Shown here: positions 1-64,000 of the stretch, piece by piece
How positions within the stretch are numbered: position 1 is the first letter of the stretch
How the letters are laid out: each line of letters opens with the position of its first letter
Source: Acidithiobacillus ferridurans
GTDB taxonomy: Bacteria; Pseudomonadota; Gammaproteobacteria; Acidithiobacillales; Acidithiobacillaceae
Length of the DNA: 64,000 bases
Direction: 5' to 3'
Assembly (NCBI RefSeq): GCF_003966655.1
Contig: NZ_AP018795.1
Span: 1,629,501 to 1,693,500 of the forward strand
Notes under the pieces: model-generated
Database searches by the model: none
The model's input: the letters and a program-made list of their open reading frames with translations, nothing else
Told to the model about the DNA's origin: nothing
Position numbers and translations under genes: made by a program

Positions 1-335
1 TCGTTGCCTGTCACGCTGAACTGGGCATGCAGGGTGTCGAGAAACTCCTGGGCGACGCCGCTGCTCGGGCTGATGCTGATGATCCGCTGGCTGACATACG
101 CATTGTCGATCTGGAGCAGCGGGCCATCAGATTTGGCCCTGTTGCCGTCCCGCTGCAATTCGCGATGGACGGCCTCGGCCAGACTGCCTCCGGCGGGGCC
201 GCTGCCGACGACGCGCAACCCTGTCAGCCTGGGCGGAATGGTGGCCCCGGTTTGCAAATGAAAGCCGCAGCCGCCCAGCAGCAGCGCCAGCCCCGCCACG
301 AGCCACCAGCGACGCCACGGCAACGTGCCGCTCAT
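1..335 (-). CDS. lptE: LPS-assembly lipoprotein LptE (partial, C-terminus off the window)
   Basis: LptE is the outer-membrane lipoprotein that plugs LptD and helps place LPS at the cell surface. About 111 residues are visible, starting with an ATG at 335-333. A basic N-terminus is followed by a hydrophobic stretch and a lipobox ending in Cys23 (L-G-G-C), then G-F-H-L, which is typical of the start of mature LptE. The ATG overlaps the leuS stop codon (ATGA), so the two genes are translationally coupled; leuS-lptE is a common proteobacterial order. The gene runs off the left edge. The call rests on the lipobox, the G-F-H-L start and the context, because the C-terminal part cannot be seen. Confidence 0.85.
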
Positions 336-2797
336 CCCGCCACCACGTTGACCAGACGGCCGGGGACGATGATCATCTTGCGCACGGTTTTACCCTCCAG
401 ATGACGTTGCATGGCCGGATCGGCCAGTATGGCCCGCTCGACGTCGGCATGGTCCGCATCAACGGGAAAATCCATGCGTTCACGCAATTTGCCGTTGACC
501 TGAATGACCAGCGTCACGGTATCGCAACGCAGGGCCTCGGCATCGGCCACGGGCCAGGGCGCATGGCTGATCACGCCGCTTTGCCCCATCTTTTGCCAAA
601 GCACCTCGGCGATATGGGGCGCAAAAGGGGCCAGCAGCAGGGTCAATGCGCGCAGTCCTTCGCCCAGCACCGCCCGCAGGTCGGCCGGAGCATCCGCAGG
701 GACCTTCATCAGGCTGTTGGTCAGTTCCATGATGGCGGCAATGGCGACATTGAAATGATAGCGCCCGTCCATATTGCGGCTGACCCGATCGATGCACTGA
801 TGCACCGCGCGGCGCAGGTTCACCGCCTCGGCGGAGAGTTCTGCTGGCAGTGCCGGGGGTGTGGCGCCATACTCGTGGACCAGACGCCAGAACCGGTTGA
901 GGAAGCGGTAAGCACCTTCCACGGCGCTGTCCGACCACTCCAGATGCTGTTCCGGCGGCGCCGCGAAGAGAATAAAGAGGCGCGCGGTGTCAGCCCCGTA
1001 GCGGTCGATCAGGCCTTGCGGGTCCACCGTATTGCCCTTGGATTTGCTCATCTTGCTGCCGTCTTTGAGCACCATGCCCTGAGTCAGCAGATGGCGGAAG
1101 GGCTCATCGTGGGCGCCGTCGGCGGGCAGCAGGCCGACATCGCGGAGCAGGCGGTTGAAGAAGCGGGCATAGAGCAGATGTAGCACCGCGTGCTCCACGC
1201 CACCGACATACTGATCCACCGGCAGCCAGCCGGCGGCGCGCTGGTCGAGCATCTGCCCGGCATCGGGGCAGGCGAAACGGGCGTAATACCAGGAGCTCTC
1301 CACGAAGGTGTCCATGGTGTCGGTTTCACGCCGGGCTGCGGCGCCACATTGGGGGCAGTCCACCTGGGTGAACTCGGGGTCGTCCAGCAGCGGCGAACGC
1401 GGGTCTTTGAGCTGGTAGTGGGTGGGCAAGATCACCGGCAGATCCCGCTCCGGTACCGGCACGACGCCACAGTGGGGGCAGTGGATCATGGGGATAGGCG
1501 TGCCCCAGTAGCGTTGCCGGGAGATGCCCCAGTCGCGCAGACGGAAGTTGACCGTCTTCCGCCCCAGTCCCTTGGCGGCTATGGCCGCGGTGATACGGCC
1601 CTTGGCCTCTTCATTGGCCAGGCCGTCGAAAGTCCCGGAGTTGAACAAGGTGCCGCTGCCGGTGTAGGCCTCCGTCATGGCTTCGCCGGCGGTGACAATA
1701 CCCTCGGCCTGAATCACCGCGCGGATGGGCAGACCATATTTGCGCGCGAACTCAAAGTCCCGCTGATCATGGGCGGGCACACTCATCACTGCGCCTTCGC
1801 CATAACCCATAAGCACGAAATTGGCGGCCCAGACGGGTAGCTCCACGCCGGTAAGCGGATGCCGCACGCTCAGGCCGAGGGGATGCCCCTCCTTCTCCTG
1901 GGTTTCGATGCTGGCTTCGGAAACGGCGACATGGCGGCAGCGTTCGAGGAAGGCGGCGAGTTCAGCGCTGTTTCCCGCCGCCTGAATCGCCAGGGGATGT
2001 TCCGGCGCCACTGCCAGATAGGTCGCCCCCATCAGGGTGTCGGGACGGGTGGTGAAGACCTTGATGACCCCGTCACCAGCGACCAGTGGGAAATGAATCT
2101 CAGCGCCCTCTGAGCGACCGATCCAGTTGCGCTGCATGGTCAGTACCTGCTCCGGCCAGCCCTCGCCCAGGGTGTCGAGGCCGGTCAGCAGTTCTTCGGC
2201 GTAGGCGGTAATGCGCAGGAAGTACTGCACGATCTCCTTGCGTTCGACCGGAGCGCCGGAACGCCAGCCACAGCCGTCCACCACCTGCTCGTTGGCGAGG
2301 ACGGTCTGGTCCACCGGGTCCCAATTGACGGTGCTCAGCTTCTGATAGACCAACCCCTTCTCCCAGAGCTTCACGAACAGCCACTGCTCCCAGCGATAAT
2401 AATCCGGCGTGCAGGTGGCGAACTCCCGCGACCAGTCGTAAGACAGTCCTAGCCGCTGCAACTGCCCGCGCATGTGGGCGATGTTGTCCATGGTCCACTG
2501 CGCTGGTGCCAAACCATGCTTGAGGGCCGCATTCTCCGCAGGCAGACCGAAGGCATCCCAGCCCATGGGCTGCATGACTTCTTTCCCCAGCATCCGCTGA
2601 TAGCGGGCGATCGCGTCGGCGATGCTATAATTACGCACATGCCCCATGTGCAATTGCCCCGAAGGGTAGGGGAACATGGCGAGGGCGTAGAATTTGTCTC
2701 CCGAGGGAGTCGCAGCGGCCTTGAAGGTCTGCTGATCGTGCCAGCGCTGCTGCACGGCGGCTTCGATCTCTTGGGGGGAGTAGGCGGGAGTTTCCAT
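332..2797 (-). CDS. leuS: Leucyl-tRNA synthetase
   Basis: Class I synthetase that charges tRNA-Leu in the cytoplasm; 821 residues from the preferred start. The HIGH motif appears as HMGH at residues 50-53 and KMSKS as K-M-S-K-S-K-G-N near residue 590. Between them lies the CP1 editing insert with T-T-R-P-D-T-L-M-G, and two C-x-x-C zinc knuckles follow. The open frame extends 12 codons upstream to 2833. I prefer the ATG at 2797, because its M-E-T-P start fits the family and a purine-rich AAGAAAAG precedes it. The 3' end overlaps lptE by four bases. Confidence 0.97.
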
Positions 2798-3066
2798 AAG
2801 CTTTTCTTGAACCGGATACCAAATGTGGCACAAAGGTTGCCATAGGCACGGGGGTGGCGCAATGGTTGACGGCCGCGGGCGGCTGGTCAGCCAGGGCTGC
2901 AGAAAAGGCGCTCGGTATGCATCCCATGCAGGATGGGGACGCCATTGGTTTCATGATGGTTGGAGATTGTGGTTACTTGTCAGTACCTACTTTACAAAAG
3001 GAGCTGATGAAGGTCTATTAACGGACAGGCTTTTGTCTGGAATCCATACGCATAAGGAGGCGCTGA

Positions 3067-3669
3067 GTGAGCAGGATATTAGTGCTGTATCACAGTTTAT
3101 GGGGGCATGTAGAGCAAATGGCCGAGGCGGAAGCAGAGGGCGCCCGCTCCGTGAGTGGGATTCAGGTGGATGTCCGGCGTGTCCCTGAGACTATGCCGGC
3201 AGAGACCCTGGCTGCGCTTCATGCCAAGACCCATCAGGCGGCCCCGGAGGCCCACCCTGATGACCTTGCCAATTATGACGGCATCATTTTTGGCACTCCG
3301 ACACGTTTCGGTAACATGACCGGCCAGATGCGCAATTTTCTCGACCGCACCGGCAACCTTTGGCAGGAGGGCAGGTTGGTGGGCAAAGTCGGGAGTGTAT
3401 TCGTGAGTACGGCCACCCAGCATGGCGGTCAGGAAACCACACTGACTTCCTTTCATACCTTTCTTTTTCATCAGGGCATGGTGGTGGTTGGGGTTCCCTA
3501 TAGCTGCACGGAGTTGATGAATATGGATGAGATCAGCGGTGGTACACCCTACGGTGCCAGCACCATGTCCAAAGGCGACGGCAGCCGCCAGCCCTCCGCC
3601 AACGAATTGACCATCGCCCGCTTCCAGGGCCGGCATGTCGCAGAAATCACCCGGAAACTATTCGGCTAA
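3067..3669 (+). CDS. wrbA: NAD(P)H:quinone oxidoreductase, WrbA family flavoprotein
   Basis: A flavodoxin-fold enzyme that reduces quinones by two electrons using FMN and NAD(P)H, limiting redox cycling. The 200-residue length is normal for WrbA. The N-terminal strand is followed by an FMN-phosphate loop (Y-H-S-L-W-G-H, residues 8-14), and the G-T-P-T-R-F-G-N-M segment that contacts the flavin lies in the middle. The start is GTG at 3067, chosen because a near-perfect AAGGAGG lies eight bases upstream. It is divergent from leuS across about 270 bases. The YceI-like gene follows closely on the same strand. Confidence 0.93.
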
Positions 3670-3685
3670 CCCAGGAGGATATTTT

Positions 3686-4327
3686 ATGTTTTCGTACAAA
3701 AATAAATCACGGCTTCTCGTTTGCGGGACTTTGATGCTGGGTATGGCTGGAGGCGCCAGCGCTGCGCCAGCGCACTACGCGCCCCTCAATGGTAATCCGA
3801 ACGGGAGCTATACCATCGATCCGCAGCATACCAATGTATTGTTTACGATCGGTCATGTGGGGATTACCGAGTTTACCGGGCATTTCGACAAAATCTCCGG
3901 AACATACACCTTTAACAATACAGCTCCACAAAAAGACCGGGTACGCATCACCATCCCTGCCGCCAGTATCAATACCAACTTCGCGCTTCGCGACCAGCAC
4001 CTGCGCAGCAAGGAGTTTTTTGATGTAAAGAAATATCCGGATATCACCTTCGTTAGCACCAAATATGCGCCCAACGGGGACAAGGCTGGAAATCTGTATG
4101 GCAACCTGACCATGCACGGTGTGACCAAGCCGGTCATGTTCAAGGTGCGTGAGATTGGTGCAGGCGAAATTTCCTATTTGCCGAAACCCTGGGGCGGCTA
4201 TTTGTCTGGTTTTGTCGCGACTACCACCATCCGCCGCTCTGATTTCGGTATGACCGCGTACTTGCCGGAGGGGCTATCCAATACCATCCACATCAAAGTC
4301 GAAGTGGAAGGCGTGAAACAATCTTGA
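3686..4327 (+). CDS. YceI-family periplasmic lipid-binding protein
   Basis: YceI proteins are secreted beta-barrel lipocalin-like proteins that bind polyisoprenoid or other amphiphiles. The predicted 213-residue protein has a clear signal peptide: K-N-K-S-R, then a hydrophobic core, then A-S-A-A at about residue 28. The mature part carries the family pattern from the Y-T-I-D-P-Q-H-T start through H-V-G-I-T-E-F-T-G-H-F to V-K-P-V-M-F near the end. The frame is open further upstream, but the ATG at 3686 has a GGAGG 10 bases before it and starts the signal peptide, so it is used here. The ligand is unknown. Confidence 0.9.
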   Translation: MFSYKNKSRLLVCGTLMLGMAGGASAAPAHYAPLNGNPNGSYTIDPQHTNVLFTIGHVGITEFTGHFDKISGTYTFNNTAPQKDRVRITIPAASINTNFALRDQHLRSKEFFDVKKYPDITFVSTKYAPNGDKAGNLYGNLTMHGVTKPVMFKVREIGAGEISYLPKPWGGYLSGFVATTTIRRSDFGMTAYLPEGLSNTIHIKVEVEGVKQS

Positions 4328-4430
4328 CGGCTCTTCGCCGAATCGGGTGGGCAGAGGGTGGAATGCTGTGGAGCGGTTCCACCGTGGTTCGCCGGTCATG
4401 CGATTTTTACCATGTCATCTGGCCAAGACG

Positions 4431-5189
4431 ATGCGCCCTGATTATCTGAACATACCCATCCGGGACTGCGGTGAGCCACTGCAGGAGATTCCCGAAGGCG
4501 ACTTCCCACGGATGGCCCCGCATCCTTATCTCGCACAGGGGGCGCCTTATGCCGGGTCGCCCTGGCGGCTGCGCTCCGGGGTGCTTTCTGCCCTGTATCG
4601 GGCGCAATCCGTGTTGTCGGCCCGCTGCCCCGGATGGCGCATCGCGCTGTTCGATGCCTATCGCCCCCTGGCGGTTCAGCACTTCATGGTCTGGGATGCC
4701 TTCCGGCGCGAGGCGCAGGCGATGGGCTGTCTCACCAGGCTCGCGTCCTGCGCCGGGCCGGATGCGTTGGCGCGTCTGGATCCCGAAATCCATACCCTGC
4801 TCGCCCCCAAAGTGTACCGCTTTTGGGGGATTCCCGACCCGGACCCCTGCCGTCCGCCACCGCACAGCACGGGTGCCGCCATAGACTGCAAACTGGTGGA
4901 TGGAGAAGGTCGGGATGTACCCATGGGCGGCCCTGTCGATGACTTCACCGACCGCGCCATCCCGAATTTTTACGCGTCTGCCCTGCCCGGAACGCCGGAG
5001 TATCTCCATCACCGGAATCGTGAGCTGCTGGTCTCGGTCATGACCCAGGCGGGGTTCGCGCAGCATGTTGGAGAATGGTGGCACTTCTCCATCGGAGACC
5101 AGATGTGGGCGCATGCGCTGGGCGCTGCATACGCGCTGTATGGGCGTATTCCCTTTGCCGCCATTGGCGCGCCAGCGCCCACAGGTTAG
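4431..5189 (+). CDS. D-alanyl-D-alanine dipeptidase (VanX/DdpX-like, peptidase M15D)
   Basis: Zinc dipeptidase family that cleaves D-Ala-D-Ala, used for murein turnover or D-Ala scavenging. The metal-site motifs are present: H-S-T-G-A-A-I-D (compare S-x-H-x-x-G-x-A-x-D) and a C-terminal E-W-W-H-F. An F-D-A-Y-R-P motif, typical of the family, lies about one third of the way in. The start is uncertain. In-frame candidates are GTG 4347, ATG 4398 and ATG 4431, and none has a strong ribosome site. I chose 4431 because family members begin shortly before the L-N-I-P-I-R-D segment. Adjacent genes suggest no dedicated vancomycin-resistance role. Confidence 0.8.
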   Translation: MRPDYLNIPIRDCGEPLQEIPEGDFPRMAPHPYLAQGAPYAGSPWRLRSGVLSALYRAQSVLSARCPGWRIALFDAYRPLAVQHFMVWDAFRREAQAMGCLTRLASCAGPDALARLDPEIHTLLAPKVYRFWGIPDPDPCRPPPHSTGAAIDCKLVDGEGRDVPMGGPVDDFTDRAIPNFYASALPGTPEYLHHRNRELLVSVMTQAGFAQHVGEWWHFSIGDQMWAHALGAAYALYGRIPFAAIGAPAPTG

Positions 5190-5238
5190 ACTAGGGCGCT
5201 TATCACGGGTCTCAAACCTCATTGTTCCGGAGAAAAAC

Positions 5239-6045
5239 ATGGCCGAGTTGCCAGAAATAGAACTGCTCAGACAAAAGCTGCGGCGCAATATCCTGCACAA
5301 GCGGGTCGGCGTCATGCAGATGCAGAATGCCAAGGGCGAGGCACTTCCGGATGGTGCCGGCATCGAAGATGCCGCACTCAAAGGCAGGGCCATCACCGAC
5401 CTGCATCGCTACGGTCAATACCTTTTCCTGGAACTGGATCGTAAAGACATCCTCGCCCTGCAGTTGGGTGGCGAGCTGAGCGGCGAACTCGAACGTGGCC
5501 CTGTTCATGCGGAAGGCGGGGAAGAACCTCGAGCGGCGGCATTGGAGATTCAGATCAACGGCCAGCAGCGTCTGCGTTTTCAGGGGACCCAGTTGAGTAA
5601 CCGCCTGCGCATGCTGGATGAAAACAGCGATGTGGACTTCCTGACCAAGCTCGGCCCTGATCCACTGATGGTGCATGGGGAAGGGCTTGGTATATTGCGC
5701 GAAGCCCTGAGCCGTCGCCGCAGCGCCCTGCGGAACATCCTGCTGGACGATGCCTTCGCGCCGGGCATCGGCGGTACCTGGGCGGATGAAATCCTTTTTC
5801 AGGCCCGTCTGCGGCCGGATCGCACCGCGACCAGTCTCAGCGAAGAAGAGCGCGAGCGTTTCCTGGAGCAGATCCCCAAGGTGCTGGATCGCGCCGTGCG
5901 CTGTCAGGCGAAGACCAACCTGCTGCCCAAGACCTTCCTCACCCGCCATCGGGAAGACGGGCACTGCCCGAGCTGCGGCGGCGCGCTGGAGACCCTTTCG
6001 GTGGGAGGTAAAAACGCGCTGCTCTGCCCGGCCTGCCAGTCTTGA
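5239..6045 (+). CDS. MutM/Fpg-like DNA glycosylase family protein with altered active site
   Basis: A 268-residue protein with the full Fpg/Nei architecture: N-terminal beta-sandwich, helix-two-turn-helix (G-I-G-G-T-W-A-D-E-I-L-F, where the family has GIGN-Y-A-D-E) and a C-terminal zinc finger with two C-x-x-C pairs. MutM excises oxidised purines such as 8-oxoG with its N-terminal proline as nucleophile. Here the protein begins M-A-E-L-P-E-I-E, so Ala stands where Pro1 should be. The catalytic Lys of the beta-hairpin (G-K-Y-L in MutM) is Gln (G-Q-Y-L), and the zinc-finger Arg is Lys. The fold looks intact but base excision by the usual chemistry is doubtful. It may bind DNA without excising bases. 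The true mutM may lie elsewhere. Confidence 0.8.
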   Translation: MAELPEIELLRQKLRRNILHKRVGVMQMQNAKGEALPDGAGIEDAALKGRAITDLHRYGQYLFLELDRKDILALQLGGELSGELERGPVHAEGGEEPRAAALEIQINGQQRLRFQGTQLSNRLRMLDENSDVDFLTKLGPDPLMVHGEGLGILREALSRRRSALRNILLDDAFAPGIGGTWADEILFQARLRPDRTATSLSEEERERFLEQIPKVLDRAVRCQAKTNLLPKTFLTRHREDGHCPSCGGALETLSVGGKNALLCPACQS

Positions 6046-6071
6046 CAGGCGCTATGAGCCGGGCAGATACG

Positions 6072-6521
6072 CTACTTGTTCTTCCAGGGCAGGCCGCTGG
6101 CCTTCCAGCCGTCTACCTTGCCGCGCTGGCCGTGGGCATCGTGTCTGCCCTCGAAACCACCAAGGACGTTGTAGCAATGGCTGTAGCCCAGATCGGCCAG
6201 ATGTTCGGCGGCGGCCAGAGAGCGGCCACCTGTGCGGCAGAGCAGGAGCAGAAGATCATCAGGCTGAGCCTTCCCGCGCAGTTCTGCATCAAAATCGGGG
6301 TTGGGCGTCATGCCCGGATACAGTTGCCACGGCACATGGCAGCAACCTTCGACAAAGCCCGAAAAATCCAGCTCCGGGTGGGAACGCACGTCAACGAGGA
6401 TGGCCTTGGGATGATCGCCCAACACGGTGTGTGCTTCTTCCGGGGTGAGGTCCCCGGCATGGCGTTTGCCCGCCGCCTGCGCCCGTTTCTGTGCTTCCTG
6501 CAAAATCGTTTCGGTACTCAT
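6072..6521 (-). CDS. Rhodanese-like sulfurtransferase domain protein
   Basis: A single-domain rhodanese of 149 residues that probably carries sulfur as a cysteine persulfide in the cytoplasm; no signal peptide is seen. The active loop is C95-R-T-G-G-R-S, with the upstream V-D-V-R-S-H-P-E-L motif that marks the fold. The stretch between them has the F-V-E-G-C-C-H-V-P-W pattern seen in rhodaneses of sulfur-oxidising bacteria. It is convergent with the MutM-like gene, 26 bases apart. A second, unrelated rhodanese lies at 61061. The substrate cannot be read from the sequence. Confidence 0.9.
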   Translation of the reverse strand: MSTETILQEAQKRAQAAGKRHAGDLTPEEAHTVLGDHPKAILVDVRSHPELDFSGFVEGCCHVPWQLYPGMTPNPDFDAELRGKAQPDDLLLLLCRTGGRSLAAAEHLADLGYSHCYNVLGGFEGRHDAHGQRGKVDGWKASGLPWKNK

Positions 6522-6682
6522 CGTTCACCTTGTCCTGTAACGCCTTGTGGATGTCTGGACGATTAAACAGTACATGCGCACATGCTGTCCATCTCTGTGT
6601 CCTCCATATCCCGGCTGCCGCTCATGGAGCGACCGGAGGTATGGTTCGTTGTCGGTATTGACATCGTGAAAGGTCCAGGCTA

Positions 6683-7858
6683 GTGGCGGAAAGCATCAGC
6701 CGCGCCGAGCGCGGCAGGCAGAACATGCGGGTGACCCTGGCGGGCGCGGGCACCAACGTGGTGCTGTTTTTCATCAAGCTGGCGGGGGGCATCCTGGGTC
6801 ATTCCGATGCGCTGGTAGCCGACGCGGTTCACTCTCTTTCCGACCTGCTGTCGGACCTCGGGCTGGTGTTTGCCATGCGCTTCAGCAGCCAGCCGCCGGA
6901 CCAGGAGCACCCCTACGGTCATGAGCGTTTTGAGACGCTGGCGGCGCTGGCGACGGGCACCCTGCTGGCCATCAACGGTGCGGGCATCGGGTATGAGGCG
7001 GTCCAGCGGCTCATTATCGGGCATTACGGCATGCCGGATTTCTGGACGCTGTATATCGCCGCCTTCGCGATTGCCGCCAAAGAAACCCTCTATCAGATCA
7101 CCATCCGGGTGGCGCAGCGAACCCGCTCCGCAGCGCTGCGCGTCAATGCCTGGGACCATCGTACCGATGCCATTTCCAGCGTCATCGTCTTTATCGGCAT
7201 TGGCGGCAGTTTGCTGGGGGCACCTTATCTCGATTCGGTCGTCGCCCTCATCGTCGCCCTCATGGTGTTGCGGATTGGCCTGGTCACCGGCTGGGAGGCG
7301 GTGCAGGAACTCGCCGACCGTGGCCTCGGTGATGAAGCGCTGGCCCATATCCGCGACGTGATCCTCGGCTGTGAAGGGGTGCGTGATCTGCATATGCTGA
7401 AGACGCGCAAAATCGGTCATCAGGCCCTGGCGGAGGTGCATTTGCAGGTGACGCCGACCCTGAGTGTTTCCGAGGGCCACCAGATTGCCGAGCGGGTACG
7501 GACGACGTTGTTGCGGCAGGTGGATGATCTCGCCGATGCCACCATCCATATCGACAGCGAAAATGATGCGGAAGGTGGCGTCCTCCTGTCGCCCCGTAGC
7601 GATATCGAAGCGGTGGTGCGCGAGCGCCTGCAAACGCTGGATCTGCCCGCCGAAGAGCAGATGACGCTGCATTATCTCCGGGGCGGTATGGTCATCTGCC
7701 TGCGTTATGCCTTGCCGTCATCCGCAACATTCGCTAGCCTGCAGGAGACGGAAACACAGATCCAGGAAGCCCTGCGGGGGCATGTGCCGGGTTTGCAGGA
7801 AGTGGACGTGGTCTGGTGCCTGGCTGAATCGCAGTTTTTGTCATCCGGCGCCCCATAA
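6683..7858 (+). CDS. Cation diffusion facilitator (CDF) metal transporter
   Basis: Inner-membrane antiporter that exports divalent metals such as Zn, Fe or Mn in exchange for protons. The N-terminal half has the CDF signature with metal-site residues H50, D54 and D58 (H-S-L-S-D-L-L-S-D) and the loop H-P-Y-G-H-E-R-F-E at 76-84. The second site is D158-H159 and D162. The protein is 391 residues, about 90 longer than a minimal CDF. The extra C-terminal part follows the cytoplasmic ferredoxin-like domain and holds a second similar-looking alpha/beta stretch. The start is GTG, so its position is moderately certain. Metal specificity cannot be called. Confidence 0.9.
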   Translation: MAESISRAERGRQNMRVTLAGAGTNVVLFFIKLAGGILGHSDALVADAVHSLSDLLSDLGLVFAMRFSSQPPDQEHPYGHERFETLAALATGTLLAINGAGIGYEAVQRLIIGHYGMPDFWTLYIAAFAIAAKETLYQITIRVAQRTRSAALRVNAWDHRTDAISSVIVFIGIGGSLLGAPYLDSVVALIVALMVLRIGLVTGWEAVQELADRGLGDEALAHIRDVILGCEGVRDLHMLKTRKIGHQALAEVHLQVTPTLSVSEGHQIAERVRTTLLRQVDDLADATIHIDSENDAEGGVLLSPRSDIEAVVRERLQTLDLPAEEQMTLHYLRGGMVICLRYALPSSATFASLQETETQIQEALRGHVPGLQEVDVVWCLAESQFLSSGAP

Positions 7859-7859
7859 T

Positions 7860-7906
7860 GGTGCGATTTTTGGTGTTGCACCATAATAATGCACGCTATT
7901 GGTGCA
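7860..7906. promoter_or_regulatory. NtrC-type operator dyads upstream of glnA
   Basis: TGCACGCTATTGGTGCA at 7890-7906 is a 17-base dyad that matches the NtrC (GlnG) consensus TGCAC-N7-GTGCA. A further half-site TTGCACCA lies at 7876-7883 and a TGGTGC at about 7860, so half-sites are repeated about every 15 bases. The cluster ends 107 bases before the glnA start codon. No convincing sigma-54 -24/-12 element was found, so the promoter type is open. The same inverted repeat lies just behind the CDF stop codon and could also slow transcription there. Confidence 0.6.
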
Positions 7907-8012
7907 ACATCTATGGGGTTATGCATCCCTTGCTCCGGTTATAGTCTGGTATGAATTTTGTTAAGAGAGTTTGTTTCGGGTCGTACATATTTCTTGATTG
8001 GAGGAGAAGCAA

Positions 8013-9428
8013 ATGGGTTACAGCCCCAGTGATGTGGTCAAATTGATTCAGGAAAAAGACATCAAGTTCATTGATTTCCGTTTTACGGATACCAAGGGTA
8101 AGGAGCAGCACGTCTCCGTTCCCGGGCATGTCATCGAAGAAGACACCTTTACCGAAGGCAAGGCTTTTGACGGCTCCTCCATCGCCGGCTGGAAGGGCAT
8201 CAACGAGTCCGACATGATTCTTCTGCCTGACCCGGATTCTGCGGTGCTCGACCCCTTTATGGATGAAACCACGCTTCTTCTCCGCTGCGACGTCATCGAG
8301 CCCGCCACTGGTCAGGGCTATGAGCGCGATCCCCGCTCCGTGGCCAAGCGCGCCGAAATCTACCTGAAGAGCACCGGTATTGCCGACACGTCTTTCTTCG
8401 GTCCCGAAAACGAATTCTTCGTATTCGATTCCGTGACCTGGAATATCGATATGAGTGGTTGCGCCTACAAGGTAGACGCCGAAGAAGCCGCCTGGAATTC
8501 GGGCAAGGAATATGAATCCGGCAATATGGGCCATCGCCCCGGCGTGAAGGGGGGGTATTTCCCGGTTCCGCCGGTGGACTCCGCTCAGGACCTGCGCTCG
8601 GCCATGTGCCTGGCCATGGAAGAGATGGGTCTGAAAGTGGAAGTCCATCACCATGAGGTGGCCACGGCCGGGCAGCACGAAATCGGCGTCGGTTTCAATA
8701 CGCTGACCCGCAAGGCGGATGAGGTGCAGATCCTCAAGTATGTCGTCCACAACGTGGCGGCGGCCTACGGCCAGACGGCCACCTTCATGCCCAAGCCCGT
8801 CGTCGGTGACAACGGCAGCGGCATGCACGTCCACCAGTCCCTCGGCAAGGACGGCAAGAACATCTTCGCGGGAGATCTGTACGGCGGATTGTCGGAAATC
8901 GCGCTGTATTACATCGGCGGCATCATTAAACACGCGAAGGCGGTCAATGCGTTGACCAACCCCAGTACCAACAGCTACAAGCGTCTGGTACCTCATTTCG
9001 AGGCCCCGGTGCTACTCGCCTACTCCGCCAAGAACCGTTCGGCATCCATCCGCATTCCCTACGTCAACAGTCCCAAGGCACGGCGCATCGAAGTGCGTTT
9101 TCCGGACTCTACCGCCAACCCCTACCTGGCATTCTCTGCCATGCTGATGGCGGGTCTGGACGGTATCCAGAACAAAATCCATCCCGGCGACGCCATGGAC
9201 AAGAATCTTTACGACCTGCCCGCCGAGGAACAGGCCAATATCCCCGGTGTGGCCGCCTCTCTGGAAGAAGCCCTGCGTGCCCTGGAAGCCGACCATGACT
9301 TCCTCATGAAGGGTGGGGTGTTCTCCGAGAGCTGGCTGGAAGGATATCTGGACGTGAAATGGGCCGAAGTGCAGACCCTGCGCGTGACCACCCATCCGGT
9401 GGAGTTCCAGATGTACTACAGTCTCTGA
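8013..9428 (+). CDS. glnA: Glutamine synthetase type I
   Basis: Makes glutamine from glutamate, ammonia and ATP; the dodecameric GSI-beta enzyme, 471 residues. Landmarks are F-D-G-S-S-I-A-G-W in the N-terminal domain, the G-P-E-N-E-F-F-V-F catalytic strand, the ATP-site [12 protein letters not shown] and N-R-S-A-S-I-R-I-P. The tyrosine in D-K-N-L-Y-D-L-P matches the adenylylation site, so control by GlnE is expected. The ATG at 8013 follows a GGAGGAG ribosome site; the longer open frame from 7998 is not used. NtrC-type dyads lie upstream and a hairpin terminator downstream, which points to a single-gene unit. Confidence 0.98.
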
Positions 9429-9472
9429 GACCGGGTACTCCCTGCCGTTGCGGTCTTTCCCCCGGTATCATC

Positions 9473-9501
9473 AGCCCCGTGCTTTAGGCGGGGCTTTTTT
9501 T
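9473..9501 (+). terminator. Rho-independent terminator of glnA
   Basis: AGCCCCG (9473-9479) pairs with CGGGGCT (9489-9495) around a nine-base loop, followed by a run of seven T. It lies 44 bases behind the glnA stop codon. Confidence 0.9.
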
Positions 9502-9571
9502 ATGCCACCTTGACAATACGGGGCTTGGCGACCATATACGGAAATGCCGCGCTGGTCAGGAGAACAGGCTG

Positions 9572-10141
9572 ATGAAGTACAGGGAATCCCCTTTTACGTC
9601 CGGTAAAGGTGAATCAAAGCATTTAGCAACGGCGGGAGCGTGTATTTTCCTGTCGGCCTTTCTGATCAGCACTTCCGTGGATGCATCAACCATTTATCGC
9701 TGGGTGGGTGGCGGTGGCGTAGTCAGCTACGGTGAAACTCCGCCGCCGGGTGCCAAAGGCGTCGAACAGATTTCCGGGGCGCCACAGGTTTCGGCCAGTA
9801 CGCCGATGCCTGGGTCGGTGGTCGCCGGTGCCACTTCGACGCCGGAACCCGCCGTGCCCACGCCCGCCGCCCGGCCTGCGGCGAACCCGGCATTGAAGCG
9901 TCTGCAGGGGGAATTGCTCGCGGCGCGGCTGACCCTGATTCAGGCGACAAAAGACTATGAGCAGGGCAAGGCCATCCGCACCGGAAATGAGCGCAATTAT
10001 GCGCGCTACCTGGAGCGGGTAAACGGCCTGAAACAGGTGATGGATGCGGCGCAGTTGCGGGTATTGTTGCTGCAGCGGCAGATTCAGCAGGTGCAGAATG
10101 AAAACCCGGCGCCAGCGGCGTCAGCGCGCGCGGCGCATTAG
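9572..10141 (+). CDS. DUF4124-domain secreted protein
   Basis: A 189-residue exported protein of unknown role. The N-terminus has a hydrophobic segment ending near residue 37, followed at once by the DUF4124 pattern I-Y-R-W-V...G-V-V-S-Y-G-E-T-P-P-P-G-A-K. The middle is rich in Pro, Ala and Thr and looks unstructured. The last 90 residues are rich in Leu, Gln, Arg and Glu and probably form a coiled coil. DUF4124 proteins are common in the periplasm of proteobacteria. It sits alone between the glnA terminator and surE. Confidence 0.75.
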   Translation: MKYRESPFTSGKGESKHLATAGACIFLSAFLISTSVDASTIYRWVGGGGVVSYGETPPPGAKGVEQISGAPQVSASTPMPGSVVAGATSTPEPAVPTPAARPAANPALKRLQGELLAARLTLIQATKDYEQGKAIRTGNERNYARYLERVNGLKQVMDAAQLRVLLLQRQIQQVQNENPAPAASARAAH

Positions 10142-10241
10142 TCTGCGGGGAGTGGTGCGTGCGCGGAGGAGGATAGACCCGGAGGCGTATCGTAGCTTAC
10201 TATAACGCCAAAGTAGTCACTGCCTGCCTTTTGGAGACCTG

Positions 10242-10994
10242 ATGCCGCGTTTCTTGATTAGTAACGACGATGGTTATCTGGCACCGGGACTGGCGGCACT
10301 TGCGGAAGCGATAAAGCCTTTGGGCGATCTGGAAGTACTGGCGCCGGAGCAGGACCGGAGCGGCGCCAGCAACTCCCTCACCCTGGACCGGCCTCTGCGG
10401 ATGCGCACCGGGCTCAACGGATTTCACTATCTGATCGGCGGTACGCCTACCGACTGCGTTCACCTCGCAGTCACCGGAATTTTCGCGGAAACACCGGATA
10501 TGGTAATCTCGGGCATCAACCGGGGAGCCAACATGGGGGACGATGTGCTCTACTCAGGCACCGTGGCCGCAGCCACCGAGGGGCGTTTCCTGGGGCTGCC
10601 CGCCATGGCGGTTTCCTTGGCCGGGCGCGATTGCACCCACTTTTCGACTGCGGCGCGGGTCGCCGCCAAACTGGTGACCGGGGTGCTGAGTCACGCGCTG
10701 CCTGCCGATACCATCCTCAATGTGAACGTGCCGGATTTGCCCTACGATGAAATCCGTGGATTTGAAGTGACGCGCCTGGGGCGTCGCCACAAGAGCGACA
10801 TGGTGATACCGGCGGCGGATCCCCGCGGCGATCCCGTTTACTGGATTGGCCCTTCCGGGCGTGAAGCAGACGCCGGTCCCGGTACCGACTTTGACGCAGT
10901 GCGTCGCGGTTATGTTTCCATTACCCCGCTGGACCTGGATATGACCCGTTACAATTTTCTGGAGGGCTTGAGTCAATGGCTGCTTCGTTGCTAG
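10242..10994 (+). CDS. surE: 5'/3'-nucleotidase SurE
   Basis: Metal-dependent survival phosphatase that removes phosphate from nucleoside monophosphates. The 250-residue protein opens with the metal-binding S-N-D-D-G-Y motif (D8, D9) and carries the active-site loop [12 protein letters not shown] and the [10 protein letters not shown] motif. It overlaps pcm by 19 bases. The order surE-pcm-rpoS matches the classical stationary-phase cluster, with nlpD missing. Confidence 0.97.
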
Positions 10995-11703
10995 CCCTGA
11001 GTCGTGAAGTCGGCATGATTTCCCCGCGCACGCGGGGAAGAATGGTGCTCCGTCTGCGCGCGGACGGCATCCGTGATGAGCGGGTGCTGGACGCGATGAA
11101 CCGGGTTCCGCGTCATCGCTTTGTCGCCCAGGCACTGGCGGGACGGGCCTATGAGCCGGTATCGCTGCCCATTGGTTACGGGCAGACCATCTCCCAGCCC
11201 TGGATGGTGGCGCGGATGATGGAAGCGATTCTGGAGGAGCGGGAGGAGGTCCCCGGCGAGTGCTGGAGATCGGTACAGGGTCTGCTTACCAGACCGCCGT
11301 GCTGGCGGAGCTAGGGGCGGAGGTCTTCAGTATCGAGCGTATCGGCCCGCTGCAAGAAAGGGCGACCGCATTGCTGGGCAGGCTGGGCTATCGCCAGGTG
11401 CATCTGCAGCATGGCGATGGCAGCGGCGGCTGGCCGGAAAAAGCCCCCTTTGACGCAATTGTCATTACCGCTGCCGTGCCCTGCGCACTGGCGCCCCTTT
11501 ACCGCCAGTTGTGCGCCGGAGGCAGTCTGGTAATGCCGGTGGAGGAGGGAGGGGGGCAGCATTTGCAGGTCAGTCATTGGGATGGTAACGCTGCGCGGGT
11601 GATCGCGCTGGGCAGTTGCCATTTTGTCCCCTTGCTAGCGGGTACCGTTTCTGTGGCCTCAGGAGAGTGTGCGGATGATAAACGCGATCGGAGACGAGGA
11701 TGA
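10976..11703 (+). pseudogene. pcm: Protein-L-isoaspartate O-methyltransferase, split by a frameshift
   Basis: Pcm methylates damaged isoaspartyl residues so that they can be repaired. The N-terminal half reads in one frame from ATG 10976 (R-H-R-F-V, then Y-G-Q-T-I-S-Q-P). The SAM-binding half ([16 protein letters not shown]) continues in the other frame from about 11258 to the stop at 11703. One base appears to be missing in the ccccggcgagtgctg stretch near 11250-11262; adding one base would restore P-G-R-V-L-E-I-G. No slippery site is seen. It is either a true inactivating frameshift or a sequence error. Both halves are otherwise well conserved, which suggests a recent event. The end overlaps rpoS. 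Confidence 0.85.
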
Positions 11704-12628
11704 GGACGGGGGGGGTCCAGATGCATCCCCGATATCGGAACAGGACGAGGATGCTCCGGAAAAGATCGATGGAGCGGAAGATTTCGGCGAGACGCCCGAC
11801 TGGGATGCCACCCGCTGTTATCTTCGGGAGATCGGACACAGCCCGCTGCTGACAGCGGAGCAGGAAGTGACCCTGGGGCGCCTGGTGCAGGCTGGCGATC
11901 AGGCTGCGCGTTGCACCATGATAGAGAGCAATCTCCGCCTGGTAGTAAAAGTGGCGCGACACTACCTCAACCGGGGCTTGCCACTTCTGGACCTGATCGA
12001 AGAGGGCAACCTCGGGCTGATCCGTGCGGTGGAGAAATTTGATCCGGAACGCGGCTTTCGCTTCTCTACCTATGCGACCTGGTGGATTCGTCAGAATATC
12101 GAGCGGGCGCTGATGAATCAGACTCGCACCATCCGCCTGCCCATTCACGTGATGAAGGAACTCAGCGCGGTGCTGCGCGTCACCCGCTGTCTTGCACAAA
12201 CTCTGCAGCGGGACCCGACGCCGGAAGAGGTGGCAGAAGCTTTGGATCGTTCCGTCGACGCGGTCCGCGATTGCCTGGAAATGGATGGCCGGGTGACAAG
12301 CCTGGATATGCCCTACGGCAGGGGGTCGGATCGTTCCCTGGCCGACCTGGTGGCAGACACCAACGCAGTAGGCGTGGAACAGCGGCTGGAGAACCAGAGT
12401 CTTTCCCGACAGGTGCACCATTGGATTGCGACCATGGCCGAAAAACATCGCCTCGTGCTGCTCTGGCGCTTCGGGCTGGACGGTACGGACGGGGCGACGT
12501 TGGAAGAGGTGGGCTCCCGCCTCGGCATTACCCGGGAGCGGGTGCGCCAGATTCAGGTGGAGGCGCTGCTGGTGTTGCGCCAGCGCATCGAAGCGGAAGG
12601 GTTGGCACCCGAGGGCCTGTTCGGTTGA
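11669..12628 (+). CDS. rpoS: RNA polymerase sigma factor RpoS (group 2 sigma-70)
   Basis: Directs RNA polymerase to stationary-phase and general stress promoters. The 319-residue length fits RpoS. An acidic N-terminal stretch precedes region 1.2 (D-A-T-R-C-Y-L-R-E-I-G). Region 2 has S-N-L-R-L-V-V-K-V-A and the -10 recognition helix Y-A-T-W-W-I-R-Q-N-I. Region 4 ends with the helix-turn-helix L-G-I-T-R-E-R-V-R-Q-I-Q. The surE-pcm neighbourhood supports RpoS over RpoD or RpoH. The start is GTG 11669 or ATG 11675; both are near an AGGAG. It overlaps the pcm end, so the two are probably cotranscribed. Confidence 0.93.
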   Translation: MRMINAIGDEDEDGGGPDASPISEQDEDAPEKIDGAEDFGETPDWDATRCYLREIGHSPLLTAEQEVTLGRLVQAGDQAARCTMIESNLRLVVKVARHYLNRGLPLLDLIEEGNLGLIRAVEKFDPERGFRFSTYATWWIRQNIERALMNQTRTIRLPIHVMKELSAVLRVTRCLAQTLQRDPTPEEVAEALDRSVDAVRDCLEMDGRVTSLDMPYGRGSDRSLADLVADTNAVGVEQRLENQSLSRQVHHWIATMAEKHRLVLLWRFGLDGTDGATLEEVGSRLGITRERVRQIQVEALLVLRQRIEAEGLAPEGLFG

Positions 12629-12650
12629 CGCCTGGCCGATTCCGCAGATT

Positions 12651-13025
12651 TCAGGCCACGGGCGGCAACAGCGCAGCGATGACCATGCGATCTTCGGCCA
12701 GCAGGATGTTGTAGGTGCGGCAGGCGGCGCTGGTGTCCATCACCTCCACCGCCAGTCCGGCGGTGCGCAGGGCGCGCAGCAACTCCAGCGGAAAATGCTG
12801 ATGCTTGCCGGTGCCCAGCAGCATGATATCGGGCCGGCGTGTCACGACCTCGTCAAAGTGCGAGAGTTCAAGGGCGTCGGCATGTTCCGGCCCCCAGGGA
12901 CTGTGCAGCCACTCGGCGCCGACCAGCAGCCCCTGTCCGTAATTTTCGCCGTGAATGACGATGCCCTGCGGCCCGTAGGCATGGATGACATTGCGATGGG
13001 TGTCGCGCTGCAGATGTAATTTCAT
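12651..13025 (-). CDS. Mth938-like (DUF498/NDUFAF3-type) protein
   Basis: A 124-residue protein of the Mth938 fold, distantly related to the mitochondrial complex I assembly factor NDUFAF3; the bacterial role is not known. It shows the family flow: an N-terminal strand, then I-V-I-H-G, then R-P-D-I-M-L-L-G-T-G-K, then G-L-A-V-E-V-M-D-T-S-A-A-C-R-T-Y-N. The ATG at 13025 is preceded by GGGGAAGA and starts the conserved strand, so the longer open frame to 13091 is not used. It is divergent from the aminotransferase gene 94 bases away. Confidence 0.82.
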   Translation of the reverse strand: MKLHLQRDTHRNVIHAYGPQGIVIHGENYGQGLLVGAEWLHSPWGPEHADALELSHFDEVVTRRPDIMLLGTGKHQHFPLELLRALRTAGLAVEVMDTSAACRTYNILLAEDRMVIAALLPPVA

Positions 13026-13119
13026 GAGATTCTTCCCCTGCGCGGATTGACAGGCCCGCGCCGCCTCTCTATTGTTCATCGGTTTCGGCATTCGCTACAA
13101 CCCTGAAGGCCCACGCCAC

Positions 13120-14301
13120 ATGAACAGTGACTTTGAACGTATCCGTCGTCTGCCCCCCTACGTGTTTAACATCGTTACGGACCTCAAGAATCAGGCCCGC
13201 AAGCGGGGCGAGGATATCATCGACTTTGGTATGGGGAACCCCGACCAGCCCACGCCGCAGTACATCGTCGATAAGCTCTGTGAAACGGCACAACGGGGTG
13301 ACACCCATCGCTACAGCGTGTCGCGCGGCATTCCCCGCCTGCGCCGCGCCATTACGACCTGGTATGAGCGCCGTTACGGTGTGCAGCTCGATCCCGAGTC
13401 CGAGGCCATCGTCACCATCGGTTCCAAGGAGGGCATCGCCCACCTGGCACTGGCGACCGTGGGCCCCGGCGATACGGTGCTGGTGCCCAGCCCGACTTAT
13501 CCCATCCACCCCTACGGTTTCGTGATAGCGGGCGCCGATGTGCGCCATGTGCCGATGCTACCGGGGGTGGATTTTTTCGAAGAACTGGAAAAAGCGGTCA
13601 GGGCGGCGTGGCCGAAGCCGAAGATGCTGGTGATCAACTTCCCCCACAATCCGACGGCGGCGGTCGTGGATCTGGACTTTTTCGCGCGGATCGTGGCGTT
13701 TGCCAAGGAACACCGTATTTGGGTGGTGCATGATCTGGCCTATGCGGATATCGTCTTTGATGGCTATAAAGCGCCGAGCTTTTTGCAGGTGCCAGGGGCC
13801 AAGGACGTGGGCGTCGAGTTCTTCACCCTTTCCAAGAGCTACAACATGCCCGGCTGGCGGGTGGGCTTTGCGGTGGGAAACCCGAAGCTGGTGGGCGCCC
13901 TGGCGCGGATGAAGAGTTATCTGGATTACGGCACCTTTACCCCCATTCAGGTGGCAGCCATCACCGCGTTGGAAGGGCCGCAGGACTGTGTTGAAGACAT
14001 CCGCCTGATGTACGAGCAGCGCCGCGACGTGCTCTGCGAGGGGCTGGACGCCGCGGGCTGGGCAGTCGACAAGCCCAAGGCGACCATGTTCGTCTGGGCG
14101 CGGATTCCCGAATCGCTGCGCAGGATGGGCTCGCTGGAATTCTCCAAGCTGGTACTGGACCGCGCCAAGGTGGCGGTAAGTCCGGGGATCGGTTTCGGTG
14201 ACCTGGGCGACGAATATGTGCGGTTCGGGCTGGTGGAGAATGAGCACCGTACCCGTCAGGCTATCCGCGGCATTAAACACCTGTTTCGTGAGGATCTGTA
14301 A
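13120..14301 (+). CDS. alaC: AlaC-like pyridoxal-phosphate aminotransferase
   Basis: Class I/II aminotransferase, 393 residues, most like the glutamate-pyruvate transaminase AlaC/YfdZ group. It has the N-terminal P-P-Y-V-F-N motif, the N-F-P-H-N-P-T-A segment that binds the cofactor ring, and the Schiff-base lysine in [13 protein letters not shown]. The ATG at 13120 gives the usual N-terminus; the frame is open back to 13072. Its stop overlaps the hom start (TAATG), so it is the first gene of an aspartate-family operon with hom and thrC, a common arrangement in beta- and gammaproteobacteria. Confidence 0.9.
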
Positions 14302-15623
14302 TGGCGGAGGATATGGCCCCGGTACGGATCGGTATTCTTGGCATGGGCACTGTCGGCCAGGGAACGGTGCGGGTGCTGGAGCGCAATGCCGAAGAAATCA
14401 CCCGTCGGGTCGGGCGGGAGCTACGGGTGGTCCATGCGGCGGCGCGTAATCCGGCGCGTTTGGAAGGATTGGGGCTGGATGCGCGGATCAGCAGCGATCC
14501 CTGGGCGGTGGTACGTGATCCCGAAGTGGATGTGATCGTCGAAGTGATGGGTGGGCAGGAACCTGCCCTGAGCCTGCTGCTGGCGGCTATCGCGGCGGGT
14601 AAACATGTGGTGACCGCCAACAAGGCCCTGCTGGCCGAGCATGGCAACGAGATTTTCGCGGCGGCGCAGGCGCAGGGGGTGATGGTTGCTTTCGAGGCGG
14701 CGGTGGCGGGTGCCATTCCCATCATCAAGGCGATCCGCGAGGGGCTGGCGGGCAACCGCATTCAGTGGCTGGCGGGCATTATCAACGGCACCAGCAACTA
14801 CATCCTCTCCCAGATGTTCCACGCAGGTTGGGACTTTCAGCAGGCCCTGGCTGAGGCGCAGCGGCTGGGTTATGCCGAGGCCGATCCGGGGCTGGATGTG
14901 GATGGCGGCGATGCCGCGCACAAGATTACCTTGATGGCGTCCATTGCTTTCGGTATTCCGGTGGATTTCGCCCATTGTCATGTGGAAGGCATCCGTGCGC
15001 TGGAACGGACCGATGTGGCCTATGCCGCCGATCTGGGCTATCGCATCAAGTTGCTGGGTATTGCGCGGCGCCGCGCGGATGGCGTCGAGTTGCGGGTACA
15101 TCCGACCCTGATTCCCCATAGCCATCTGCTGGCCAATGTGGAGGGACCCTTCAACGCGATTCTGGTGGAGAGCGATGCGGCGGGGCAGAGCCTTTATTAT
15201 GGACGCGGTGCGGGCGGCGATCCAACAGCCAGCGCCGTGGTGGCAGATTTGGTGGATGTGGCGCGGACCATGACCGCCGATCCCAGCAACCGGGTGCCCC
15301 ATCTCGCCTTCCAGCCCGATGCCATGAGTGCCTTGCCGCTGCTGCCCATGGCCGAGGTGGAGAGCGCTTACTATCTGCGCATCCACGCCCATAACCGTGC
15401 CGGTGTGCTGGCACAGGTGGCGACGATGTTGGCGGAATATGAGATTTCCATCGAAGCGTTGGTGCAGAAAGAGACGCCGGAGGCAGACAGTGTGCCCATC
15501 GTCCTGCTGCTGCACCGCTGCCGGGAGGGTGACCTGGAGCAGGCCATCGCCCGCATGGAAGCCCTGCCAGTGGTCGTTCAGCCCATACTGCGCCTGCGCG
15601 TCGAGAGTTTGGCGGAAGGGTGA
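14301..15623 (+). CDS. hom: Homoserine dehydrogenase
   Basis: NAD(P)H-dependent reduction of aspartate semialdehyde to homoserine, the branch step to threonine and methionine. At 440 residues it is the monofunctional long form. The N-terminal Rossmann motif is G-I-L-G-M-G-T-V-G-Q-G; the catalytic segment has A-A-V-A-G-A-I-P-I-I and G-I-I-N-G-T-S-N-Y-I-L. A C-terminal ACT domain (Y-Y-L-R-I-H-A-H-N-R-A-G-V-L-A) suggests feedback inhibition by threonine. Start overlaps the previous stop, and thrC follows 51 bases downstream. Confidence 0.97.
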   Translation: MAEDMAPVRIGILGMGTVGQGTVRVLERNAEEITRRVGRELRVVHAAARNPARLEGLGLDARISSDPWAVVRDPEVDVIVEVMGGQEPALSLLLAAIAAGKHVVTANKALLAEHGNEIFAAAQAQGVMVAFEAAVAGAIPIIKAIREGLAGNRIQWLAGIINGTSNYILSQMFHAGWDFQQALAEAQRLGYAEADPGLDVDGGDAAHKITLMASIAFGIPVDFAHCHVEGIRALERTDVAYAADLGYRIKLLGIARRRADGVELRVHPTLIPHSHLLANVEGPFNAILVESDAAGQSLYYGRGAGGDPTASAVVADLVDVARTMTADPSNRVPHLAFQPDAMSALPLLPMAEVESAYYLRIHAHNRAGVLAQVATMLAEYEISIEALVQKETPEADSVPIVLLLHRCREGDLEQAIARMEALPVVVQPILRLRVESLAEG

Positions 15624-15674
15624 TCCGGCAGCTACACCGAATTTTGGCATTTCATCTTAAATCAGGATAACTTC

Positions 15675-16805
15675 ATGACCCGTTATACCGGCATTATCGA
15701 CCATTACCGCGCCTTTCTGCCCCTGGCTCCCGAGACTCCGGCGGTGAGCTTGGGTGAGGGCAATACGCCGCTGATCGAATGCATCAATCTGCCCCGCCAG
15801 CTTGGTCTCGACATCCGCCTTTTCCTCAAATTCGAGGGCCTGAATCCCACCGGCTCCTTCAAGGACCGTGGTATGGCCATGGCGGTGACCAAGGCCAAGG
15901 AAGACGGCAGCGAAATGGTGATCTGCGCCTCCACCGGCAACACTTCGGCGGCAGCGGCGGCCTATGCGGCGCGGGCGGGAATGCGCGCCTTCGTAGTGAT
16001 CCCGGAAGGCAAGATTGCCCTCGGCAAGCTCTCTCAGGCGATGATGCATGGTGCCATGGTGTTGCAGATTCGTGGCAACTTCGATGTGGGCATGCAGATC
16101 GTCCAGGAAGTGGCGGCCAATGCACCGATCACCCTGGTGAATTCGGTGAACCCTTACCGCTTGCAGGGTCAGAAGACGGCGGCCTTCGAGATCATCGAAG
16201 CATTGGGTGAAGCGCCCGATTATCATGCCCTGCCGGTGGGTAATGCCGGCAATATCACCGCCCACTGGATGGGTTATTGTGAAGCCACCGACGGGCGGAC
16301 CGACAAGTCCCAGTCTTTGACCGCCTGCTGCAAGTTCTGTAATGGCACCTGTAGCTACGGTCACGGTAAGGTGGGAAAACGACCGAAGATGCTGGGTTTT
16401 CAGGCAGCAGGCAGTGCCCCCTTCATCGTCGGCCACTATGTGAAGGACCCCGAGACCATCGCCACGGCCATCCGTATCGGCCACCCCATGTCCTGGGATC
16501 AGGCGCATCGGGTGCAGGCGGAAAGCGGCGGTTGGTTTGGCGGGCATAGCGATGCCGAGATTCTGGAGGCGCAGCGCTGGCTGGCGCAATATGAGGGCGT
16601 TTTCTGCGAACCGGCCTCGGCGACTTCGGTGGCGGGGGTGGTTGCTGCGGCCCGCGCCGGAAAGATGGAAGCGGGCGCAACGGTAGTCTGTACCCTCACC
16701 GGGCATGGCCTGAAAGATCCCGATACCGCCATCGCTCAGGGTGGCGAAGTGTTCACCGTGGACGCCAGTCTGGAGGCGGTGCAGCGCGCCATCCTGGATC
16801 GCTGA
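15675..16805 (+). CDS. thrC: Threonine synthase with a cysteine-rich insert
   Basis: PLP enzyme that turns O-phosphohomoserine into threonine. Lys in G-S-F-K-D-R-G-M binds PLP; A-S-T-G-N-T-S-A-A and G-N-A-G-N-I-T hold the cofactor phosphate. At 376 residues it is about 20-25 longer than the usual short bacterial ThrC. The extra length lies in an insert at about residues 208-236, after G-N-A-G-N-I-T-A-H-W-M-G-Y. The insert has a C-C-x-x-C-x-x-x-C cluster plus one Cys shortly before. That spacing could bind a metal, but this is an inference. The stop overlaps the next gene by one base. Confidence 0.95.
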   Translation: MTRYTGIIDHYRAFLPLAPETPAVSLGEGNTPLIECINLPRQLGLDIRLFLKFEGLNPTGSFKDRGMAMAVTKAKEDGSEMVICASTGNTSAAAAAYAARAGMRAFVVIPEGKIALGKLSQAMMHGAMVLQIRGNFDVGMQIVQEVAANAPITLVNSVNPYRLQGQKTAAFEIIEALGEAPDYHALPVGNAGNITAHWMGYCEATDGRTDKSQSLTACCKFCNGTCSYGHGKVGKRPKMLGFQAAGSAPFIVGHYVKDPETIATAIRIGHPMSWDQAHRVQAESGGWFGGHSDAEILEAQRWLAQYEGVFCEPASATSVAGVVAAARAGKMEAGATVVCTLTGHGLKDPDTAIAQGGEVFTVDASLEAVQRAILDR

Positions 16806-17770
16806 TGGCGGATCTCTGCCTCTGGCTGTCGGGATTGCGCGGCGTGCCGGAGGATGACCTGGGCGCGGTGTTGCCGCGTTACTGGGGGCGTGGGCGGGCG
16901 GAGCGGTTGACGGCTGGCTCCTCTCTGGAGGTGGCGGGGCATTTGCTGGGTTTCGGGGGCTTGTTGCCCGCCGCGGCATTGCTTGCGGAGTCCGAGGGTA
17001 TAGCGACCGCAGGGCACTGGGTCATCGCCCTGGAGCCGGTGACGTTTCGCGGTCAGGCGGGGCGGGCGGTGTTACAGCCTCTGCCGGGTCTGGTTGAGGA
17101 CTCGGCAGAGGCGCTCTTCGCGGCGGCGGTGGCGCATATGGCGGATGCGCCCTGGACTCTGCGGCGCGGTGCCAGGCGCTGGTATGCGCTGGCCACCGCT
17201 ACGCCCGACCTGCACTGCCCCGATCCCGAACGAGTCTGGGGCCGCGAGCCCCTGGCCTTGCAAGTCACTGGTGCCGATGCCCGGCGCTGGAATGCCTTCC
17301 TCAATGAGTTGCAGATGCTCCTCGCCGCCCATCCCGTCAATCAGGATATCGATGCCAGCGGGCAGGACTCCTGGTGTCTGTTCTGGGCCTGGGGGGAGGG
17401 GCGATTGCCTTCTGTGCGGCCCATTCCGAAGTGGAAGATCGTGGCGGCGGAGGCCGACTATCTGCAGGCTGCGGCCGGCTGGCTCGGCCTGCCGCTATCC
17501 TATTCCAAAGTGTTGCAGGCCGCGACGGAACTGCCCGATGATCTGCTCTGGGTCTGGTCCGGGGCCTGGCTCTACCCGGATACGGCGAAATCCTTTGCGG
17601 CGCTGGTCCCGGCCCTGCGATCCCTGTGGCGGAGTGACGGGCGCCTGGAGTGCTTGACGGGTGTGCTCGCCAGCGGCGGTATAGAGCGCCTTACGCTTCG
17701 TCGTGCGGATCGCTGGCGCTTCTGGCGCAGACCGGCCCGGCCCGGCCATGCGCTGCCGGGAGTCTGGTAG
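16805..17770 (+). CDS. Conserved hypothetical protein of the recJ-upstream (RpfE/'phosphoglycerate mutase-like') family
   Basis: A 321-residue cytoplasmic protein. It resembles a family found next to recJ in betaproteobacteria and often labelled RpfE or phosphoglycerate-mutase-like without proof. The recognisable segment is L-N-E-L-Q-M-L-L-A-A-H-P-V-N, followed by W-C-L-F-W-A-W-G-E-G in the middle. I see no phosphatase, kinase or binding-site motif, so no function is assigned. It is coupled to both neighbours: its start overlaps the thrC stop, and recJ begins at the base after its stop. Confidence 0.7.
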   Translation: MADLCLWLSGLRGVPEDDLGAVLPRYWGRGRAERLTAGSSLEVAGHLLGFGGLLPAAALLAESEGIATAGHWVIALEPVTFRGQAGRAVLQPLPGLVEDSAEALFAAAVAHMADAPWTLRRGARRWYALATATPDLHCPDPERVWGREPLALQVTGADARRWNAFLNELQMLLAAHPVNQDIDASGQDSWCLFWAWGEGRLPSVRPIPKWKIVAAEADYLQAAAGWLGLPLSYSKVLQAATELPDDLLWVWSGAWLYPDTAKSFAALVPALRSLWRSDGRLECLTGVLASGGIERLTLRRADRWRFWRRPARPGHALPGVW

Positions 17771-19552
17771 ATGGCTGCGGAAGCCGTTCGTGTTGTCGAT
17801 CGTCCTGTGGCAGCGGCGATATTGCGCGCGGCTCTGGAACTCGGATACACCCCGCTCCAGGCCCGGATCATCGCCGGCAGATTGAGTGATGCGGATGTGG
17901 CGAAGCTGCCGGCTTTGCTGAATCTGCAGTTGAGTGGCCTCACCCCGCCCGACCTGCTCCCCGATATCGACATCGCTTCTGAATGTATCGTCTCCGCCAT
18001 AAAACAAGGGTTGCCCATCCTCCTGATTTCCGACTTCGATGCCGATGGCGCTTCGGCCCACGCGGTGCTGAAGTTTGCGTTCCGGGATTATTTCGGCGTC
18101 CCGGAAGCGCGGATTCACAGCTATATCGGACATCGTCTGCGCGATGGTTACGGCGTCACCGAAACCCTGACGGACCGCATCATCGCGGAGGCCCCCCACC
18201 CCGCTTTGATCATTACCGCGGATCAGGGGAGCACGGATCACGAACGGATCGCCCGGCTGCGGGATCATGGTTTTACCGTCATCGTCACGGATCATCACGG
18301 TGTGCCCGCGGATGGGCCGCCCCCTGCAGCCGTGGCTTGCGTAAACCCGGTGCGCGAGGATTCGGCGTTTCCCGATCCTTACATCGCGGGCGTGCAGGTG
18401 GCATGGCTGCTGTGCTGCGCGGTTCGCCAGCGATTGATTCAGGACGGCCATCTTCCCGTCAGTGCGCCAAAACTCGGCGCTCTTTTGGATCTGGTTGCCC
18501 TGGGAACCATGGCCGACTGCGTCAATCTGGCGCGATCCACCAATAACAAGGCGATTATCGCCCGCGGACTGGCGATCATGAACGCGCCGGCGGCGCGGCC
18601 CGCCTGGCAGGCACTGTATGTCGCCACGAATTGCAAAGGCCCCATTACCGCCGCTACCCTGGCATTCAGTTTTGCGCCCGTCATCAACGCCCGCGGACGC
18701 CTGGATTCGGCGCTGGGCAGTGTGGATCTGCTCATGAGTGATAGCGTCCCGGTGGCGGAAGGACTGGCGCTGCATTTTGTGGAGCACAACACCGAACGTA
18801 AGGCGGTCCAGTCGAACATGCTGCAACGAAGCGCAAAACAGGCGGTACAGCAGGTTCGGGATGGCGCGGCGGCGATTACGATCTTTGATCCCGAAGGCCA
18901 CGCGGGTGTCCACGGCATTTGTGCGGCGCGACTGGCGGAGTCCTTTGGCAGACCCGTCGCTTATTTCTCGCCCAAGGCCGAGGGCGAACATATCACCGCC
19001 TCGCTGAGAACCGTGCATGGCTTTCATGTGCGGGATGCCCTGGCGGAGATAGCCGGCCGTTATCCCGATGATTTCATCGCCTGGGGTGGACATGCCGGCG
19101 CCGGCGGGGTGACCTTGAAGCGCGATGGTCTGCGGCGCTTTGCGGAAGCGTGGGCCTCTATCGCCGCAAGCGCATTGCGTGACCAGAGGGCCGGTCCGGA
19201 GATTGTCACCGATGGTCCTCTGGAGGTGGCTCCCAGCTTCGCCGTTGTGGAAGAACTGGCGGTCCTGGAACCCTTTGGTCGCCAATGGGAGCACCCCGTT
19301 TTCAGAAGCCACGGCCGGATTGAACAGGTCCGCCCGGTAGGCGACGGCAGGCATCTGAAACTGGTCGTGAAAATAGATGCGACGGGCTACGACGCCATCT
19401 GGTTCGGCGCCGTGGAAAATGGCGTCTGCCCGGTCGAAGTCGGGCAGACGGTACTCATGGCTTACGAACTGGATGTGAATACATTCCGGGATACGACTAC
19501 CCTGCAATTGCGGATTCGGCATATGGCGCTGGTCGGCGACCAGCCGGTTTAG
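17771..19552 (+). CDS. recJ: Single-strand DNA exonuclease RecJ (DHH family)
   Basis: 5'-3' exonuclease on single-stranded DNA used in recombination and mismatch repair. The 593-residue protein has DHH-family motif I as S-D-F-D-A-D-G-A-S-A, a middle A-D-Q-G-S, and motif III D-H-H-G. The DHHA1 half has the G-G-H-A-G-A-G-G motif near residue 440 that binds the substrate. The rest is typical of RecJ in length and order. The ATG starts immediately after the upstream stop. Placement just before prfB and lysS matches betaproteobacterial recJ-prfB-lysS order. Confidence 0.92.
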   Translation: MAAEAVRVVDRPVAAAILRAALELGYTPLQARIIAGRLSDADVAKLPALLNLQLSGLTPPDLLPDIDIASECIVSAIKQGLPILLISDFDADGASAHAVLKFAFRDYFGVPEARIHSYIGHRLRDGYGVTETLTDRIIAEAPHPALIITADQGSTDHERIARLRDHGFTVIVTDHHGVPADGPPPAAVACVNPVREDSAFPDPYIAGVQVAWLLCCAVRQRLIQDGHLPVSAPKLGALLDLVALGTMADCVNLARSTNNKAIIARGLAIMNAPAARPAWQALYVATNCKGPITAATLAFSFAPVINARGRLDSALGSVDLLMSDSVPVAEGLALHFVEHNTERKAVQSNMLQRSAKQAVQQVRDGAAAITIFDPEGHAGVHGICAARLAESFGRPVAYFSPKAEGEHITASLRTVHGFHVRDALAEIAGRYPDDFIAWGGHAGAGGVTLKRDGLRRFAEAWASIAASALRDQRAGPEIVTDGPLEVAPSFAVVEELAVLEPFGRQWEHPVFRSHGRIEQVRPVGDGRHLKLVVKIDATGYDAIWFGAVENGVCPVEVGQTVLMAYELDVNTFRDTTTLQLRIRHMALVGDQPV

Positions 19553-19697
19553 CCAATAATTCCAATTTGGAATCCCGCCTGCGGAAAAACACTGCTGGAG
19601 ATCAGCGCCGAAACTGCGCATAATTACGGCCTTTGCGTGCAGGGCAACCGGGTGCGCGGGTATGGCCCTGACGCAGCCGGATGGAAAAGGAAGAATC

Positions 19698-20796
19698 ATG
19701 AGAGAAGTGAATGAGATGCGTGCGCTGCACGAAGATCTCCAGGTCCGCGTCGCGGGCCTGAGGGGGTATCTTTGACCTCGAAGAAAAGCGCGCTCGCCTA
19801 GAAGAAGTTCAACGGGAGCTGGAAGACCCGACCATCTGGAACAACGCCGAAAAGGCTCAGGAGCTGGGTCGCGAACGGTCTGCTCTGGAAGCCATCATCA
19901 CGCCCATGGACAAGCTCACCGCGAGTCTCGCCGATGGCGGCGAGATGCTGGAATTGGCCCTGAGCGAGCAGGACGAAGAACTCCTCGCCGCAGTCGATGC
20001 GGATCTCGACACCGCGCTGGCCATGGTCGAGAAGCTGGAATTTCAGCGCATGTTCTCCGGCGCGCAGGATGCGGCAAACTGCTTTGTGGATATTCAGGCC
20101 GGCGCGGGCGGCACCGAGGCGCAGGACTGGGCGGAAATGATTTTGCGCATGTATCTGCACTGGGCCGAGTCCCATGGCTTTGCGGCGGAACTGGTGGAGG
20201 TCTCCGAGGGGGAAGTGGCGGGCATCAAGTCGGCCAGCATCCATGTGCGCGGTGACCACGCCTTCGGCTGGCTGCGTACCGAAACCGGCGTCCATCGCCT
20301 GGTGCGCAAATCGCCTTTCGACTCCGGCAATCGCCGTCATACCAGCTTCGCCAGCGTCTTTGTTTATCCCGAAATTGACGATAGTTTCGAGGTGGATATC
20401 AATCCGGCAGACCTCAAGGTGGACACCTACCGGGCCAGCGGAGCGGGTGGTCAGCACATCAACAAGACCGACTCGGCCATTCGTATCACCCATGTGCCCT
20501 CGGGCATTGTCGTGGCCTGCCAGACCGACCGCTCGCAGCACAAGAACCGGGCCGAGGCCATGCGCATGTTGCGCTCCAAACTCTATGAGATGGAGATGCA
20601 GAAACGTGCCGTCGAGAAGCAGGCGCTGGAAGACAGCAAAAGCGATATCGGCTGGGGGCATCAGATTCGCTCCTATGTGCTGGACCAGTCGCGGATCAAA
20701 GACCTGCGCACCGGGGTCGAAGTGGGCGATACCCAGAAGGTGCTCGATGGGGCGCTGGATATATTCATTGAAGCGGCGTTGAAGGCTGGGTTGTAA
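19698..20796 (+). CDS. prfB: Peptide chain release factor 2, with programmed +1 frameshift
   Basis: Recognises UGA and UAA stop codons and triggers peptide release. Translation starts at ATG 19698 and meets an in-frame TGA at 19773-19775. The site is AGG GGG TAT CTT TGA C: an internal Shine-Dalgarno and a slippery CTT ahead of the stop, the classical autoregulatory +1 shift. Reading then continues from GAC 19774 to 20796, giving 365 residues. Anticodon-like S-P-F is in K-S-P-F-D-S-G-N and the catalytic G-G-Q in G-A-G-G-Q-H-I-N-K. The frameshift makes RF2 synthesis sensitive to RF2 level. Confidence 0.98.
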
Positions 20797-20833
20797 GCGG
20801 TAGTCACTCGGTATTTCGCAGGAAGGGGACGGG

Positions 20834-22324
20834 ATGGTGGATCAGGAACTCAATGACCAGATGCAGGTGCGGCGCGACAAGCTGGGACACTGGCGCAGCG
20901 AAGGCCATGCCTATCCCAACGGCTTCCGCCGCGATGCCCTGGCGGGCGACCTGCAGGAGCGTTATGGCGATATGGACGCCACGGCGCTGGAGCAGGAGCC
21001 CATCGAGGCGCGGCTCGGCGGGCGGCTGATGAGCCGCCGGGTGATGGGCAAGGCCAGTTTCGCCGACATTCAGGATCAGTCCGGGCGTATTCAACTCTTT
21101 GTCAGTCGCGATAACCTGGGCGAAGAGGTCTACGCGCGCTTCAAGGGCCTGGATTTGGGCGACATCATCGGTGTGGATGGTATCCTGTTCCGCACCAAGA
21201 CCGGTGAATTGTCCCTGAAGGTGCATAGCCTGCAACTGCTGAGCAAGGCCCTGCGTCCGCTGCCGGAAAAATGGCACGGGCTCGCCGACCCGGAAACCCG
21301 CTTCCGCCAGCGTTATGTCGATCTGATCGTCACCGAGGCCACCCGCCGCACCTTCCAGATTCGTGCGGAAACGGTGGCGGCCCTGCGCGATGGCCTGCGC
21401 CAGCGCGGCTTTTATGAAGCGGAGACGCCCATGATGCAGCCGGTCCCCGGTGGTGCCACGGCGCGGCCCTTCGTTACCCACCACCATGCCCTCGACATGA
21501 CCCTTTACCTGCGTATCGCCCCGGAGCTGTACCTCAAGCGGCTGGTGGTGGGTGGCATTGAGCAGGTCTTCGAGATCAACCGCAACTTCCGCAACGAAGG
21601 TATTTCCACTCGTCATAACCCCGAGTTCACCATGCTCGAATGGTACGAGGCCTACGCCGATCACGTGCGCGCCATGGATCTCACCGAGACGCTGATCCGC
21701 GCCGCGGCACAAGCGGCCCTGGGCACTACGGCGATCAGCTATCAAGGGCTGGAAATCGACCTCGGCAAACCCTTCCACCGCTTGACGGTGACGGAATCGG
21801 TGCGTGCCCATAACCCCGATCTGGCGGATGCGGATCTGCGGGACCCCGCAGTGCTGGCTGCCAAACTCGCGCAGTTGCACCTGCCCTGTCAGCCTGCCTG
21901 GGGCTGGGGCAAGCGTCTCATCGAAATCTTCGAGAAGACGGTGGAAGGCCAGCTCCAGCAGCCCACCTTCATCACCGAGTATCCCTTGGAAGTCAGTCCG
22001 CTGGCGCGCCGCAACGATCTCGACCCCGAGGTCACGGATCGTTTCGAGCTGATGATCGCCGGCCGCGAGCTGGCCAACGGCTTTTCCGAGTTGAACGACC
22101 CCGAAGACCAGGCCGCCCGCTTCCGGGCGCAGGTCGAGGCCAAGGATGCCGGGGACGAGGAGGCGATGTTCTTCGACGCCGACTATATCCGCGCCCTGGA
22201 ATATGGCATGCCGCCGACCGCAGGGGTGGGGCTGGGCATCGACCGCCTGGTCATGTTGCTTGCCGACCAGCCCAGCATTCGCGAGGTGATTCTCTTCCCC
22301 CATCTGCGGCCGGAACAGTCATGA
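20834..22324 (+). CDS. lysS: Lysyl-tRNA synthetase, class II
   Basis: Charges tRNA-Lys; 496 residues, typical bacterial class II enzyme. It has an OB-fold anticodon domain ([14 protein letters not shown]), class II motif 2 ([11 protein letters not shown]) and motif 3 ([10 protein letters not shown]). The ATG follows a G-rich ribosome site. It ends in an ATGA overlap with lolC, so translation of the transporter genes is coupled. prfB-lysS-lolCD is a familiar order in beta- and gammaproteobacteria. Confidence 0.98.
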
Positions 22325-23565
22325 GGTTTTATGAGCTTTGGATCGGGCTGCGTTACACCCGCGCCAAGCGCCGCAATCACTTCATTTCCTTCATCACCGG
22401 CACGGCGATCATGGGCATGGTCATCGGGGTGGCCGCGCTTATCGCGGTCATGGCGGTGATGAATGGTTTCGACCATACCCTGCGTTCGCGGATTCTGGCG
22501 GTGACCTCCGATGTCATCATTCAGGGCAACGGGGTGCCGGTACTGGACTGGCCGACGGCGGTGAAGCGCCTTTCGACGGTTCCCGATGTGACCGGAGTGG
22601 CGCCCTATGTGCAGGCGCAGGCCATGCTCTCCCACGACGGGCTGGTCAGTGGCGCGGTGATCGAAGGCATCGACCCGGCGTTGGAGAACCGCGTCAACAA
22701 GCTCAACCAGGACATGAAAATGGGTGAGTTGCAGTCCCTGCAGACTCACCCCTGGAGTATCGTCCTCGGACGAGCCCTCGCGCGGCAACTGGGCGTGACC
22801 GTAGGGGACAAGATCACCCTGATTTCGCCGCAGGGGGGCGTGACCCCACTGGGGGTAACCCCCGCCCTGCGCCAGTTCACGGTGGTGGGGCTCTTTTCCG
22901 TCGGCATTTACGCCTACGACAGCGGCATGGCCTATATCAATCTGGGCGATGCGCAGCGGCTCTACGGGTTGAACCAGGGCGTGACGGGCCTGCGCATGCA
23001 GATCAAAGACCCCTTTGCTGCCCCGGCCTTCGCCGCCCATCTGCAACAGCAGCTTGGCGCCGCTTTTTATATCCAGGACTGGACTCAGACCCACGAGAAC
23101 TTCTTCAAGGCCCTGAGCATGGAGAAACTGGTGATGTTTGTGATCCTGTCGCTGATCATTGCCGTCGCCGCCTTCAACATCGTGGCGACACTGGTGATGG
23201 TGGTCACCGATAAGGAAACGGATATCGCCATTCTCCGTACCATCGGCGTGACGCCACGCAGTATCATGCTGATTTTTATGGTTCAGGGCGGGATCATCGG
23301 ACTCTTTGGCACGCTCCTCGGTGTCTTCTTCGGGGTGTTGCTGGCGTGGAATATTCCGACCCTGGTACCGGCCATCGAGCAGTTGTTTCACGTCCAGTTT
23401 ATCTCGCCGGAGGTTTATTCCATCAGCCAGCTGCCCTCCAAGCTGGAGCCCTGGGACGTGATCCATGTGGCCATTGCCGCGCTCATCATGAGCTGGATAG
23501 CGACGTTGTATCCCTCCTGGCGCGCCTCTCGCGTCGCTCCTGCGGAGGCGTTGCGTTATGAGTGA
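22321..23565 (+). CDS. lolC: Lipoprotein-releasing ABC transporter permease LolC/LolE
   Basis: Inner-membrane part of the Lol machine that pulls outer-membrane lipoproteins from the inner membrane and hands them to LolA. The 414-residue protein has one membrane segment near residues 22-45 (after the R-N-H-F-I-S-F-I element), a periplasmic MacB-like domain, and three more membrane segments between about 270 and 400. A single permease is seen, so the complex probably uses a homodimer. It overlaps lolD by eight bases. Confidence 0.95.
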
Positions 23566-24253
23566 GCAGATCATTCTTTCCGTCGAGCATCTGCGGCAGA
23601 GCTTCGCCATTGGCCGCGAGCGTCTGGAGGTCATCCGTGACATCAATCTGCAGGTGCACCGTGGCGAACGCTTGGCGATTGTCGGCGCCTCCGGGCAGGG
23701 CAAGAGCACACTGATGCACCTCATGGGTGGCCTGGAGCGCCCGTCCGGGGGTGGGGTACGGATCCTCGGTCAGGAGGTCTACAAACTCAGCGAATCGGCG
23801 CGCAGCCGTTTGCGTAATCAGAGTGTCGGTTTCGTCTATCAGTTACATCGTTTGCTGCCCGAGTTCACGGCACTGGAGAATGTCCTGCTCCCGCTCCTGA
23901 TACGCCGGGTGCCGCGTCGCTCCGTAGAACCCTGGGGCAAGGAAATCCTGACCCGCGTCGGGCTGGGTGAACGTCTGGGTCACAAACCGGGCATGCTCTC
24001 CGGCGGCGAACGGCAAAGGGTGGCGCTGGCGCGTGCGCTGGTTACCCGCCCGGCACTGCTTCTCGCCGACGAACCCACCGGCAATCTCGACAGCGAGTCG
24101 GCGGAGAGTGTCCACCAACTGATGCTCGACCTCAATCAGGAACTGGGTACCGCACTGGTTATCGTCACCCATGAGCCGGCGCTGGCGGCACACATGGAGC
24201 ACGTACTCCGGCTGCAGGATGGTGTCCTGCAGCCCCTGGACGCTATGCGCTAA
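23558..24253 (+). CDS. lolD: Lipoprotein-releasing ABC transporter ATP-binding protein LolD
   Basis: ATPase that drives lipoprotein release with LolC. The Walker A is [10 protein letters not shown]-loop [17 protein letters not shown], signature L-S-G-G-E-R-Q-R, and Walker [13 protein letters not shown]. At 231 residues it is of normal length. The Q-loop with Leu-P-E-F-T is typical of LolD and separates it from MacB and FtsE. The stop overlaps the convergent DUF2062 gene by four bases. Confidence 0.96.
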
Positions 24254-24810
24254 AACCTGCTGCGCTGCAGGCGACGGCGCCGCAGCCGCCACAGTATCCA
24301 GATTCGCCAGCCACCGAGTACTCCAAAGTACAGTGCCAGGGCAAGCGCCCCGCCAAGAATGATGCTGCCCAGCCAGGTGAGGAGGTAGGCATGCCAGAGG
24401 CGGTCTCCCATGGCCATTACGCTGATCTGTCCATGGACCATGGCGTGGATATCCGCATAATGAATGGTGATGGGCGGGGCCAGCCCCAACTGGGTGAGCA
24501 GCCAGAACCCCAGTTCATAGGATGCGAAGAAAAAGGGCACGATGGTAAAGGGTCCCGTCACGATGAAAGGCATGACGACGCCGACGGGGATATAGGCGCG
24601 ACGCCAGAGACTGATGAGCAGGATGCTCAGAACATGGCCAAAAAAGGGCAGGCTGCCGATAAAAGTGCCGATCGCGGCGGCACGGGCGACGTTGTGGCGA
24701 TGGGGATGCCAGAGTACCGGGCGGGCCAGGTAATGGGTAAAGCGCCCCAGCGGTCGTTTGCTGAGGATGTCCTCGCGGGTGGGAAGGCGACAGAATGCAG
24801 GTAGGCGCAA
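24250..24810 (-). CDS. DUF2062 membrane protein
   Basis: A 186-residue inner-membrane protein of unknown function. The DUF2062 pattern is present: H-R-H-N-V-A-R-A-A-A-I-G-T-F-I-G-S-L-P-F-F-G, then several hydrophobic segments and a basic C-terminal tail (R-R-R-R-L-Q-R-S). The start is TTG 24810 by the open frame, with ATG and GTG options inside, so the N-terminus is uncertain. Its 5' end overlaps that of comEC by about 16 bases on the other strand. It probably shares a divergent promoter with comEC. Confidence 0.82.
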   Translation of the reverse strand: MRLPAFCRLPTREDILSKRPLGRFTHYLARPVLWHPHRHNVARAAAIGTFIGSLPFFGHVLSILLISLWRRAYIPVGVVMPFIVTGPFTIVPFFFASYELGFWLLTQLGLAPPITIHYADIHAMVHGQISVMAMGDRLWHAYLLTWLGSIILGGALALALYFGVLGGWRIWILWRLRRRRLQRSRF

Positions 24811-27005
24811 TGCGATATTTCCTGGTTTGTAAGGGGGCTAGTGTAGCCAAGCCGCTGCCCTGGGCCAAATCCTGGCCGTCCTTGCCGCTTCTGGTCATCG
24901 CGATAGGGCTGGGGCTGGGGTTTTTTCACAGTTTCCGGCAACTGCCTGCTTTGTGGATTCCGCTTGCCGTAGCGCTTCCCGGACTGCTCCTGGCTTGGAA
25001 ATGGCGGCCTGCGCTGCTGCTGACCGTCGCCGCGGGGGCCTTTGCCTGGGGCATCTGGCAGGCCGAGCTGCGCCTCGCCGTACAGTGGCCGGTGGGCCAG
25101 GACTTCAGTGTCCGGGGGCGCATCGTTTCCATACCCCAATCGGGGGGCCGGGAATATCGCTTTCTGGTGGCGCCCGAGCACTGGTCGGCAGGGGCAGGTG
25201 CGGGCGCCCGGCCTGACACCATTCTCGTTCACGGCAATCTTCCGGAAGTCCCCGTAGTCGGGCAACGCTGGCAGTTGCGCTTGCACAGCGAATCTCTTGC
25301 CAGCCTGCCCGGCAGCCCCTTTGCGGACCTCGCCCGGCAGCGTTTTTGGGCCGGGGAGGGCGGGGTGGCACGGCTGCAGGATGCCCGGCTGTTGCCGGTT
25401 TCCCGCGTGAATCTCCAGGACGACATCGCGGTGGCCCGTGAGGCGGTGCTCCATGCCAGCAATATGGCCCTGAACCGCGAAGCGGCAGGTTTTGTGCAGG
25501 CGCTGAGTATTGGTGTCGGTAACCAGCTCCCGCCGGAGATCTGGCAGGTCTACCGGGATACGGGCACCGCCCACTTGCTGGTGATCTCCGGTTCCCACGT
25601 GGCCGCGGTCGCCGGACTGGCCCTGTGGCTCGGTCAGTGGCTATGGCGGCGTATCCCCTGGCTGGTCGCTCGCTGGCCGGCGCAGACGGCGGGAGTCCTC
25701 TGCAGCATCCCGGCGGCCTGGGGCTATGCCAGTTTTGCCGGCATGCAGATTCCCGGCGAGCGCGCCGCCTGGATGATCACGGCAGCGGCACTCGCCCATC
25801 TGCTGGGACGCCCAAACAATGCTTGGCAAGGGCTGTCCCTGGCCGCCCTGCTCATCGCCTTCGGAAACCCCGGCGCGCTGGTGGATGTGGGATTCTGGCT
25901 TTCTCTGGGCGCCGTGGCCGTGTTGGTGGCCATCGGTTATGGGGAAGGCGGCTGGCGCACGTTGCTGCGCAGCCAGTGGATGGTTTCCATTGCCCTGATG
26001 CCTTTACTAGCGGGACTCTTCGGACAAGTTTCCCTGATTTCCCCGATTGCAAACGTGTTGGTGATCCCGCTGGTCGAGATGCTTGCAGTGCCCCTGGCCT
26101 TGCTAGGCGCTTTTTTGGCACTGCTGGATCTGGAACTGCTCAGCCGCCTGCTCTTTCATCTGGTGGCGCTGGAAATGGACGCAGTGACCGCATTGCTGCG
26201 TATTCTGCTGCAGATCCCATTTGCGCGGGTCAGCACGGGTACGGGTCGCAGCTGGGCCTTGCTGGCGGCGGTGCTGGGGCTCGGCATCTTTTTTCTGCCG
26301 CCGGGCTGGCCGGGGCGCCCCCTGGCTTTGCTGGGCATGGTCCCGCTCCTGATCCCCGTCGGGGGTACCGCTGACCTGGAATTGCGTGCGCTGGATGCGG
26401 GATCCGGCATGCTGCTGTTCTGGCAGAAGGGGTCACAGAGCGGTATTTTCTCGGCAAATCTCTGGAAGGCGGCCAGTCGCCGCAGCGGCAGCCTCGCGCT
26501 TACGGCGGCGCTGCGCCAGCAGGGCGTGACACGGGTGGATGCATGGTTGCGCAGCGACATTTCCGCACCCCAGCCGCTACCTGTCGCTGTCCGTCAGTGG
26601 TGGCCGGCGGGAGCCCGCGATTATCCCGGAGGACCGCCGACATCGGCCTTCTGTCGGGCCGACGGCGGTGCACCGGCAGAGATGCATTTCCTGACCTTGA
26701 ATGCACCTGTCCAGCCCTGCATAGTGACCTGGGGTGCCGGACCCGATGTGCTGATTCTGGGTGACGCCGATGCAGCGACGATCCGTCGTCTTGTCGCGGA
26801 GCACGGCGCCGCGTTGCATCGAGCGCAGGCCATCTTTGCCCCTGCCAGTCTGGGCAACACGGAAAGAGCGGCGTTAGCGGCCGCCACAGCGCAGGCGCGG
26901 GTCTTTTATCTGGGCGAGGGCAAGCCGGGCACATGGACCTGGCAGGCCGGGCGCTTGCGTCATGCCCTGCCGCCATCGCCCGCCTACTGGCAACCCGGCG
27001 CCTGA
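24795..27005 (+). CDS. comEC: ComEC/Rec2 family DNA-uptake channel protein (degenerate metallo-hydrolase domain)
   Basis: ComEC is the inner-membrane channel for single-stranded DNA in natural transformation. The 736-residue protein has N-terminal membrane segments, a DUF4131-like domain, and the competence domain with G-T-A-H-L-L-V-I-S-G-S-H-V at about residue 256, followed by several more membrane helices. The C-terminal part begins L-R-A-L-D-A-G-S-G, which resembles a metallo-beta-lactamase start, but no H-x-H-x-D-H motif is found up to the stop; G-D-A-D-A-A-T-I is the only later trace. The first ATG at 24795 is used; 24810 is also possible. The DNA-degrading activity is probably absent. 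Confidence 0.88.
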   Translation: MQVGAMRYFLVCKGASVAKPLPWAKSWPSLPLLVIAIGLGLGFFHSFRQLPALWIPLAVALPGLLLAWKWRPALLLTVAAGAFAWGIWQAELRLAVQWPVGQDFSVRGRIVSIPQSGGREYRFLVAPEHWSAGAGAGARPDTILVHGNLPEVPVVGQRWQLRLHSESLASLPGSPFADLARQRFWAGEGGVARLQDARLLPVSRVNLQDDIAVAREAVLHASNMALNREAAGFVQALSIGVGNQLPPEIWQVYRDTGTAHLLVISGSHVAAVAGLALWLGQWLWRRIPWLVARWPAQTAGVLCSIPAAWGYASFAGMQIPGERAAWMITAAALAHLLGRPNNAWQGLSLAALLIAFGNPGALVDVGFWLSLGAVAVLVAIGYGEGGWRTLLRSQWMVSIALMPLLAGLFGQVSLISPIANVLVIPLVEMLAVPLALLGAFLALLDLELLSRLLFHLVALEMDAVTALLRILLQIPFARVSTGTGRSWALLAAVLGLGIFFLPPGWPGRPLALLGMVPLLIPVGGTADLELRALDAGSGMLLFWQKGSQSGIFSANLWKAASRRSGSLALTAALRQQGVTRVDAWLRSDISAPQPLPVAVRQWWPAGARDYPGGPPTSAFCRADGGAPAEMHFLTLNAPVQPCIVTWGAGPDVLILGDADAATIRRLVAEHGAALHRAQAIFAPASLGNTERAALAAATAQARVFYLGEGKPGTWTWQAGRLRHALPPSPAYWQPGA

Positions 27006-27097
27006 ACGGGGACGCCTGCACGGGCCGGTCGCTGCCGTTTCCCGGGTGATATGCTATATTCCGGCTTCGTCACGATCGAACGGGTTCTGGAGGCGAT

Positions 27098-27718
27098 GTG
27101 CAAGAGTTGCTGGGATTGTTCAAGTTAGGCGGATTTGTTCTGCCGATTCTTATTTTGGCGGCAATCGTCGCTTTGGCCATCGCCGGTAATCGTCTCTGGG
27201 TCTTGCGGCGGGGACGTATTGCACCGCGTGATCTCGCGCCCCGGGTTGGGGAACTGGTGGACGCGGGCAAGGTGCAGCAAGCCGTGAAGGTGCTGTATGA
27301 AAACGACACGCCCCTGGCCAGGATGATGTTGGTGGCGCTCCAGAGCGCAGGACAGCCGCGCGACGTGATCAAGGAGTCGGTGGAAGAGACCGGCCGTCAT
27401 GAAGTGGCGCATCTCGATCGTTACCTCAACTTTCTGGGTAGTATCGCCGGTGTGGCGCCCTTGCTGGGTCTGCTTGGCACCGTATTCGGCATCATGCATG
27501 CGTTTGCGGCTATCGGCATGGTGGGCGCGGGCGATCCCAAGGCGTTGGCGAGCGGCATCGCCGAGGCGCTCATCACCACCGCCAGCGGTCTTATCGTCGC
27601 CATCCCCAGCCTGATGTTCTATCGCTATTTCAAAGGACGGGTCGATGCGTTGGTGTTGTCCCTCGAAAAAGAGGCGCTGAAGCTGGTGAATCAGATAGCC
27701 GCGGGGGCGGAAAAATGA
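27098..27718 (+). CDS. exbB: MotA/TolQ/ExbB family proton channel protein
   Basis: Inner-membrane protein that pairs with ExbD/TolR to convert proton flow into mechanical work. The 206 residues contain three expected membrane segments, the first at about 9-29. The conserved core is L-N-F-L-G-S-I-A-G-V-A-P-L-L-G-L-L-G-T-V, followed by the third helix near A-L-I-T-T-A-S-G-L. The start is GTG with a GGAGGCGAT before it. It overlaps exbD by four bases. Whether it serves TonB or Tol cannot be told, since no tonB, tolA or pal gene is next to it; in several proteobacteria an exbBD pair sits in front of lpxK genes. Confidence 0.88.
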   Translation: MQELLGLFKLGGFVLPILILAAIVALAIAGNRLWVLRRGRIAPRDLAPRVGELVDAGKVQQAVKVLYENDTPLARMMLVALQSAGQPRDVIKESVEETGRHEVAHLDRYLNFLGSIAGVAPLLGLLGTVFGIMHAFAAIGMVGAGDPKALASGIAEALITTASGLIVAIPSLMFYRYFKGRVDALVLSLEKEALKLVNQIAAGAEK

Positions 27719-28119
27719 ATCTGCGTCCGCGGGTGAGCGAAGAACCGGAGATCAATGTGATCTCCATGGTCGATATCGTGCTGGTCCTGCTGCTGTTCTT
27801 CATGGTCACCAGCAGCTTTGTGCACCAGTCCCATCTTTCCATGGAACTGCCCAAAGCCCAGCAGGCCACCGCCGGTGAGCCGAAAACCCCTATCACCATC
27901 GACCTCAGCGCGGCCGGGCAGGTGCGTATGAACAAGCAGGTGGTGCCGATGTCCGATCTGGCCGGACAACTCAAAGCGCTTGCCGCCAAAGATCCGGAAC
28001 GGGTGATCGTCCTGCGCGCGGACAAGAATACGACGCAGCAGTACGTCATCGATGTACTGGACGCGGCGCAGGAAGCGGGCCTGACCCGGATCAGTTTCGC
28101 AACCCTGAGCAACCACTGA
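27715..28119 (+). CDS. exbD: ExbD/TolR family biopolymer transport protein
   Basis: Partner of ExbB, anchored by one transmembrane helix with a periplasmic domain. The 134-residue protein has the family N-terminus with E-P-E-I-N-V-I-S-M-V-D-I-V-L-V-L-L-L-F-F, including the proton-path Asp in M-V-D. The periplasmic part ends in a V-I-V-L-R-A-D-K pattern. It overlaps exbB by four bases and is three bases from the next gene, so all belong to one operon running to kdsB. Confidence 0.9.
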   Translation: MNLRPRVSEEPEINVISMVDIVLVLLLFFMVTSSFVHQSHLSMELPKAQQATAGEPKTPITIDLSAAGQVRMNKQVVPMSDLAGQLKALAAKDPERVIVLRADKNTTQQYVIDVLDAAQEAGLTRISFATLSNH

Positions 28120-28122
28120 CCC

Positions 28123-28809
28123 GTGCGGCTGGAAGGGCGCTCCTTACGCGTGGTGGCCGCACTCGCGGCTTATATCATCAAAGGTATGGCCCTCAGTGTG
28201 CGCTGGCACGAGGAGGGGGATGCCAGCGTGCGCGCCCTGATCGAGGCCGGACAGCCTTTCCTGCTGGCCTTCTGGCATGGGCGGGGGGTTATGGTCGCCC
28301 AGGCCTACCGGCGAGTGGGCGGACGTAAAATAAAAATCCTTGTCAGCGAACATCGGGATGGCGAGCTGATTGCTGCCACCATGGCACACTGGGGCTATGG
28401 TGCGGTGCGCGGGTCGACCCGGCGCGGGGCGGTCAGGGGCGCACGAGGGATGCTGCGGGCCGCTCATGCGGGGTACGACCTGGCCATCTCCCCCGATGGT
28501 CCGCGCGGTCCCCGCGAAGTGCTGCAAGAGGGCGTTATCGAATTGGCGCGCATTTCCGGCCTGCCCATCGTGCCGGTCACCTATTCGGCACGCTGGGCGA
28601 AACGCTTCGCCAGTTGGGATGGTTTTCTGCTGCCCCTGCCGGGCGCACGTGGGGTGATCCTCTGGGGCGAACCGCTGCGGATCCCGCGCGACGCCAATAC
28701 GGATACCCTGATCGCTTTGCAGCATGCGCTTGAGGCTGAGATGATTGCACTGCGGCAACGCGCTGATGCCATGGTTGGCCGGACGGAACCGACAGGCGGG
28801 ACATCATGA
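28123..28809 (+). CDS. DUF374-type lysophospholipid acyltransferase-like protein
   Basis: A 228-residue membrane-associated acyltransferase-like protein. The N-terminal hydrophobic helix is followed by F-W-H-G-R-G, where the acyltransferase family has H-x(4)-D. S-E-H-R-D-G-E and the S-P-D-G-P-R-G-P motif are diagnostic of DUF374. Members are often next to Kdo and lipid A genes, and the place here, before a WaaA-like gene and lpxK, suggests a role in lipid A acylation. The start is GTG 28123, four bases after the exbD stop. The substrate is not known. Confidence 0.78.
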   Translation: MRLEGRSLRVVAALAAYIIKGMALSVRWHEEGDASVRALIEAGQPFLLAFWHGRGVMVAQAYRRVGGRKIKILVSEHRDGELIAATMAHWGYGAVRGSTRRGAVRGARGMLRAAHAGYDLAISPDGPRGPREVLQEGVIELARISGLPIVPVTYSARWAKRFASWDGFLLPLPGARGVILWGEPLRIPRDANTDTLIALQHALEAEMIALRQRADAMVGRTEPTGGTS

Positions 28810-29951
28810 CGTATTACGAAAGCGGTCTGCTGCGTGCGCGCTGGGCAAGCTGGCAGGATGCGCGCGCCGGACGAACGGCGCAGGCCAACGCCCGCTGGGG
28901 CTGGATCAAGGCCCCCGGCGAGCGCGGTCCGATCCTGTGGATGCAGAGCTTCAGCGATGCTGACCAGCAAAGGCTGGGTATCGAGCTGGCGAAAGCCATG
29001 GCCGAAAAGCGCCGCGACCTGCGCATGGTGATGACCTTCGAGACCGAGTACCCGGCCCTTCTGGAGCAATACACCGAAGGTGCCGAGCGGCTCGGCTATG
29101 GTTTCGGACCCTGCGACCATCCCCAGGCGGTGGGGCGGATACTGGAACGGCTGATGCCCCTGCGTTATCTGGCACTGGGCCGGGCGCCCAGACCACGGCT
29201 TGCCGCCGCCCTGGGCCGACGGAAGATTCCCGCCGTGCTGATGGCGGCTGATCCTGGCCTGCAGATCCCGGCGCCGCTGGAGGCCGTCTACCCGCGGGAT
29301 GCGCGCCAGGCCGGGGCCTGGGCCGGGCGGCGGGTCACTGAAGCCGTTCAGGAGCCCGTGGACTTCACCACCCTGTTCACCATCGCCCAGGTAGACCCCA
29401 ATTTCCGGACGATGATCAGCGGTACCGACGAGGGCCTGCTGTGGTGGACGCAAGGGCTGAGCGCCGCCCAATGGGCCGGATGGCGGCGGGCCTGGGCCGC
29501 ATCGCCCCTGTCCCGGCACGGCTTACTGTTTCTTGGCGGTACCGGCGCGCCGGCAGATCTGCCCAGGCTGTCCGCTTGGCAGCGTGCGCCCTTGCCCGCC
29601 GGGGCGGTGGTCGTCGCCGATGATGATCGCTGGTATCCGGCCCTGTCCGCCGGAGCGCAGGCGGTGCACCTGCAGAACGCCTCCCCGATGTTGCAGTGGC
29701 AGGTTTATGCGGGCTCCCGGCCCATCAGCGTCAGCCCCGGCGTGACGCTGAACGCCGCCGAACCATTGGATGCCGACACCATCCTCACCCTGGAGAAGCC
29801 CGCGCAAATCCTCGACCATTGGCAAGCCCTGCGTGGGGATGCCATGGCCGCCCGCCAGCGTGGTGACGCCACCCGGCGCATTTTCTGGCAGGAACGCCGC
29901 CATGCGGGCGAACGTCTTCCGGAATTTTTACAGCGGGTTTTTGACTGGTGA
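28806..29951 (+). CDS. WaaA/KdtA-like protein (divergent Kdo-transferase fold)
   Basis: A 381-residue protein in the place where a Kdo transferase would be expected. The N-terminal half has an [12 protein letters not shown] segment. It lines up with W-I-H-A-v-S-V-G-E of WaaA but lacks the S-x-G-E that supplies the catalytic Glu. The C-terminal half has [11 protein letters not shown] and [11 protein letters not shown], a plausible nucleotide-sugar-site flow. It overlaps both neighbours by four bases. It may be a non-catalytic relative or another glycosyltransferase; the label is based mainly on context. Confidence 0.45.
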
Positions 29952-30949
29952 CCCTCCGTCAGACTCTGGAGCAGCAATGGCAGGATGGTGGTGCACTGGC
30001 CACCGCCTTGCGGCCTCTGGGGGCGCTGACCGGCAAAGTGGCGCAATGGCGGCGGCGGCACATACAGGGCAGGGCGGCGAGTATCCCCACCATCGTCGTC
30101 GGCAACCTGGGTGTAGGAGGCAGCGGCAAAACGCCGCTGGTGGCGGCGCTGGCACGGCAACTCACGGTAGCGGGCTGGCGGGTGGCCATCATCAGCCGCG
30201 GCTATGGTGCCCGGCCCCCGCACTGGCCCTATCGGGTGCAACGCGACGACAGCCCCCAACAGGCCGGGGATGAGCCCTTGTTGCTGGCGCAGGAACAGGG
30301 ACAGACCCAAGCGGTCTATCTTTGCCCTGACCGCCATCGCGCCATCGCCGCAGCGGCGGCGGATGGTTATAAACTCGCGCTACTGGATGACGGTTTCCAG
30401 CACCTCGCCCTGCAACCCAGCCTGCGTCTGCTGGTGCTCTCCGGCCCACGCCCTTTGGGTAATGGCCACTGCCTGCCGGCCGGCCCTCTGCGCGAGTGCC
30501 CGGACGCCATGCTCCATGCCGACGCTTTGCTCATGGATGCTGCCGCCACCGCCGCCATCCCGGAGCGCAACGGCGGGCCACCCCGCTTTCTTTTCCGCAT
30601 CCAACCCAAGGATCTCGTCGCCGTCAACGATCCAGGCCGCTCCCGCAGCCTCGACAGTCTGCAAGGACAGCACGTAACGGCGGTCACCGGCATCGCCCGC
30701 CCGCAGCGTTTTGTCGCCAGTCTGGAGGCCCTGGGCGCCATTCCTGACCCCCGATTTTTCCCCGACCACCACGCTTTTTGCGCCAGCGACATTGCCTATT
30801 TGCCCCGCCCCCTCGTCATGACCGCCAAGGATGCCGTAAAATGCCGGAAGTTCGCGCAGGCCGACGACTGGACCCTGCGCATCGAAGCGGAGCTGGAGCC
30901 CTCCTTTCAGCCCTGGCTGGAGCAATCATTGCTGCCCTGGAGAAGCTGA
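29948..30949 (+). CDS. lpxK: Tetraacyldisaccharide 4'-kinase LpxK
   Basis: Adds the 4'-phosphate to the lipid A precursor at the inner membrane. The 333-residue protein has its Walker A as [12 protein letters not shown] near residue 52, followed by I-I-S-R-G-Y-G-A and a D-D-G-F-Q-H motif near residue 150. It has the C-terminal M-T-A-K-D-A-V-K motif. Overlaps of 4 bases with the WaaA-like gene and 1 base (TGATG) with the Trm112-like gene show operon organisation. No msbA is next to it, unlike the classic msbA-lpxK pair. Confidence 0.96.
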
Positions 30950-31131
30950 TGAGTATCGACCACCGCCTGCTGGACCTGCTTGCCTGCCCGCAATGCAAGG
31001 GCAGTCTGCAACCCTGTGCCCAGCGTCAGGCCCTCTGCTGTCCGCGTTGCCATCTGCAATATCCCATCCGCGACGACATCCCGGTGCTGCTTATTGACGA
31101 GGCCAAGCCCTACGAGGACAAGCCCGCGTGA
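30949..31131 (+). CDS. Trm112/YcaR family small zinc-ribbon protein
   Basis: A 60-residue protein with two C-x-x-C pairs (A-C-P-Q-C-K-G and C-C-P-R-C) and the tail I-P-V-L-L-I-D-E-A. This is the hallmark of the YcaR (Trm112-like) family, normally found between lpxK and kdsB as here. The role in bacteria is not settled. It uses the ATG at 30949 within the lpxK stop, and its end overlaps the GTG start of kdsB by four bases. Confidence 0.93.
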   Translation: MSIDHRLLDLLACPQCKGSLQPCAQRQALCCPRCHLQYPIRDDIPVLLIDEAKPYEDKPA

Positions 31132-31889
31132 GCTTCTGCGTCCTGATCCCCGCCCGGCTGGCATCTACCCGCTTGCCGCGCAAGGTGTTGCTGGACGTGG
31201 GTGGCATCCCCATGATCGAGCAGGTGCGGCGGCGTGCGCTGGAAAGCGGCGCAGCGCAGGTGGTGGTAGCCGCCGACCACCCTGAAGTGGTCGACTGCGT
31301 CCGCAGCTATGGCGGTGAAGCTCTGCTGACCGCCGCGGGGCATGTCTGCGGCACCGAGCGCGTGGCGGAAGCCGCGCGTCTGCTGGGACTGGCCAACGAC
31401 GCCATCATCGTCAATCTGCAGGGTGACGAGCCGGGCATGACGCCCGCCCTGTTGCACGCCACCGCCCAACTGCTGCAGGATCATCCGCAGCGGCAGATGG
31501 CCACCGCCGCCGTCTCCATCACCCACTGGGATGATCTTGCCGATCCCCACTCGGTCAAGCTGGTGCTCGATGCCGAAGGCTGCGCCCAGTACTTTTCCCG
31601 CGCCCCTATTCCCTGGGATCGCAGCCATTTTCCTCTCAGCAGCGGGCAGACTTTGCCGCAAACCCCAGGCATCTGGTGGCGGCATCTCGGTCTCTACGCC
31701 TACCGCAATGCCTTTTTGCAGGACTACGCCTGCTGGCCAGCCAGCCCGCTGGAATCCATCGAATCGCTGGAGCAGATGCGCGCGTTGGAGCGCGGCGTGC
31801 AGATTGCGGTATATTGCGCGGCAGAAGCGCCCGCAGCGGGTGTGGACACCGCCGCCGACCTCGACCGCGTGCGCGACCTTTTTCCCTGA
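31128..31889 (+). CDS. kdsB: CMP-Kdo synthetase KdsB
   Basis: Activates Kdo with CTP for LPS core assembly. The 253-residue protein begins L-I-P-A-R-L-A-S-T-R-L-P-R-K, the CTP-binding signature, and has the V-N-L-Q-G-D-E-P motif and the late S-L-E-S-I-E-S-L-E-Q-M-R motif typical of KdsB. The start is GTG within the preceding stop region. It closes the lipid A/Kdo operon; ppa follows 21 bases later with its own good ribosome site (AAGGAG). Confidence 0.97.
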   Translation: MSFCVLIPARLASTRLPRKVLLDVGGIPMIEQVRRRALESGAAQVVVAADHPEVVDCVRSYGGEALLTAAGHVCGTERVAEAARLLGLANDAIIVNLQGDEPGMTPALLHATAQLLQDHPQRQMATAAVSITHWDDLADPHSVKLVLDAEGCAQYFSRAPIPWDRSHFPLSSGQTLPQTPGIWWRHLGLYAYRNAFLQDYACWPASPLESIESLEQMRALERGVQIAVYCAAEAPAAGVDTAADLDRVRDLFP

Positions 31890-31910
31890 TCACTCACAAG
31901 GAGTTTTTGC

Positions 31911-32432
31911 ATGGACCTGAAAAAAATCCCGGCCGGCCAGTCACTGCCGGATGACGTCAACGTCGTGATCGAGGTGCCCCAGGGTTCCTCCGTCAAATAT
32001 GAACTGGATAAAGAATCCGGCGCCATCGTGGTCGATCGCTTCCTTTTCACCGCCATGCACTACCCGCTTAATTACGGCTTCATCCCCAACACCTTATCCG
32101 ACGATGGTGATCCTACCGATTGTCTGGTTCTGGCACCCCAGCCCGTTGCTCCCGGCGCCGTGATCCGCGCCCGGCCGGTCGGTGTACTGATGATGGAAGA
32201 CGAGAAGGGCATCGATGCCAAGATTGTCGCCGTCCCCCACGACAAGGTCGCCACCGGTTACTCCGCTATCCGGGATGTCAGCGATCTGCCCGAGCCACTG
32301 CGCCACCAGATCCGCCATTTCTTCGAACACTACAAGGACCTGGAGCCCGGCAAGTGGGTCAAACTCAAGGACTGGGCCAGTGTGGCCGAGGCCCGCAGGA
32401 TCATCGAAGCGGACGCCGCGCGCTACGCCTGA
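31911..32432 (+). CDS. ppa: Inorganic pyrophosphatase (family I)
   Basis: Hydrolyses pyrophosphate, pulling biosynthetic reactions forward. At 173 residues it is the normal bacterial hexameric size. The family signature [10 protein letters not shown] holds the metal-binding aspartates. The rest (Y-P-L-N-Y-G-F-I-P, then D-A-K-I-V-A-V-P) fits closely. An AAGGAG lies eight bases before the ATG. It is a housekeeping gene and the last with a clear function before the integron. Confidence 0.98.
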
Positions 32433-32496
32433 AGGTCTTGTCGCCCTGCGGTGAAGCAGGCAGACTGAGAGTGACTCGCTTATGCAGGAGAGCCCC

Positions 32497-32877
32497 ATGT
32501 CCGCATCACCGCTGGCGCCCAAGTCCCCCTCATCGACGTCCCTCAAGCCGTCCGCCTTTACCGGCCTGCAACTCGCCGAGCCCCTCTGGAAAAGGGTCCC
32601 CAGCCGCGACGATGCCGGCCATCTCCTCTCTGATTTCCGCATGATTTTCCCCGGACTCCGCCAGAAAAGCGGTATTCGCCAGCAACACACTCTACGAATC
32701 ATCAATGCCGTATTGCATCATTACGGCTCCTGGGTGGTATTTGCCGATTTCAATATGCGCACGAATTTGCTCTGGGTGAGTATTCGTCCACGTCCTGGTT
32801 TAACGCTGGAAATTCCCGCAGCGATTAAAACGCTGGTGCCGGAAGCGTTATTATTGGCGCCCTATTGGTGGCGGTAA
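32497..32877 (+). CDS. Conserved-looking hypothetical protein beside the integron
   Basis: A 126-residue protein that I do not recognise. The start ATG at 32497 follows AGGAG eight bases upstream; the frame is open to 32482. The N-terminus is Ser/Pro rich, and the rest has mixed hydrophobic strands with an aromatic-rich end (A-P-Y-W-W-R). It has no membrane segment or known motif. It is convergent with intI, whose stop lies about 20 bases away, so it marks the fixed left boundary of the integron. Composition resembles the backbone rather than the cassettes. Confidence 0.55.
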   Translation: MSASPLAPKSPSSTSLKPSAFTGLQLAEPLWKRVPSRDDAGHLLSDFRMIFPGLRQKSGIRQQHTLRIINAVLHHYGSWVVFADFNMRTNLLWVSIRPRPGLTLEIPAAIKTLVPEALLLAPYWWR

Positions 32878-32898
32878 TGGGCGGCAGTTATGGATGAG

Positions 32899-33882
32899 TT
32901 ACATATCCAGCGGGCTGATAATACCACGACCGCCTTTGTTCATGACGTGGGTATAAATCATAGTGGTATTTACGTCTTTATGTCCTAAAAGCTCCTGCAC
33001 GGTGCGAATGTCGTAGCCTGCCTGCAGCAGATGGGTTGCGAAGGAGTGGCGTAACACATGGGGTGTCACCGGCTTTACAATGCCGGCACGGCTTGCCGCA
33101 GTACGTATTGCGCGTTGTACCGTCGCCTCATAAATATGGTGCCGTCTTTGTACCCCGGAACGCGGATCAATACTTAATGCAGGAGACGGGAACACATACT
33201 GCCAGCCCCAGGATTGCGCACTGGAAGGATATTTCACCGCCAGCGCATCCGGCATAAAGACCGCCCCAAGACCGTTTTCTAAATCTGTATCATGCAGTAA
33301 TTTGGCCTTTTCCATTTGCTTTTTTAGGGGTAGTAGAATGTTTTCCGGTAAGACGGTCACCCGGTCTTTAGCCCCCTTACCATCCCGGATGACGATTTCG
33401 CGGCGTTCGAACTCCACGTCTTTTATCCGGAGGCGCAAACCCTCCAACAGACGCATACCCGTACCATAGAGCATGCTCGCGATGAGCCACATCGTTCCTG
33501 AGAGCTCGTGCAGTAAGGCGCGGGTTTCCGTTGGTGTCAGCACCACCGGCAGGTGCTGCGAAGGTTTGGCGCTGGTGATGTTATCCAGCCAGGGCAGGTC
33601 AATACCCAAAACCTGCTTGTAGAGAAAGAGCAGCGCCGCCTTGGCCTGATTTTGGGTAGAGGATGAGACGCTGCGTTCAGTGGCGAGATGGCTCAGGAAG
33701 GCCTCCACCTCGGCGGCACCCATGTTTTTGGGGTGCCGTTTCTGATGAAAAAGAATAAAGCGCCGCGCCCAGTCCGTATAGGCCTCTTCGGTGCGGATGC
33801 TGTAATGCATCACCCTGATCCGGGCACGCACCTGGTCCAGAAGCCTGGGCGGGGTGCTGGGAGTTGCTTGGCTATTTTCCAT
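32899..33882 (-). CDS. intI: Integron integrase IntI
   Basis: Tyrosine recombinase that moves gene cassettes between attI and attC sites. The 327-residue protein has the catalytic residues R144 (G-T-G-M-R-L-L-E), a lysine at about 169-172 (G-K-G-A-K-D-R), H275 and R278 (H-V-L-R-H-S), H301 and the nucleophile Y310. The integron-specific insert that sets IntI apart from XerC/XerD is at residues 207-250, with [16 protein letters not shown] and D-P-R-S-G-x-x-R-R-H-H. It is full length and without breaks, so likely active. It is transcribed away from the cassettes, as usual. Operator-like palindromes lie just upstream of its start. Confidence 0.96.
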
Positions 33883-33891
33883 CCCGAAAAT

Positions 33892-33916
33892 TTTAGGCTG
33901 TCCTAAATTTTTAGGA
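33892..33916 (-). promoter_or_regulatory. Operator-like palindromes at the intI start
   Basis: Three alternating half-sites lie 10-34 bases upstream of the intI ATG: TTTAGG (33892-33897), CCTAAA (33902-33907) and TTTAGGA (33910-33916). TCCTAAA at 33901-33907 and TTTAGGA at 33910-33916 form a perfect 7-base dyad with a 2-base gap. TTTAGG and CCTAAA pair across CTGT. Such a tight cluster over the expected ribosome or promoter region suggests repression, perhaps self-regulation; the binder is unknown. Confidence 0.45.
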
Positions 33917-34014
33917 AAGGGCGGTGTTTTGTAGATACAGTATGTTGGTTATTTATCATGTTGCGTTAGGCGCCATGTATGTGGTAGCGTTGTACAATCT
34001 AAATTATGTTGGGC
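33917..34014. other. Putative attI recombination site and cassette-array leader
   Basis: The first cassette begins within GTTGGGC at 34008-34014 (cut between G and TT), which defines the attI/cassette junction. A second core-like GTTAGGC lies at 33965-33971, 43 bases upstream. Both fit GTTRRRY. No strong sigma-70 promoter (Pc) reading into the array was recognised here, though TTGTAC (33990) with CATCAT 18 bases on is a weak candidate. The integrase-binding repeats of attI cannot be defined by eye. Confidence 0.6.
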
Positions 34015-34030
34015 ATCATAGGAAGCATCC

Positions 34031-34603
34031 ATGCCATCAATCCCAGCCTTCTGTGATACTTGTGGAACAGCATTTCCATCCGGTTTTTTCTTTGAGAACG
34101 CGTCAAACGTCACGCTATCTGGAAACAAGTCGGGTCCATGTCCGAGTTGTGGAGGCATGGGGCATGTCCCAGACGGTGTTTTCAATTTTATTGGCAACAC
34201 CATTGAGATATTGTCAGCTCCCCAACGGACCGTTAAAGAGCTGTCTCGCTTAGTTCAAATAATTCACGAGGCCAAAGAAAAGCAACAATCAAACGAGCAA
34301 GTTGCTGCACTGATAAAGCAAGAGCTTCCCGGGCTTTCTTCACTGGCTGACATCCTGCCGAAGAATCGAGGAGAGCTTTATGGCTTTCTTGGTGTAGTGC
34401 TTGCTGCTATCACGTTGCTTACCCAATCCCCACAACCATCTCAAAACATAACAATTAATGTGTCTCAGGTTGTCGAGCAAACACTTGTAAACGCATCGAC
34501 TCCTAAGCAGATGGCATCGCAATCAAAGAAAATTGGTCGAAACGAGCCATGCCCATGCGGCAGCGGGAAGAAATACAAAAAATGCTGCGGCACTCTCAAA
34601 TGA
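34031..34603 (+). CDS. Cassette 1: SEC-C motif protein with zinc ribbon and membrane segment
   Basis: Encodes 190 residues with three parts. The N-terminus has a zinc-ribbon-like set C8-x-x-C11 and C37-x-x-C40. A hydrophobic segment near residues 118-133 looks like a single membrane helix. The C-terminus has a SEC-C motif ([17 protein letters not shown]), the zinc site also found at the end of SecA. The whole protein matches no family I know. It is the cassette nearest attI and so is expected to be best expressed. Its gene ends one base before the attC inverse core. Confidence 0.7.
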
Positions 34604-34604
34604 C

Positions 34605-34667
34605 GCCCAACCCGGCAGTCGAGAGGGACTGCGCAAAAGCGCGCAGCCCCTCACTTTTACGTTATGC
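34605..34667 (+). repeat. attC1 (cassette 1 recombination site)
   Basis: Inverse core GCCCAAC at 34605-34611 and core GTTATGC at 34661-34667, 63 bases. The centre pairs through GCGCG...CGCGC-type arms with the short loop AAAA. GCCCAAC is the exact complement of the cassette's own start GTTGGGC at 34008, as integron theory requires. Confidence 0.9.
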
Positions 34668-34764
34668 TTCAAAAACGTATCCGAACAGTTTGATGTCCGA
34701 AAACAACGAGAATTTATGCCACGTAAGAAGTTATAGATCCCACTCCATTATCTAGGAGGTTTCT

Positions 34765-35226
34765 ATGGTCAAGGTCTATTACAGTAGCGTCCTGAACCAA
34801 CCCGCAGATCGAGTTTGGGGTTTTGTTCGAGACTTCAACAGCTACCCGAGCTATATTGAAGGGGTTGCCGAGAGCGTTATTGAAGACGAGAAAAACGGTG
34901 ATGAAATTGGTGCTGTGCGACGCTTTCGTATAGGCCAAACTTGGAAGCGGCAGCGCCTGACTGCCCATTCTGACTCTCAGCGTTCATTCAGCTATGCGGG
35001 GATGGAACCAATCGAGTTCCCGTCGCATGGCGGCATCGATGCTCCAGCCGCCGCCAACTATGAGGGTACCTTGCGGCTCACGCCGATCGTAGATGGGAAT
35101 CGAACCTTCATTGAATGGTTTGTAGAACTCGATTGCACGCCAGAGGACGCCACCCAATGGAACGAATTGTTCACCAATCTAATCCCCAAGTGGGTAAATT
35201 CCTTGAAACGCGCCTTGGACGGCTAG
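34765..35226 (+). CDS. Cassette 2: SRPBCC (START/Bet v1-like) family protein
   Basis: Predicted 153-residue soluble protein of the SRPBCC fold, a helix-grip pocket that binds hydrophobic ligands. The N-terminal pattern V-Y-Y-S-S-V-L-N-Q-P-A-D-R-V-W-G-F-V-R-D is typical of polyketide-cyclase/START-like members, as is the late T-F-I-E-W-F-V-E-L-D strand. An AGGAGG lies 10 bases before the ATG, so the cassette carries its own strong ribosome site. About 100 non-coding bases lie between cassette start and gene. The ligand is unknown. Confidence 0.82.
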   Translation: MVKVYYSSVLNQPADRVWGFVRDFNSYPSYIEGVAESVIEDEKNGDEIGAVRRFRIGQTWKRQRLTAHSDSQRSFSYAGMEPIEFPSHGGIDAPAAANYEGTLRLTPIVDGNRTFIEWFVELDCTPEDATQWNELFTNLIPKWVNSLKRALDG

Positions 35227-35230
35227 TAAA

Positions 35231-35302
35231 GCATAACAATTCGCTGCAGCCGACCGTCATCCCGCTACGCGGTCTGCCGGCGGCTGAGCTCAAGCGTTAG
35301 GC
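35231..35302 (+). repeat. attC2 (cassette 2 recombination site)
   Basis: Inverse core GCATAAC at 35231-35237, core GTTAGGC at 35296-35302, 72 bases. The inverse core is complementary to GTTATGC, the start of cassette 2 (34661), exactly as expected. Confidence 0.92.
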
Positions 35303-35315
35303 ATGGGAGAGTGCT

Positions 35316-35873
35316 TTGGTTACGTTTAGCACAAAAGACTATTGGGGCAATCTGTTTGTCGTCTTCACCGTGCCCCTCCCCAATCGGCCTCCCGTCTTCA
35401 TGTCAATGAAAGTGACGGAATACAACAAGGACAAGTCCGGAGTTGTTATTATTGATCCCGAAAAATTTCTTGAACTTTGGCGTAATGAGCCACACAGCAT
35501 CCATAGGTCAGAAGCAAATGGCACCCCGCAAACGTGGCCGCATGATCGAAAGTATGGACATGCTGCGGAGGGCTTTTCTCACGGGTTTGATAACCCAGTT
35601 CCGCTAGCCTATGTCTCGCATGGCATCAGCACTCGAACCATTGTTTCGCACAGGTTCCTTTGGTTCGGGAAAAGTGTGCGCCACGAGCAGTTTCATTATG
35701 TTGGCTTTACGAACGGTATCACCAGAACGATCTGGTTGCTAACCCAAGGGTGCACTGCCTTTCCAGTCGAATGCGAAATGCCTGGAGCTAGAGAGCTACA
35801 CCGAGTAGCCGCCGCGCCAAACACGCATTTCTATACAGTTGGTGAACTCGCAGAGGTGGCATCACATGCCTAA
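35316..35873 (+). CDS. Cassette 3: hypothetical protein, possible plasmid fertility inhibition factor-like
   Basis: A 185-residue predicted soluble protein. The stretch W-R-N-E-P-H-S-I-H-R, then T-W-P-H-D-R-K-Y, then D-N-P-V-P-L-A resembles proteins labelled plasmid fertility inhibition factor (FiwA of RP4), which block conjugation of other plasmids. I base this on pattern memory only. There is no membrane helix and no enzyme motif that I recognise. The frame begins 14 bases after the attC2 core; a GGGAG-like ribosome site precedes the start. The stop lies inside the attC3 inverse core, as in typical cassettes. Confidence 0.6.
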   Translation: MVTFSTKDYWGNLFVVFTVPLPNRPPVFMSMKVTEYNKDKSGVVIIDPEKFLELWRNEPHSIHRSEANGTPQTWPHDRKYGHAAEGFSHGFDNPVPLAYVSHGISTRTIVSHRFLWFGKSVRHEQFHYVGFTNGITRTIWLLTQGCTAFPVECEMPGARELHRVAAAPNTHFYTVGELAEVASHA

Positions 35874-35936
35874 CCCATCATTCCACCGGACCTTGCGCAT
35901 AAAGCCGCGCAAGGCCGGTGAATTCAAACGTTAGCC
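35868..35936 (+). repeat. attC3 (cassette 3 recombination site)
   Basis: Inverse core GCCTAAC at 35868-35874, core GTTAGCC at 35930-35936, 69 bases. The inverse core complements GTTAGGC at the start of cassette 3. The left arm shares AACCCATCATTCC with a relic attC at 46656. Confidence 0.92.
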
Positions 35937-35958
35937 CTGCCAATCACAGAGCCATACC

Positions 35959-36390
35959 ATGACCGAAGTTATTGGAATTGACCATATCTATATCACCGTT
36001 TCCGATCTTAATCGCTCGGAGATTTTCTATGACCTCGTTTTATTAGAGGCACTGGGCTTTCGCAAAAACAAGTTCACTCTGGGCGGCGACCCTCACGTTC
36101 AATATTTCAACCGCCATTTTGGTTATGTCCTTCGGCCTTCGCGTACCGAAGCCGCACACGACTCATATTCCCCTGGGTTGCACCACTTCTGCCTCCGCGT
36201 TGATTCGGCGGAGGGAGTCGCTGCCGTAGCCACTCAGCTTCGTAGATCCGGCATCGAGGCATCGGAAGCTAAGCTCTATCCTGATTACGCCCCTGACTAT
36301 TGGGCAACATTCTTCACCGACCCCGACGGCATCCGTCTTGAGGTCACGAATTACCGGCTGGAACGCCGAGAGCGCCATGACGGTTGGTAA
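35959..36390 (+). CDS. Cassette 4: VOC family (glyoxalase/dioxygenase fold) protein
   Basis: A 143-residue vicinal-oxygen-chelate protein. It has the N-terminal metal-site pattern G-I-D-H-I-Y-I-T-V-S-D-L and a C-terminal F-T-D-P-D-G-I-R-L-E-V-T in which the Glu would be a ligand. The middle H-H-F-C-L-R-V-D-S supplies another potential histidine ligand. Such proteins include glyoxalase I, dioxygenases and antibiotic-binding or -opening proteins such as the fosfomycin and bleomycin types. The substrate cannot be predicted. VOC proteins are common integron cargo; a second one is in cassette 9. Confidence 0.85.
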   Translation: MTEVIGIDHIYITVSDLNRSEIFYDLVLLEALGFRKNKFTLGGDPHVQYFNRHFGYVLRPSRTEAAHDSYSPGLHHFCLRVDSAEGVAAVATQLRRSGIEASEAKLYPDYAPDYWATFFTDPDGIRLEVTNYRLERRERHDGW

Positions 36391-36396
36391 AAGCAG

Positions 36397-36460
36397 GGCT
36401 AACACTACATTCGAGCGGGACGCGCCAAAAGCGGCGCGCCCCTCAATTTGAACGTTAGGT
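36397..36460 (+). repeat. attC4 (cassette 4 recombination site)
   Basis: Inverse core GGCTAAC at 36397-36403, core GTTAGGT at 36454-36460, 64 bases. The inverse core complements GTTAGCC at the start of cassette 4. The stem reads GGGACGCGCC...GGCGCGCCCC with extra unpaired bases, as usual for attC. Confidence 0.93.
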
Positions 36461-36478
36461 TTCACAAGGACGCATCCT

Positions 36479-36868
36479 ATGGCACAAATAAAAATTTATG
36501 GCCTAAAATCTTCGCTATTGGAAAAGACTTCTTCACTTTCATCTGCGATTCACGCAGCGATCGTCGAAGCACTGGTATTTCCTCCCGATAAAAAATTCCA
36601 CCGGTTCATCGCGCTAGAAAAATCGGAGTTCATCTTTCCGGAAGATCGCAGTGACAACTACACGATTATTGAAATTTCAATGTTCGAGGGTCGATCAGCC
36701 GAATCAAAAAAATCGCTTATTCGCCTAATTTTTGCCAACATCGAGCGTGATGTAGGCATTGCACCGCAAGACGTAGAAATCACTATCACTGAGACGCCAA
36801 AACAAAATTGGGGTATTCGCGGTATATGCGGCGATGAGTTGGCTTTGGGGTACAAAGTCAATGTGTAA
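36479..36868 (+). CDS. Cassette 5: tautomerase-fold family protein lacking Pro1
   Basis: A 129-residue protein with the beta-alpha-beta pattern of the 4-oxalocrotonate tautomerase/MIF superfamily: I-K-I-Y-G at the start, a long helix with L-S-S-A-I-H-A-A-I-V-E-A-L, and a second unit with Y-T-I-I-E-I-S-M-F-E-G-R-S-A-E-S-K-K. The C-terminal part E-I-T-I-T-E-T-P...N-W-G-I-R-G fits tautomerases of integrons. The family nucleophile or base is an N-terminal proline after Met removal. This protein begins M-A-Q, so classical tautomerase chemistry is not expected. The role is unknown. Confidence 0.75.
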   Translation: MAQIKIYGLKSSLLEKTSSLSSAIHAAIVEALVFPPDKKFHRFIALEKSEFIFPEDRSDNYTIIEISMFEGRSAESKKSLIRLIFANIERDVGIAPQDVEITITETPKQNWGIRGICGDELALGYKVNV

Positions 36869-36926
36869 CCTAACCTTGCATTCAAGAGGGACGCGCTAAA
36901 GCGCGCCCCTTAATTTAACGTTATAC
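36868..36926 (+). repeat. attC5 (cassette 5 recombination site)
   Basis: Inverse core ACCTAAC at 36868-36874, core GTTATAC at 36920-36926, 59 bases, the shortest in the array. The inverse core complements GTTAGGT at the start of cassette 5. It shares GGACGCGCTAAAGCG (36889-36903) with the relic attC at 46672. Confidence 0.92.
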
Positions 36927-36938
36927 AAAAGGAAGAGT

Positions 36939-37718
36939 ATGGCTAAGCCGGGGACAGACTTTGAGGACTACGTCCACTACATCTACAGCACCCTTCTAAA
37001 CTTGAAGGGTGAGAAGGTGCGCGTATCCAAGCGTACGACATTCAAATTACCATCCGGTGAGTCTTATGAGGTTGACGTATTCTATGAATTCATTCACGTT
37101 GGTGTAAGGCATCGCGTAGCCATTGAGTGCAAGGACTGGAAGTCCCCCGTTAGCCAAGGACAGATTTTAGAATTCCACCAAAAGATTAAAAATATTGGTG
37201 ATGACGTGGTCGGGATCTTCGTGTCACGTTCTGGTTACCAGTCAGGCTCGAATGCTGTAGCTGCACGGCATAAGATACGCCTACTCGAAGCCAAAGATGT
37301 GCCGACAATTCATGGCATGTTATCTCAGCATATAACAACAAGCTTTATTCCAGAAGATGGCTGCATCGGCGAACCTTTTTGGTATGTGGCAGAGCTAGAT
37401 CGTCCTGATGGTGAACCAACCGGAACGTACTATGCTTTTCCAGAAGACAGTCCGATAAATATACCGCTATTTATCTCGAAGCAATACGCGTTGAAATTTC
37501 ACGCTTCGCTTCCCGATAAAGATAAATTTAAAGTATATGGCATGGCTCAACATAAGCTTCGAGGATTACTTGCTTTCGCAATACCGCAGAAAATATCATT
37601 TGGAATAGTGTTCAATTATCCGACAAGCAATGGTGGTCTAAAGATAAAACCATTGAGTGCGATGGAATTAAAAAACGACTACCTTTTACTAGACGTCCCA
37701 AAGAGTCTAGAAAAATAA
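36939..37718 (+). CDS. Cassette 6: Mrr-like restriction endonuclease fold protein
   Basis: A 259-residue protein with a PD-(D/E)XK nuclease core in the first 130 residues: E9 in T-D-F-E-D-Y-V, D52 in Y-E-V-D-V-F-Y-E-F, and E-C-K at about residues 70-72 (A-I-E-C-K-D-W). This is the Mrr-like arrangement of modification-dependent or general DNA cleavage enzymes. The C-terminal 130 residues are mixed strands and match no domain I know; they may recognise the target. No methyltransferase is nearby, so a solitary defence nuclease is plausible. The base composition is clearly lower in GC than the backbone. Confidence 0.75.
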   Translation: MAKPGTDFEDYVHYIYSTLLNLKGEKVRVSKRTTFKLPSGESYEVDVFYEFIHVGVRHRVAIECKDWKSPVSQGQILEFHQKIKNIGDDVVGIFVSRSGYQSGSNAVAARHKIRLLEAKDVPTIHGMLSQHITTSFIPEDGCIGEPFWYVAELDRPDGEPTGTYYAFPEDSPINIPLFISKQYALKFHASLPDKDKFKVYGMAQHKLRGLLAFAIPQKISFGIVFNYPTSNGGLKIKPLSAMELKNDYLLLDVPKSLEK

Positions 37719-37756
37719 ATAGTGTCACAGGAGGTGCCACGGGGTGCGAGTCGTGT

Positions 37757-37776
37757 GTATAACTATTCGGTCAACC
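37757..37776 (+). repeat. attC6, truncated by IS66
   Basis: Only the inverse core GTATAAC (37757-37763) and about 13 further bases remain. It complements GTTATAC, the start of cassette 6 (36920), so it is the left arm of attC6. The IS66 terminal repeat begins at 37777 and no right arm or core is found on the far side of the element. Confidence 0.85.
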
Positions 37777-37816
37777 GTAAACGTTCAGCCAACCCACCCT
37801 TGCGGGTTGGCGCCAA

Positions 37817-39454
37817 TCAGGCTAATGCAGATTTTTTCCAGTTCCACGGCAAGAGTTCGTGGAGTTTTTTGTTGGGCCAGGTCGGGAGCTTTTCGAGCAC
37901 GTCACAGAGGTACGCGAAGGGCTCGATGCCGTTGAGTTTGCACGTTTCGATGATGCTGTAGAAGGACGCGGCACGCTCGCCACCGGCATCATTTCCAACA
38001 AATAAAAAATTCTTGCGACCAATGGCCACGCCCCGCAGCGCTCGCTCCACCGGATTATTATCGATGCTGAGTTGTCCTTCTTCGAGGTAGAGCGTCAGTG
38101 CTTTCCAACGCTTCAGCGCATAGCCGATGGCTTTAGCGATGCCACTTTTCGGCGCCACCTGCATCTGGGTTTCCGTGAGCCAGGCATGGAAGGCTTCCAG
38201 CAGGGGACCGGCACGCTGCTGCCGGGCGGCGACTTTCTGATCTGGTAGAGATTCCTTGATCTCCGCTTCGATGGCGTAGAGTTTGACGATCCAGGCCAGG
38301 GCCTTCTGGGCTACCGGACTGGGACCCCGCTGTTCCACGTCATAGAAGTGGCGGCGGACATGCGCCCAGCATCCCGCTTCGATGATCTGTTCCTTGCGGT
38401 AGAGGGCATCATACCCCCCATAGTCATCGGTCTGGAGAATGCCTTTCCAGTCGCCCAGGAAGTGTTGCGCGTGGATCCCCTTACGGTCCGGGGCATAATC
38501 AAAGACCACGACGGGATGCGGGGCATCCGCCTGGCTGCGATACACCCAGAGATAGGCTTTGTCCGTCTTGCCGCTGCCGGGGTTGAGGACGGGCAAGGGC
38601 GTCTCGTCGGCGTGCAGAATCTTTCCTTCCAGCAAGGCCCTTTTGCAGGCTTCGGCGAGCAGGCTGATCCAGTATTCGCCCTGACCCAGCCAGCTGCAGA
38701 GGGTGGCGCGAGAGATCGGTACGCCCGCTCGCTGGTACTGGGTTTCCTGCCGGTACAAAGGCAGGTGATCCACGTGTTTCGCCGTCATCACATGGGCCAC
38801 CAGGCGCGCCGTGGGCAAGCCCTTGTCAATCACCTGTGCCGGTAATGCCGGACTTTCGAGGGTACCGCAGGGGCGGCAGACCAGTTTGGGGCGGATATGG
38901 CGAATCACCTGGAAGCGTCCGGGGATATAATCCAGTTTTTCGCTGATCTCTTCCCCGACCGTTTCGAGTGGACCCCCACATTGCGCGCAAGTGCAAGTCT
39001 TGGGATCGTGACGTACTTCTACCCGGGGCAGATGGGCGGGGATCGCCATGCGGCCGGGGTGCCGGCGTACGGGACGGGCGGGGACCGCTACGGTCTGCGC
39101 GTCGGCGGCTGCTCCCTCTGCACGGCCAGCGGTCACGGCCGCACTGTCTTCCAGAACGGTTTCGAGGAGGCTTTCCATCGCCGCGATTTCGGTATCCAGC
39201 GCTTCTTCCCAAAGACTGATCTGGTCGGGAGAGAGCTTTTCCGAACGGCGTCCGAATCGCCAGCGCTGCAGTTTGGCGATGGTGCTTTCCAGGCGGGCGA
39301 TGGTTTCATCGCGCAGGGCAATGGCCGCTTGCTGTTGGGCGATGATCCGGGTGCGTTCCGCTTCCTGTTCCTCCTGCTGTTGCAGCAGGCTCAGCACCAG
39401 ATCGCGCAGGGCGTCCGGGCTGGTGGGAAGAGGCGTTTGCGGCGCTGAAATCAT
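37817..39454 (-). CDS. tnpC: IS66 transposase TnpC (DDE)
   Basis: The transposase proper, 545 residues. An N-terminal coiled-coil-like Gln/Glu-rich stretch (residues 10-60) precedes R-R-S-E-K-L-S-P-D-Q, a typical IS66 motif. A C-x-C...C-x-x-C zinc knuckle (T-C-T-C-A-Q-C, then V-C-R-P-C-G) follows. The catalytic core has H-A-D-E-T-P-L-P-V and, later, the D-D-Y-G-G-Y-D and N-N-P-V-E-R-A-L-R motifs. It looks complete. The stop lies 40 bases inside the left terminal repeat. Confidence 0.95.
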   Translation of the reverse strand: MISAPQTPLPTSPDALRDLVLSLLQQQEEQEAERTRIIAQQQAAIALRDETIARLESTIAKLQRWRFGRRSEKLSPDQISLWEEALDTEIAAMESLLETVLEDSAAVTAGRAEGAAADAQTVAVPARPVRRHPGRMAIPAHLPRVEVRHDPKTCTCAQCGGPLETVGEEISEKLDYIPGRFQVIRHIRPKLVCRPCGTLESPALPAQVIDKGLPTARLVAHVMTAKHVDHLPLYRQETQYQRAGVPISRATLCSWLGQGEYWISLLAEACKRALLEGKILHADETPLPVLNPGSGKTDKAYLWVYRSQADAPHPVVVFDYAPDRKGIHAQHFLGDWKGILQTDDYGGYDALYRKEQIIEAGCWAHVRRHFYDVEQRGPSPVAQKALAWIVKLYAIEAEIKESLPDQKVAARQQRAGPLLEAFHAWLTETQMQVAPKSGIAKAIGYALKRWKALTLYLEEGQLSIDNNPVERALRGVAIGRKNFLFVGNDAGGERAASFYSIIETCKLNGIEPFAYLCDVLEKLPTWPNKKLHELLPWNWKKSALA

Positions 39455-39503
39455 CAGAAAATAGTATCGGAACTGGGCTATTTATACAAGAAATTCCCGC
39501 TAG

Positions 39504-39851
39504 TTACAGCAGTGTTGGTGTGCATTTTTCCAGGCTCGGTAACGGCGTCCACGGGCGCCCCTCTACCAGCATCGCCCACTGCGCAGCGGAGAGTTCTATG
39601 GCACCGGCATCGGCGCGGGGCCAATGGAGTCGTCCCTGATCCAGACGGCGATACACCAGCCAGAAGCCCAGTCCATCCCACAGTAACAATTTCAGACGAT
39701 CCCCTCGGCGGTTGCGAAAGACAAAAGCATGACCGCAAAAAGGATCGGCAGCCAATACCCCCTGTACCTTGGCCGCCAGGCCATCAAAGCCTAACCGCAT
39801 ATCTACGGGCGCTGCCGCGAGCCAGATCCGGCTGCTCGAATTTAGCCACAT
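39504..39851 (-). CDS. tnpB: IS66 accessory protein TnpB
   Basis: IS66 ORF2 protein of 115 residues, needed for efficient transposition; its exact job is not settled. The family pattern P-V-D-M-R-L-G-F-D-G-L-A, F-V-F-R-N-R-R-G-D-R-L-K-L-L-L-W-D-G and Y-R-R-L-D-Q-G-R is clear. It overlaps the end of tnpA by 10 bases and is followed by tnpC after 49 bases. Confidence 0.95.
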   Translation of the reverse strand: MWLNSSSRIWLAAAPVDMRLGFDGLAAKVQGVLAADPFCGHAFVFRNRRGDRLKLLLWDGLGFWLVYRRLDQGRLHWPRADAGAIELSAAQWAMLVEGRPWTPLPSLEKCTPTLL

Positions 39852-40174
39852 GGTCTTTCCAGAATCTGCACCAAGGTCTGGAGCCAGCTGGTATCTACCG
39901 GCGCCGCAAGCTTCAGGCTACGACCGGATAACAGGTGAATTTCCACCGGTGAAACAGGCGTCCTGACCGGCGCGGCCAGAGTTACCGGCAAAAACCCTTC
40001 GGGCACGGCGGACAGCAACGGCGTTTGTATAGAATCGGCAAAGCGTTTGCGCCAGTAATGCAGCGTGGCTACGGCGATCCCCGCCTGCGCACAATAATTC
40101 TTGACCGACTGTCCGCTCGCCTGAAATCCCTCTACCTGCTGCCGCCAATAAGCGACTTTCTCTTCTTTCTTCAT
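39842..40174 (-). CDS. tnpA: IS66 accessory protein TnpA
   Basis: IS66 ORF1 protein of 110 residues with an N-terminal helix-turn-helix-like region (Y-W-R-Q-Q-V, then Y-C-A-Q-A-G-I-A-V-A-T-L-H-Y-W-R-K-R-F). It is thought to bind the element's ends. The ATG at 40174 is preferred over 40180, because the GGAGG ribosome site is then at a normal distance. Confidence 0.92.
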   Translation of the reverse strand: MKKEEKVAYWRQQVEGFQASGQSVKNYCAQAGIAVATLHYWRKRFADSIQTPLLSAVPEGFLPVTLAAPVRTPVSPVEIHLLSGRSLKLAAPVDTSWLQTLVQILERPCG

Positions 40175-40193
40175 CACCATCCCTCCGCGCTGA

Positions 40194-40775
40194 ATGCAGA
40201 TCAGGATCGGTCAGGTCAGGAAATTTGGGAAGGTGGGTTGCTTAGACGCTTACAAATGGTCGAATCTCCCTACGTCCCCTGGTGTTTACTGGTGGTATTT
40301 CCCACGCATAGCACTTGATCATTTTCGCATTGCCGAATTCTGTGACGTCACGAAACTACGGTTACGGACCGCGCCAGATGGCAAAGTGTGCCTCTATCAC
40401 GGTTTAGCTAAGAGCATCGCACAGCGCGTGGAATGGCATGCAGCTCAAAAGTTAACATTGAGTTGCTTACAGACCGGTTTCCTCTCGACCTTCCGGTTTA
40501 CTCTTCTTGCCCTGAACGACTTTGATTACTCGGAAGGAGCGGAAAAGATCGACAAGTATTTCGACGCTCTCTCTGTCAGTTGGCGATCGACGACGACAAG
40601 GGAAGATGCAGAATCCATCGAGTGTAACGAGCTTCATGGCGAATACCATTACCCACTCAACATTCAAGGGAACAAACGGCCTGAACTATTAGCTTTTACC
40701 CGCCATTTGAAGGCCATGCGAAGCGCCTACAAAAAACGATATATCAGTAGTAGTGACCATCATTGTGCGAAGTGA
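40194..40775 (+). pseudogene. Cassette 7a: GIY-YIG-like protein, 5' end replaced by IS66
   Basis: The frame runs from inside the IS66 end; only codons from 40254 belong to the cassette, so the original start is lost. The remaining 173 residues begin S-P-G-V-Y-W-W-Y-F-P and continue with C-L-Y-H-G-L-A-K-S-I-A-Q-R-V-E-W-H, which follows the GIY-YIG nuclease pattern (G-V-Y, then Y-x-G with R and H downstream). The fit is partial and the call tentative. It overlaps the DUF6884 gene by some bases, so the two form a single cassette. A chimeric protein of 193 residues is possible. Confidence 0.5.
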
Positions 40776-40776
40776 G

Positions 40777-41226
40777 ATGACAATGCAATCCAACAATTCC
40801 ACTATCTATCTTGTTTCTTGTGTCAGCAAAAAACGAAATCAACCATGCGCGGCACGTGATTTGTATATTTCTGATTGGTTCATCAAGGCGCGTCGATATG
40901 CAGAATTATCTTTATATCCATGGTATGTGCTATCTGCCGAGTACGGTTTGGTTCCTTCCGATCAAATAATTGCACCATATGAGCGAACGCTCAACACGAT
41001 GAGGGTGGTGGATCGCCGATCTTGGGCCGATCATGTATCCCTTCAAATCTCGGAAGCCGCTCCAGACTTGAAACAAGTGGTGTTCTTGGCAGGTGTGCGG
41101 TATCGTGAGTTCTTGACCAGCCACCTTTCCGATAGGGACGTAAAAGTATCGATCCCAATGGAAGGGCTGCGAATCGGAGAGCAACTGAGTTGGCTTTTAC
41201 AGCACACCTCGTTGTCTGTAGATTAA
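40777..41226 (+). CDS. Cassette 7b: DUF6884 protein
   Basis: A 149-residue protein with the DUF6884 pattern: I-Y-L-V-S-C-V-S-K-K-R (Cys and Lys conserved), D-L-Y-I-S-D-W-F, then Y-V-L-S-A-E-Y-G-L-V, then I-A-P-Y-E-R-T-L. The fold resembles the YaaA-type and may bind nucleic acid or a nucleotide, but no reaction is established that I know of. The start could be the GTG at 40753, ATG 40777 or ATG 40783. It is preceded by the GIY-YIG-like frame within the same cassette. Its attC site follows 10 bases behind the stop. Confidence 0.75.
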   Translation: MTMQSNNSTIYLVSCVSKKRNQPCAARDLYISDWFIKARRYAELSLYPWYVLSAEYGLVPSDQIIAPYERTLNTMRVVDRRSWADHVSLQISEAAPDLKQVVFLAGVRYREFLTSHLSDRDVKVSIPMEGLRIGEQLSWLLQHTSLSVD

Positions 41227-41236
41227 TGGTCAAGCG

Positions 41237-41296
41237 GCCGAACAATTCATTCAATCCGACGCCGCTTCGCGGCGCGGATTAATTCAAATGTTAGGC
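41237..41296 (+). repeat. attC7 (cassette 7 recombination site)
   Basis: Inverse core GCCGAAC at 41237-41243, core GTTAGGC at 41290-41296, 60 bases, with a GACGCCGC-TTC-GCGGCGCGG central hairpin. The inverse core predicts that cassette 7 began TTCGGC; that start is missing, consistent with loss beside IS66. Confidence 0.9.
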
Positions 41297-41316
41297 ACCA
41301 AGGAACAATAGACACG

Positions 41317-41769
41317 ATGATGCAACTTACTTCTGCAAATACTTCGGACATCCCAGCACTTTGCGCATTGCTGGATATCTTGTTTTCTCAAGAAGCAGAG
41401 TTTAAACCCGATCACGAAGCACAAAGCCGTGGCTTAGCTCGCATCCTTAGCAATCCAGAAATTGGGCTTATCGTTGTCGCTCGTCAAGACAGCCAAGTGA
41501 TCGGTATGGTTAATCTTCTCTACACAGTATCTACGGCGCTCGGCGAGCGCGTCGCGCTACTGGAAGATATGGTAGTGTCCCCCGCCGCTCGCGGCGCTGG
41601 TGTTGGTTCTCGGCTCCTGGAGCAAGCTATTCAATTCGCGCGCTTGAACGGGTGCAAACGCATTACCTTGCTCACAGACTGCGCGAATGAATCAGCGCAA
41701 CGATTTTATCAAAGGCATGGTTTCGGTTTTTCGGCCATGATCCCTCTTCGTCTTTCGCTGGGCGAATAG
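41317..41769 (+). CDS. Cassette 8: GNAT-family N-acetyltransferase
   Basis: A 150-residue acetyltransferase that uses acetyl-CoA. Motif A is L-E-D-M-V-V-S-P-A-A-R-G-A-G-V-G-S-R-L-L-E, with the R-G-A-G-V-G pyrophosphate loop; motif B ends in F-Y-Q-R-H-G-F. The N-terminal half has the strand L-I-V-V-A-R-Q-D-S-Q-V-I-G-M-V. The substrate is open; known integron GNATs often act on aminoglycosides or on unknown amines. The start follows about 20 bases behind the cassette boundary. Confidence 0.9.
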   Translation: MMQLTSANTSDIPALCALLDILFSQEAEFKPDHEAQSRGLARILSNPEIGLIVVARQDSQVIGMVNLLYTVSTALGERVALLEDMVVSPAARGAGVGSRLLEQAIQFARLNGCKRITLLTDCANESAQRFYQRHGFGFSAMIPLRLSLGE

Positions 41770-41777
41770 GTTGCTAT

Positions 41778-41840
41778 GCCTAACATGGCATTCGAGCGAG
41801 ACGCGCCATAAGCGGCGCGCCCCTCAACTTTACGTTAGAC
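41778..41840 (+). repeat. attC8 (cassette 8 recombination site)
   Basis: Inverse core GCCTAAC at 41778-41784, core GTTAGAC at 41834-41840, 63 bases. It complements GTTAGGC at the start of cassette 8. Its stem (GACGCGCC...GGCGCGCCCC) closely copies attC4. Confidence 0.93.
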
Positions 41841-41912
41841 CGCCAATGGGGAATCGTTGACTTCATCCGGGAACGGCACAGACTCTATTTCTAACTACGA
41901 TAGAGGACCATC

Positions 41913-42398
41913 ATGACCAAGATCGCAAAGAACACGATTTGCCTTTGGTACGAACGCGATGCCGAGGAGGCGGCGCTATTCTACGCCAAGACCTTTCCCG
42001 ATTCGTCCGTCGGCGCGGTGCATCGCGCACCGGGCGACTTTCCGTCGGGCAAGCAAGGGGACGTATTGATAGTCGAGTTTACCGTGATGGGTATACCCTG
42101 CTTGGGGCTGAATGGCGGACCCGCGTTCAAGCACAATGAAGCGTTCTCGTTCCAGGTTGCCACGGAAGATCAGGCCGAGACCGATCGGTACTGGAATGCG
42201 ATCGTCGGCAACGGCGGCCAAGAGAGCGAGTGCGGTTGGTGCAAAGACAAGTGGGGCGTCTCCTGGCAAATTACGCCAATTGCGTTGATCAAGGCGTATA
42301 CCAATCCCGATCTCTCCGCCGCCAAGCGGGCGTTCGATGCAATGATGACGATGAAAAAAATAGACATCGCCGTGATCGAGGCGGCGGTTCGTGGCTAG
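41913..42398 (+). CDS. Cassette 9: PhnB/3-demethylubiquinone methyltransferase-like VOC protein
   Basis: A 161-residue VOC protein of the PhnB-like subgroup. The pattern I-C-L-W-Y-E-R-D-A-E-E-A-A-L-F-Y starts the fold, L-N-G-G-P-A-F-K-H-N-E-A-F-S-F lies in the middle, and W-G-V-S-W-Q-I-T-P ends the core. It is the typical form of 3-demethylubiquinone-9 3-methyltransferase domain proteins, whose actual function is not established. A ribosome site AGAGGA precedes the ATG. Composition is more GC-rich than other cassettes, so this one has a different source. Confidence 0.88.
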   Translation: MTKIAKNTICLWYERDAEEAALFYAKTFPDSSVGAVHRAPGDFPSGKQGDVLIVEFTVMGIPCLGLNGGPAFKHNEAFSFQVATEDQAETDRYWNAIVGNGGQESECGWCKDKWGVSWQITPIALIKAYTNPDLSAAKRAFDAMMTMKKIDIAVIEAAVRG

Positions 42399-42407
42399 AA
42401 GCTGGCG

Positions 42408-42580
42408 GTCTAACAACAGCATGCAGCGGACGGCGCTGCGCGCCCGCGAACGAGAAGCGAGTGGTACGAACATCTGGGCGGCGGGCGGACACCGCTACGC
42501 GGCTTCGCTCGCGTGAGCCTCCGCGCACTTCGTGCCCTACGGCCTCAGGCGGGTGCCGCACAACTCGCACCTCGTTATGC
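42408..42580 (+). repeat. attC9 (unusually long, 173 bases)
   Basis: Inverse core GTCTAAC at 42408-42414 complements GTTAGAC at the start of cassette 9; core GTTATGC at 42574-42580. The 159 bases between hold several GC-rich inverted segments. Other sites here are 59-72 bases, so this one is longer by about 100 bases. Confidence 0.88.
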
Positions 42581-42605
42581 ACCCATTAACAGATAGGAGT
42601 CTTTT

Positions 42606-43019
42606 ATGAATGCAAAGTATTCTGGGCAGTGTCTTTGTGGGGAGATCAGTTATTCAGTTGATATTGAGCCAATGTTTACTGGAAATTGTCATTGCAAAGA
42701 CTGTCAAAGATCATCAGGCAGTGCATTCATTCCGGCGATGATTTTCCCTGAGAAAGATGTTGTTGTTTCAGGTGAAGCAAAATATTTTGAGTCTCAGGCA
42801 GACAGCGGAAATATGCACAAAAGAGATTTCTGCCCGAATTGTGGTTCTCAATTGTTCGCACGGTTCAGCAGTATGCCAGGGATGCTGGGTATAAAGGCTG
42901 GAACTTTAAATGACCCATCAAATTATGTTCCAAAGTTAGATTTCCATGTAGGTAGTGCTGCGCCTTGGGACTTTATGAACCCAGAGCTACCTAAAAAGCA
43001 TGGGGCTGCGCAAAGCTAA
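42606..43019 (+). CDS. Cassette 10: GFA-family (glutathione-dependent formaldehyde-activating enzyme-like) protein
   Basis: A 137-residue zinc protein of the GFA/CENP-V family. The zinc ligands show as C-L-C-G-E-I (residues 9-11) and C-H-C-K-D-C-Q, then D-F-C-P-N-C-G-S. The order and spacing fit the family closely. Members include a formaldehyde adduct-forming enzyme, but most are untested. The cassette has lower GC than the backbone. AGGAG lies eight bases before the ATG. The attC behind it is broken. Confidence 0.9.
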   Translation: MNAKYSGQCLCGEISYSVDIEPMFTGNCHCKDCQRSSGSAFIPAMIFPEKDVVVSGEAKYFESQADSGNMHKRDFCPNCGSQLFARFSSMPGMLGIKAGTLNDPSNYVPKLDFHVGSAAPWDFMNPELPKKHGAAQS

Positions 43020-43026
43020 CGATAGT

Positions 43027-43060
43027 ACATAACAATCTAATCAAGCCGGGCTTACGAAAT
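43027..43060 (+). repeat. attC10, eroded
   Basis: ACATAAC (43027-43033) differs by one base from the expected GCATAAC, the complement of the cassette-10 start (42574). The usual AATC-AATCAAGCCG left arm follows, but the central stem and the right core are missing. Cassettes 10 and 11 are therefore joined without a working site. Confidence 0.6.
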
Positions 43061-43538
43061 GACATCGAACTTTTCCATACAAAGAGCAACTGCAAGTGAT
43101 GCCCATGAAGTCGCCATCATGGTGGGTGAATTACTGCACGAAATTATGAGTGCAATTGGTATGCAGGCCTTCAATTTCAATCTTCATGAAACATCGGCCA
43201 AGCTGAAAGATTTCATTGACCGAGAGAAGTACTTTGTTTTTATCGCCATAGGGGGGAATACAAGCCAAATGGGCTTTATTGCGCTTTACGAAAGCTACGC
43301 GTTATATGCTGAGGGCGCCTTTGGTACGATTGCAGAGCTATTTGTGCGTCCAGGCTACCGGTCACAAGACATAGGACAGCGCCTTATAGAGCAAGCAAAG
43401 TTGTTCGGCAACTCGCGCGGTTGGAAGCGACTAGAAGTTACGACTCCTCCACTCCCACAGTTCGACAGAACACTCGCCTTTTACGAGAAGGAAGGGTTCG
43501 CAATTACGGGCGGTCGCAAGTTAAAGGTTGCTTTGTGA
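43059..43538 (+). CDS. Former cassette gene: GNAT-family N-acetyltransferase
   Basis: A 159-residue GNAT protein. The acetyl-CoA loop is in L-F-V-R-P-G-Y-R-S-Q-D-I-G-Q-R-L-I-E-Q-A and the late C-terminal pattern has T-P-P-L-P-Q-F-D-R-T-L-A-F-Y-E-K-E-G-F. The gene starts directly after the eroded attC10. No attC is seen after its stop; a lone GTTAGCT lies at 43577. Its 3' end overlaps, on the other strand, the tail of the GNAT toxin, so array and flanking DNA have been joined here. Confidence 0.88.
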   Translation: MTSNFSIQRATASDAHEVAIMVGELLHEIMSAIGMQAFNFNLHETSAKLKDFIDREKYFVFIAIGGNTSQMGFIALYESYALYAEGAFGTIAELFVRPGYRSQDIGQRLIEQAKLFGNSRGWKRLEVTTPPLPQFDRTLAFYEKEGFAITGGRKLKVAL

Positions 43539-44071
43539 CACAAGACATCAGAATCTGTTTTGTCGGAGATTCGTTCGTTAGCTTTGACGGTACTCACGCG
43601 CAGCATCAACGTCATCGGATGTTGTGGTGACTCCTGAAAGCCGTAGTGCTCATAGAACTGTTTGGCGCGTTCGTGGAGCGCATGAACCAGCAAAGCGCGA
43701 ACTCCGGTGTTCTGCGATACGGTGATGGCCCGATTCACCGCGTCTTGCAGCATGGCTGCCCCCAGTTTGATGCCTTGTGCCCGTCGATCCACCGCCAGCC
43801 TGCCAAGCACCATGACGGGAACCGGATCGGGCATATTGCGACGAACCGAGCCGGTCGCCAGTTGATGAGAGACCGCACCAGCTGACATGGAGTAGAAGCC
43901 ACGCACACGATTTTCTTCATCAACGACCACAAAACTCCTGCTGGCGCCAGTGAGCTGGTTGTTCATCGCCCGGCGTTTGAGCCACTCCTCCAGAGCAGGC
44001 TCTCCGCACTCAAAGTCGCCCAACAGATGCGTCGCGGCAAGTGGTTGCGGCGAGGATAGCTTCAAGCTCAT
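43481..44071 (-). CDS. GNAT-type toxin of a TacAT/AtaRT-like toxin-antitoxin pair
   Basis: Toxins of this kind acetylate aminoacyl-tRNA and stop translation. The 196-residue protein has the expected F-x-C-G-E-P-A-L-E-E-W-L-K-R-R-A start pattern and L-G-R-L-A-V-D-R-R-A-Q-G-I-K-L-G at the acetyl-CoA loop, then F-Y-E-H-Y-G-F-Q-E-S-P. The normal fold ends around residue 168 (M-T-L-M-L-R-V). The last 25 to 30 residues come from the opposite strand of the GNAT cassette and are probably a junction artefact. The ATG at 44071 overlaps the antitoxin by 4 bases; the open frame starts at 44089. Confidence 0.85.
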   Translation of the reverse strand: MSLKLSSPQPLAATHLLGDFECGEPALEEWLKRRAMNNQLTGASRSFVVVDEENRVRGFYSMSAGAVSHQLATGSVRRNMPDPVPVMVLGRLAVDRRAQGIKLGAAMLQDAVNRAITVSQNTGVRALLVHALHERAKQFYEHYGFQESPQHPMTLMLRVSTVKANERISDKTDSDVLCHKATFNLRPPVIANPSFS

Positions 44072-44328
44072 GCTGGATTGCTTTCCCATGGCGCCTTGAC
44101 CGCCATCAACCGCTCAAGACCCTCATTGGCGCGTGGCGGCGCATCAAGCATGGCGGTGAACTGCCGGAATTTTTCCGCATCCAGCCCAAAGAACACCTGA
44201 TCGAGCAGCACCGATTGCGCACGCTCGCCGGCGGCTTCCAGCATGAAATCGGAACGGTTTTTGCCCAGCAGGTGGGCGGCGTGGTCAATGAGATCACGTT
44301 GTTCCGGCTGGGCGTTGGGCATTCTCAT
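44068..44328 (-). CDS. DUF1778 antitoxin
   Basis: Partner of the GNAT toxin, 86 residues. The P-E-Q-R-D-L-I-D-H-A-A-H-L-L-G-K-N-R-S-D-F helix is typical of the ribbon-helix-helix DNA-binding part of DUF1778/TacA; the C-terminal half neutralises the toxin. The N-terminal beta-strand (usually an L-x-L/I-R-x stretch) is shorter than usual, with just M-R-M-P-N-A-Q before it. A stop codon lies a few codons upstream in frame. DNA binding might be weaker, or another start is used. It precedes the toxin in a typical four-base overlap. Confidence 0.85.
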   Translation of the reverse strand: MRMPNAQPEQRDLIDHAAHLLGKNRSDFMLEAAGERAQSVLLDQVFFGLDAEKFRQFTAMLDAPPRANEGLERLMAVKAPWESNPA

Positions 44329-44478
44329 GGCTAGCGGCTAAACTTGGCGCATGGCACCTACTATTTTCCTTCAAGGGGCATTTCGCTTTTTCTTTTTTTC
44401 ACGCGAAGAACCACGAATACACGTTTATGTTACTCATACCGATGGTGAAGCCAAATTTGGGTTGGAGCAGAAATTGAG

Positions 44479-44943
44479 TTGGCATTGAACCAAGGGCTTT
44501 CTCAAAAACAGGTCGGCGAGGCGTTGGCTCTGGTTCACGCCCATCACGAGGAGGCCAAGCGTCTGACCTTTGCCACACCGGGCAAGGATGCCGAAACCAT
44601 CGCGCGCTTTACCGATGACTTGCGGGTTCATGGTGGAGATGCCGAGGCGATCCAGGAAGTCAGCATGGACCTGTCCCCTGCCTTCCAGAAAGGGGGAAAA
44701 GAGCATTTGCCCAATGCTCAGATGACTTTTGATCGTTTCCACCTGATGAAACTGGTCAACACTTTGCTGAAGGTCTGGGGGGGAGATGCTAAGGCCAGCG
44801 GTCTGCCCCCTCTGGTCAAGGTGGCCTACACCATCATGAATCACTGGGACGGCTTCTTGCACTGGTTTGATAGCCACATCACCAACGGCATTCTGGAGGG
44901 GTTCAACCTGCTGCAATCCGCTAAATCCAAGGCACGCGGCTAG
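44479..44943 (+). pseudogene. ISL3-family transposase fragment
   Basis: The 154-residue frame contains two pieces of an ISL3 (IS204/IS1001/IS1165) transposase: D-L-S-P-A-F-Q-K-G-G-K-E-H-L-P-N-A-Q-M-T-F-D-R-F-H, and S-H-I-T-N-G-I-L-E-G-F-N-L-L-Q. The normal protein has about 100 more residues between them and further residues at both ends, so this is an internally deleted relic. The catalytic Asp in M-D-L-S-P and D-R-F-H is still present. No terminal repeats were identified. The relic reads directly into a P-type ATPase fragment. Confidence 0.8.
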
Positions 44944-45146
44944 ATGCCGAACGAAGTCGGCGGACTCACGGACGCGGACGTCCAGGCGCGCATCGCGCGT
45001 GGCGAGGTCAACCAGGCGGTGATGCAGCCGAGACGCTGCGCTATTTCGACGCCCAAGGGGTCGCGATCAAGCTCCTGTCGGGAGACCACCCGGCTACCGT
45101 CGGCCAGGTCGCGTCGCAGCTCGGGATAGATTGGAAGCGGGCATAG
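44944..45146 (+). pseudogene. P-type ATPase remnant
   Basis: Two fragments of a cation-transporting P-type ATPase lie side by side. The first (44944 onward) reads G-L-T-D-A-D-V-Q-A-R-I-A-R-G-E-V-N, the N-terminal motif. The second, in a different frame from about 45023, reads R-Y-F-D-A-Q-G-V-A-I-K-L-L-S-G-D and P-A-T-V-G-Q-V-A, the phosphorylation-domain motif with the S-G-D loop, and stops at 45144-45146. Roughly 500 residues are missing between them. This deletion relic is unlikely to encode a functional protein. Confidence 0.7.
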
Positions 45147-45293
45147 GACTCGGCTAGAATGACCGAGTTCGCGTCCGACCTAAAAATGGAGAAGTGCACC
45201 GTTTTGTCTGATGTTTGGTCGCAAACGGAAATAAATCAGAAACAATAGGATAGGATCGTTTTGGCAGCACGAATATGAGACACAATGATCTCA

Positions 45294-45315
45294 AATATCT
45301 CATAGTTGAGATATT
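45294..45315. promoter_or_regulatory. Perfect operator-like dyad upstream of the cytochrome c peroxidase gene
   Basis: AATATCTCA (45294-45302) and TGAGATATT (45307-45315) are exact complements around TAGT. It lies 88 bases upstream of the peroxidase start. Additional TGAGA/TCTCA half-sites lie just upstream. The pattern suits a dimeric regulator such as an FNR- or Fur-like or MarR-type protein, but none can be named. Confidence 0.5.
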
Positions 45316-45402
45316 GAACTGCTTTTCTTGGCACGGTCTAGACTTTTACCGTTGATTGCTTTTAAATTAATTCTAGTATTGTTCCTGTTCGTGGAGGAGT
45401 TT

Positions 45403-46536
45403 ATGGAAAAGGCAGGTAGTCTACATGCGCGGAAACGGCATAGGTTGGCCGCCGCCCGTACGGTTTTGGCGGCGGCCGTTGGTTTTGGTGGAATCGCTGT
45501 AGCCTTCGCCTTCGGTGGCGAGTTCCCCTCGAAGGTTCCGGTACCAGCAAACAACCCCATGACACCCCAAAAAATCTCTCTGGGTAAGCAGTTGTTTTTT
45601 GATCCACGACTATCCCTTACCGGCGATGTCTCCTGTGAAACCTGTCATAATGTCATGGGCAACGGCAGTGACGGCTTGCCACTTTCGTTCGGCGTGCTTG
45701 GCCGGGTGGACACCCCTCGTCACGCGCCATCGGTATTTAATGCCGCCTTCAATACCGTGCAGTTCTGGGACGGACGAGCCGATAGCCTAGAGGCTCAGGC
45801 CAAAGGCCCCATCCTCAACCATGTGGAAATGGGCATGCCGAATGCAGCAGACCTGGTCAAACGCCTGCAGGAAATACCTGGCTATCGCGATGAATTTCGC
45901 AAGGTATTCGGTGACAAGGACCCTATCACCTTCGACCATGTTGTACAGGCTATAGCCACTTATGAGCGCACTCTGGTAACGCCAGACAGTCCCTATGACC
46001 GCTACGTCAAAGGCGACAAGGCAGCACTTAGCAGTAGCGCCATAGAGGGCATGAAAACAATCCGCTCGTTTGGATGTGAGTCATGTCACGCCGGACCGAT
46101 GTTCGACAATCCCGGTACGCCCATGGGGACTGGTTGGTTTCAGAAATTCCCGGTGCAGCCACACAATCCGGTCTGTGCCAAATACGTACAGAAATATCAT
46201 CTCATGGACGATCCTGGTCGTTTCGATGTGACCCACAAAGCGGTAGACATGCATGTATTCAAGGTCCCTAGTTGGCGCAATGTCGCTCTGGAAGCGCCCT
46301 ATTTCCAAAATGGCTCCGTGCGCACCCTGCAAACCGCGGTGCGGGTCATGGCTGCCTGTCAGTTGGGCCTGACGGTCACGAATAAGCAGGTGAGCGATAT
46401 CGTTTCCTTTTTAGATAGCCTCACCGGGAAATTTCCCAAGGAGACCATGCCAACCCTTCCAGAGACGCCTAACACTACCATTATGATGAATGTTTCTCGA
46501 TTGCAAAAAGTGGCAGTAGAAAATGAGAAGAAGTGA
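45403..46536 (+). CDS. Diheme cytochrome c peroxidase (CcpA/MauG family)
   Basis: Periplasmic enzyme that reduces hydrogen peroxide to water with electrons from c-type cytochromes. The 377-residue preprotein has an N-terminal hydrophobic segment at about 20-37 (signal or anchor), heme site 1 C78-E-T-C81-H82 and heme site 2 C225-E-S-C228-H229. The motif F-W-D-G-R-A is diagnostic, and H-A-P-S-V-F-N lies between the hemes. The ATG at 45403 follows GGAGG; the frame is open upstream to 45328. It could serve peroxide defence in an iron- or sulfur-oxidising acidophile. It stands alone, with a dyad upstream. Confidence 0.93.
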   Translation: MEKAGSLHARKRHRLAAARTVLAAAVGFGGIAVAFAFGGEFPSKVPVPANNPMTPQKISLGKQLFFDPRLSLTGDVSCETCHNVMGNGSDGLPLSFGVLGRVDTPRHAPSVFNAAFNTVQFWDGRADSLEAQAKGPILNHVEMGMPNAADLVKRLQEIPGYRDEFRKVFGDKDPITFDHVVQAIATYERTLVTPDSPYDRYVKGDKAALSSSAIEGMKTIRSFGCESCHAGPMFDNPGTPMGTGWFQKFPVQPHNPVCAKYVQKYHLMDDPGRFDVTHKAVDMHVFKVPSWRNVALEAPYFQNGSVRTLQTAVRVMAACQLGLTVTNKQVSDIVSFLDSLTGKFPKETMPTLPETPNTTIMMNVSRLQKVAVENEKK

Positions 46537-46651
46537 ATTCTACTAGGGGCGGTTAGAAATCTCATCCAAGGAGCAAAAGGTATGCAACAACGTTCGGCAC
46601 CCCAGGAAACTATTGGCACCCCAGCCAAGCTTTGTTCCCATTGATTTCCAA

Positions 46652-46700
46652 GTCAAACCCATCATTCCGGCGGACGCGCTAAAGCGTGCCGCTGGATTCA
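46652..46700 (+). repeat. Relic attC-like site
   Basis: GTCAAAC at 46652-46658 fits the inverse core RYYYAAC only loosely. It is followed by AACCCATCATTCC (46656-46668), identical to attC3, and by GGACGCGCTAAAGCG (46672-46686), identical to attC5. The arms TCC-GCGG-ACGC and GCGT-CCGC-GGA pair with a loop and bulges. The right core is not found; intron-like sequence begins just after it. This is a cassette-site remnant about 3.6 kb beyond the last cassette. Confidence 0.6.
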
Positions 46701-46703
46701 CCG

Positions 46704-46930
46704 GTGTGTGCCGGGCATGGCACATAGCTACCCAGGTGCGAGTCCTGGGGCCAGGTTTCCGCAGAGCCGAAGGCAAGGGGGAGGGCAAGGGCGTTGTCGC
46801 GACACAGGGTCTGAAGGAAGTTGGCTCGACTCCAACGCTGCGGGGCGATGAACAAAAACCGGATAGGAGGCGTGGTGCATCTGGGACGAGCGGGTATATG
46901 ACCGCGAAGTCCTCCATCTGCGGTTGTTGG
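46704..46930 (+). ncRNA. 5' fragment of a group II intron (domain I)
   Basis: The stretch starts with GTGTG, as group II introns do (GUGYG), and resembles the 5' part of bacterial group II introns: an early GGCATGGCACA hairpin, GCAAGGGCGTTGTCGCG, TCTGAAGGAAG, ATGAACAAAAACCGGAT and GGTGCATCTGGGACGAG. No reverse transcriptase frame and no domain V (GAGCCG...AAGTCGC...) follow; the next gene starts at 47013. It is therefore a truncated relic. It sits directly behind the relic attC. Class assignment would need a structural alignment. Confidence 0.65.
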
Positions 46931-47012
46931 GATGCACTTTGTAAATCCGGCGGCAGCGCAGAAAGTGATGTTTTGCTTGATCACACTCACCCCTATCCCG
47001 AATAGATTTTTA

Positions 47013-47621
47013 ATGTCCGATTCCACGACGTATGGTGATCCTCTTACCGCGCTACTCGCTCGTGTTCGCCATTGCGAACTTTGCGCCGGGCAGCTGCCGC
47101 TTGGTGCGCGTCCGGTGCTGCAGATGGATTCGCGCGCCCGTATTTTGATCGCTGCGCAGGCTCCGGGCAGGAAGGTGCACGAAACAGGTATTCCCTTCAA
47201 CGATGCCAGCGGCGATAGGCTTCGTACCTGGCTGGGTATCTCCCGAGAGGTATTCTACGACGCCCGACAGGTGGCGCTCGTGCCCATGGGATTCTGCTAC
47301 CCAGGCACCGGAACGTCCGGAGACTTGCCGCCGCGGCCAGAGTGCGCTCGTGTCTGGCATGGGGAGTTACTGCCGCATTTGCAGCATCTGCAACTCACTC
47401 TGGTCATCGGCCAGTATGCCCGGGCTTATCACCTTCCTGCCGAGGCCGGAACGCTGACGGAGGTGGTTCATGCATGGCGCGAAAACTGGCCCAACCGCAT
47501 ACTGCTGCCGCATCCCAGCCCGCGTAATAATCTGTGGCTGAAGCGCAATCCGTGGTTCGAGAAAGAACTCATTCCGGCGCTTCAGGCGCGTGTTGCCGAG
47601 GTGCTTGCGCAGGACCGTTGA
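47013..47621 (+). CDS. Uracil-DNA glycosylase superfamily protein
   Basis: A 202-residue protein of the uracil-DNA glycosylase fold. Typical landmarks are H-C-E-L-C, I-A-A-Q-A-P-G-R-K-V-H-E-T-G-I-P-F-N-D-A-S-G-D-R-L-R, P-M-G-F-C-Y-P-G and the late H-P-S-P-R-N-N-L-W. The motif G-Q-A-P-G is the catalytic loop region of the family. The group differs from classical Ung and may excise uracil or another damaged base; the substrate is not shown by sequence. The ATG at 47013 is used. It follows the intron relic and precedes selO on the opposite strand. Confidence 0.82.
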   Translation: MSDSTTYGDPLTALLARVRHCELCAGQLPLGARPVLQMDSRARILIAAQAPGRKVHETGIPFNDASGDRLRTWLGISREVFYDARQVALVPMGFCYPGTGTSGDLPPRPECARVWHGELLPHLQHLQLTLVIGQYARAYHLPAEAGTLTEVVHAWRENWPNRILLPHPSPRNNLWLKRNPWFEKELIPALQARVAEVLAQDR

Positions 47622-47654
47622 CCTGGCATTCAGGAAGGGTGTTATGGTAATGCG

Positions 47655-49130
47655 CTACGTCCCGCAAAAGGTTTTGAATGGCCCGAAATCCTCGGGAGCG
47701 GGCTGGGCATAGCTCTCCAGCCCCGGACGCTCCGTGAAGGGCTGTTCCAGCACGGCGAGCAGCGCTTTGAACGGGGTGAGGTCCTGATCCTGCGTAGCGG
47801 CGGCCAGGGCTTCCTCGACTTTGTGGTTGCGGGGTATGTAGAGCGGATTGACCTGATCCATTGCCTTGGCGCGCGCCTCCGCGGTGGTGTTTTCGCGCGC
47901 CAGTCGGGCCTGCCATTGCGCCAACCAAAGATCAAACGGCGCCGGGTTGGTAAAGTGGGCGCGGACCTGCGCCGGATCACCGTGCACTGCCGCTGACAAA
48001 CCGCGGAAGACCTGTGTGTAGTCGGCATTCTGGCCTTCCATGGCGGACAAAAGAGCTTGCGCCAGCGCGAGATCGCCGTCCTCCGCCGTGGCCAGGCCCA
48101 TTCTGGCGCGCATGCCATCGAGCCAGTGGCGGGTGTAGAGCGTAGGAAACTCGTTGATCTGCTCGGTCAGCAGGCGCACGGCCTCATCGGGGTCGGGGTG
48201 AACCAGATCAATCAGGGTTTCGGCGAAGCGCGTGAGATTCCACTGCGCAATCAATGGTTGGTGGGCGTAGGCATAACGGCCCTGCGCGTCGATGGAGCTG
48301 AAAACGGTCTCCGGATCGTAGTGATCCATGAAGGCGCAGGGGCCGTAATCGATGGTCTCGCCGGCGATACTCATGTTGTCTGTGTTCATCACACCGTGAA
48401 TGAAACCGACCAGCATCCAGCGCGCGATCAGGGCTGCCTGTGCGGCGGATACCGCCGCAAACAGCTCCAGATAGGGATTGTCCGCACTTTTCAGGGTGGG
48501 GTAGTGGCGGGCGATGGTGTAATCAGCCAGTTGTTTGACCCGGGCGTTTTCGTTGCGTGCGGCAAAAAACTGAAAGGTGCCGACGCGAATATGGCTGGCG
48601 GCGATGCGGGTGAGGATGGCGCCGGGGAGCGATGTTTCCCGACGGACGGTTTCCCCTGTCGTGACGGCGGCCAGCGCGCGGGTCGTGGGTATGCCCAGCG
48701 CATGCATGGCTTCGCCGATGACATATTCGCGTAGCACCGGCCCCAGTGCCGCCTTGCCATCGCCGCCCCGCGAAAAGGGCGTGCGACCAGAGCCTTTCAG
48801 TTGCATATCCCGGCGCCGACCATGGCGATCGACCAACTCGCCGAGCAAGAGGGCGCGGCCGTCCCCCAGTTGCGGAGAGAAGTGGCCGAACTGATGACCG
48901 GCATAGGCCTGGGCCAAGGGCAGCGCGCCTTCCGGGACCTGATTCCCGGAAAAAATGGCGGCACCCAGTTCATCGTCCAGCGTGGCACTGTCGAGCCCCA
49001 GCTCCTCCGCCAGTGCCTGGTTCAACAGCAGCAGTCGGGGCGCTGGTGCCGTGGCCGCCTGCCAGGGGGCGTAAAAACCCTCCAGATCGCGCGCATAGCT
49101 ATTGTCAAAACGGAATAATGCCTTATCCAT
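47655..49130 (-). CDS. selO: Protein adenylyltransferase SelO (YdiU)
   Basis: Pseudokinase-fold enzyme that transfers AMP to proteins, often linked to redox stress. The 491-residue protein has the SelO order: L-G-D-G-R-A, Q-L-K-G-S-G-R-T-P-F-S-R-G-G-D-G-K-A, and V-I-G-E-A-M. H-G-V-M-N-T-D-N-M-S and D-Y-G-P-C-A-F-M-D supply the catalytic aspartates. The C-terminus lacks the selenocysteine or cysteine found at the tail of the eukaryotic protein. It starts four bases from the clpA stop codon, so clpS-clpA-selO may be transcribed together. Confidence 0.95.
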   Translation of the reverse strand: MDKALFRFDNSYARDLEGFYAPWQAATAPAPRLLLLNQALAEELGLDSATLDDELGAAIFSGNQVPEGALPLAQAYAGHQFGHFSPQLGDGRALLLGELVDRHGRRRDMQLKGSGRTPFSRGGDGKAALGPVLREYVIGEAMHALGIPTTRALAAVTTGETVRRETSLPGAILTRIAASHIRVGTFQFFAARNENARVKQLADYTIARHYPTLKSADNPYLELFAAVSAAQAALIARWMLVGFIHGVMNTDNMSIAGETIDYGPCAFMDHYDPETVFSSIDAQGRYAYAHQPLIAQWNLTRFAETLIDLVHPDPDEAVRLLTEQINEFPTLYTRHWLDGMRARMGLATAEDGDLALAQALLSAMEGQNADYTQVFRGLSAAVHGDPAQVRAHFTNPAPFDLWLAQWQARLARENTTAEARAKAMDQVNPLYIPRNHKVEEALAAATQDQDLTPFKALLAVLEQPFTERPGLESYAQPAPEDFGPFKTFCGT

Positions 49131-49133
49131 TCG

Positions 49134-51392
49134 TCAGTCTTGATGCACGGGCACCGGTATTTCCAGTTTCACCTCACCGTTCTCCAGGCGCGCGGTGATT
49201 CGCGTGCCCTTGGGTAGGTCGCCAAAGAGGATATGCTCCGCCAGCGGCTTCTTCAGGTGTTCCTGAATCATCCGCGTCATCGGCCGTGCGCCCATCTGCG
49301 GGTCGTAGCCCTTGTCCGCCAGCCATTGCCGTAGTTCAGCGCTGATTTCCAGGCTATAGCCTTTTTGCAGCAACTGCTCGTCCAACTCCATGACGAACTT
49401 GTCCACCACGTGTAGCACCGTCTCCTTAGAGAGCGGTGTGAAGGGTACGACGGCATCCAGGCGATTGCGGAACTCCGGCGCGAAGACCCGGCGGATGGTC
49501 TCCATTTCCTGCCCGCCATCACTCTGGGGGGCGTTCATGAAACCAATATTCGCTTTGCCGCGCGCCTCAGCCCCCGCATTGGTGGTCATGATCAACACCA
49601 CATTGCGGAAGTCCACCGTGCGGCCGCCGGCATCTGTCAGCTTGCCGTGATCCATCACTTGCAGGAGCACATTGAAGATGTCCGGGTGTGCCTTCTCAAT
49701 CTCATCCAACAACAGCACCGCATGTGGGTTACGGCTCACCGCCTCTGTCAGTTGTCCAGCCTGATCATACCCGACATATCCTGGCGGTGCCCCGATGAGT
49801 CGCGACACCGTATGCCGTTCCATGTATTCACTCATGTCGAAGCGCAGTAGCGGAATGCCGAGCAGGCTGGCCAACTGCCGACTGAGCTCGGTCTTGCCCA
49901 CGCCGGTCGGGCCGGAGAAGAGAAAACTCCCCACCGGCTTTTCATGGTGGCGCAGGCCTGCCCGTGCCATTTTGATGGCCGCGGCGAGTTCGTGGATGGC
50001 CTTTTCCTGACCAAAGATGACAAATCCCAGATCCCGCTCCAGATTCTTCAGGGCCTGCCGGTCATCGGTAGAGACGCTCTTACCCGGAATACGTGCCACT
50101 CGGGCGACCATCTCTTCGATGTCATGCACACCGATGCTCTTCTTGCGTCGGGAGGCTGGCAAAAGCGCTTGCGCGGCGCCCACCTCGTCGATGAGATCAA
50201 TGGCCTTGTCGGGTAGATGACGATCGTGGATGTGCTTGACGGACAGCTCCACCGCCGCGCGCAACGCCGTATCGGTATAACGCAGGCCATGATGCTGCTC
50301 GAATTGTCCCTTCAGTCCGCGCAAAATCTGCACAGACTCTTCCTGAGAGGGCTCCGGCACGTCAATTTTCTGGAAGCGGCGGGTTAGCGCGCGATCCTTC
50401 TCAAAATACTGGCGGAACTCCTGATAAGTGGTCGCCCCGATACATTTCAGTTCACCGGAGGCGAGAGCCGGCTTCAGCAGATTGGAGGCATCCATGGCGC
50501 CACCCGAAGCGGCTCCGGCGCCGATCAGGGTGTGAATCTCGTCGATGAACAGGATGCTGTTGGGTTTTTTGCGCAGTGCCTTCAGCACCCCTTTCAGGCG
50601 TTCTTCAAAGTCACCTCGGTAGCGAGATCCGGCGATCAACGCCCCCAAATCCAGGGCATAAATCGTCGCGTTTTCCAGCATCTCCGGCACTTTTCCAGCG
50701 ACAACAGCACGCGCAAGACCCTCGACGATGGCGGTTTTCCCGACCCCAGGTTCACCGACGAAGAGGGGATTGTTTTTCCGGCGCCGTGCCAGCACCTGCA
50801 GGGCCCGGATCAACTCCTCCTGGCGTCCGATCAGCGGGTCCAGCCGTCCGGCCCGTGCCATGGCGTTGAGGTTGCGCGCATAAACTGCGAGCGGATCCTT
50901 GCTGTCTCCCTTCTTCTCCGTGGTGCGCTCGACTTCCTCTTCTTCCTCATCCATGACTTCATCCTTGCGCACGCCGTGCGCCAGAAAATTGACCACATCG
51001 AGTCGTGTCACATGTTCTTTCTGCAGGAAATAAACGGCGTGGGATTCCCTTTCGGCGAAGATGGCAACAATGACATTGGCCCCCGAAACCGCTTCCTTAC
51101 CCGCCGACTGCACATGGTAGAGGGCGCGCTGAATGACCCGTTGAAAACCTATGGACGGCTGGGTATTGACGGTGCCCGCTGGACCCATGGCGGGCACTTT
51201 GCGTTCCAGAAACTGCCGTAGTTCCACAGACAGATGGGCGCGGTCGGCGCCACAGGCGCTGAGCACATCCATACCGTCGGGGTTGTCCAGCAGGGCCAGT
51301 AGGAGATGTTCCACGGAGGCATATTCATGTCCATACTGGCGAGCAATCTGGAAGGCTTGGTTGATGGACTGTTCCAGGGGTTTGTCGATCAT
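49134..51392 (-). CDS. clpA: ATP-dependent Clp protease ATP-binding subunit ClpA
   Basis: AAA+ unfoldase that feeds proteins to ClpP. The 752-residue protein has an N-terminal double Clp repeat ([12 protein letters not shown]), and two AAA modules with Walker A as G-E-P-G-V-G-K-T-A and G-P-T-G-V-G-K-T-E. The I-G-L/I-G-F loop for ClpP docking is seen as I-G-F-M-N, although the exact I-G-F/L motif near 620 is a read by eye. It starts three bases behind clpS, the N-degron adaptor, as in other proteobacteria. clpP is not in the window. Confidence 0.97.
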
Positions 51393-51395
51393 GGT

Positions 51396-51704
51396 TTACT
51401 CCTTTTCCATGATACAGCGCAGTGGATGCTGGTGTTGCCGTGCGTCGGCGGTGACCAGGGCCACCTTGGTTTCCGCGAGATCATAAGGAAAAATCCCGCA
51501 CAATCCCTTACCCTGCTGGTGGACGGTCATCATCACTGCCACCGCCTCATCATGGGGCTTATGAAAATACGCTTCAAGAATATGCACGACATAGTCCATG
51601 GGCGTGAAATCATCATTTACCAGTAGTACCCGGTACATGCGGGGCTCCTGTGCCTGCGGTTCGCGCTCCAGGATGGTACTGCGACGATGTTGCGTTCTAC
51701 CCAT
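51396..51704 (-). CDS. clpS: ClpS adaptor protein
   Basis: Adaptor that delivers N-degron proteins to ClpAP. The 102-residue protein has the ClpS core Y-R-V-L-L-V-N-D-D-F-T-P-M-D-Y-V, with the D-D-x-T-x-M-D-x-V substrate pocket, and H-Q-Q-G-K-G near the end of the core. It is upstream of clpA with three bases between them. Confidence 0.97.
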   Translation of the reverse strand: MGRTQHRRSTILEREPQAQEPRMYRVLLVNDDFTPMDYVVHILEAYFHKPHDEAVAVMMTVHQQGKGLCGIFPYDLAETKVALVTADARQHQHPLRCIMEKE

Positions 51705-51827
51705 GACCTACACTCCATAATGTTTGTTGTTCGCCGTCATTGTGGCGCCTGCCTTTTGCGCTGGCAAGGTATCCCATGAGGCAGTTCCGTATCAGCCGGT
51801 TCTTCGAAGGTGGGGGCGGTGGGCGGT

Positions 51828-51862
51828 AAAAAAAGCGCCGGGGAGATTCCCGGCGCTTTTTG
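51828..51862. terminator. Bidirectional terminator behind the parvulin gene
   Basis: A-tract, then AGCGCCGGG (51834-51842) pairs with CCCGGCGCT (51849-51857), then a T-tract, so it can end transcripts from both directions. It lies just past the stop codon of the minus-strand parvulin gene, and no plus-strand gene ends here. Confidence 0.9.
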
Positions 51863-51880
51863 TTGGGGCGATACCCAAAA

Positions 51881-52657
51881 TTACTTGGTGATATTGATCT
51901 TCGCCTGGCTGCGCAGGTTGGAGACGAACTTGGCGGCCTCCTGCTGCTGCAGTTGCGCCTTGATGCGATCCTTCATGGCGCTTAGTGTCGGGGGGGTCAG
52001 GGCACGCGTTGCCTGCACCTCGATCACATGGTAGCCGAACTGGGTCTGCACCGGGCCAACGGGCTTGTCGATAGGAGCTGTCTCAATGGCCTGAGCGAAG
52101 GGCGGAACGACCATACCGGGGACAATCCAACCCAGCTCGCCACCATGAGCGGCGCTGGCCTTGTCGATGGAGTATTTTTCCGCCAGAGCGGAGAACTTCT
52201 GACCGGCCTTGAGATCGCCAATGATCTTGTCGGCCTCGGTCTTCGTCTTCACCAGGATGTGCCGCACTTCAAATTCCTTCTTGCCCATGGCCTGAACGAA
52301 TTTGTTGTAGGCATTCTGAATATCGGTTTCCGGAATGGGGTGCCCTTTCACATACTGTTCGACCGCCGCATCGGCCAGAATCTGACGTTTGGCCATGGCT
52401 AAGCGTTCTTTCACGTCAGCGGACTGGCCTAGCTTGTGACTGACGGCGTACTGCGAAAGCACTTCCATGTTGACCAGATTCTGCACCACCTGCTCGCGGG
52501 CATTGGGCTCCTTGGCGAGCGCCGGGCTCATGGACATGATGGCCTGCACCTCGCTGTTATCAATGGTGGCGCCATTGACGGTGGCGACGGGGGCAGCAAA
52601 AGCGGGTATAGCAAAAGCGCTGACAGTGGCAGCAAGAATGACCACGCGAAGTTTCAT
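51881..52657 (-). CDS. Parvulin-type peptidyl-prolyl isomerase (SurA/PrsA-like), secreted
   Basis: Exported chaperone of the parvulin family that helps proteins fold in the periplasm. The 258-residue protein has a signal peptide at residues 1-22 (cleavage at A-F-A-A), an N-terminal chaperone domain with V-A-T-V-N-G-A-T-I, and a parvulin domain at about 129-220 (V-R-H-I-L-V-K-T, F-S-A-L-A-E-K-Y-S, G-G-E-L-G-W-I, F-G-Y-H-V-I-E-V). Only one parvulin domain is present, unlike SurA. It stands alone between clpS and the DJ-1 gene. Confidence 0.92.
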   Translation of the reverse strand: MKLRVVILAATVSAFAIPAFAAPVATVNGATIDNSEVQAIMSMSPALAKEPNAREQVVQNLVNMEVLSQYAVSHKLGQSADVKERLAMAKRQILADAAVEQYVKGHPIPETDIQNAYNKFVQAMGKKEFEVRHILVKTKTEADKIIGDLKAGQKFSALAEKYSIDKASAAHGGELGWIVPGMVVPPFAQAIETAPIDKPVGPVQTQFGYHVIEVQATRALTPPTLSAMKDRIKAQLQQQEAAKFVSNLRSQAKINITK

Positions 52658-52672
52658 AAATTTTCCTTCAGG

Positions 52673-53284
52673 TTAAGTGATGCTGACCCTATTATCCATA
52701 GTGGCGGACAAAGGGGAAGTCTCCGGGGTGCTACGTTGCAGTGGTGCCTCCGTTTCCTGACGTTTTTCAGGACCGAGGAGGAATTCCACCAGGGTAAGGG
52801 CAAAATCCATGGCCGTACCGGGTCCGCGGGATGTGATCAGGGGACCGTCGACCACTACGGCATCTTCCCGGTAGGTATAATCCCGGCTCTGCGGATCGAG
52901 GGTACCGGGATATGCGGTGACCTGACGGCCATCGAGCAGGTGATGGGCGGCTAGCATGCCGGGTGCGGCACAGATGGCGGCTATGATCTGCCCCTGCCGG
53001 GTTCGTTCCTGCAGAAGCCCGAGGAGCGGCTGATGCTTTGCCATGCGCTCCACACCCCCGATCCCACCAGGAAGCAGGATCACATCGATATCAGCGTCGG
53101 CCACATCGGCCAACAGTGCGTCTGGTTGCAGGCACAGCCCCCGTCCACCGGTGACCAAGCCGTTTTCCAGGCCGGCGAGGACCACTTGCAAACCCGCCCG
53201 CCGCAGGATATCGCAGGAGATCACTACCTCCATGTCCTCAAAACCATTCGCTACGGGGATCAGCACCTGTATCGCAGAAGTCAC
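52673..53284 (-). CDS. DJ-1/PfpI family protein (YajL-like)
   Basis: A 203-residue DJ-1 family protein. The pattern V-A-N-G-F-E-D-M-E holds the conserved Glu16, and the nucleophile-elbow cysteine is C105 in A-I-C-A-A-P-G-M-L. The order fits YajL, a chaperone or protein-repair factor for oxidative or glyoxal damage. The C-terminal 35 residues (E-K-R-Q-E-T-E-A-P onward) are extra and look unstructured. The gene overlaps no neighbour and sits 15 bases upstream of the parvulin gene. Confidence 0.9.
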   Translation of the reverse strand: MTSAIQVLIPVANGFEDMEVVISCDILRRAGLQVVLAGLENGLVTGGRGLCLQPDALLADVADADIDVILLPGGIGGVERMAKHQPLLGLLQERTRQGQIIAAICAAPGMLAAHHLLDGRQVTAYPGTLDPQSRDYTYREDAVVVDGPLITSRGPGTAMDFALTLVEFLLGPEKRQETEAPLQRSTPETSPLSATMDNRVSIT

Positions 53285-53422
53285 CGGCGCTTAGCTCCTT
53301 TCGAGAAAAAATACATCACCGCCTCCCCACTGACCAATCGGGAAATCACGTTGGATTGGACCACGTTGGCGCAGAATTTATCCATATGCAATGCATATCA
53401 GAACAAAATGGTGCTGGCCGGA

Positions 53423-54871
53423 TCACTGTCCCACTGCCTTCGGAAGGGGGATCACCATGGGGACGCTATGCCCCTTTTCCTGCACCGGGACCGCTTGGTT
53501 TTGCAGAATGGCGAGCGCTTCGCGCAGAGGATAATCCTTCACCAAGTTCGGTTTCAAGGTGCTGCTGGCGGCTATGGCTTCGTCTGCCGCCGTGGATTCG
53601 GAAGCGTCGGTCGGTGTCGCCACCGTGGCGGAAGCCGGCAGGGCGATGGTATATCGGGGTGTAGCCTTGCGGCACTCGTCCGGCGCTTTCAGCACGCCAT
53701 GTAGTTCCGACTCCTTCAGGAGATCCGCATCCAGTGCGCGCAGCCGCGCATTGGATGGCTGCACCTCGATGTTGGGGACGATGCCCTCGCTCTGGATGGA
53801 GCAGCCTGCCGGGGTGTAATAAAGTGCCGTCGTCAGTTTGAGGGCGCCGCCGTTGCTCAGTGGTATCACCGTTTGTACCGATCCCTTGCCAAAGGTGCGC
53901 TGACCCATGATCAGGGCGCGGTGGTCATCCTTGAGCGCGCCGGTAACGATTTCCGCCGCCGAAGCCGAGCCGCCATTGATGAGTACGATCATGGGGGCGC
54001 CGTGGAGATAATCGGGTCCGTGGGCGGAGAAACGCATGTCGCTGTCGTCGGTGCGCCCTTTGGTATAGACGATCAGCCCTTTGTTGAGGAAGGTGTCCGC
54101 TGTTTCGACCCCTGCTCCGAGCACGCCCCCCGGATTGTTGCGGAGGTCAAGGATCAGACCTTTGAGGTGCCCGCCAGCTTCCTGCTCCAGATGCTCCACC
54201 GCCTTGCGGGTTGCGCTGCCGGTGTTTTCCTGAAACTGACTGATGCGGATGTAGCCATAACCAGGCGCCAGCATGGCAGAACGTACGCTCCGCACCTTGA
54301 TGATGGCGCGGGTGAGGGTCAGAGTCAGGGGTTGCGCCTGATGCGGCCGCAAAATAGTCAGGGTTACCTGTGTTCCGGGTTTGCCACGCATCATGTCCAC
54401 GGTTTTCTGCAGAGGGATGCCCTGCAGGGCCTTATGGTTGATTTTGACGATGATGTCGCCCGATTCGATACCAGCCTTGGCGGCCGGCGTACCGTCAATG
54501 GCGCTGATGACCTTGAGCACGCCACGCTCGCCGGTCACTTCGATGCCCAGCCCGCCAAACTTGCCGTCGGTGAACACCTGCATTTCTTTGAATTCTTTAG
54601 GCGTCAGATAGGCGGAATGGGGGTCCAGGGCGCTGACCATGCCGTTGATGGCGCCATTCATCAGTTTTTTGTCGGAAGTGGGGTCGACGTAATGAGATTT
54701 GACGATCCCGAAGACCTGGCTAAAGGTTCGGATCTGTTCCAGAGGGATACTATCCTGATCCTTTGCAGCATGAACGGTGACGGCAAAACTGGCGCTGACA
54801 CCCAGAACGAGCCCGACGCTGACGCCCAGCAGGATACCGGAGCGCGGCTTGGGGAAGCGGGGAACGGACAT
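53423..54871 (-). CDS. ctpA: Carboxyl-terminal processing protease (S41 family)
   Basis: Periplasmic serine protease with an N-terminal signal or anchor (residues 13-35), a PDZ domain (G-L-G-I-E-V-T-G, then V-I-S-A-I-D-G-T-P-A-A-K-A-G) and the S41 catalytic domain. The nucleophile Ser is in G-G-S-A-S-A-A-E-I and the catalytic lysine in F-G-K-G-S-V-Q. The 482-residue product ends in a Ser/Ala-rich tail. The ATG at 54871 follows a TGGAGA; the TTG at 54886 is the longer alternative. It follows envC, with which it is often paired. Confidence 0.95.
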   Translation of the reverse strand: MSVPRFPKPRSGILLGVSVGLVLGVSASFAVTVHAAKDQDSIPLEQIRTFSQVFGIVKSHYVDPTSDKKLMNGAINGMVSALDPHSAYLTPKEFKEMQVFTDGKFGGLGIEVTGERGVLKVISAIDGTPAAKAGIESGDIIVKINHKALQGIPLQKTVDMMRGKPGTQVTLTILRPHQAQPLTLTLTRAIIKVRSVRSAMLAPGYGYIRISQFQENTGSATRKAVEHLEQEAGGHLKGLILDLRNNPGGVLGAGVETADTFLNKGLIVYTKGRTDDSDMRFSAHGPDYLHGAPMIVLINGGSASAAEIVTGALKDDHRALIMGQRTFGKGSVQTVIPLSNGGALKLTTALYYTPAGCSIQSEGIVPNIEVQPSNARLRALDADLLKESELHGVLKAPDECRKATPRYTIALPASATVATPTDASESTAADEAIAASSTLKPNLVKDYPLREALAILQNQAVPVQEKGHSVPMVIPLPKAVGQ

Positions 54872-54934
54872 AAGATAAGTCTCCAAAAGTGTGGGTCCAG
54901 CGCAGGACGCTTGGCTGAACCGGCAGCATGATTC

Positions 54935-56347
54935 TCAGTTATGGATGTAATCCAGCGGATTGACCGGGCGGCCAGCATTCCGCATCTCGAAATAGAGACC
55001 ATCGTTCCCCAGTTCGCCGCCGCTGCCCACGCTGCCGACCTGGCGTCCGGTAGAAACCTGCTCTCCAACGTGGACATCGGTAGCGCCCAGGTGCCCGTAT
55101 ATGGACAACAAACTATGTGCGATCTGCACGATGACAATCTGTCCATAGCCTCGCAAAGGCCCCGCATAAAGTACCATGCCCGGCGCGATGGCGCGAACCT
55201 TCGTCCCTACCGGGGCCTGAAAGGTGATACCCTGCCAGTCGAGTCCGCCAGTCACCCGGGGTGCGCCGAAACGCGCGGTAACCGGACCGGTTACCGGCGG
55301 GGGGTAATTACCGTGCCCGACGATGGGGGTTGTGGGCAATGCGGGAGCGGGGGCGATCACCGGCGGACGAACTACGGTGGTGGGTGGCTGCTTTTGTGCA
55401 TTCGCCGCACGTTGAACCTGTCGTGCCCGCTCTGTTTCCTGCGCCCGCAGCGCCCGCTGTTCCGCTTGCCTTTCCTGGGCCAGATGATGTTGCGCGGCAG
55501 CTGCCCGTTGCGCGGAGATTGCCGCCGCCCGACGGGCCGCAGCGGCGGCAGCGGCCTTGCGTCGTGCTTCGGCGGCAGCTTTGGCGCGGGCGACTTCTTC
55601 CTGATGACGGAACTGAACCGTCAGACGGCTCACCAATCCATTGAGAATATTGGCATTCGCCTGTAATTCTGCGATCTTGGTCTTGTCGGCGGCAATGCGG
55701 GCTGCAAGCTGGTTTTCCAGTGCGGCGTGAACCTCACGCTGTTGCCGGAGCGTTTGTTCCTGCGCACTGACCTGTTGCGCCAACTGAGCGAGATGGGTTT
55801 CGTGGATTTGCACCTCGTGCCGAGTCTTCCGTATCTGTTGCGCGGTGCCTTGGGTTTTGACGATCAGTGCGCTGCGCGCCCTGGCCAGAGACTCATAAAA
55901 GACGCTCATGCGCCCCAGTTCTCCGGGGCGTTCCGTTTGCAGCCAGACGGCCAGTGGGGTAACTCCGCCGAGCATGTATGCGCCGCGAAGCTGCCGGGCG
56001 AGGATGCCTTTCTGTTGACTCAGTTCCGCCTGCAGTGCATGGATTTTTACCCGCAGTTCGGCCAATTGTGCCTGTGCCGAGTGTTGTTGCTGCTGGATTC
56101 CGGCCAGCTTTTTTTGCGTCGCAACAACCCGCTGATCGAGTGCGCTGATTTCTACGCGCAGTTGCGCCTGGGTTTTCTGCCCCGCCGCGAGATGCGCCTG
56201 TATCTGCCCTAGATTCTCGTGTATATGCTCCAGTTTTTTCTGGCTATTTTGTATTTTTTCCTGAAGCGTTGCCGCTCCCGCACCGGCCGGGAGGAGCAAG
56301 ATCAAGGCAAGCAGCGCGCCGACGCGGGGACGGGACAGAAGGGGCAT
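54935..56347 (-). CDS. envC: Murein hydrolase activator EnvC (LytM/peptidase M23 domain)
   Basis: Periplasmic activator of amidases at cell division. The 470-residue protein has a signal peptide at about 1-25 (A-G-A-G-A-A-T), a long coiled coil to about 250, an Ala/Arg/Gln-rich stretch, and a LytM domain near 360-468 with G-G-L-D-W-Q-G, V-R-A-I-A-P-G-M-V and I-Y-G-H-L-G. The catalytic metal residues of active M23 enzymes are partly missing (G-G-L-D in place of H-x-x-x-D), as in EnvC-type regulators. It starts 3 bases beyond the gpmI stop codon, so both are one unit. Confidence 0.93.
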   Translation of the reverse strand: MPLLSRPRVGALLALILLLPAGAGAATLQEKIQNSQKKLEHIHENLGQIQAHLAAGQKTQAQLRVEISALDQRVVATQKKLAGIQQQQHSAQAQLAELRVKIHALQAELSQQKGILARQLRGAYMLGGVTPLAVWLQTERPGELGRMSVFYESLARARSALIVKTQGTAQQIRKTRHEVQIHETHLAQLAQQVSAQEQTLRQQREVHAALENQLAARIAADKTKIAELQANANILNGLVSRLTVQFRHQEEVARAKAAAEARRKAAAAAAARRAAAISAQRAAAAQHHLAQERQAEQRALRAQETERARQVQRAANAQKQPPTTVVRPPVIAPAPALPTTPIVGHGNYPPPVTGPVTARFGAPRVTGGLDWQGITFQAPVGTKVRAIAPGMVLYAGPLRGYGQIVIVQIAHSLLSIYGHLGATDVHVGEQVSTGRQVGSVGSGGELGNDGLYFEMRNAGRPVNPLDYIHN

Positions 56348-56350
56348 GGG

Positions 56351-57880
56351 TCAGAGGAACTGCACCAGGTTTTTGCCGCCCATTTCAGGGGGCACCGGCA
56401 AGTCCATGAGCCGGAGCAAGGTGGGCGCCAGGTCCTCCAGCGCCCCCCCGGATAGGATCTCTGCAGGGCGTCCGATGTAGAGCAGGGGCACCGGGTTACA
56501 GGTATGAGAGGTGTGCGCCTGGCCGCTCCCGACATCCAGCATCTGCTCGACATTGCCATGATCGGCTGTGATCAGCGCTTCGCCGCCTACGGCGCGCACG
56601 GCGCTGACAATACGCCCGAGGCTGCGGTCTACCGCTTCGACCGCAGCAATGGCGGCGGCCAGTTTACCACTGTGGCCGACCATATCGGGATTGGCGATAT
56701 TGCAGATGATGGCATCGTACTGGCGACTTTCAACGCGGGCGACCAGGGCATCGGTCAGTTCATTCACGCTCATTTCCGGTTGCAAATCGTAGGTGGTGAC
56801 CTTGGGAGACGGAATCAATACGCGATCTTCGCCGGGGAATATCCGTTCGTCACCGCCACTCAGGAAAAAGGTGACATGGGCGTACTTTTCGGTTTCGGCA
56901 ATGCGCAACTGATGCAGGCCGAATTGGGATATCCATTCGCCAAAGGTATTTTTCAGACGAGCGGGGGGGTAAGCGACCCGTGCATCAAAATGCTCACTGT
57001 ATTCTGTGAGGGTGACGAAATCTGCGAGTCGGGGTTTGACCTGTCGGGCGAAGCCGTCGAAGTCTGCCTCGACAAAGGGCCGGGTGATCTGGCGGGCGCG
57101 ATCGGAGCGAAAGTTCATGAATAACACCGCATCGTGATCGCCGATGCAGGCGGGGTTGGCACCAATCCACGATGGGGCGACAAACTCGTCGCTTTCGCCA
57201 CGGAGGTAGGCGGCAGCAAGCGCCTCTAAACCCGTGGCATAGTGCTCCCCCTTACCGAGGGTAAGCAGATCATAGGCCTGCTGGATCCGATCCCAGCGGT
57301 GGTCACGATCCATGGCATAAAAACGGCCGATCACCGAGGCCAGAGCGCCACCGTAGGTACTTATCTCGGCATTCAGTCGTTTCAGAGATGACTCCGCGCC
57401 GCGTGGCAGGGTATCGCGGCCATCCAGAAAGGCATGCACATAGACTCGTTCAGCGCCCCGGCCCCGCGCCAGACGTAGCGCGGCGAGGATATGTTCTTCG
57501 TGAGAATGCACCCCACCCGCTGAAAGCAGGCCCAGGATATGGACGGCACCGCCCTGAGCCCCGGCGGCATCCACCGCTGCACAGAGGGCGCTGTTGGAGT
57601 AGAAACTGCCGTCGGCGATGGCAAGATTCACGCGCTCGTACTCTTGGTACACCACGCGGCCTGCTCCGATATTGATATGCCCGACTTCGCTGTTGCCCAT
57701 CTGTCCGCCGGGAAGCCCCACAGACGCCCCGGAAGCGTTGATGAGACCATGGGGATAATTTTGCCACCAGCCATCCCAGTTTGGCGTGCGCGCTTGGGCA
57801 ATGGCGTTATCTTCAGAATCCTCCCGGTAGCCCCATCCATCGAGGATCAGGAGCAACACCGGACGTGGTTTTTGAATCAT
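56351..57880 (-). CDS. gpmI: 2,3-bisphosphoglycerate-independent phosphoglycerate mutase
   Basis: Glycolytic and gluconeogenic enzyme that interconverts 3- and 2-phosphoglycerate with manganese. The 509-residue protein has the metal-site start L-L-I-L-D-G-W-G and the phosphoserine nucleophile in [14 protein letters not shown] and, at the end, A-D-H-G-N-V-E and H-T-S-H complete the metal ligands. The ATG at 57880 follows AGAGGAAA; the frame opens at 57895. It is followed by envC and ctpA in the order gpmI-envC-ctpA that many proteobacteria have. Confidence 0.97.
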
Positions 57881-57947
57881 CAGTTTCCTCTGCACAGCGA
57901 ACGCACCCCGTTAATGATGCGCATTAGAACAGATCAGGCGAATGCTG

Positions 57948-60434
57948 TCATGGGGTCATGACCAGAGGTGTGAGGTGCCAGATGTCCGCGTTGTACTGAG
58001 CAATGGTCCGGTCGCTGGAAAAAATCCCGCTCGCCGCAGTGTTGAGAATGCTCAGCCGTTGCCATTCGGTCTGATCATGCCAGACATCTGCCGCCTCCCG
58101 TTGCTTGACTTTATAGCTGGTGAAATCGGCGAGCACCATCCACGGGTCATGGGGATGGGTGATGGCGTGGACGATGGGGTCGAAAATGCCCGGTTCGAAC
58201 GCGTTGAAATAGCCGCTCTGCAACAGGTCCATGACCCGTGCCAAATCGTGGTCCGCCTGGATATATAGCTCCGGATGGTAATGCCTGCGCAATTGGCTGA
58301 CCTCTTCGGCATTCAACCCGAAAAGGAAAAAGTGCTCGGCGCCTACCGCGTCGCGGATCTCGATGTTGGCGCCGTCCAGGGTGCCAATGGTCAGGGCCCC
58401 GTTCATCATAAACTTCATGTTGCCGGTGCCGGAGGCCTCCTTGCCTGCCGTGGATATCTGCTCGGAGAGGTCGGTTGCCGCGCAAATCTGCTCCATGAGG
58501 GAGACTCGGTAATCCGGTAGAAAGCTCACCCGCAACAAGCCTTCCGTATCCGGATCATGATTGATGACATTGGCGATATTGTTGATGAATTTGATGGTGC
58601 GCTTGGCCATGAAGTATCCTGGCGCCGCCTTGCCCGCAAACAGGACGTTGCGGGGAGTCACCTGGTTCGCTTCGCCGCGCTTGATGCGGTCGTAGAGATG
58701 GATGACATGCAGGGCATTGAGCAGTTGCCTTTTATATTCATGGACGCGCTTTACCTGCACGTCCACCAGGGCATCGGGGATGAAAGTGACGCCGGTATGC
58801 TGATGCACCAGTGTCGCCAGCCGTTCCTTGTTGGCGCGGCGTACCTCCGCCCAGCGCTTGCGGAACTTCGCATCGTCCGCTGCCGGCTCCAGATCCCGCA
58901 GCCGTTCCAGGTCGTGCTTCCAGTCCGGCCCGATGCGCTCGGTAATAAGATCGCGGAGCCCGGGGTTGGCCCATTGCAACCATCGTCGCGGTGTCACCCC
59001 ATTGGTTTTGTTGTTGAATTTCGTCGGCCAGAGGTGGTGGAAGTCGGCGAAAAGATCCTCACAGAGGAGCTTGGTGTGCAGTGCCGCAACCCCGTTTACC
59101 GAGAAGCTGCCTACCACGGCGAGGTGCGCCATGCGCACCATCTGCTCGTCGCCTTCTTCGATGATGGACAATCGTTGCAGCAGGCCGGTGTTGCCCGGTG
59201 CGCGCCGTGCCACTTCCTGCAGAAAACGTGCGTTGATTTCCATGATGATTTCCAGCAGGCGCGGGAGGAGCTGCCGGAATAAACGCACCGACCACCGTTC
59301 CAGTGCCTCGGGCAGCAGGGTGTGGTTGGTGTAGGCCATGGTATGGCTAGTGATGTCCCAGGCTTCCTCCCAGCTCAGACCGTGTTCATCCATCAACAGG
59401 CGCATCAGTTCCGGCACGGCACAACTGGGATGGGTATCATTGAGTTGGAAACAGTGATGTTTGGCAAAATTGCGGAAATCTTCACCGTGGATGGCAACCC
59501 AGTCCGCGACCACATCCTGAAGGCTCGCGGAAGCCAGGAAATACTGCTGGCGCAGGCGCAGTTCCTTACCGTTTTCACTGCTGTCATTGGGATAGAGCAC
59601 CATGCTGATGTGCTCGGCGTTGTTTTTGGCGGCGACGGCTTCCGGGTAGGCGCCGGCGTTGAATTCGCCGAGATCAAAGATGTCGGTGGCCGTCGCCCGC
59701 CAGAGACGCAGGGTATTGACCACCTCATTGCGATAACCGGGGATGGGAATGTCGTAAGGTACGGCAAGCACGTCGTGGGTGTCGACCCAACGCTGATGGA
59801 ACCTCCCCTGGGCATCGTGATATCCGTCGCTGCGCCCGAAAAAGTGAACGCGGCGTATCCGTTCCGGTCGTTTCAGCTCCCAGGGGCACCCATTCCTCAG
59901 CCAGTGGTCAGGTTCCTCCACCTGCTCGCCCCCGCGAATTTCCTGACGGAACATGCCGTAGCTGTAGCGAATGCCATAACCCGTGACCGGCAGACCGAGA
60001 GAGGCGCAGCTATCGAGAAAGCAGGCTGCAAGACGGCCCAGCCCACCGTTACCCAGACCAGCGTCGGGCTCAAGTTCCATGATGTCCACCAGCTCGCGAT
60101 GCTCCCAGGTCAACGCCTCGCGCGCCGCGTCTTCCAGACCCAGGTTCAGCAGGGTGTTGCCCATGGCTCGCCCGAGCAGGAACTCCAGAGAAAGGTAAAA
60201 GGTGCGCCTGCCGCTTTCGGCGGCCACCTTTTTCTGGGTGTTTTTCCAACGTTCGACCAGGCGGTCACGCAGGCTCATGGCCAGCGCCGTATAAACGCTG
60301 TTGACAGGCTCCGCTGTTTCTTCGGCGCCCAATGTGCGCAGCAGATAATGGCAGGTGTCCATGCGCAGACGGAGGGCGTCCATGCCCAAGGGCGGTAGGG
60401 GGCAGGCGGTTTTGCTGAGGGGTTGGGAGGGCAC
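57948..60434 (-). CDS. glgP: Glycogen/maltodextrin phosphorylase
   Basis: PLP enzyme that releases glucose-1-phosphate from alpha-1,4-glucans. At 828 residues the length is normal. The PLP lysine lies in K-E-A-S-G-T-G-N-M-K-F-M-M-N-G-A, and the early N-G-G-L-G-R-L-A-A-C-F-L-D-S and the F-Q-L-N-D-T-H-P-S motif are present. It would let the cell use stored glycogen; no glycogen synthase or debranching gene is in the window. It is a single gene with 60 bases between it and gpmI. Confidence 0.96.
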   Translation of the reverse strand: MPSQPLSKTACPLPPLGMDALRLRMDTCHYLLRTLGAEETAEPVNSVYTALAMSLRDRLVERWKNTQKKVAAESGRRTFYLSLEFLLGRAMGNTLLNLGLEDAAREALTWEHRELVDIMELEPDAGLGNGGLGRLAACFLDSCASLGLPVTGYGIRYSYGMFRQEIRGGEQVEEPDHWLRNGCPWELKRPERIRRVHFFGRSDGYHDAQGRFHQRWVDTHDVLAVPYDIPIPGYRNEVVNTLRLWRATATDIFDLGEFNAGAYPEAVAAKNNAEHISMVLYPNDSSENGKELRLRQQYFLASASLQDVVADWVAIHGEDFRNFAKHHCFQLNDTHPSCAVPELMRLLMDEHGLSWEEAWDITSHTMAYTNHTLLPEALERWSVRLFRQLLPRLLEIIMEINARFLQEVARRAPGNTGLLQRLSIIEEGDEQMVRMAHLAVVGSFSVNGVAALHTKLLCEDLFADFHHLWPTKFNNKTNGVTPRRWLQWANPGLRDLITERIGPDWKHDLERLRDLEPAADDAKFRKRWAEVRRANKERLATLVHQHTGVTFIPDALVDVQVKRVHEYKRQLLNALHVIHLYDRIKRGEANQVTPRNVLFAGKAAPGYFMAKRTIKFINNIANVINHDPDTEGLLRVSFLPDYRVSLMEQICAATDLSEQISTAGKEASGTGNMKFMMNGALTIGTLDGANIEIRDAVGAEHFFLFGLNAEEVSQLRRHYHPELYIQADHDLARVMDLLQSGYFNAFEPGIFDPIVHAITHPHDPWMVLADFTSYKVKQREAADVWHDQTEWQRLSILNTAASGIFSSDRTIAQYNADIWHLTPLVMTP

Positions 60435-60577
60435 TGTTGGAGATTCCTCAAGGACAGATAGCAGACGGGTCCATCATAGAATGATTCTACAAATCAGGGA
60501 AGAAAAAACCGTTGCTTGTTTTTTATCATTGCCGTATCCATCTATGTCAGGGATCATTCGAAAAAGGAGAATGTGAG

Positions 60578-61027
60578 ATGGCTACGGTGACTTGGGTACT
60601 GGTGAGTAACGCCGCAGAGGCGCGCCTCTTTAAAAGTGAGGGCTGCAATACCGGGCTGCATCTGGTACAGGATTGGCAGCATCCCGACAGCCGCAAGCAC
60701 CAGGACGAACTGGTGACGGATGCGGGAGGGCGCGTTCAGCAGAGCTTCGCTGCGGGAGCACGGCCTGGTATCGAATGGCAAACCAGTCCTAAGGAGGCGG
60801 AAATGCTGCATTTCGCCAATGAGCTGGCGACCTATTTGGGCGCGGCGCGAAAGCAGAATGCTTTCCAACACCTGGTGCTCGTCGCTTCTCCGCATATTCT
60901 GGGTTTGCTGCGCGAAAAACTGGATGCACCCACTAGCGCAATGATTTCAGGCACCTTGAGCAAGGATTATACTTATGTCGGTATCGAGGAGCTCAGTAAG
61001 CATCTCGCCGAAGTCATGTGTCCATGA
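60578..61027 (+). CDS. Host attachment protein-like (AtsE/baeRF family) protein
   Basis: A 149-residue protein with the pattern of the bacterial host-attachment/eRF1-like family: W-V-L-V-S-N-A-A-E-A-R-L-F, then R-K-H-Q-D-E-L-V-T-D, and a late L-V-L-V-A-S-P-H-I-L-G-L-L-R. The family name comes from a plant-associated bacterium; in a chemolithotroph its role is unknown. Its ribosome site AAAAGGAGA precedes the ATG at 60578; the frame is open to 60512. No secretion signal is seen. Confidence 0.82.
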   Translation: MATVTWVLVSNAAEARLFKSEGCNTGLHLVQDWQHPDSRKHQDELVTDAGGRVQQSFAAGARPGIEWQTSPKEAEMLHFANELATYLGAARKQNAFQHLVLVASPHILGLLREKLDAPTSAMISGTLSKDYTYVGIEELSKHLAEVMCP

Positions 61028-61060
61028 GGGCGGGCCGCTTTTAGTGCGATGGGGAAGGTC

Positions 61061-61447
61061 ATGGGGAAATCTCTTGCAGACTTTATACGGGCGGCGCGCC
61101 ATCAGATTCGCGAAATAGACTGCGATACGTTGGAGGACTGGCTGCGGAGCCGGGACGATGTGCTGGTGGTGGATGTCCGGGAGTCCAGTGCCTTTCTGGA
61201 GGGGCATCTGCCGGGCGCTATCCATGTGCCTCGCGGTTATCTGGAGGCACTGGCGGACCCCGATTACGGCCATTGCCATCCGGAGTTGGCCGCTGCGCGC
61301 GATGGGGTCGTTGTCCTTTACTGTGACAGCGGAACACGTTCGGCGCTGGCAGCGGTGACCTTGCAGGAGATGGGCTTCACCGAAGTCTATAACCTTGGTG
61401 GCGGTATTAATGTCTGGGATGCCGAGGACAAGCCGGTCGTTTCCTGA
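61061..61447 (+). CDS. Rhodanese-like sulfurtransferase
   Basis: A 128-residue single rhodanese domain. It has V-V-D-V-R-E-S, L-P-G-A-I-H-V-P-R-G and the active loop Y-C-D-S-G-T-R-S with catalytic Cys, then V-Y-N-L-G-G-G-I-N. The loop C-D-S-G-T-R-S is the GlpE-like single-domain type. The ATG at 61061 follows GGGGAAGG; ATG 61049 is possible. It is the second rhodanese in the window and shares no strong resemblance with the first outside the fold. Confidence 0.88.
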   Translation: MGKSLADFIRAARHQIREIDCDTLEDWLRSRDDVLVVDVRESSAFLEGHLPGAIHVPRGYLEALADPDYGHCHPELAAARDGVVVLYCDSGTRSALAAVTLQEMGFTEVYNLGGGINVWDAEDKPVVS

Positions 61448-61458
61448 GCCAGCAGGGC

Positions 61459-62400
61459 CTAGCCGATCGTCTCGCCGAAGTTCTCGCGATAGCGGGCCTG
61501 GAATTCCGGCCAGGTAAAGCGGTGATTCTGGGTGCCTGCTTGTTCAATTTTGTAGGCGCCCATCAGTGAGGCGACTCTGCCGCTGGTTTCCCAGCCGAGT
61601 TCGTGTTCCAGGCCGTACAGCAGCCCCGCGCGATAGGCGTCCCCGCATCCGGTGGGGTCTGTGACCGCTTTGGGCCTGGCCGCTGGAATGGTCGTCTCCC
61701 GGCCGTCATGATAGATCACCGAGCCGTGCTCGCCGCGGGTGACGATCAGGGCCTTGAGGCGCTGGCGAAGTTCGTTGAGGCCGAGGCCGGTGCGCGCCTG
61801 TACCATCTGGCATTCATAATCGTTGATCGTAAGGTAGTCTGCCCGGTCAATCAGGCGGGTCAGAGTTTCCGCATCGAAGAGCGGCAGACCCTGGCCCGGG
61901 TCAAACAGCGTGGGAATGCCGGCATTCGTAAGGTCTTCCAGATGCTGCACCATGGCGCCGAGTCCATCCGGTGCGACAATGGCCCAACGCACATTCTCGG
62001 GGATACGCCCGGCCAGGTGGTTTTCCTGGGCCTGAAACATCGCGCCGGGGTGAAAGGCGGTGATCTGGTTGTCGTCCAGATCGGTAGTGATGAAGGCTTG
62101 TGCGGTGTAGTGGTCCGGGAGAATCCGCAGCAGGGTGGTGTCTAATCCCTGTGCCTTCAGGTGATCAAGATAAGGCGTGAAGTCCTGGCCTGCTGTGCCG
62201 ACGATCAGCGGATTGGCGCCCAGCAATTTGAGGTTATATGCGATGTTGCCGGCACAGCCGCCGAAGTCGCGCCGCATTTGCGGGACAGTAAAGGACACGT
62301 TCAGCATGTGTACCTGATCAGGCAGAATGTGCGCCTTGAAGTGGTCCTGAAAGACCATGATGGTATCAAAGGCCAGAGAACCGCAGACGAGAGTGGACAT
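61459..62400 (-). CDS. PfkB-family carbohydrate/nucleoside kinase (adenosine kinase-like)
   Basis: A 313-residue ribokinase-fold kinase. The N-terminal V-C-G-S-L-A-F-D-T-I, F-G-G-C-A-G-N-I-A-Y-N-L and, at the end, T-D-P-T-G-C-G-D-A-Y-R-A-G-L with the catalytic Asp identify the family. It most resembles the bacterial enzymes labelled adenosine kinase, but sugar kinases cannot be excluded. The ATG at 62400 follows AAGGAGC; the open frame begins at 62475. It is convergent with the second rhodanese and divergent from the outer-membrane barrel gene. Confidence 0.85.
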   Translation of the reverse strand: MSTLVCGSLAFDTIMVFQDHFKAHILPDQVHMLNVSFTVPQMRRDFGGCAGNIAYNLKLLGANPLIVGTAGQDFTPYLDHLKAQGLDTTLLRILPDHYTAQAFITTDLDDNQITAFHPGAMFQAQENHLAGRIPENVRWAIVAPDGLGAMVQHLEDLTNAGIPTLFDPGQGLPLFDAETLTRLIDRADYLTINDYECQMVQARTGLGLNELRQRLKALIVTRGEHGSVIYHDGRETTIPAARPKAVTDPTGCGDAYRAGLLYGLEHELGWETSGRVASLMGAYKIEQAGTQNHRFTWPEFQARYRENFGETIG

Positions 62401-62520
62401 GAAAGCTCCTTGTTGGTTTTTCGGCAAAACGGACAGAGATTTGTGGTAAATGTATCTAAACTGGGCTATGATCATAACAGGTTTTATTGGGCAGTGCTGC
62501 CATATACGAGGTGCAAGGAC

Positions 62521-63126
62521 ATGAAGTGGGGGTTGCGCGCGGTGCTGGTGTTCATCGGGCTTGTCCTCGCCGTTCCGGCGTGGGCGGCCGGGCGGCCCGT
62601 GCGTGATGAAACCTACATCAACCTCTTTGGAGGGAATACCTTTTATGATGCCTCAAGCGGTCTGGACAACGGTGGCAATGCCGGGGTCGTCGGCTTGCGC
62701 ATGGGGCGTCGGATAGATGCGCACGTGGGAGTGGAGGCGCAGGTGGCAGCAGCCTTTGCCCATCTGCAGGGCCCTGCACATGCTGTCGGTGCCAATCAGT
62801 ACAGTGGTGCGATCCTCGGTAATCTTTACGCGCTTGGCAGCCCTGACACCCCCTATCTCTCCCTGGGTTTGGGGGCATCCAGCGACTTGTTTAACCACCA
62901 GCTCGGCCGGGGAACCTCGTTGATGGGCGTCTTCGGTGTAGGCTATCAGTATCTCGTAAATGATCACTTGGGGCTGCGCCTGGATGTGCGGGATCAACTG
63001 CTCTTCAATACCCCTACGCCGAATGCTTCCAACCTCAACGATGTCCAGGTGACCGGTGGTATTTCCTATTTTTGGGGTGGCGGCAAGAAGTCCTCCTTTC
63101 CGGTAGTTGGTCCGGCGCGCTCTTGA
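62521..63126 (+). CDS. Outer-membrane beta-barrel protein (OmpA/OmpW-like)
   Basis: A 201-residue exported protein with a signal peptide at 1-22 (V-P-A-W-A-A). The mature part shows alternating glycine/aromatic strands: Y-I-N-L-F-G-G-N-T-F-Y, G-L-R-M-G-R-R-I-D-A-H-V-G-V-E, F-G-V-G-Y-Q-Y-L-V-N-D-H-L-G-L-R-L-D-V-R-D and G-G-I-S-Y-F-W-G. This is the pattern of eight-stranded OmpA-like barrels. No peptidoglycan-binding domain follows. The frame is open upstream to 62161, but the ATG at 62521 starts the signal peptide. Confidence 0.85.
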   Translation: MKWGLRAVLVFIGLVLAVPAWAAGRPVRDETYINLFGGNTFYDASSGLDNGGNAGVVGLRMGRRIDAHVGVEAQVAAAFAHLQGPAHAVGANQYSGAILGNLYALGSPDTPYLSLGLGASSDLFNHQLGRGTSLMGVFGVGYQYLVNDHLGLRLDVRDQLLFNTPTPNASNLNDVQVTGGISYFWGGGKKSSFPVVGPARS

Positions 63127-63268
63127 GGCCGCACCTCCGCTCCGCTTGAGCCAATTTTGCTTTTGCGGTGAGCGCGTTTCACTTCGCTTGTGGCGCTTTC
63201 CTTTGATATAGTGCGCGCTGTCCCTGTCCGCTGCGACAGGTCGGCCTAGCTATTGAGGAGCCCAGTGC

Positions 63269-64000
63269 ATGTCCAAAAGTCATCTTTTCACCTCTGAATC
63301 CGTTTCCGAAGGTCACCCCGATAAAGTCGCGGATCAGATTTCCGATGCCATCCTCGACGCGATTCTGGCTCAGGACCCCCGCGGTCGCGTGGCGGCCGAG
63401 ACGCTGATTACCACGGGTCTGATCGTGCTCGCGGGTGAAATTACCACCACCGCGGTGGTGGACTATGCGGATGTGGCGCGCCAGACCGTGCGCCGGATCG
63501 GTTACAACTCCTCGGACATGGGTTTTGACTGGGCCTCCTGCGCGGTGGTGCAGACCTTGGACAAGCAATCCCCAGATATCGCTCAAGGCGTGGACGAAGG
63601 TGCCGGCCTTGATCTCGATCAGGGCGCTGGTGACCAAGGCTTGATGTTCGGCTTTGCCTGTGACGAGACGGACGTGCTGATGCCGACGCCCATCTATTTT
63701 GCCCACCGTCTGACCGAGCGGCAGGCGATGGTGCGCAAAGATGGTCGCCTGCCCTGGCTGCGTCCCGACGCCAAGAGCCAGGTGACGGTACGCTATGAGG
63801 ATGGTCGCCCAGTCGCCATTGATACCGTGGTGCTCTCCACCCAGCATGGCCCGGATATCAGCCATGCCGATCTCGTCGAAGCCGTGCGTGAGGAAATCAT
63901 CAAGCCCGTCCTGCCTCCCGAGATGATCCATAAGGATACCAAGTACCTCATCAATCCCACCGGCCGTTTCGTGATCGGCGGACCCGTAGGTGACTGTGGT
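63269..64000 (+). CDS. metK: S-adenosylmethionine synthetase (partial, 3' end off the window)
   Basis: Makes SAM from methionine and ATP. 244 codons are visible from the ATG at 63269. The N-terminal [15 protein letters not shown] motif, [17 protein letters not shown] (the central motif) and the D-A-K-S-Q-V-T-V segment leave no doubt. A GAGGAGC lies before the ATG. The gene runs off the right edge after the G-R-F-V-I-G-G-P segment. The 140 bases upstream contain a short hairpin but no recognised SAM riboswitch. Confidence 0.97.

Follow-up and report, generated by a model that had tools for sequence, protein, structure and literature searches.

Integron integrases make use of the bottom strand of attC sites, and the group II introns of class C are devoid of endonuclease. 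As described in PMC7923331, the introns of the IIC-attC type enter this bottom strand at the R'' box, mostly at TTGT/T, in an orientation opposite to that of the cassettes. The same text cites as an unusual case, "not a IIC-attC", a IIC intron from Enterobacter cloacae (Rodriguez-Martinez 2012) which occupies the top strand of attC and is oriented like the cassettes. In addition, one same-orientation intron in Shewanella algae KC-Na-R1 is reported in PMC9229058.

The 64-kb window, i.e., the whole stretch of DNA that was analysed, belongs to a 2.92-Mb genome in a single contig and contains the remnant of a group II intron inserted in a relic attC. An earlier note on this DNA had related the remnant to the IIC-attC type, but it does not fit the type as published (bottom strand, antisense, TTGT/T at R''): the relic intron is oriented in the sense of its DUF2442 cassette gene and occupies the top strand of the attC, with a CGGT/T junction at the core of the R' box. 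According to the main reading, to which a probability of about 0.85 is given, a complete chromosomal integron had the R' core of its last attC split as GT/TRRRY by a sense, top-strand IIC intron, which would have arrived by way of a proposed pairing between EBS1 and a CGT exon and then decayed. At the level of sequence, the attC, the intron, its 5' junction and orientation, the covariation of EBS1 with the exon and the sister relics can be read directly, and the 3' junction of the relic is well supported.

The relic attC and its intron remnant

The window carries a complete integron, consisting of an integron integrase gene (intI; G000:C1:1662405-1663343 in the genome, by its TIGR02249 match) and at least seven attCs (34605 to 41840) in an array broken up by an IS66 element (Table 1). 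An ISL3 transposase fragment and a cytochrome c peroxidase gene separate the last cassettes from the relic. A GNAT-family gene and a TacA-type antitoxin gene occur on the minus strand at 43481-44334, between the array and the ISL3 fragment. A second intron fragment occurs in an attC of the same genome (G000:C1, about 2036.2-2037.5 kb, locus L060), close to a small piece of an integrase gene of the integron type, and this site probably corresponds to a second, ruined integron.

Table 1. Features of the integron and of the relic site, with their positions in the window.
Feature	Position	Strand	Basis or remark
intI, complete integron integrase gene	32905..33843	-	TIGR02249 469.6 bits, above curated cut-off; Pfam Phage_integrase and Phage_int_SAM_4
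Array attC	34605..34667	+	R''/R' motifs and symmetric hairpin
Array attC	35231..35302	+	motif/hairpin scoring
Array attC (attC3 of the earlier note, by 13 shared bases)	35868..35936	+	
Array attC	36397..36460	+	motif/hairpin scoring
Array attC (attC5 of the earlier note, by 15 shared bases)	36868..36926	+	
Array attC	41237..41296	+	motif/hairpin scoring
Array attC	41778..41840	+	motif/hairpin scoring
ISL3-family transposase fragment, later intrusion	44479..44943	+	Pfam DDE_Tnp_ISL3
Di-haem cytochrome c peroxidase gene, not a cassette; parts present array from relic	45328..46536	+	Pfam CCP_MauG
DUF2442 cassette gene, 3' end	46619..46682	+	stop codon inside attC loop
attC 5' part: R'' GTCAAAC (46652-46658), hairpin, GT of R' (46704-46705)	46652..46705	+	
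Group IIC intron 5' part (domain I region)	46706..46973	+	RF02001; 85% to the L063 intron
Intron 3' end remnant CCCCTATCCCGA	46990..47001	+	12/12 to L063 nt 1632-1643; same remnant in G010 (L040)
attC 3' part: TAGAT, completing R' as GT|TAGAT, exact GTTRRRY	47003..47007	+	same TAGAT in G010
Uracil-DNA glycosylase (UDG) gene, chromosomal array boundary	47013..47618	+	Pfam UDG (longer frame from 46932)

The relic attC, assessed by homology to the attCs of the sister genome G004, by its R''/R' motifs and by folding, displays the organization of an integron attC, with both motifs surrounding a hairpin, a cassette gene ahead of it and intI in the window. Its R'' box differs from RYYYAAC by a single mismatch, and its 5' part ends in ...CACCGGT. 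The bases which the earlier note had seen to be shared with two attCs of the array are indeed present, 13 nt (AACCCATCATTCC) in common with the attC at 35868-35936 and 15 nt (GGACGCGCTAAAGCG) with that at 36868-36926. The fold of the 81-nt stretch 46640-46720 is surpassed by one of 200 dinucleotide shuffles (z -2.8). The tail of the cassette gene, whose reading frame was compared by eye, exhibits 80-91% identity over 53-183 nt with three G004 loci and one G010 locus, and the G010 homologue is a DUF2442 gene (55.6 bits). The same cassette end with its attC is free of intron at the three G004 loci, two of which (L057 and L058) end in GTTRRRY with one mismatch, and bears an intron in G010. Since the 3' flank brings no significant gain in folding to the rejoined attC, 570 of 2000 random 7-mers being equally good, the assignment of R' relies on the exact GTTRRRY motif and on the homology with G010.

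The intron starts at 46706 (GTGTGCCGGGCATGG), immediately after the attC as the earlier note had proposed, and its first bases GTGTG fit the GUGYG 5' end of group II introns. The covariance scan suggested in that note yielded the group-II-D1D4-3 model (RF02001) at 46793-46973, with 84.8 bits compared to a gathering score of 32, as the sole Rfam match at gathering scores in the 64-kb window, and the suggested comparison with sister strains revealed fuller introns in attCs. In this respect, window 46706-46971 aligns with nt 1-262 of the 1644-nt copy of G008 (L063) with 85% identity, and a similarity due to chance is rejected on both grounds. The relic was described as truncated, without reverse transcriptase or domain V. 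Both absences hold, that of domain V for the Rfam scan of the window, but the truncation does not: a simple loss of the 3' part is rejected by the 12-base 3' remnant at 46990-47001, which points to an internal deletion of about 1.37 kb as measured on the 1644-nt copy. The relic thus extends to 47007, beyond the 46930 of the earlier note. The tail match to L063 is not significant by itself (E = 0.18); G013 and G007 carry intron 3' ends of 120 nt in the corresponding position. The usual ..AY 3' end is replaced by CCCTATCCCGAA in the relic and in G010, compared to CCCTATCCCGAT in the full-length relatives, and this variant is a decay change of one base. Matches to the domain V model and reverse transcriptase frames are seen among the relatives, and the relic is a dead descendant of group IIC introns; within the genus itself, none of the introns could be confirmed as complete and as encoding an intact reverse transcriptase.

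The uracil-DNA glycosylase gene and the array end in sister genomes

The UDG gene has been found in 10 of the 17 genomes of the genus, source genome counted, and its ATG is located 10 bases past the intron end in G000, G010, G013 and G007. Intron pieces with differing internal losses precede the same UDG gene in G014, G010, G013 and G007. The G013 contig successively comprises a formaldehyde-activating-enzyme cassette (window 42573-43046), a HicBA-like cassette (recognized by eye), an attC, intron pieces and UDG, and is devoid of a peroxidase gene between the cassettes and UDG. The G010 contig comprises the integron flank (window 30268-32896 and 33818-34010), an intron-bearing attC, a stretch running into ISL3, and the DUF2442 cassette with its attC and intron, the sequence of window 44309-44553, which enters the ISL3 fragment, directly preceding the DUF2442 cassette. 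A second G010 contig begins with further intron pieces and UDG, and we infer that both contigs are contiguous. In G010 (L041, 2179-5000), both flanks of intI have been kept and intI itself is gone, so that this array without integrase arose by deletion.

In G010 and G013 the peroxidase gene is situated within or on different contigs, and no copy of it was detected in G014. The relic attC occurs downstream of none of the seven sister peroxidase loci (L042, L044, L051-L055) within the stretch read, with only 264 nt readable in G013. Owing to these layouts of G013 and G010, to the presence of the peroxidase gene elsewhere and to the lack of a downstream attC, UDG is regarded as marking where the array formerly ended, and the peroxidase gene as a later arrival in this strain. 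The idea that the array once reached 46.7 kb is thus retained as far as the relic is concerned and refined, the array having most likely extended to about 47.0 kb, up to the UDG gene.

Whether a single insertion accounts for the intron ahead of UDG is a separate question of history, and a compatible alternative to one event is that intron copies residing in different attCs have recombined, a course which is quite conceivable but which we are somewhat inclined to doubt. The exons upstream of the intron differ, consisting of the DUF2442 attC in G000 and G010, of the HicBA-like cassette in G013 (by eye) and of the 3' end of another intron in G014, while the same UDG follows, and intron copies within an array form direct repeats, such as the two copies located 661 nt apart in G010. 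The same picture would nevertheless result from cassette exchange by the integrase upstream or from ordinary deletions, and G010 is joined from its two contigs by deduction. In G014 (L046, 3727-4611), a 3' piece (nt 1318-1842) abuts nt 1-354 of another intron just before UDG, with zero bases between them; the exon bases GAT of this junction do not fit an EBS1 ACG, so that recombination or another route is likely there. In G002 (L059, 1629-1701), the DUF2442 tail is joined to an intron 5' end and the attC hairpin is missing, by deletion of the palindrome.

Insertion site, orientation and EBS1 pairing among the relatives

The search for intron starts by pattern gave 25 hits, reduced to 21 in the genus and family after removal of three chance hits (L041, L073, L079) and of L066, which lies outside the family. 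The exon ends in CGT at 18 of these 21 intron 5' ends and 15 pass the attC test. Because an attC and its reverse complement share their end motifs, the strand has to be fixed by the cassette gene. On the same strand, which is the only one covered by this count, an ORF of at least 50 aa ends 52-112 nt upstream of 17 of the 21 starts, the ORF counted in L046 being that of the neighbouring intron itself. Where both ends are seen, the exons often read ..CGT|intron|TRRRY, which corresponds to the R' core of the top strand of attC, and most of the relatives examined share the orientation of the cassettes.

A larger set was gathered by a profile search of genome contigs with an alignment of three IEPs, from which 80 of the 444 passing loci were kept. 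Among the 45 sites of the CGT class with both junctions, the rejoined GTTRRRY is exact in 14, with one mismatch in 18, two in 9 and three in 4, compared to one mismatch in 1, two in 2 and three or more in 11 of the 14 sites with other exons. Of the 58 sites assigned to the CGT class (exons CGT or CGC, and CAT in one), 33 pass the attC test, compared to 0 of 29 others, but the test is crude, and its threshold of 0.28 and the exon labels were fixed after the sites had been seen. Some of the CGT-class sites that fail are attCs by eye, whereas several copies of gamma proteobacterium HdN1, L120 and L124 correspond to hairpins without a clear R''. HdN1 harbours six CGT-class copies in one chromosome (L107-L110, L131, L155), several of them located after such hairpins. 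For the same 58 sites, 44 have an ORF on the same strand whose end lies 40-140 nt upstream, but in 16 an opposite-strand ORF stops within 140 nt downstream. Among plasmids, the sense orientation is confirmed by annotated genes, the introns of pR148 and pPp47 following aadA1 and aac(6')-Ib4, respectively. The Shewanella algae plasmid NZ_CP033574 matches like pR148, and one may guess that its strain is KC-Na-R1. Five other plasmid contexts with group II introns contain no integron in their annotation, and a distant DNA search of plasmids gave 14 records, none of them leading to S.ma.I2.

The pairing with the exon was assessed from an alignment of the first 330 bases, or of the remainder, of 89 introns. 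Leaving out the relic and the G014 tandem copy, a single column of domain I, located in a hairpin loop of RF02001, is complementary to exon positions -3 to -1 in 80 of 87 introns (G-U allowed) and represents the best of all columns; for non-CGT exons it fits 27 of 31, compared to 10 of 29 for the next best. The intron triplet ACG of EBS1 pairs with the exon CGT, and within the genus the exon CAT of L067 faces an EBS1 ATG, i.e., a compensatory change. The EBS1 loop of the relic is mutated, reading TATA where relatives have CACG; its EBS1 is now ATA facing an exon GGT, and the pairing is therefore lost. In the seven scored attCs of the window, a C precedes the core GTT at the top-strand R' in 6 of 7 and at the bottom-strand R'' in 0 of 7; 11 attCs oriented by ORFs point in the same direction in a small sample (8 on the top strand, 2 on the bottom strand). 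As C precedes GTT mostly at R', an EBS1 reading ACG might alone suffice to account for insertion at R' rather than R''.

The relic might alternatively derive from a classical IIC-attC intron (bottom strand, R'' TTGT/T, antisense), which is improbable. Its intron does target an attC, and the IEPs of its lineage are 45-49% identical to that of Kl.pn.I3 among the best matches listed. However, the intron of pP378-IMP, which its authors designated Kl.pn.I3, runs antisense to blaIMP-4 and has a 5' exon TTGT and an EBS1 ACAA (by eye), whereas the relic intron points in the direction of its cassette gene and its kin combine an exon CGT with an EBS1 ACG. Among 398 genomes scanned by pattern, TTGT precedes an intron start in 2 and CGT in 6, source genome included. 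The two TTGT genomes (G248, G256) harbour introns cut short in the sequence seen (L168, L169/L189). L168 stops at a contig edge, and its upstream sequence, judged by eye, resembles the bottom strand of an attC, probably the classical bottom-strand type; L189 showed no frame for a reverse transcriptase.

The intron lineage and its described relatives

An IEP match was obtained for 87 loci (80 from contigs and 7 from plasmids), of which 67 entered a tree together with 3 rows of the genus and family, giving 70 IEPs; the other 20 were left out as their 5' end was not found or as they were fragments or copies from one genome. The protein of L069, from another genus of the family, is short of 19 residues. 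In this "quick" tree, one branch (SH-aLRT 96) separates 41 rows with CGT/CGC exons from 28 others, so that one change suffices, compared to 21.8 changes on average with shuffled exon labels. According to the record titles, the CGT rows come from Pseudomonadota, Nitrospirota, Gemmatimonadota, Thermodesulfobacteriota, Myxococcota and others, many of them as metagenome bins. Once Kl.pn.I3, the sole IIC-attC reference in the tree, is added on its long branch (1.88), CGT needs 2 changes, though a topology that keeps the CGT rows together without Kl.pn.I3 is not rejected (p-AU 0.562). The 28 other rows are set apart by a branch (97), and Kl.pn.I3 is placed on its CGT side, a position in keeping with a classical origin of the relic. 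Several of these 28 introns follow T-rich terminators. Derivation of the relic from a terminator-type IIC intron inserted after an ordinary terminator hairpin of the peroxidase gene is the least credible reading of all. In its favour, IIC introns mostly insert after terminators according to PMC4424553, the hairpin stands behind that gene and RF02001 is blind to the intron subtype. Against it, 46619-46700 is a DUF2442 cassette end with attC in G004 and G010, the sister peroxidase loci give no match downstream in the stretch read, and the 5' exon is devoid of the T-run of many other-exon introns.

Under the preferred reading of a sense insertion at R', the intron RNA and its reverse transcriptase would recognize the hairpin formed by the top strand of attC, EBS1 ACG would pair with the exon CGT, and reverse splicing would occur there into the single-stranded top strand in the course of retrohoming; one base, the C before GTT, would set the choice of the strand. 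IIC-type introns are reported in PMC4424553 as primed at replication forks. As the insertion parts GT from TRRRY, the R' box is divided, and cassette excision would be lost in consequence of this division. Owing to its sense orientation, the intron could form part of array transcripts and be removed from them by splicing, a route closed to an antisense intron. Later on, some 1.37 kb of interior would have been lost, EBS1 mutated and the peroxidase gene moved in upstream.

A broader proposal, towards which the balance tips only slightly, is that a distinct IIC lineage spread across phyla has become adapted to the attC top strand. Its EBS1 ACG, instead of ACAA, would select R' over R'', its sense introns would remain spliceable, and recombination between its direct repeats would exchange or remove groups of cassettes, the relic being a fossil at a fixed integron end. 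If such a lineage repeatedly enters the top strand, top-strand hairpins of attCs must form often enough in cells to serve as a niche for a retroelement, and three base pairs of the intron RNA would choose the strand. The relic itself is decayed and would illustrate the long-term result, in which the last attC is split and then eroded while the boundary gene stays put; its interest resides in the lineage behind it.

A literature search covering papers other than the primary ones of 2009-2012 yielded no description of a top-strand lineage and none of an Acidithiobacillus integron with a group II intron. We regard the relic as a decayed representative of a variant of the attC-targeting group IIC introns that uses the top strand, its novelty being provisional. 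With the terminator-type IIC introns, its lineage shares the RNA class and the position of EBS1, but these introns have other exon triplets, no site passing the attC test and a place on the opposite side of the IEP tree from the CGT class. The likeness to S.ma.I2 and Kl.pn.I3 includes a class C type reverse transcriptase, the attC target and a GT/T insertion in a GTT core after a hairpin, and EBS1 of Kl.pn.I3 is located at the same place of domain I, with ACAA facing TTGT (by eye). This type is described as antisense at R'' TTGT/T in PMC7923331, whereas the lineage of the relic is sense at R' CGT/T. The E. cloacae intron, compared by its citing description in PMC7923331, resembles this lineage in its top-strand location and sense orientation. 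The introns of pR148 and pPp47 are like those of the relic lineage, sense and inserted at R' (CGT|TAGATG; L081, L082) with an EBS1 ACG, and their IEP is 63% identical to P0001 by alignment; they are full-length introns of mobile class 1 integrons, whereas the relic is a chromosomal remnant.
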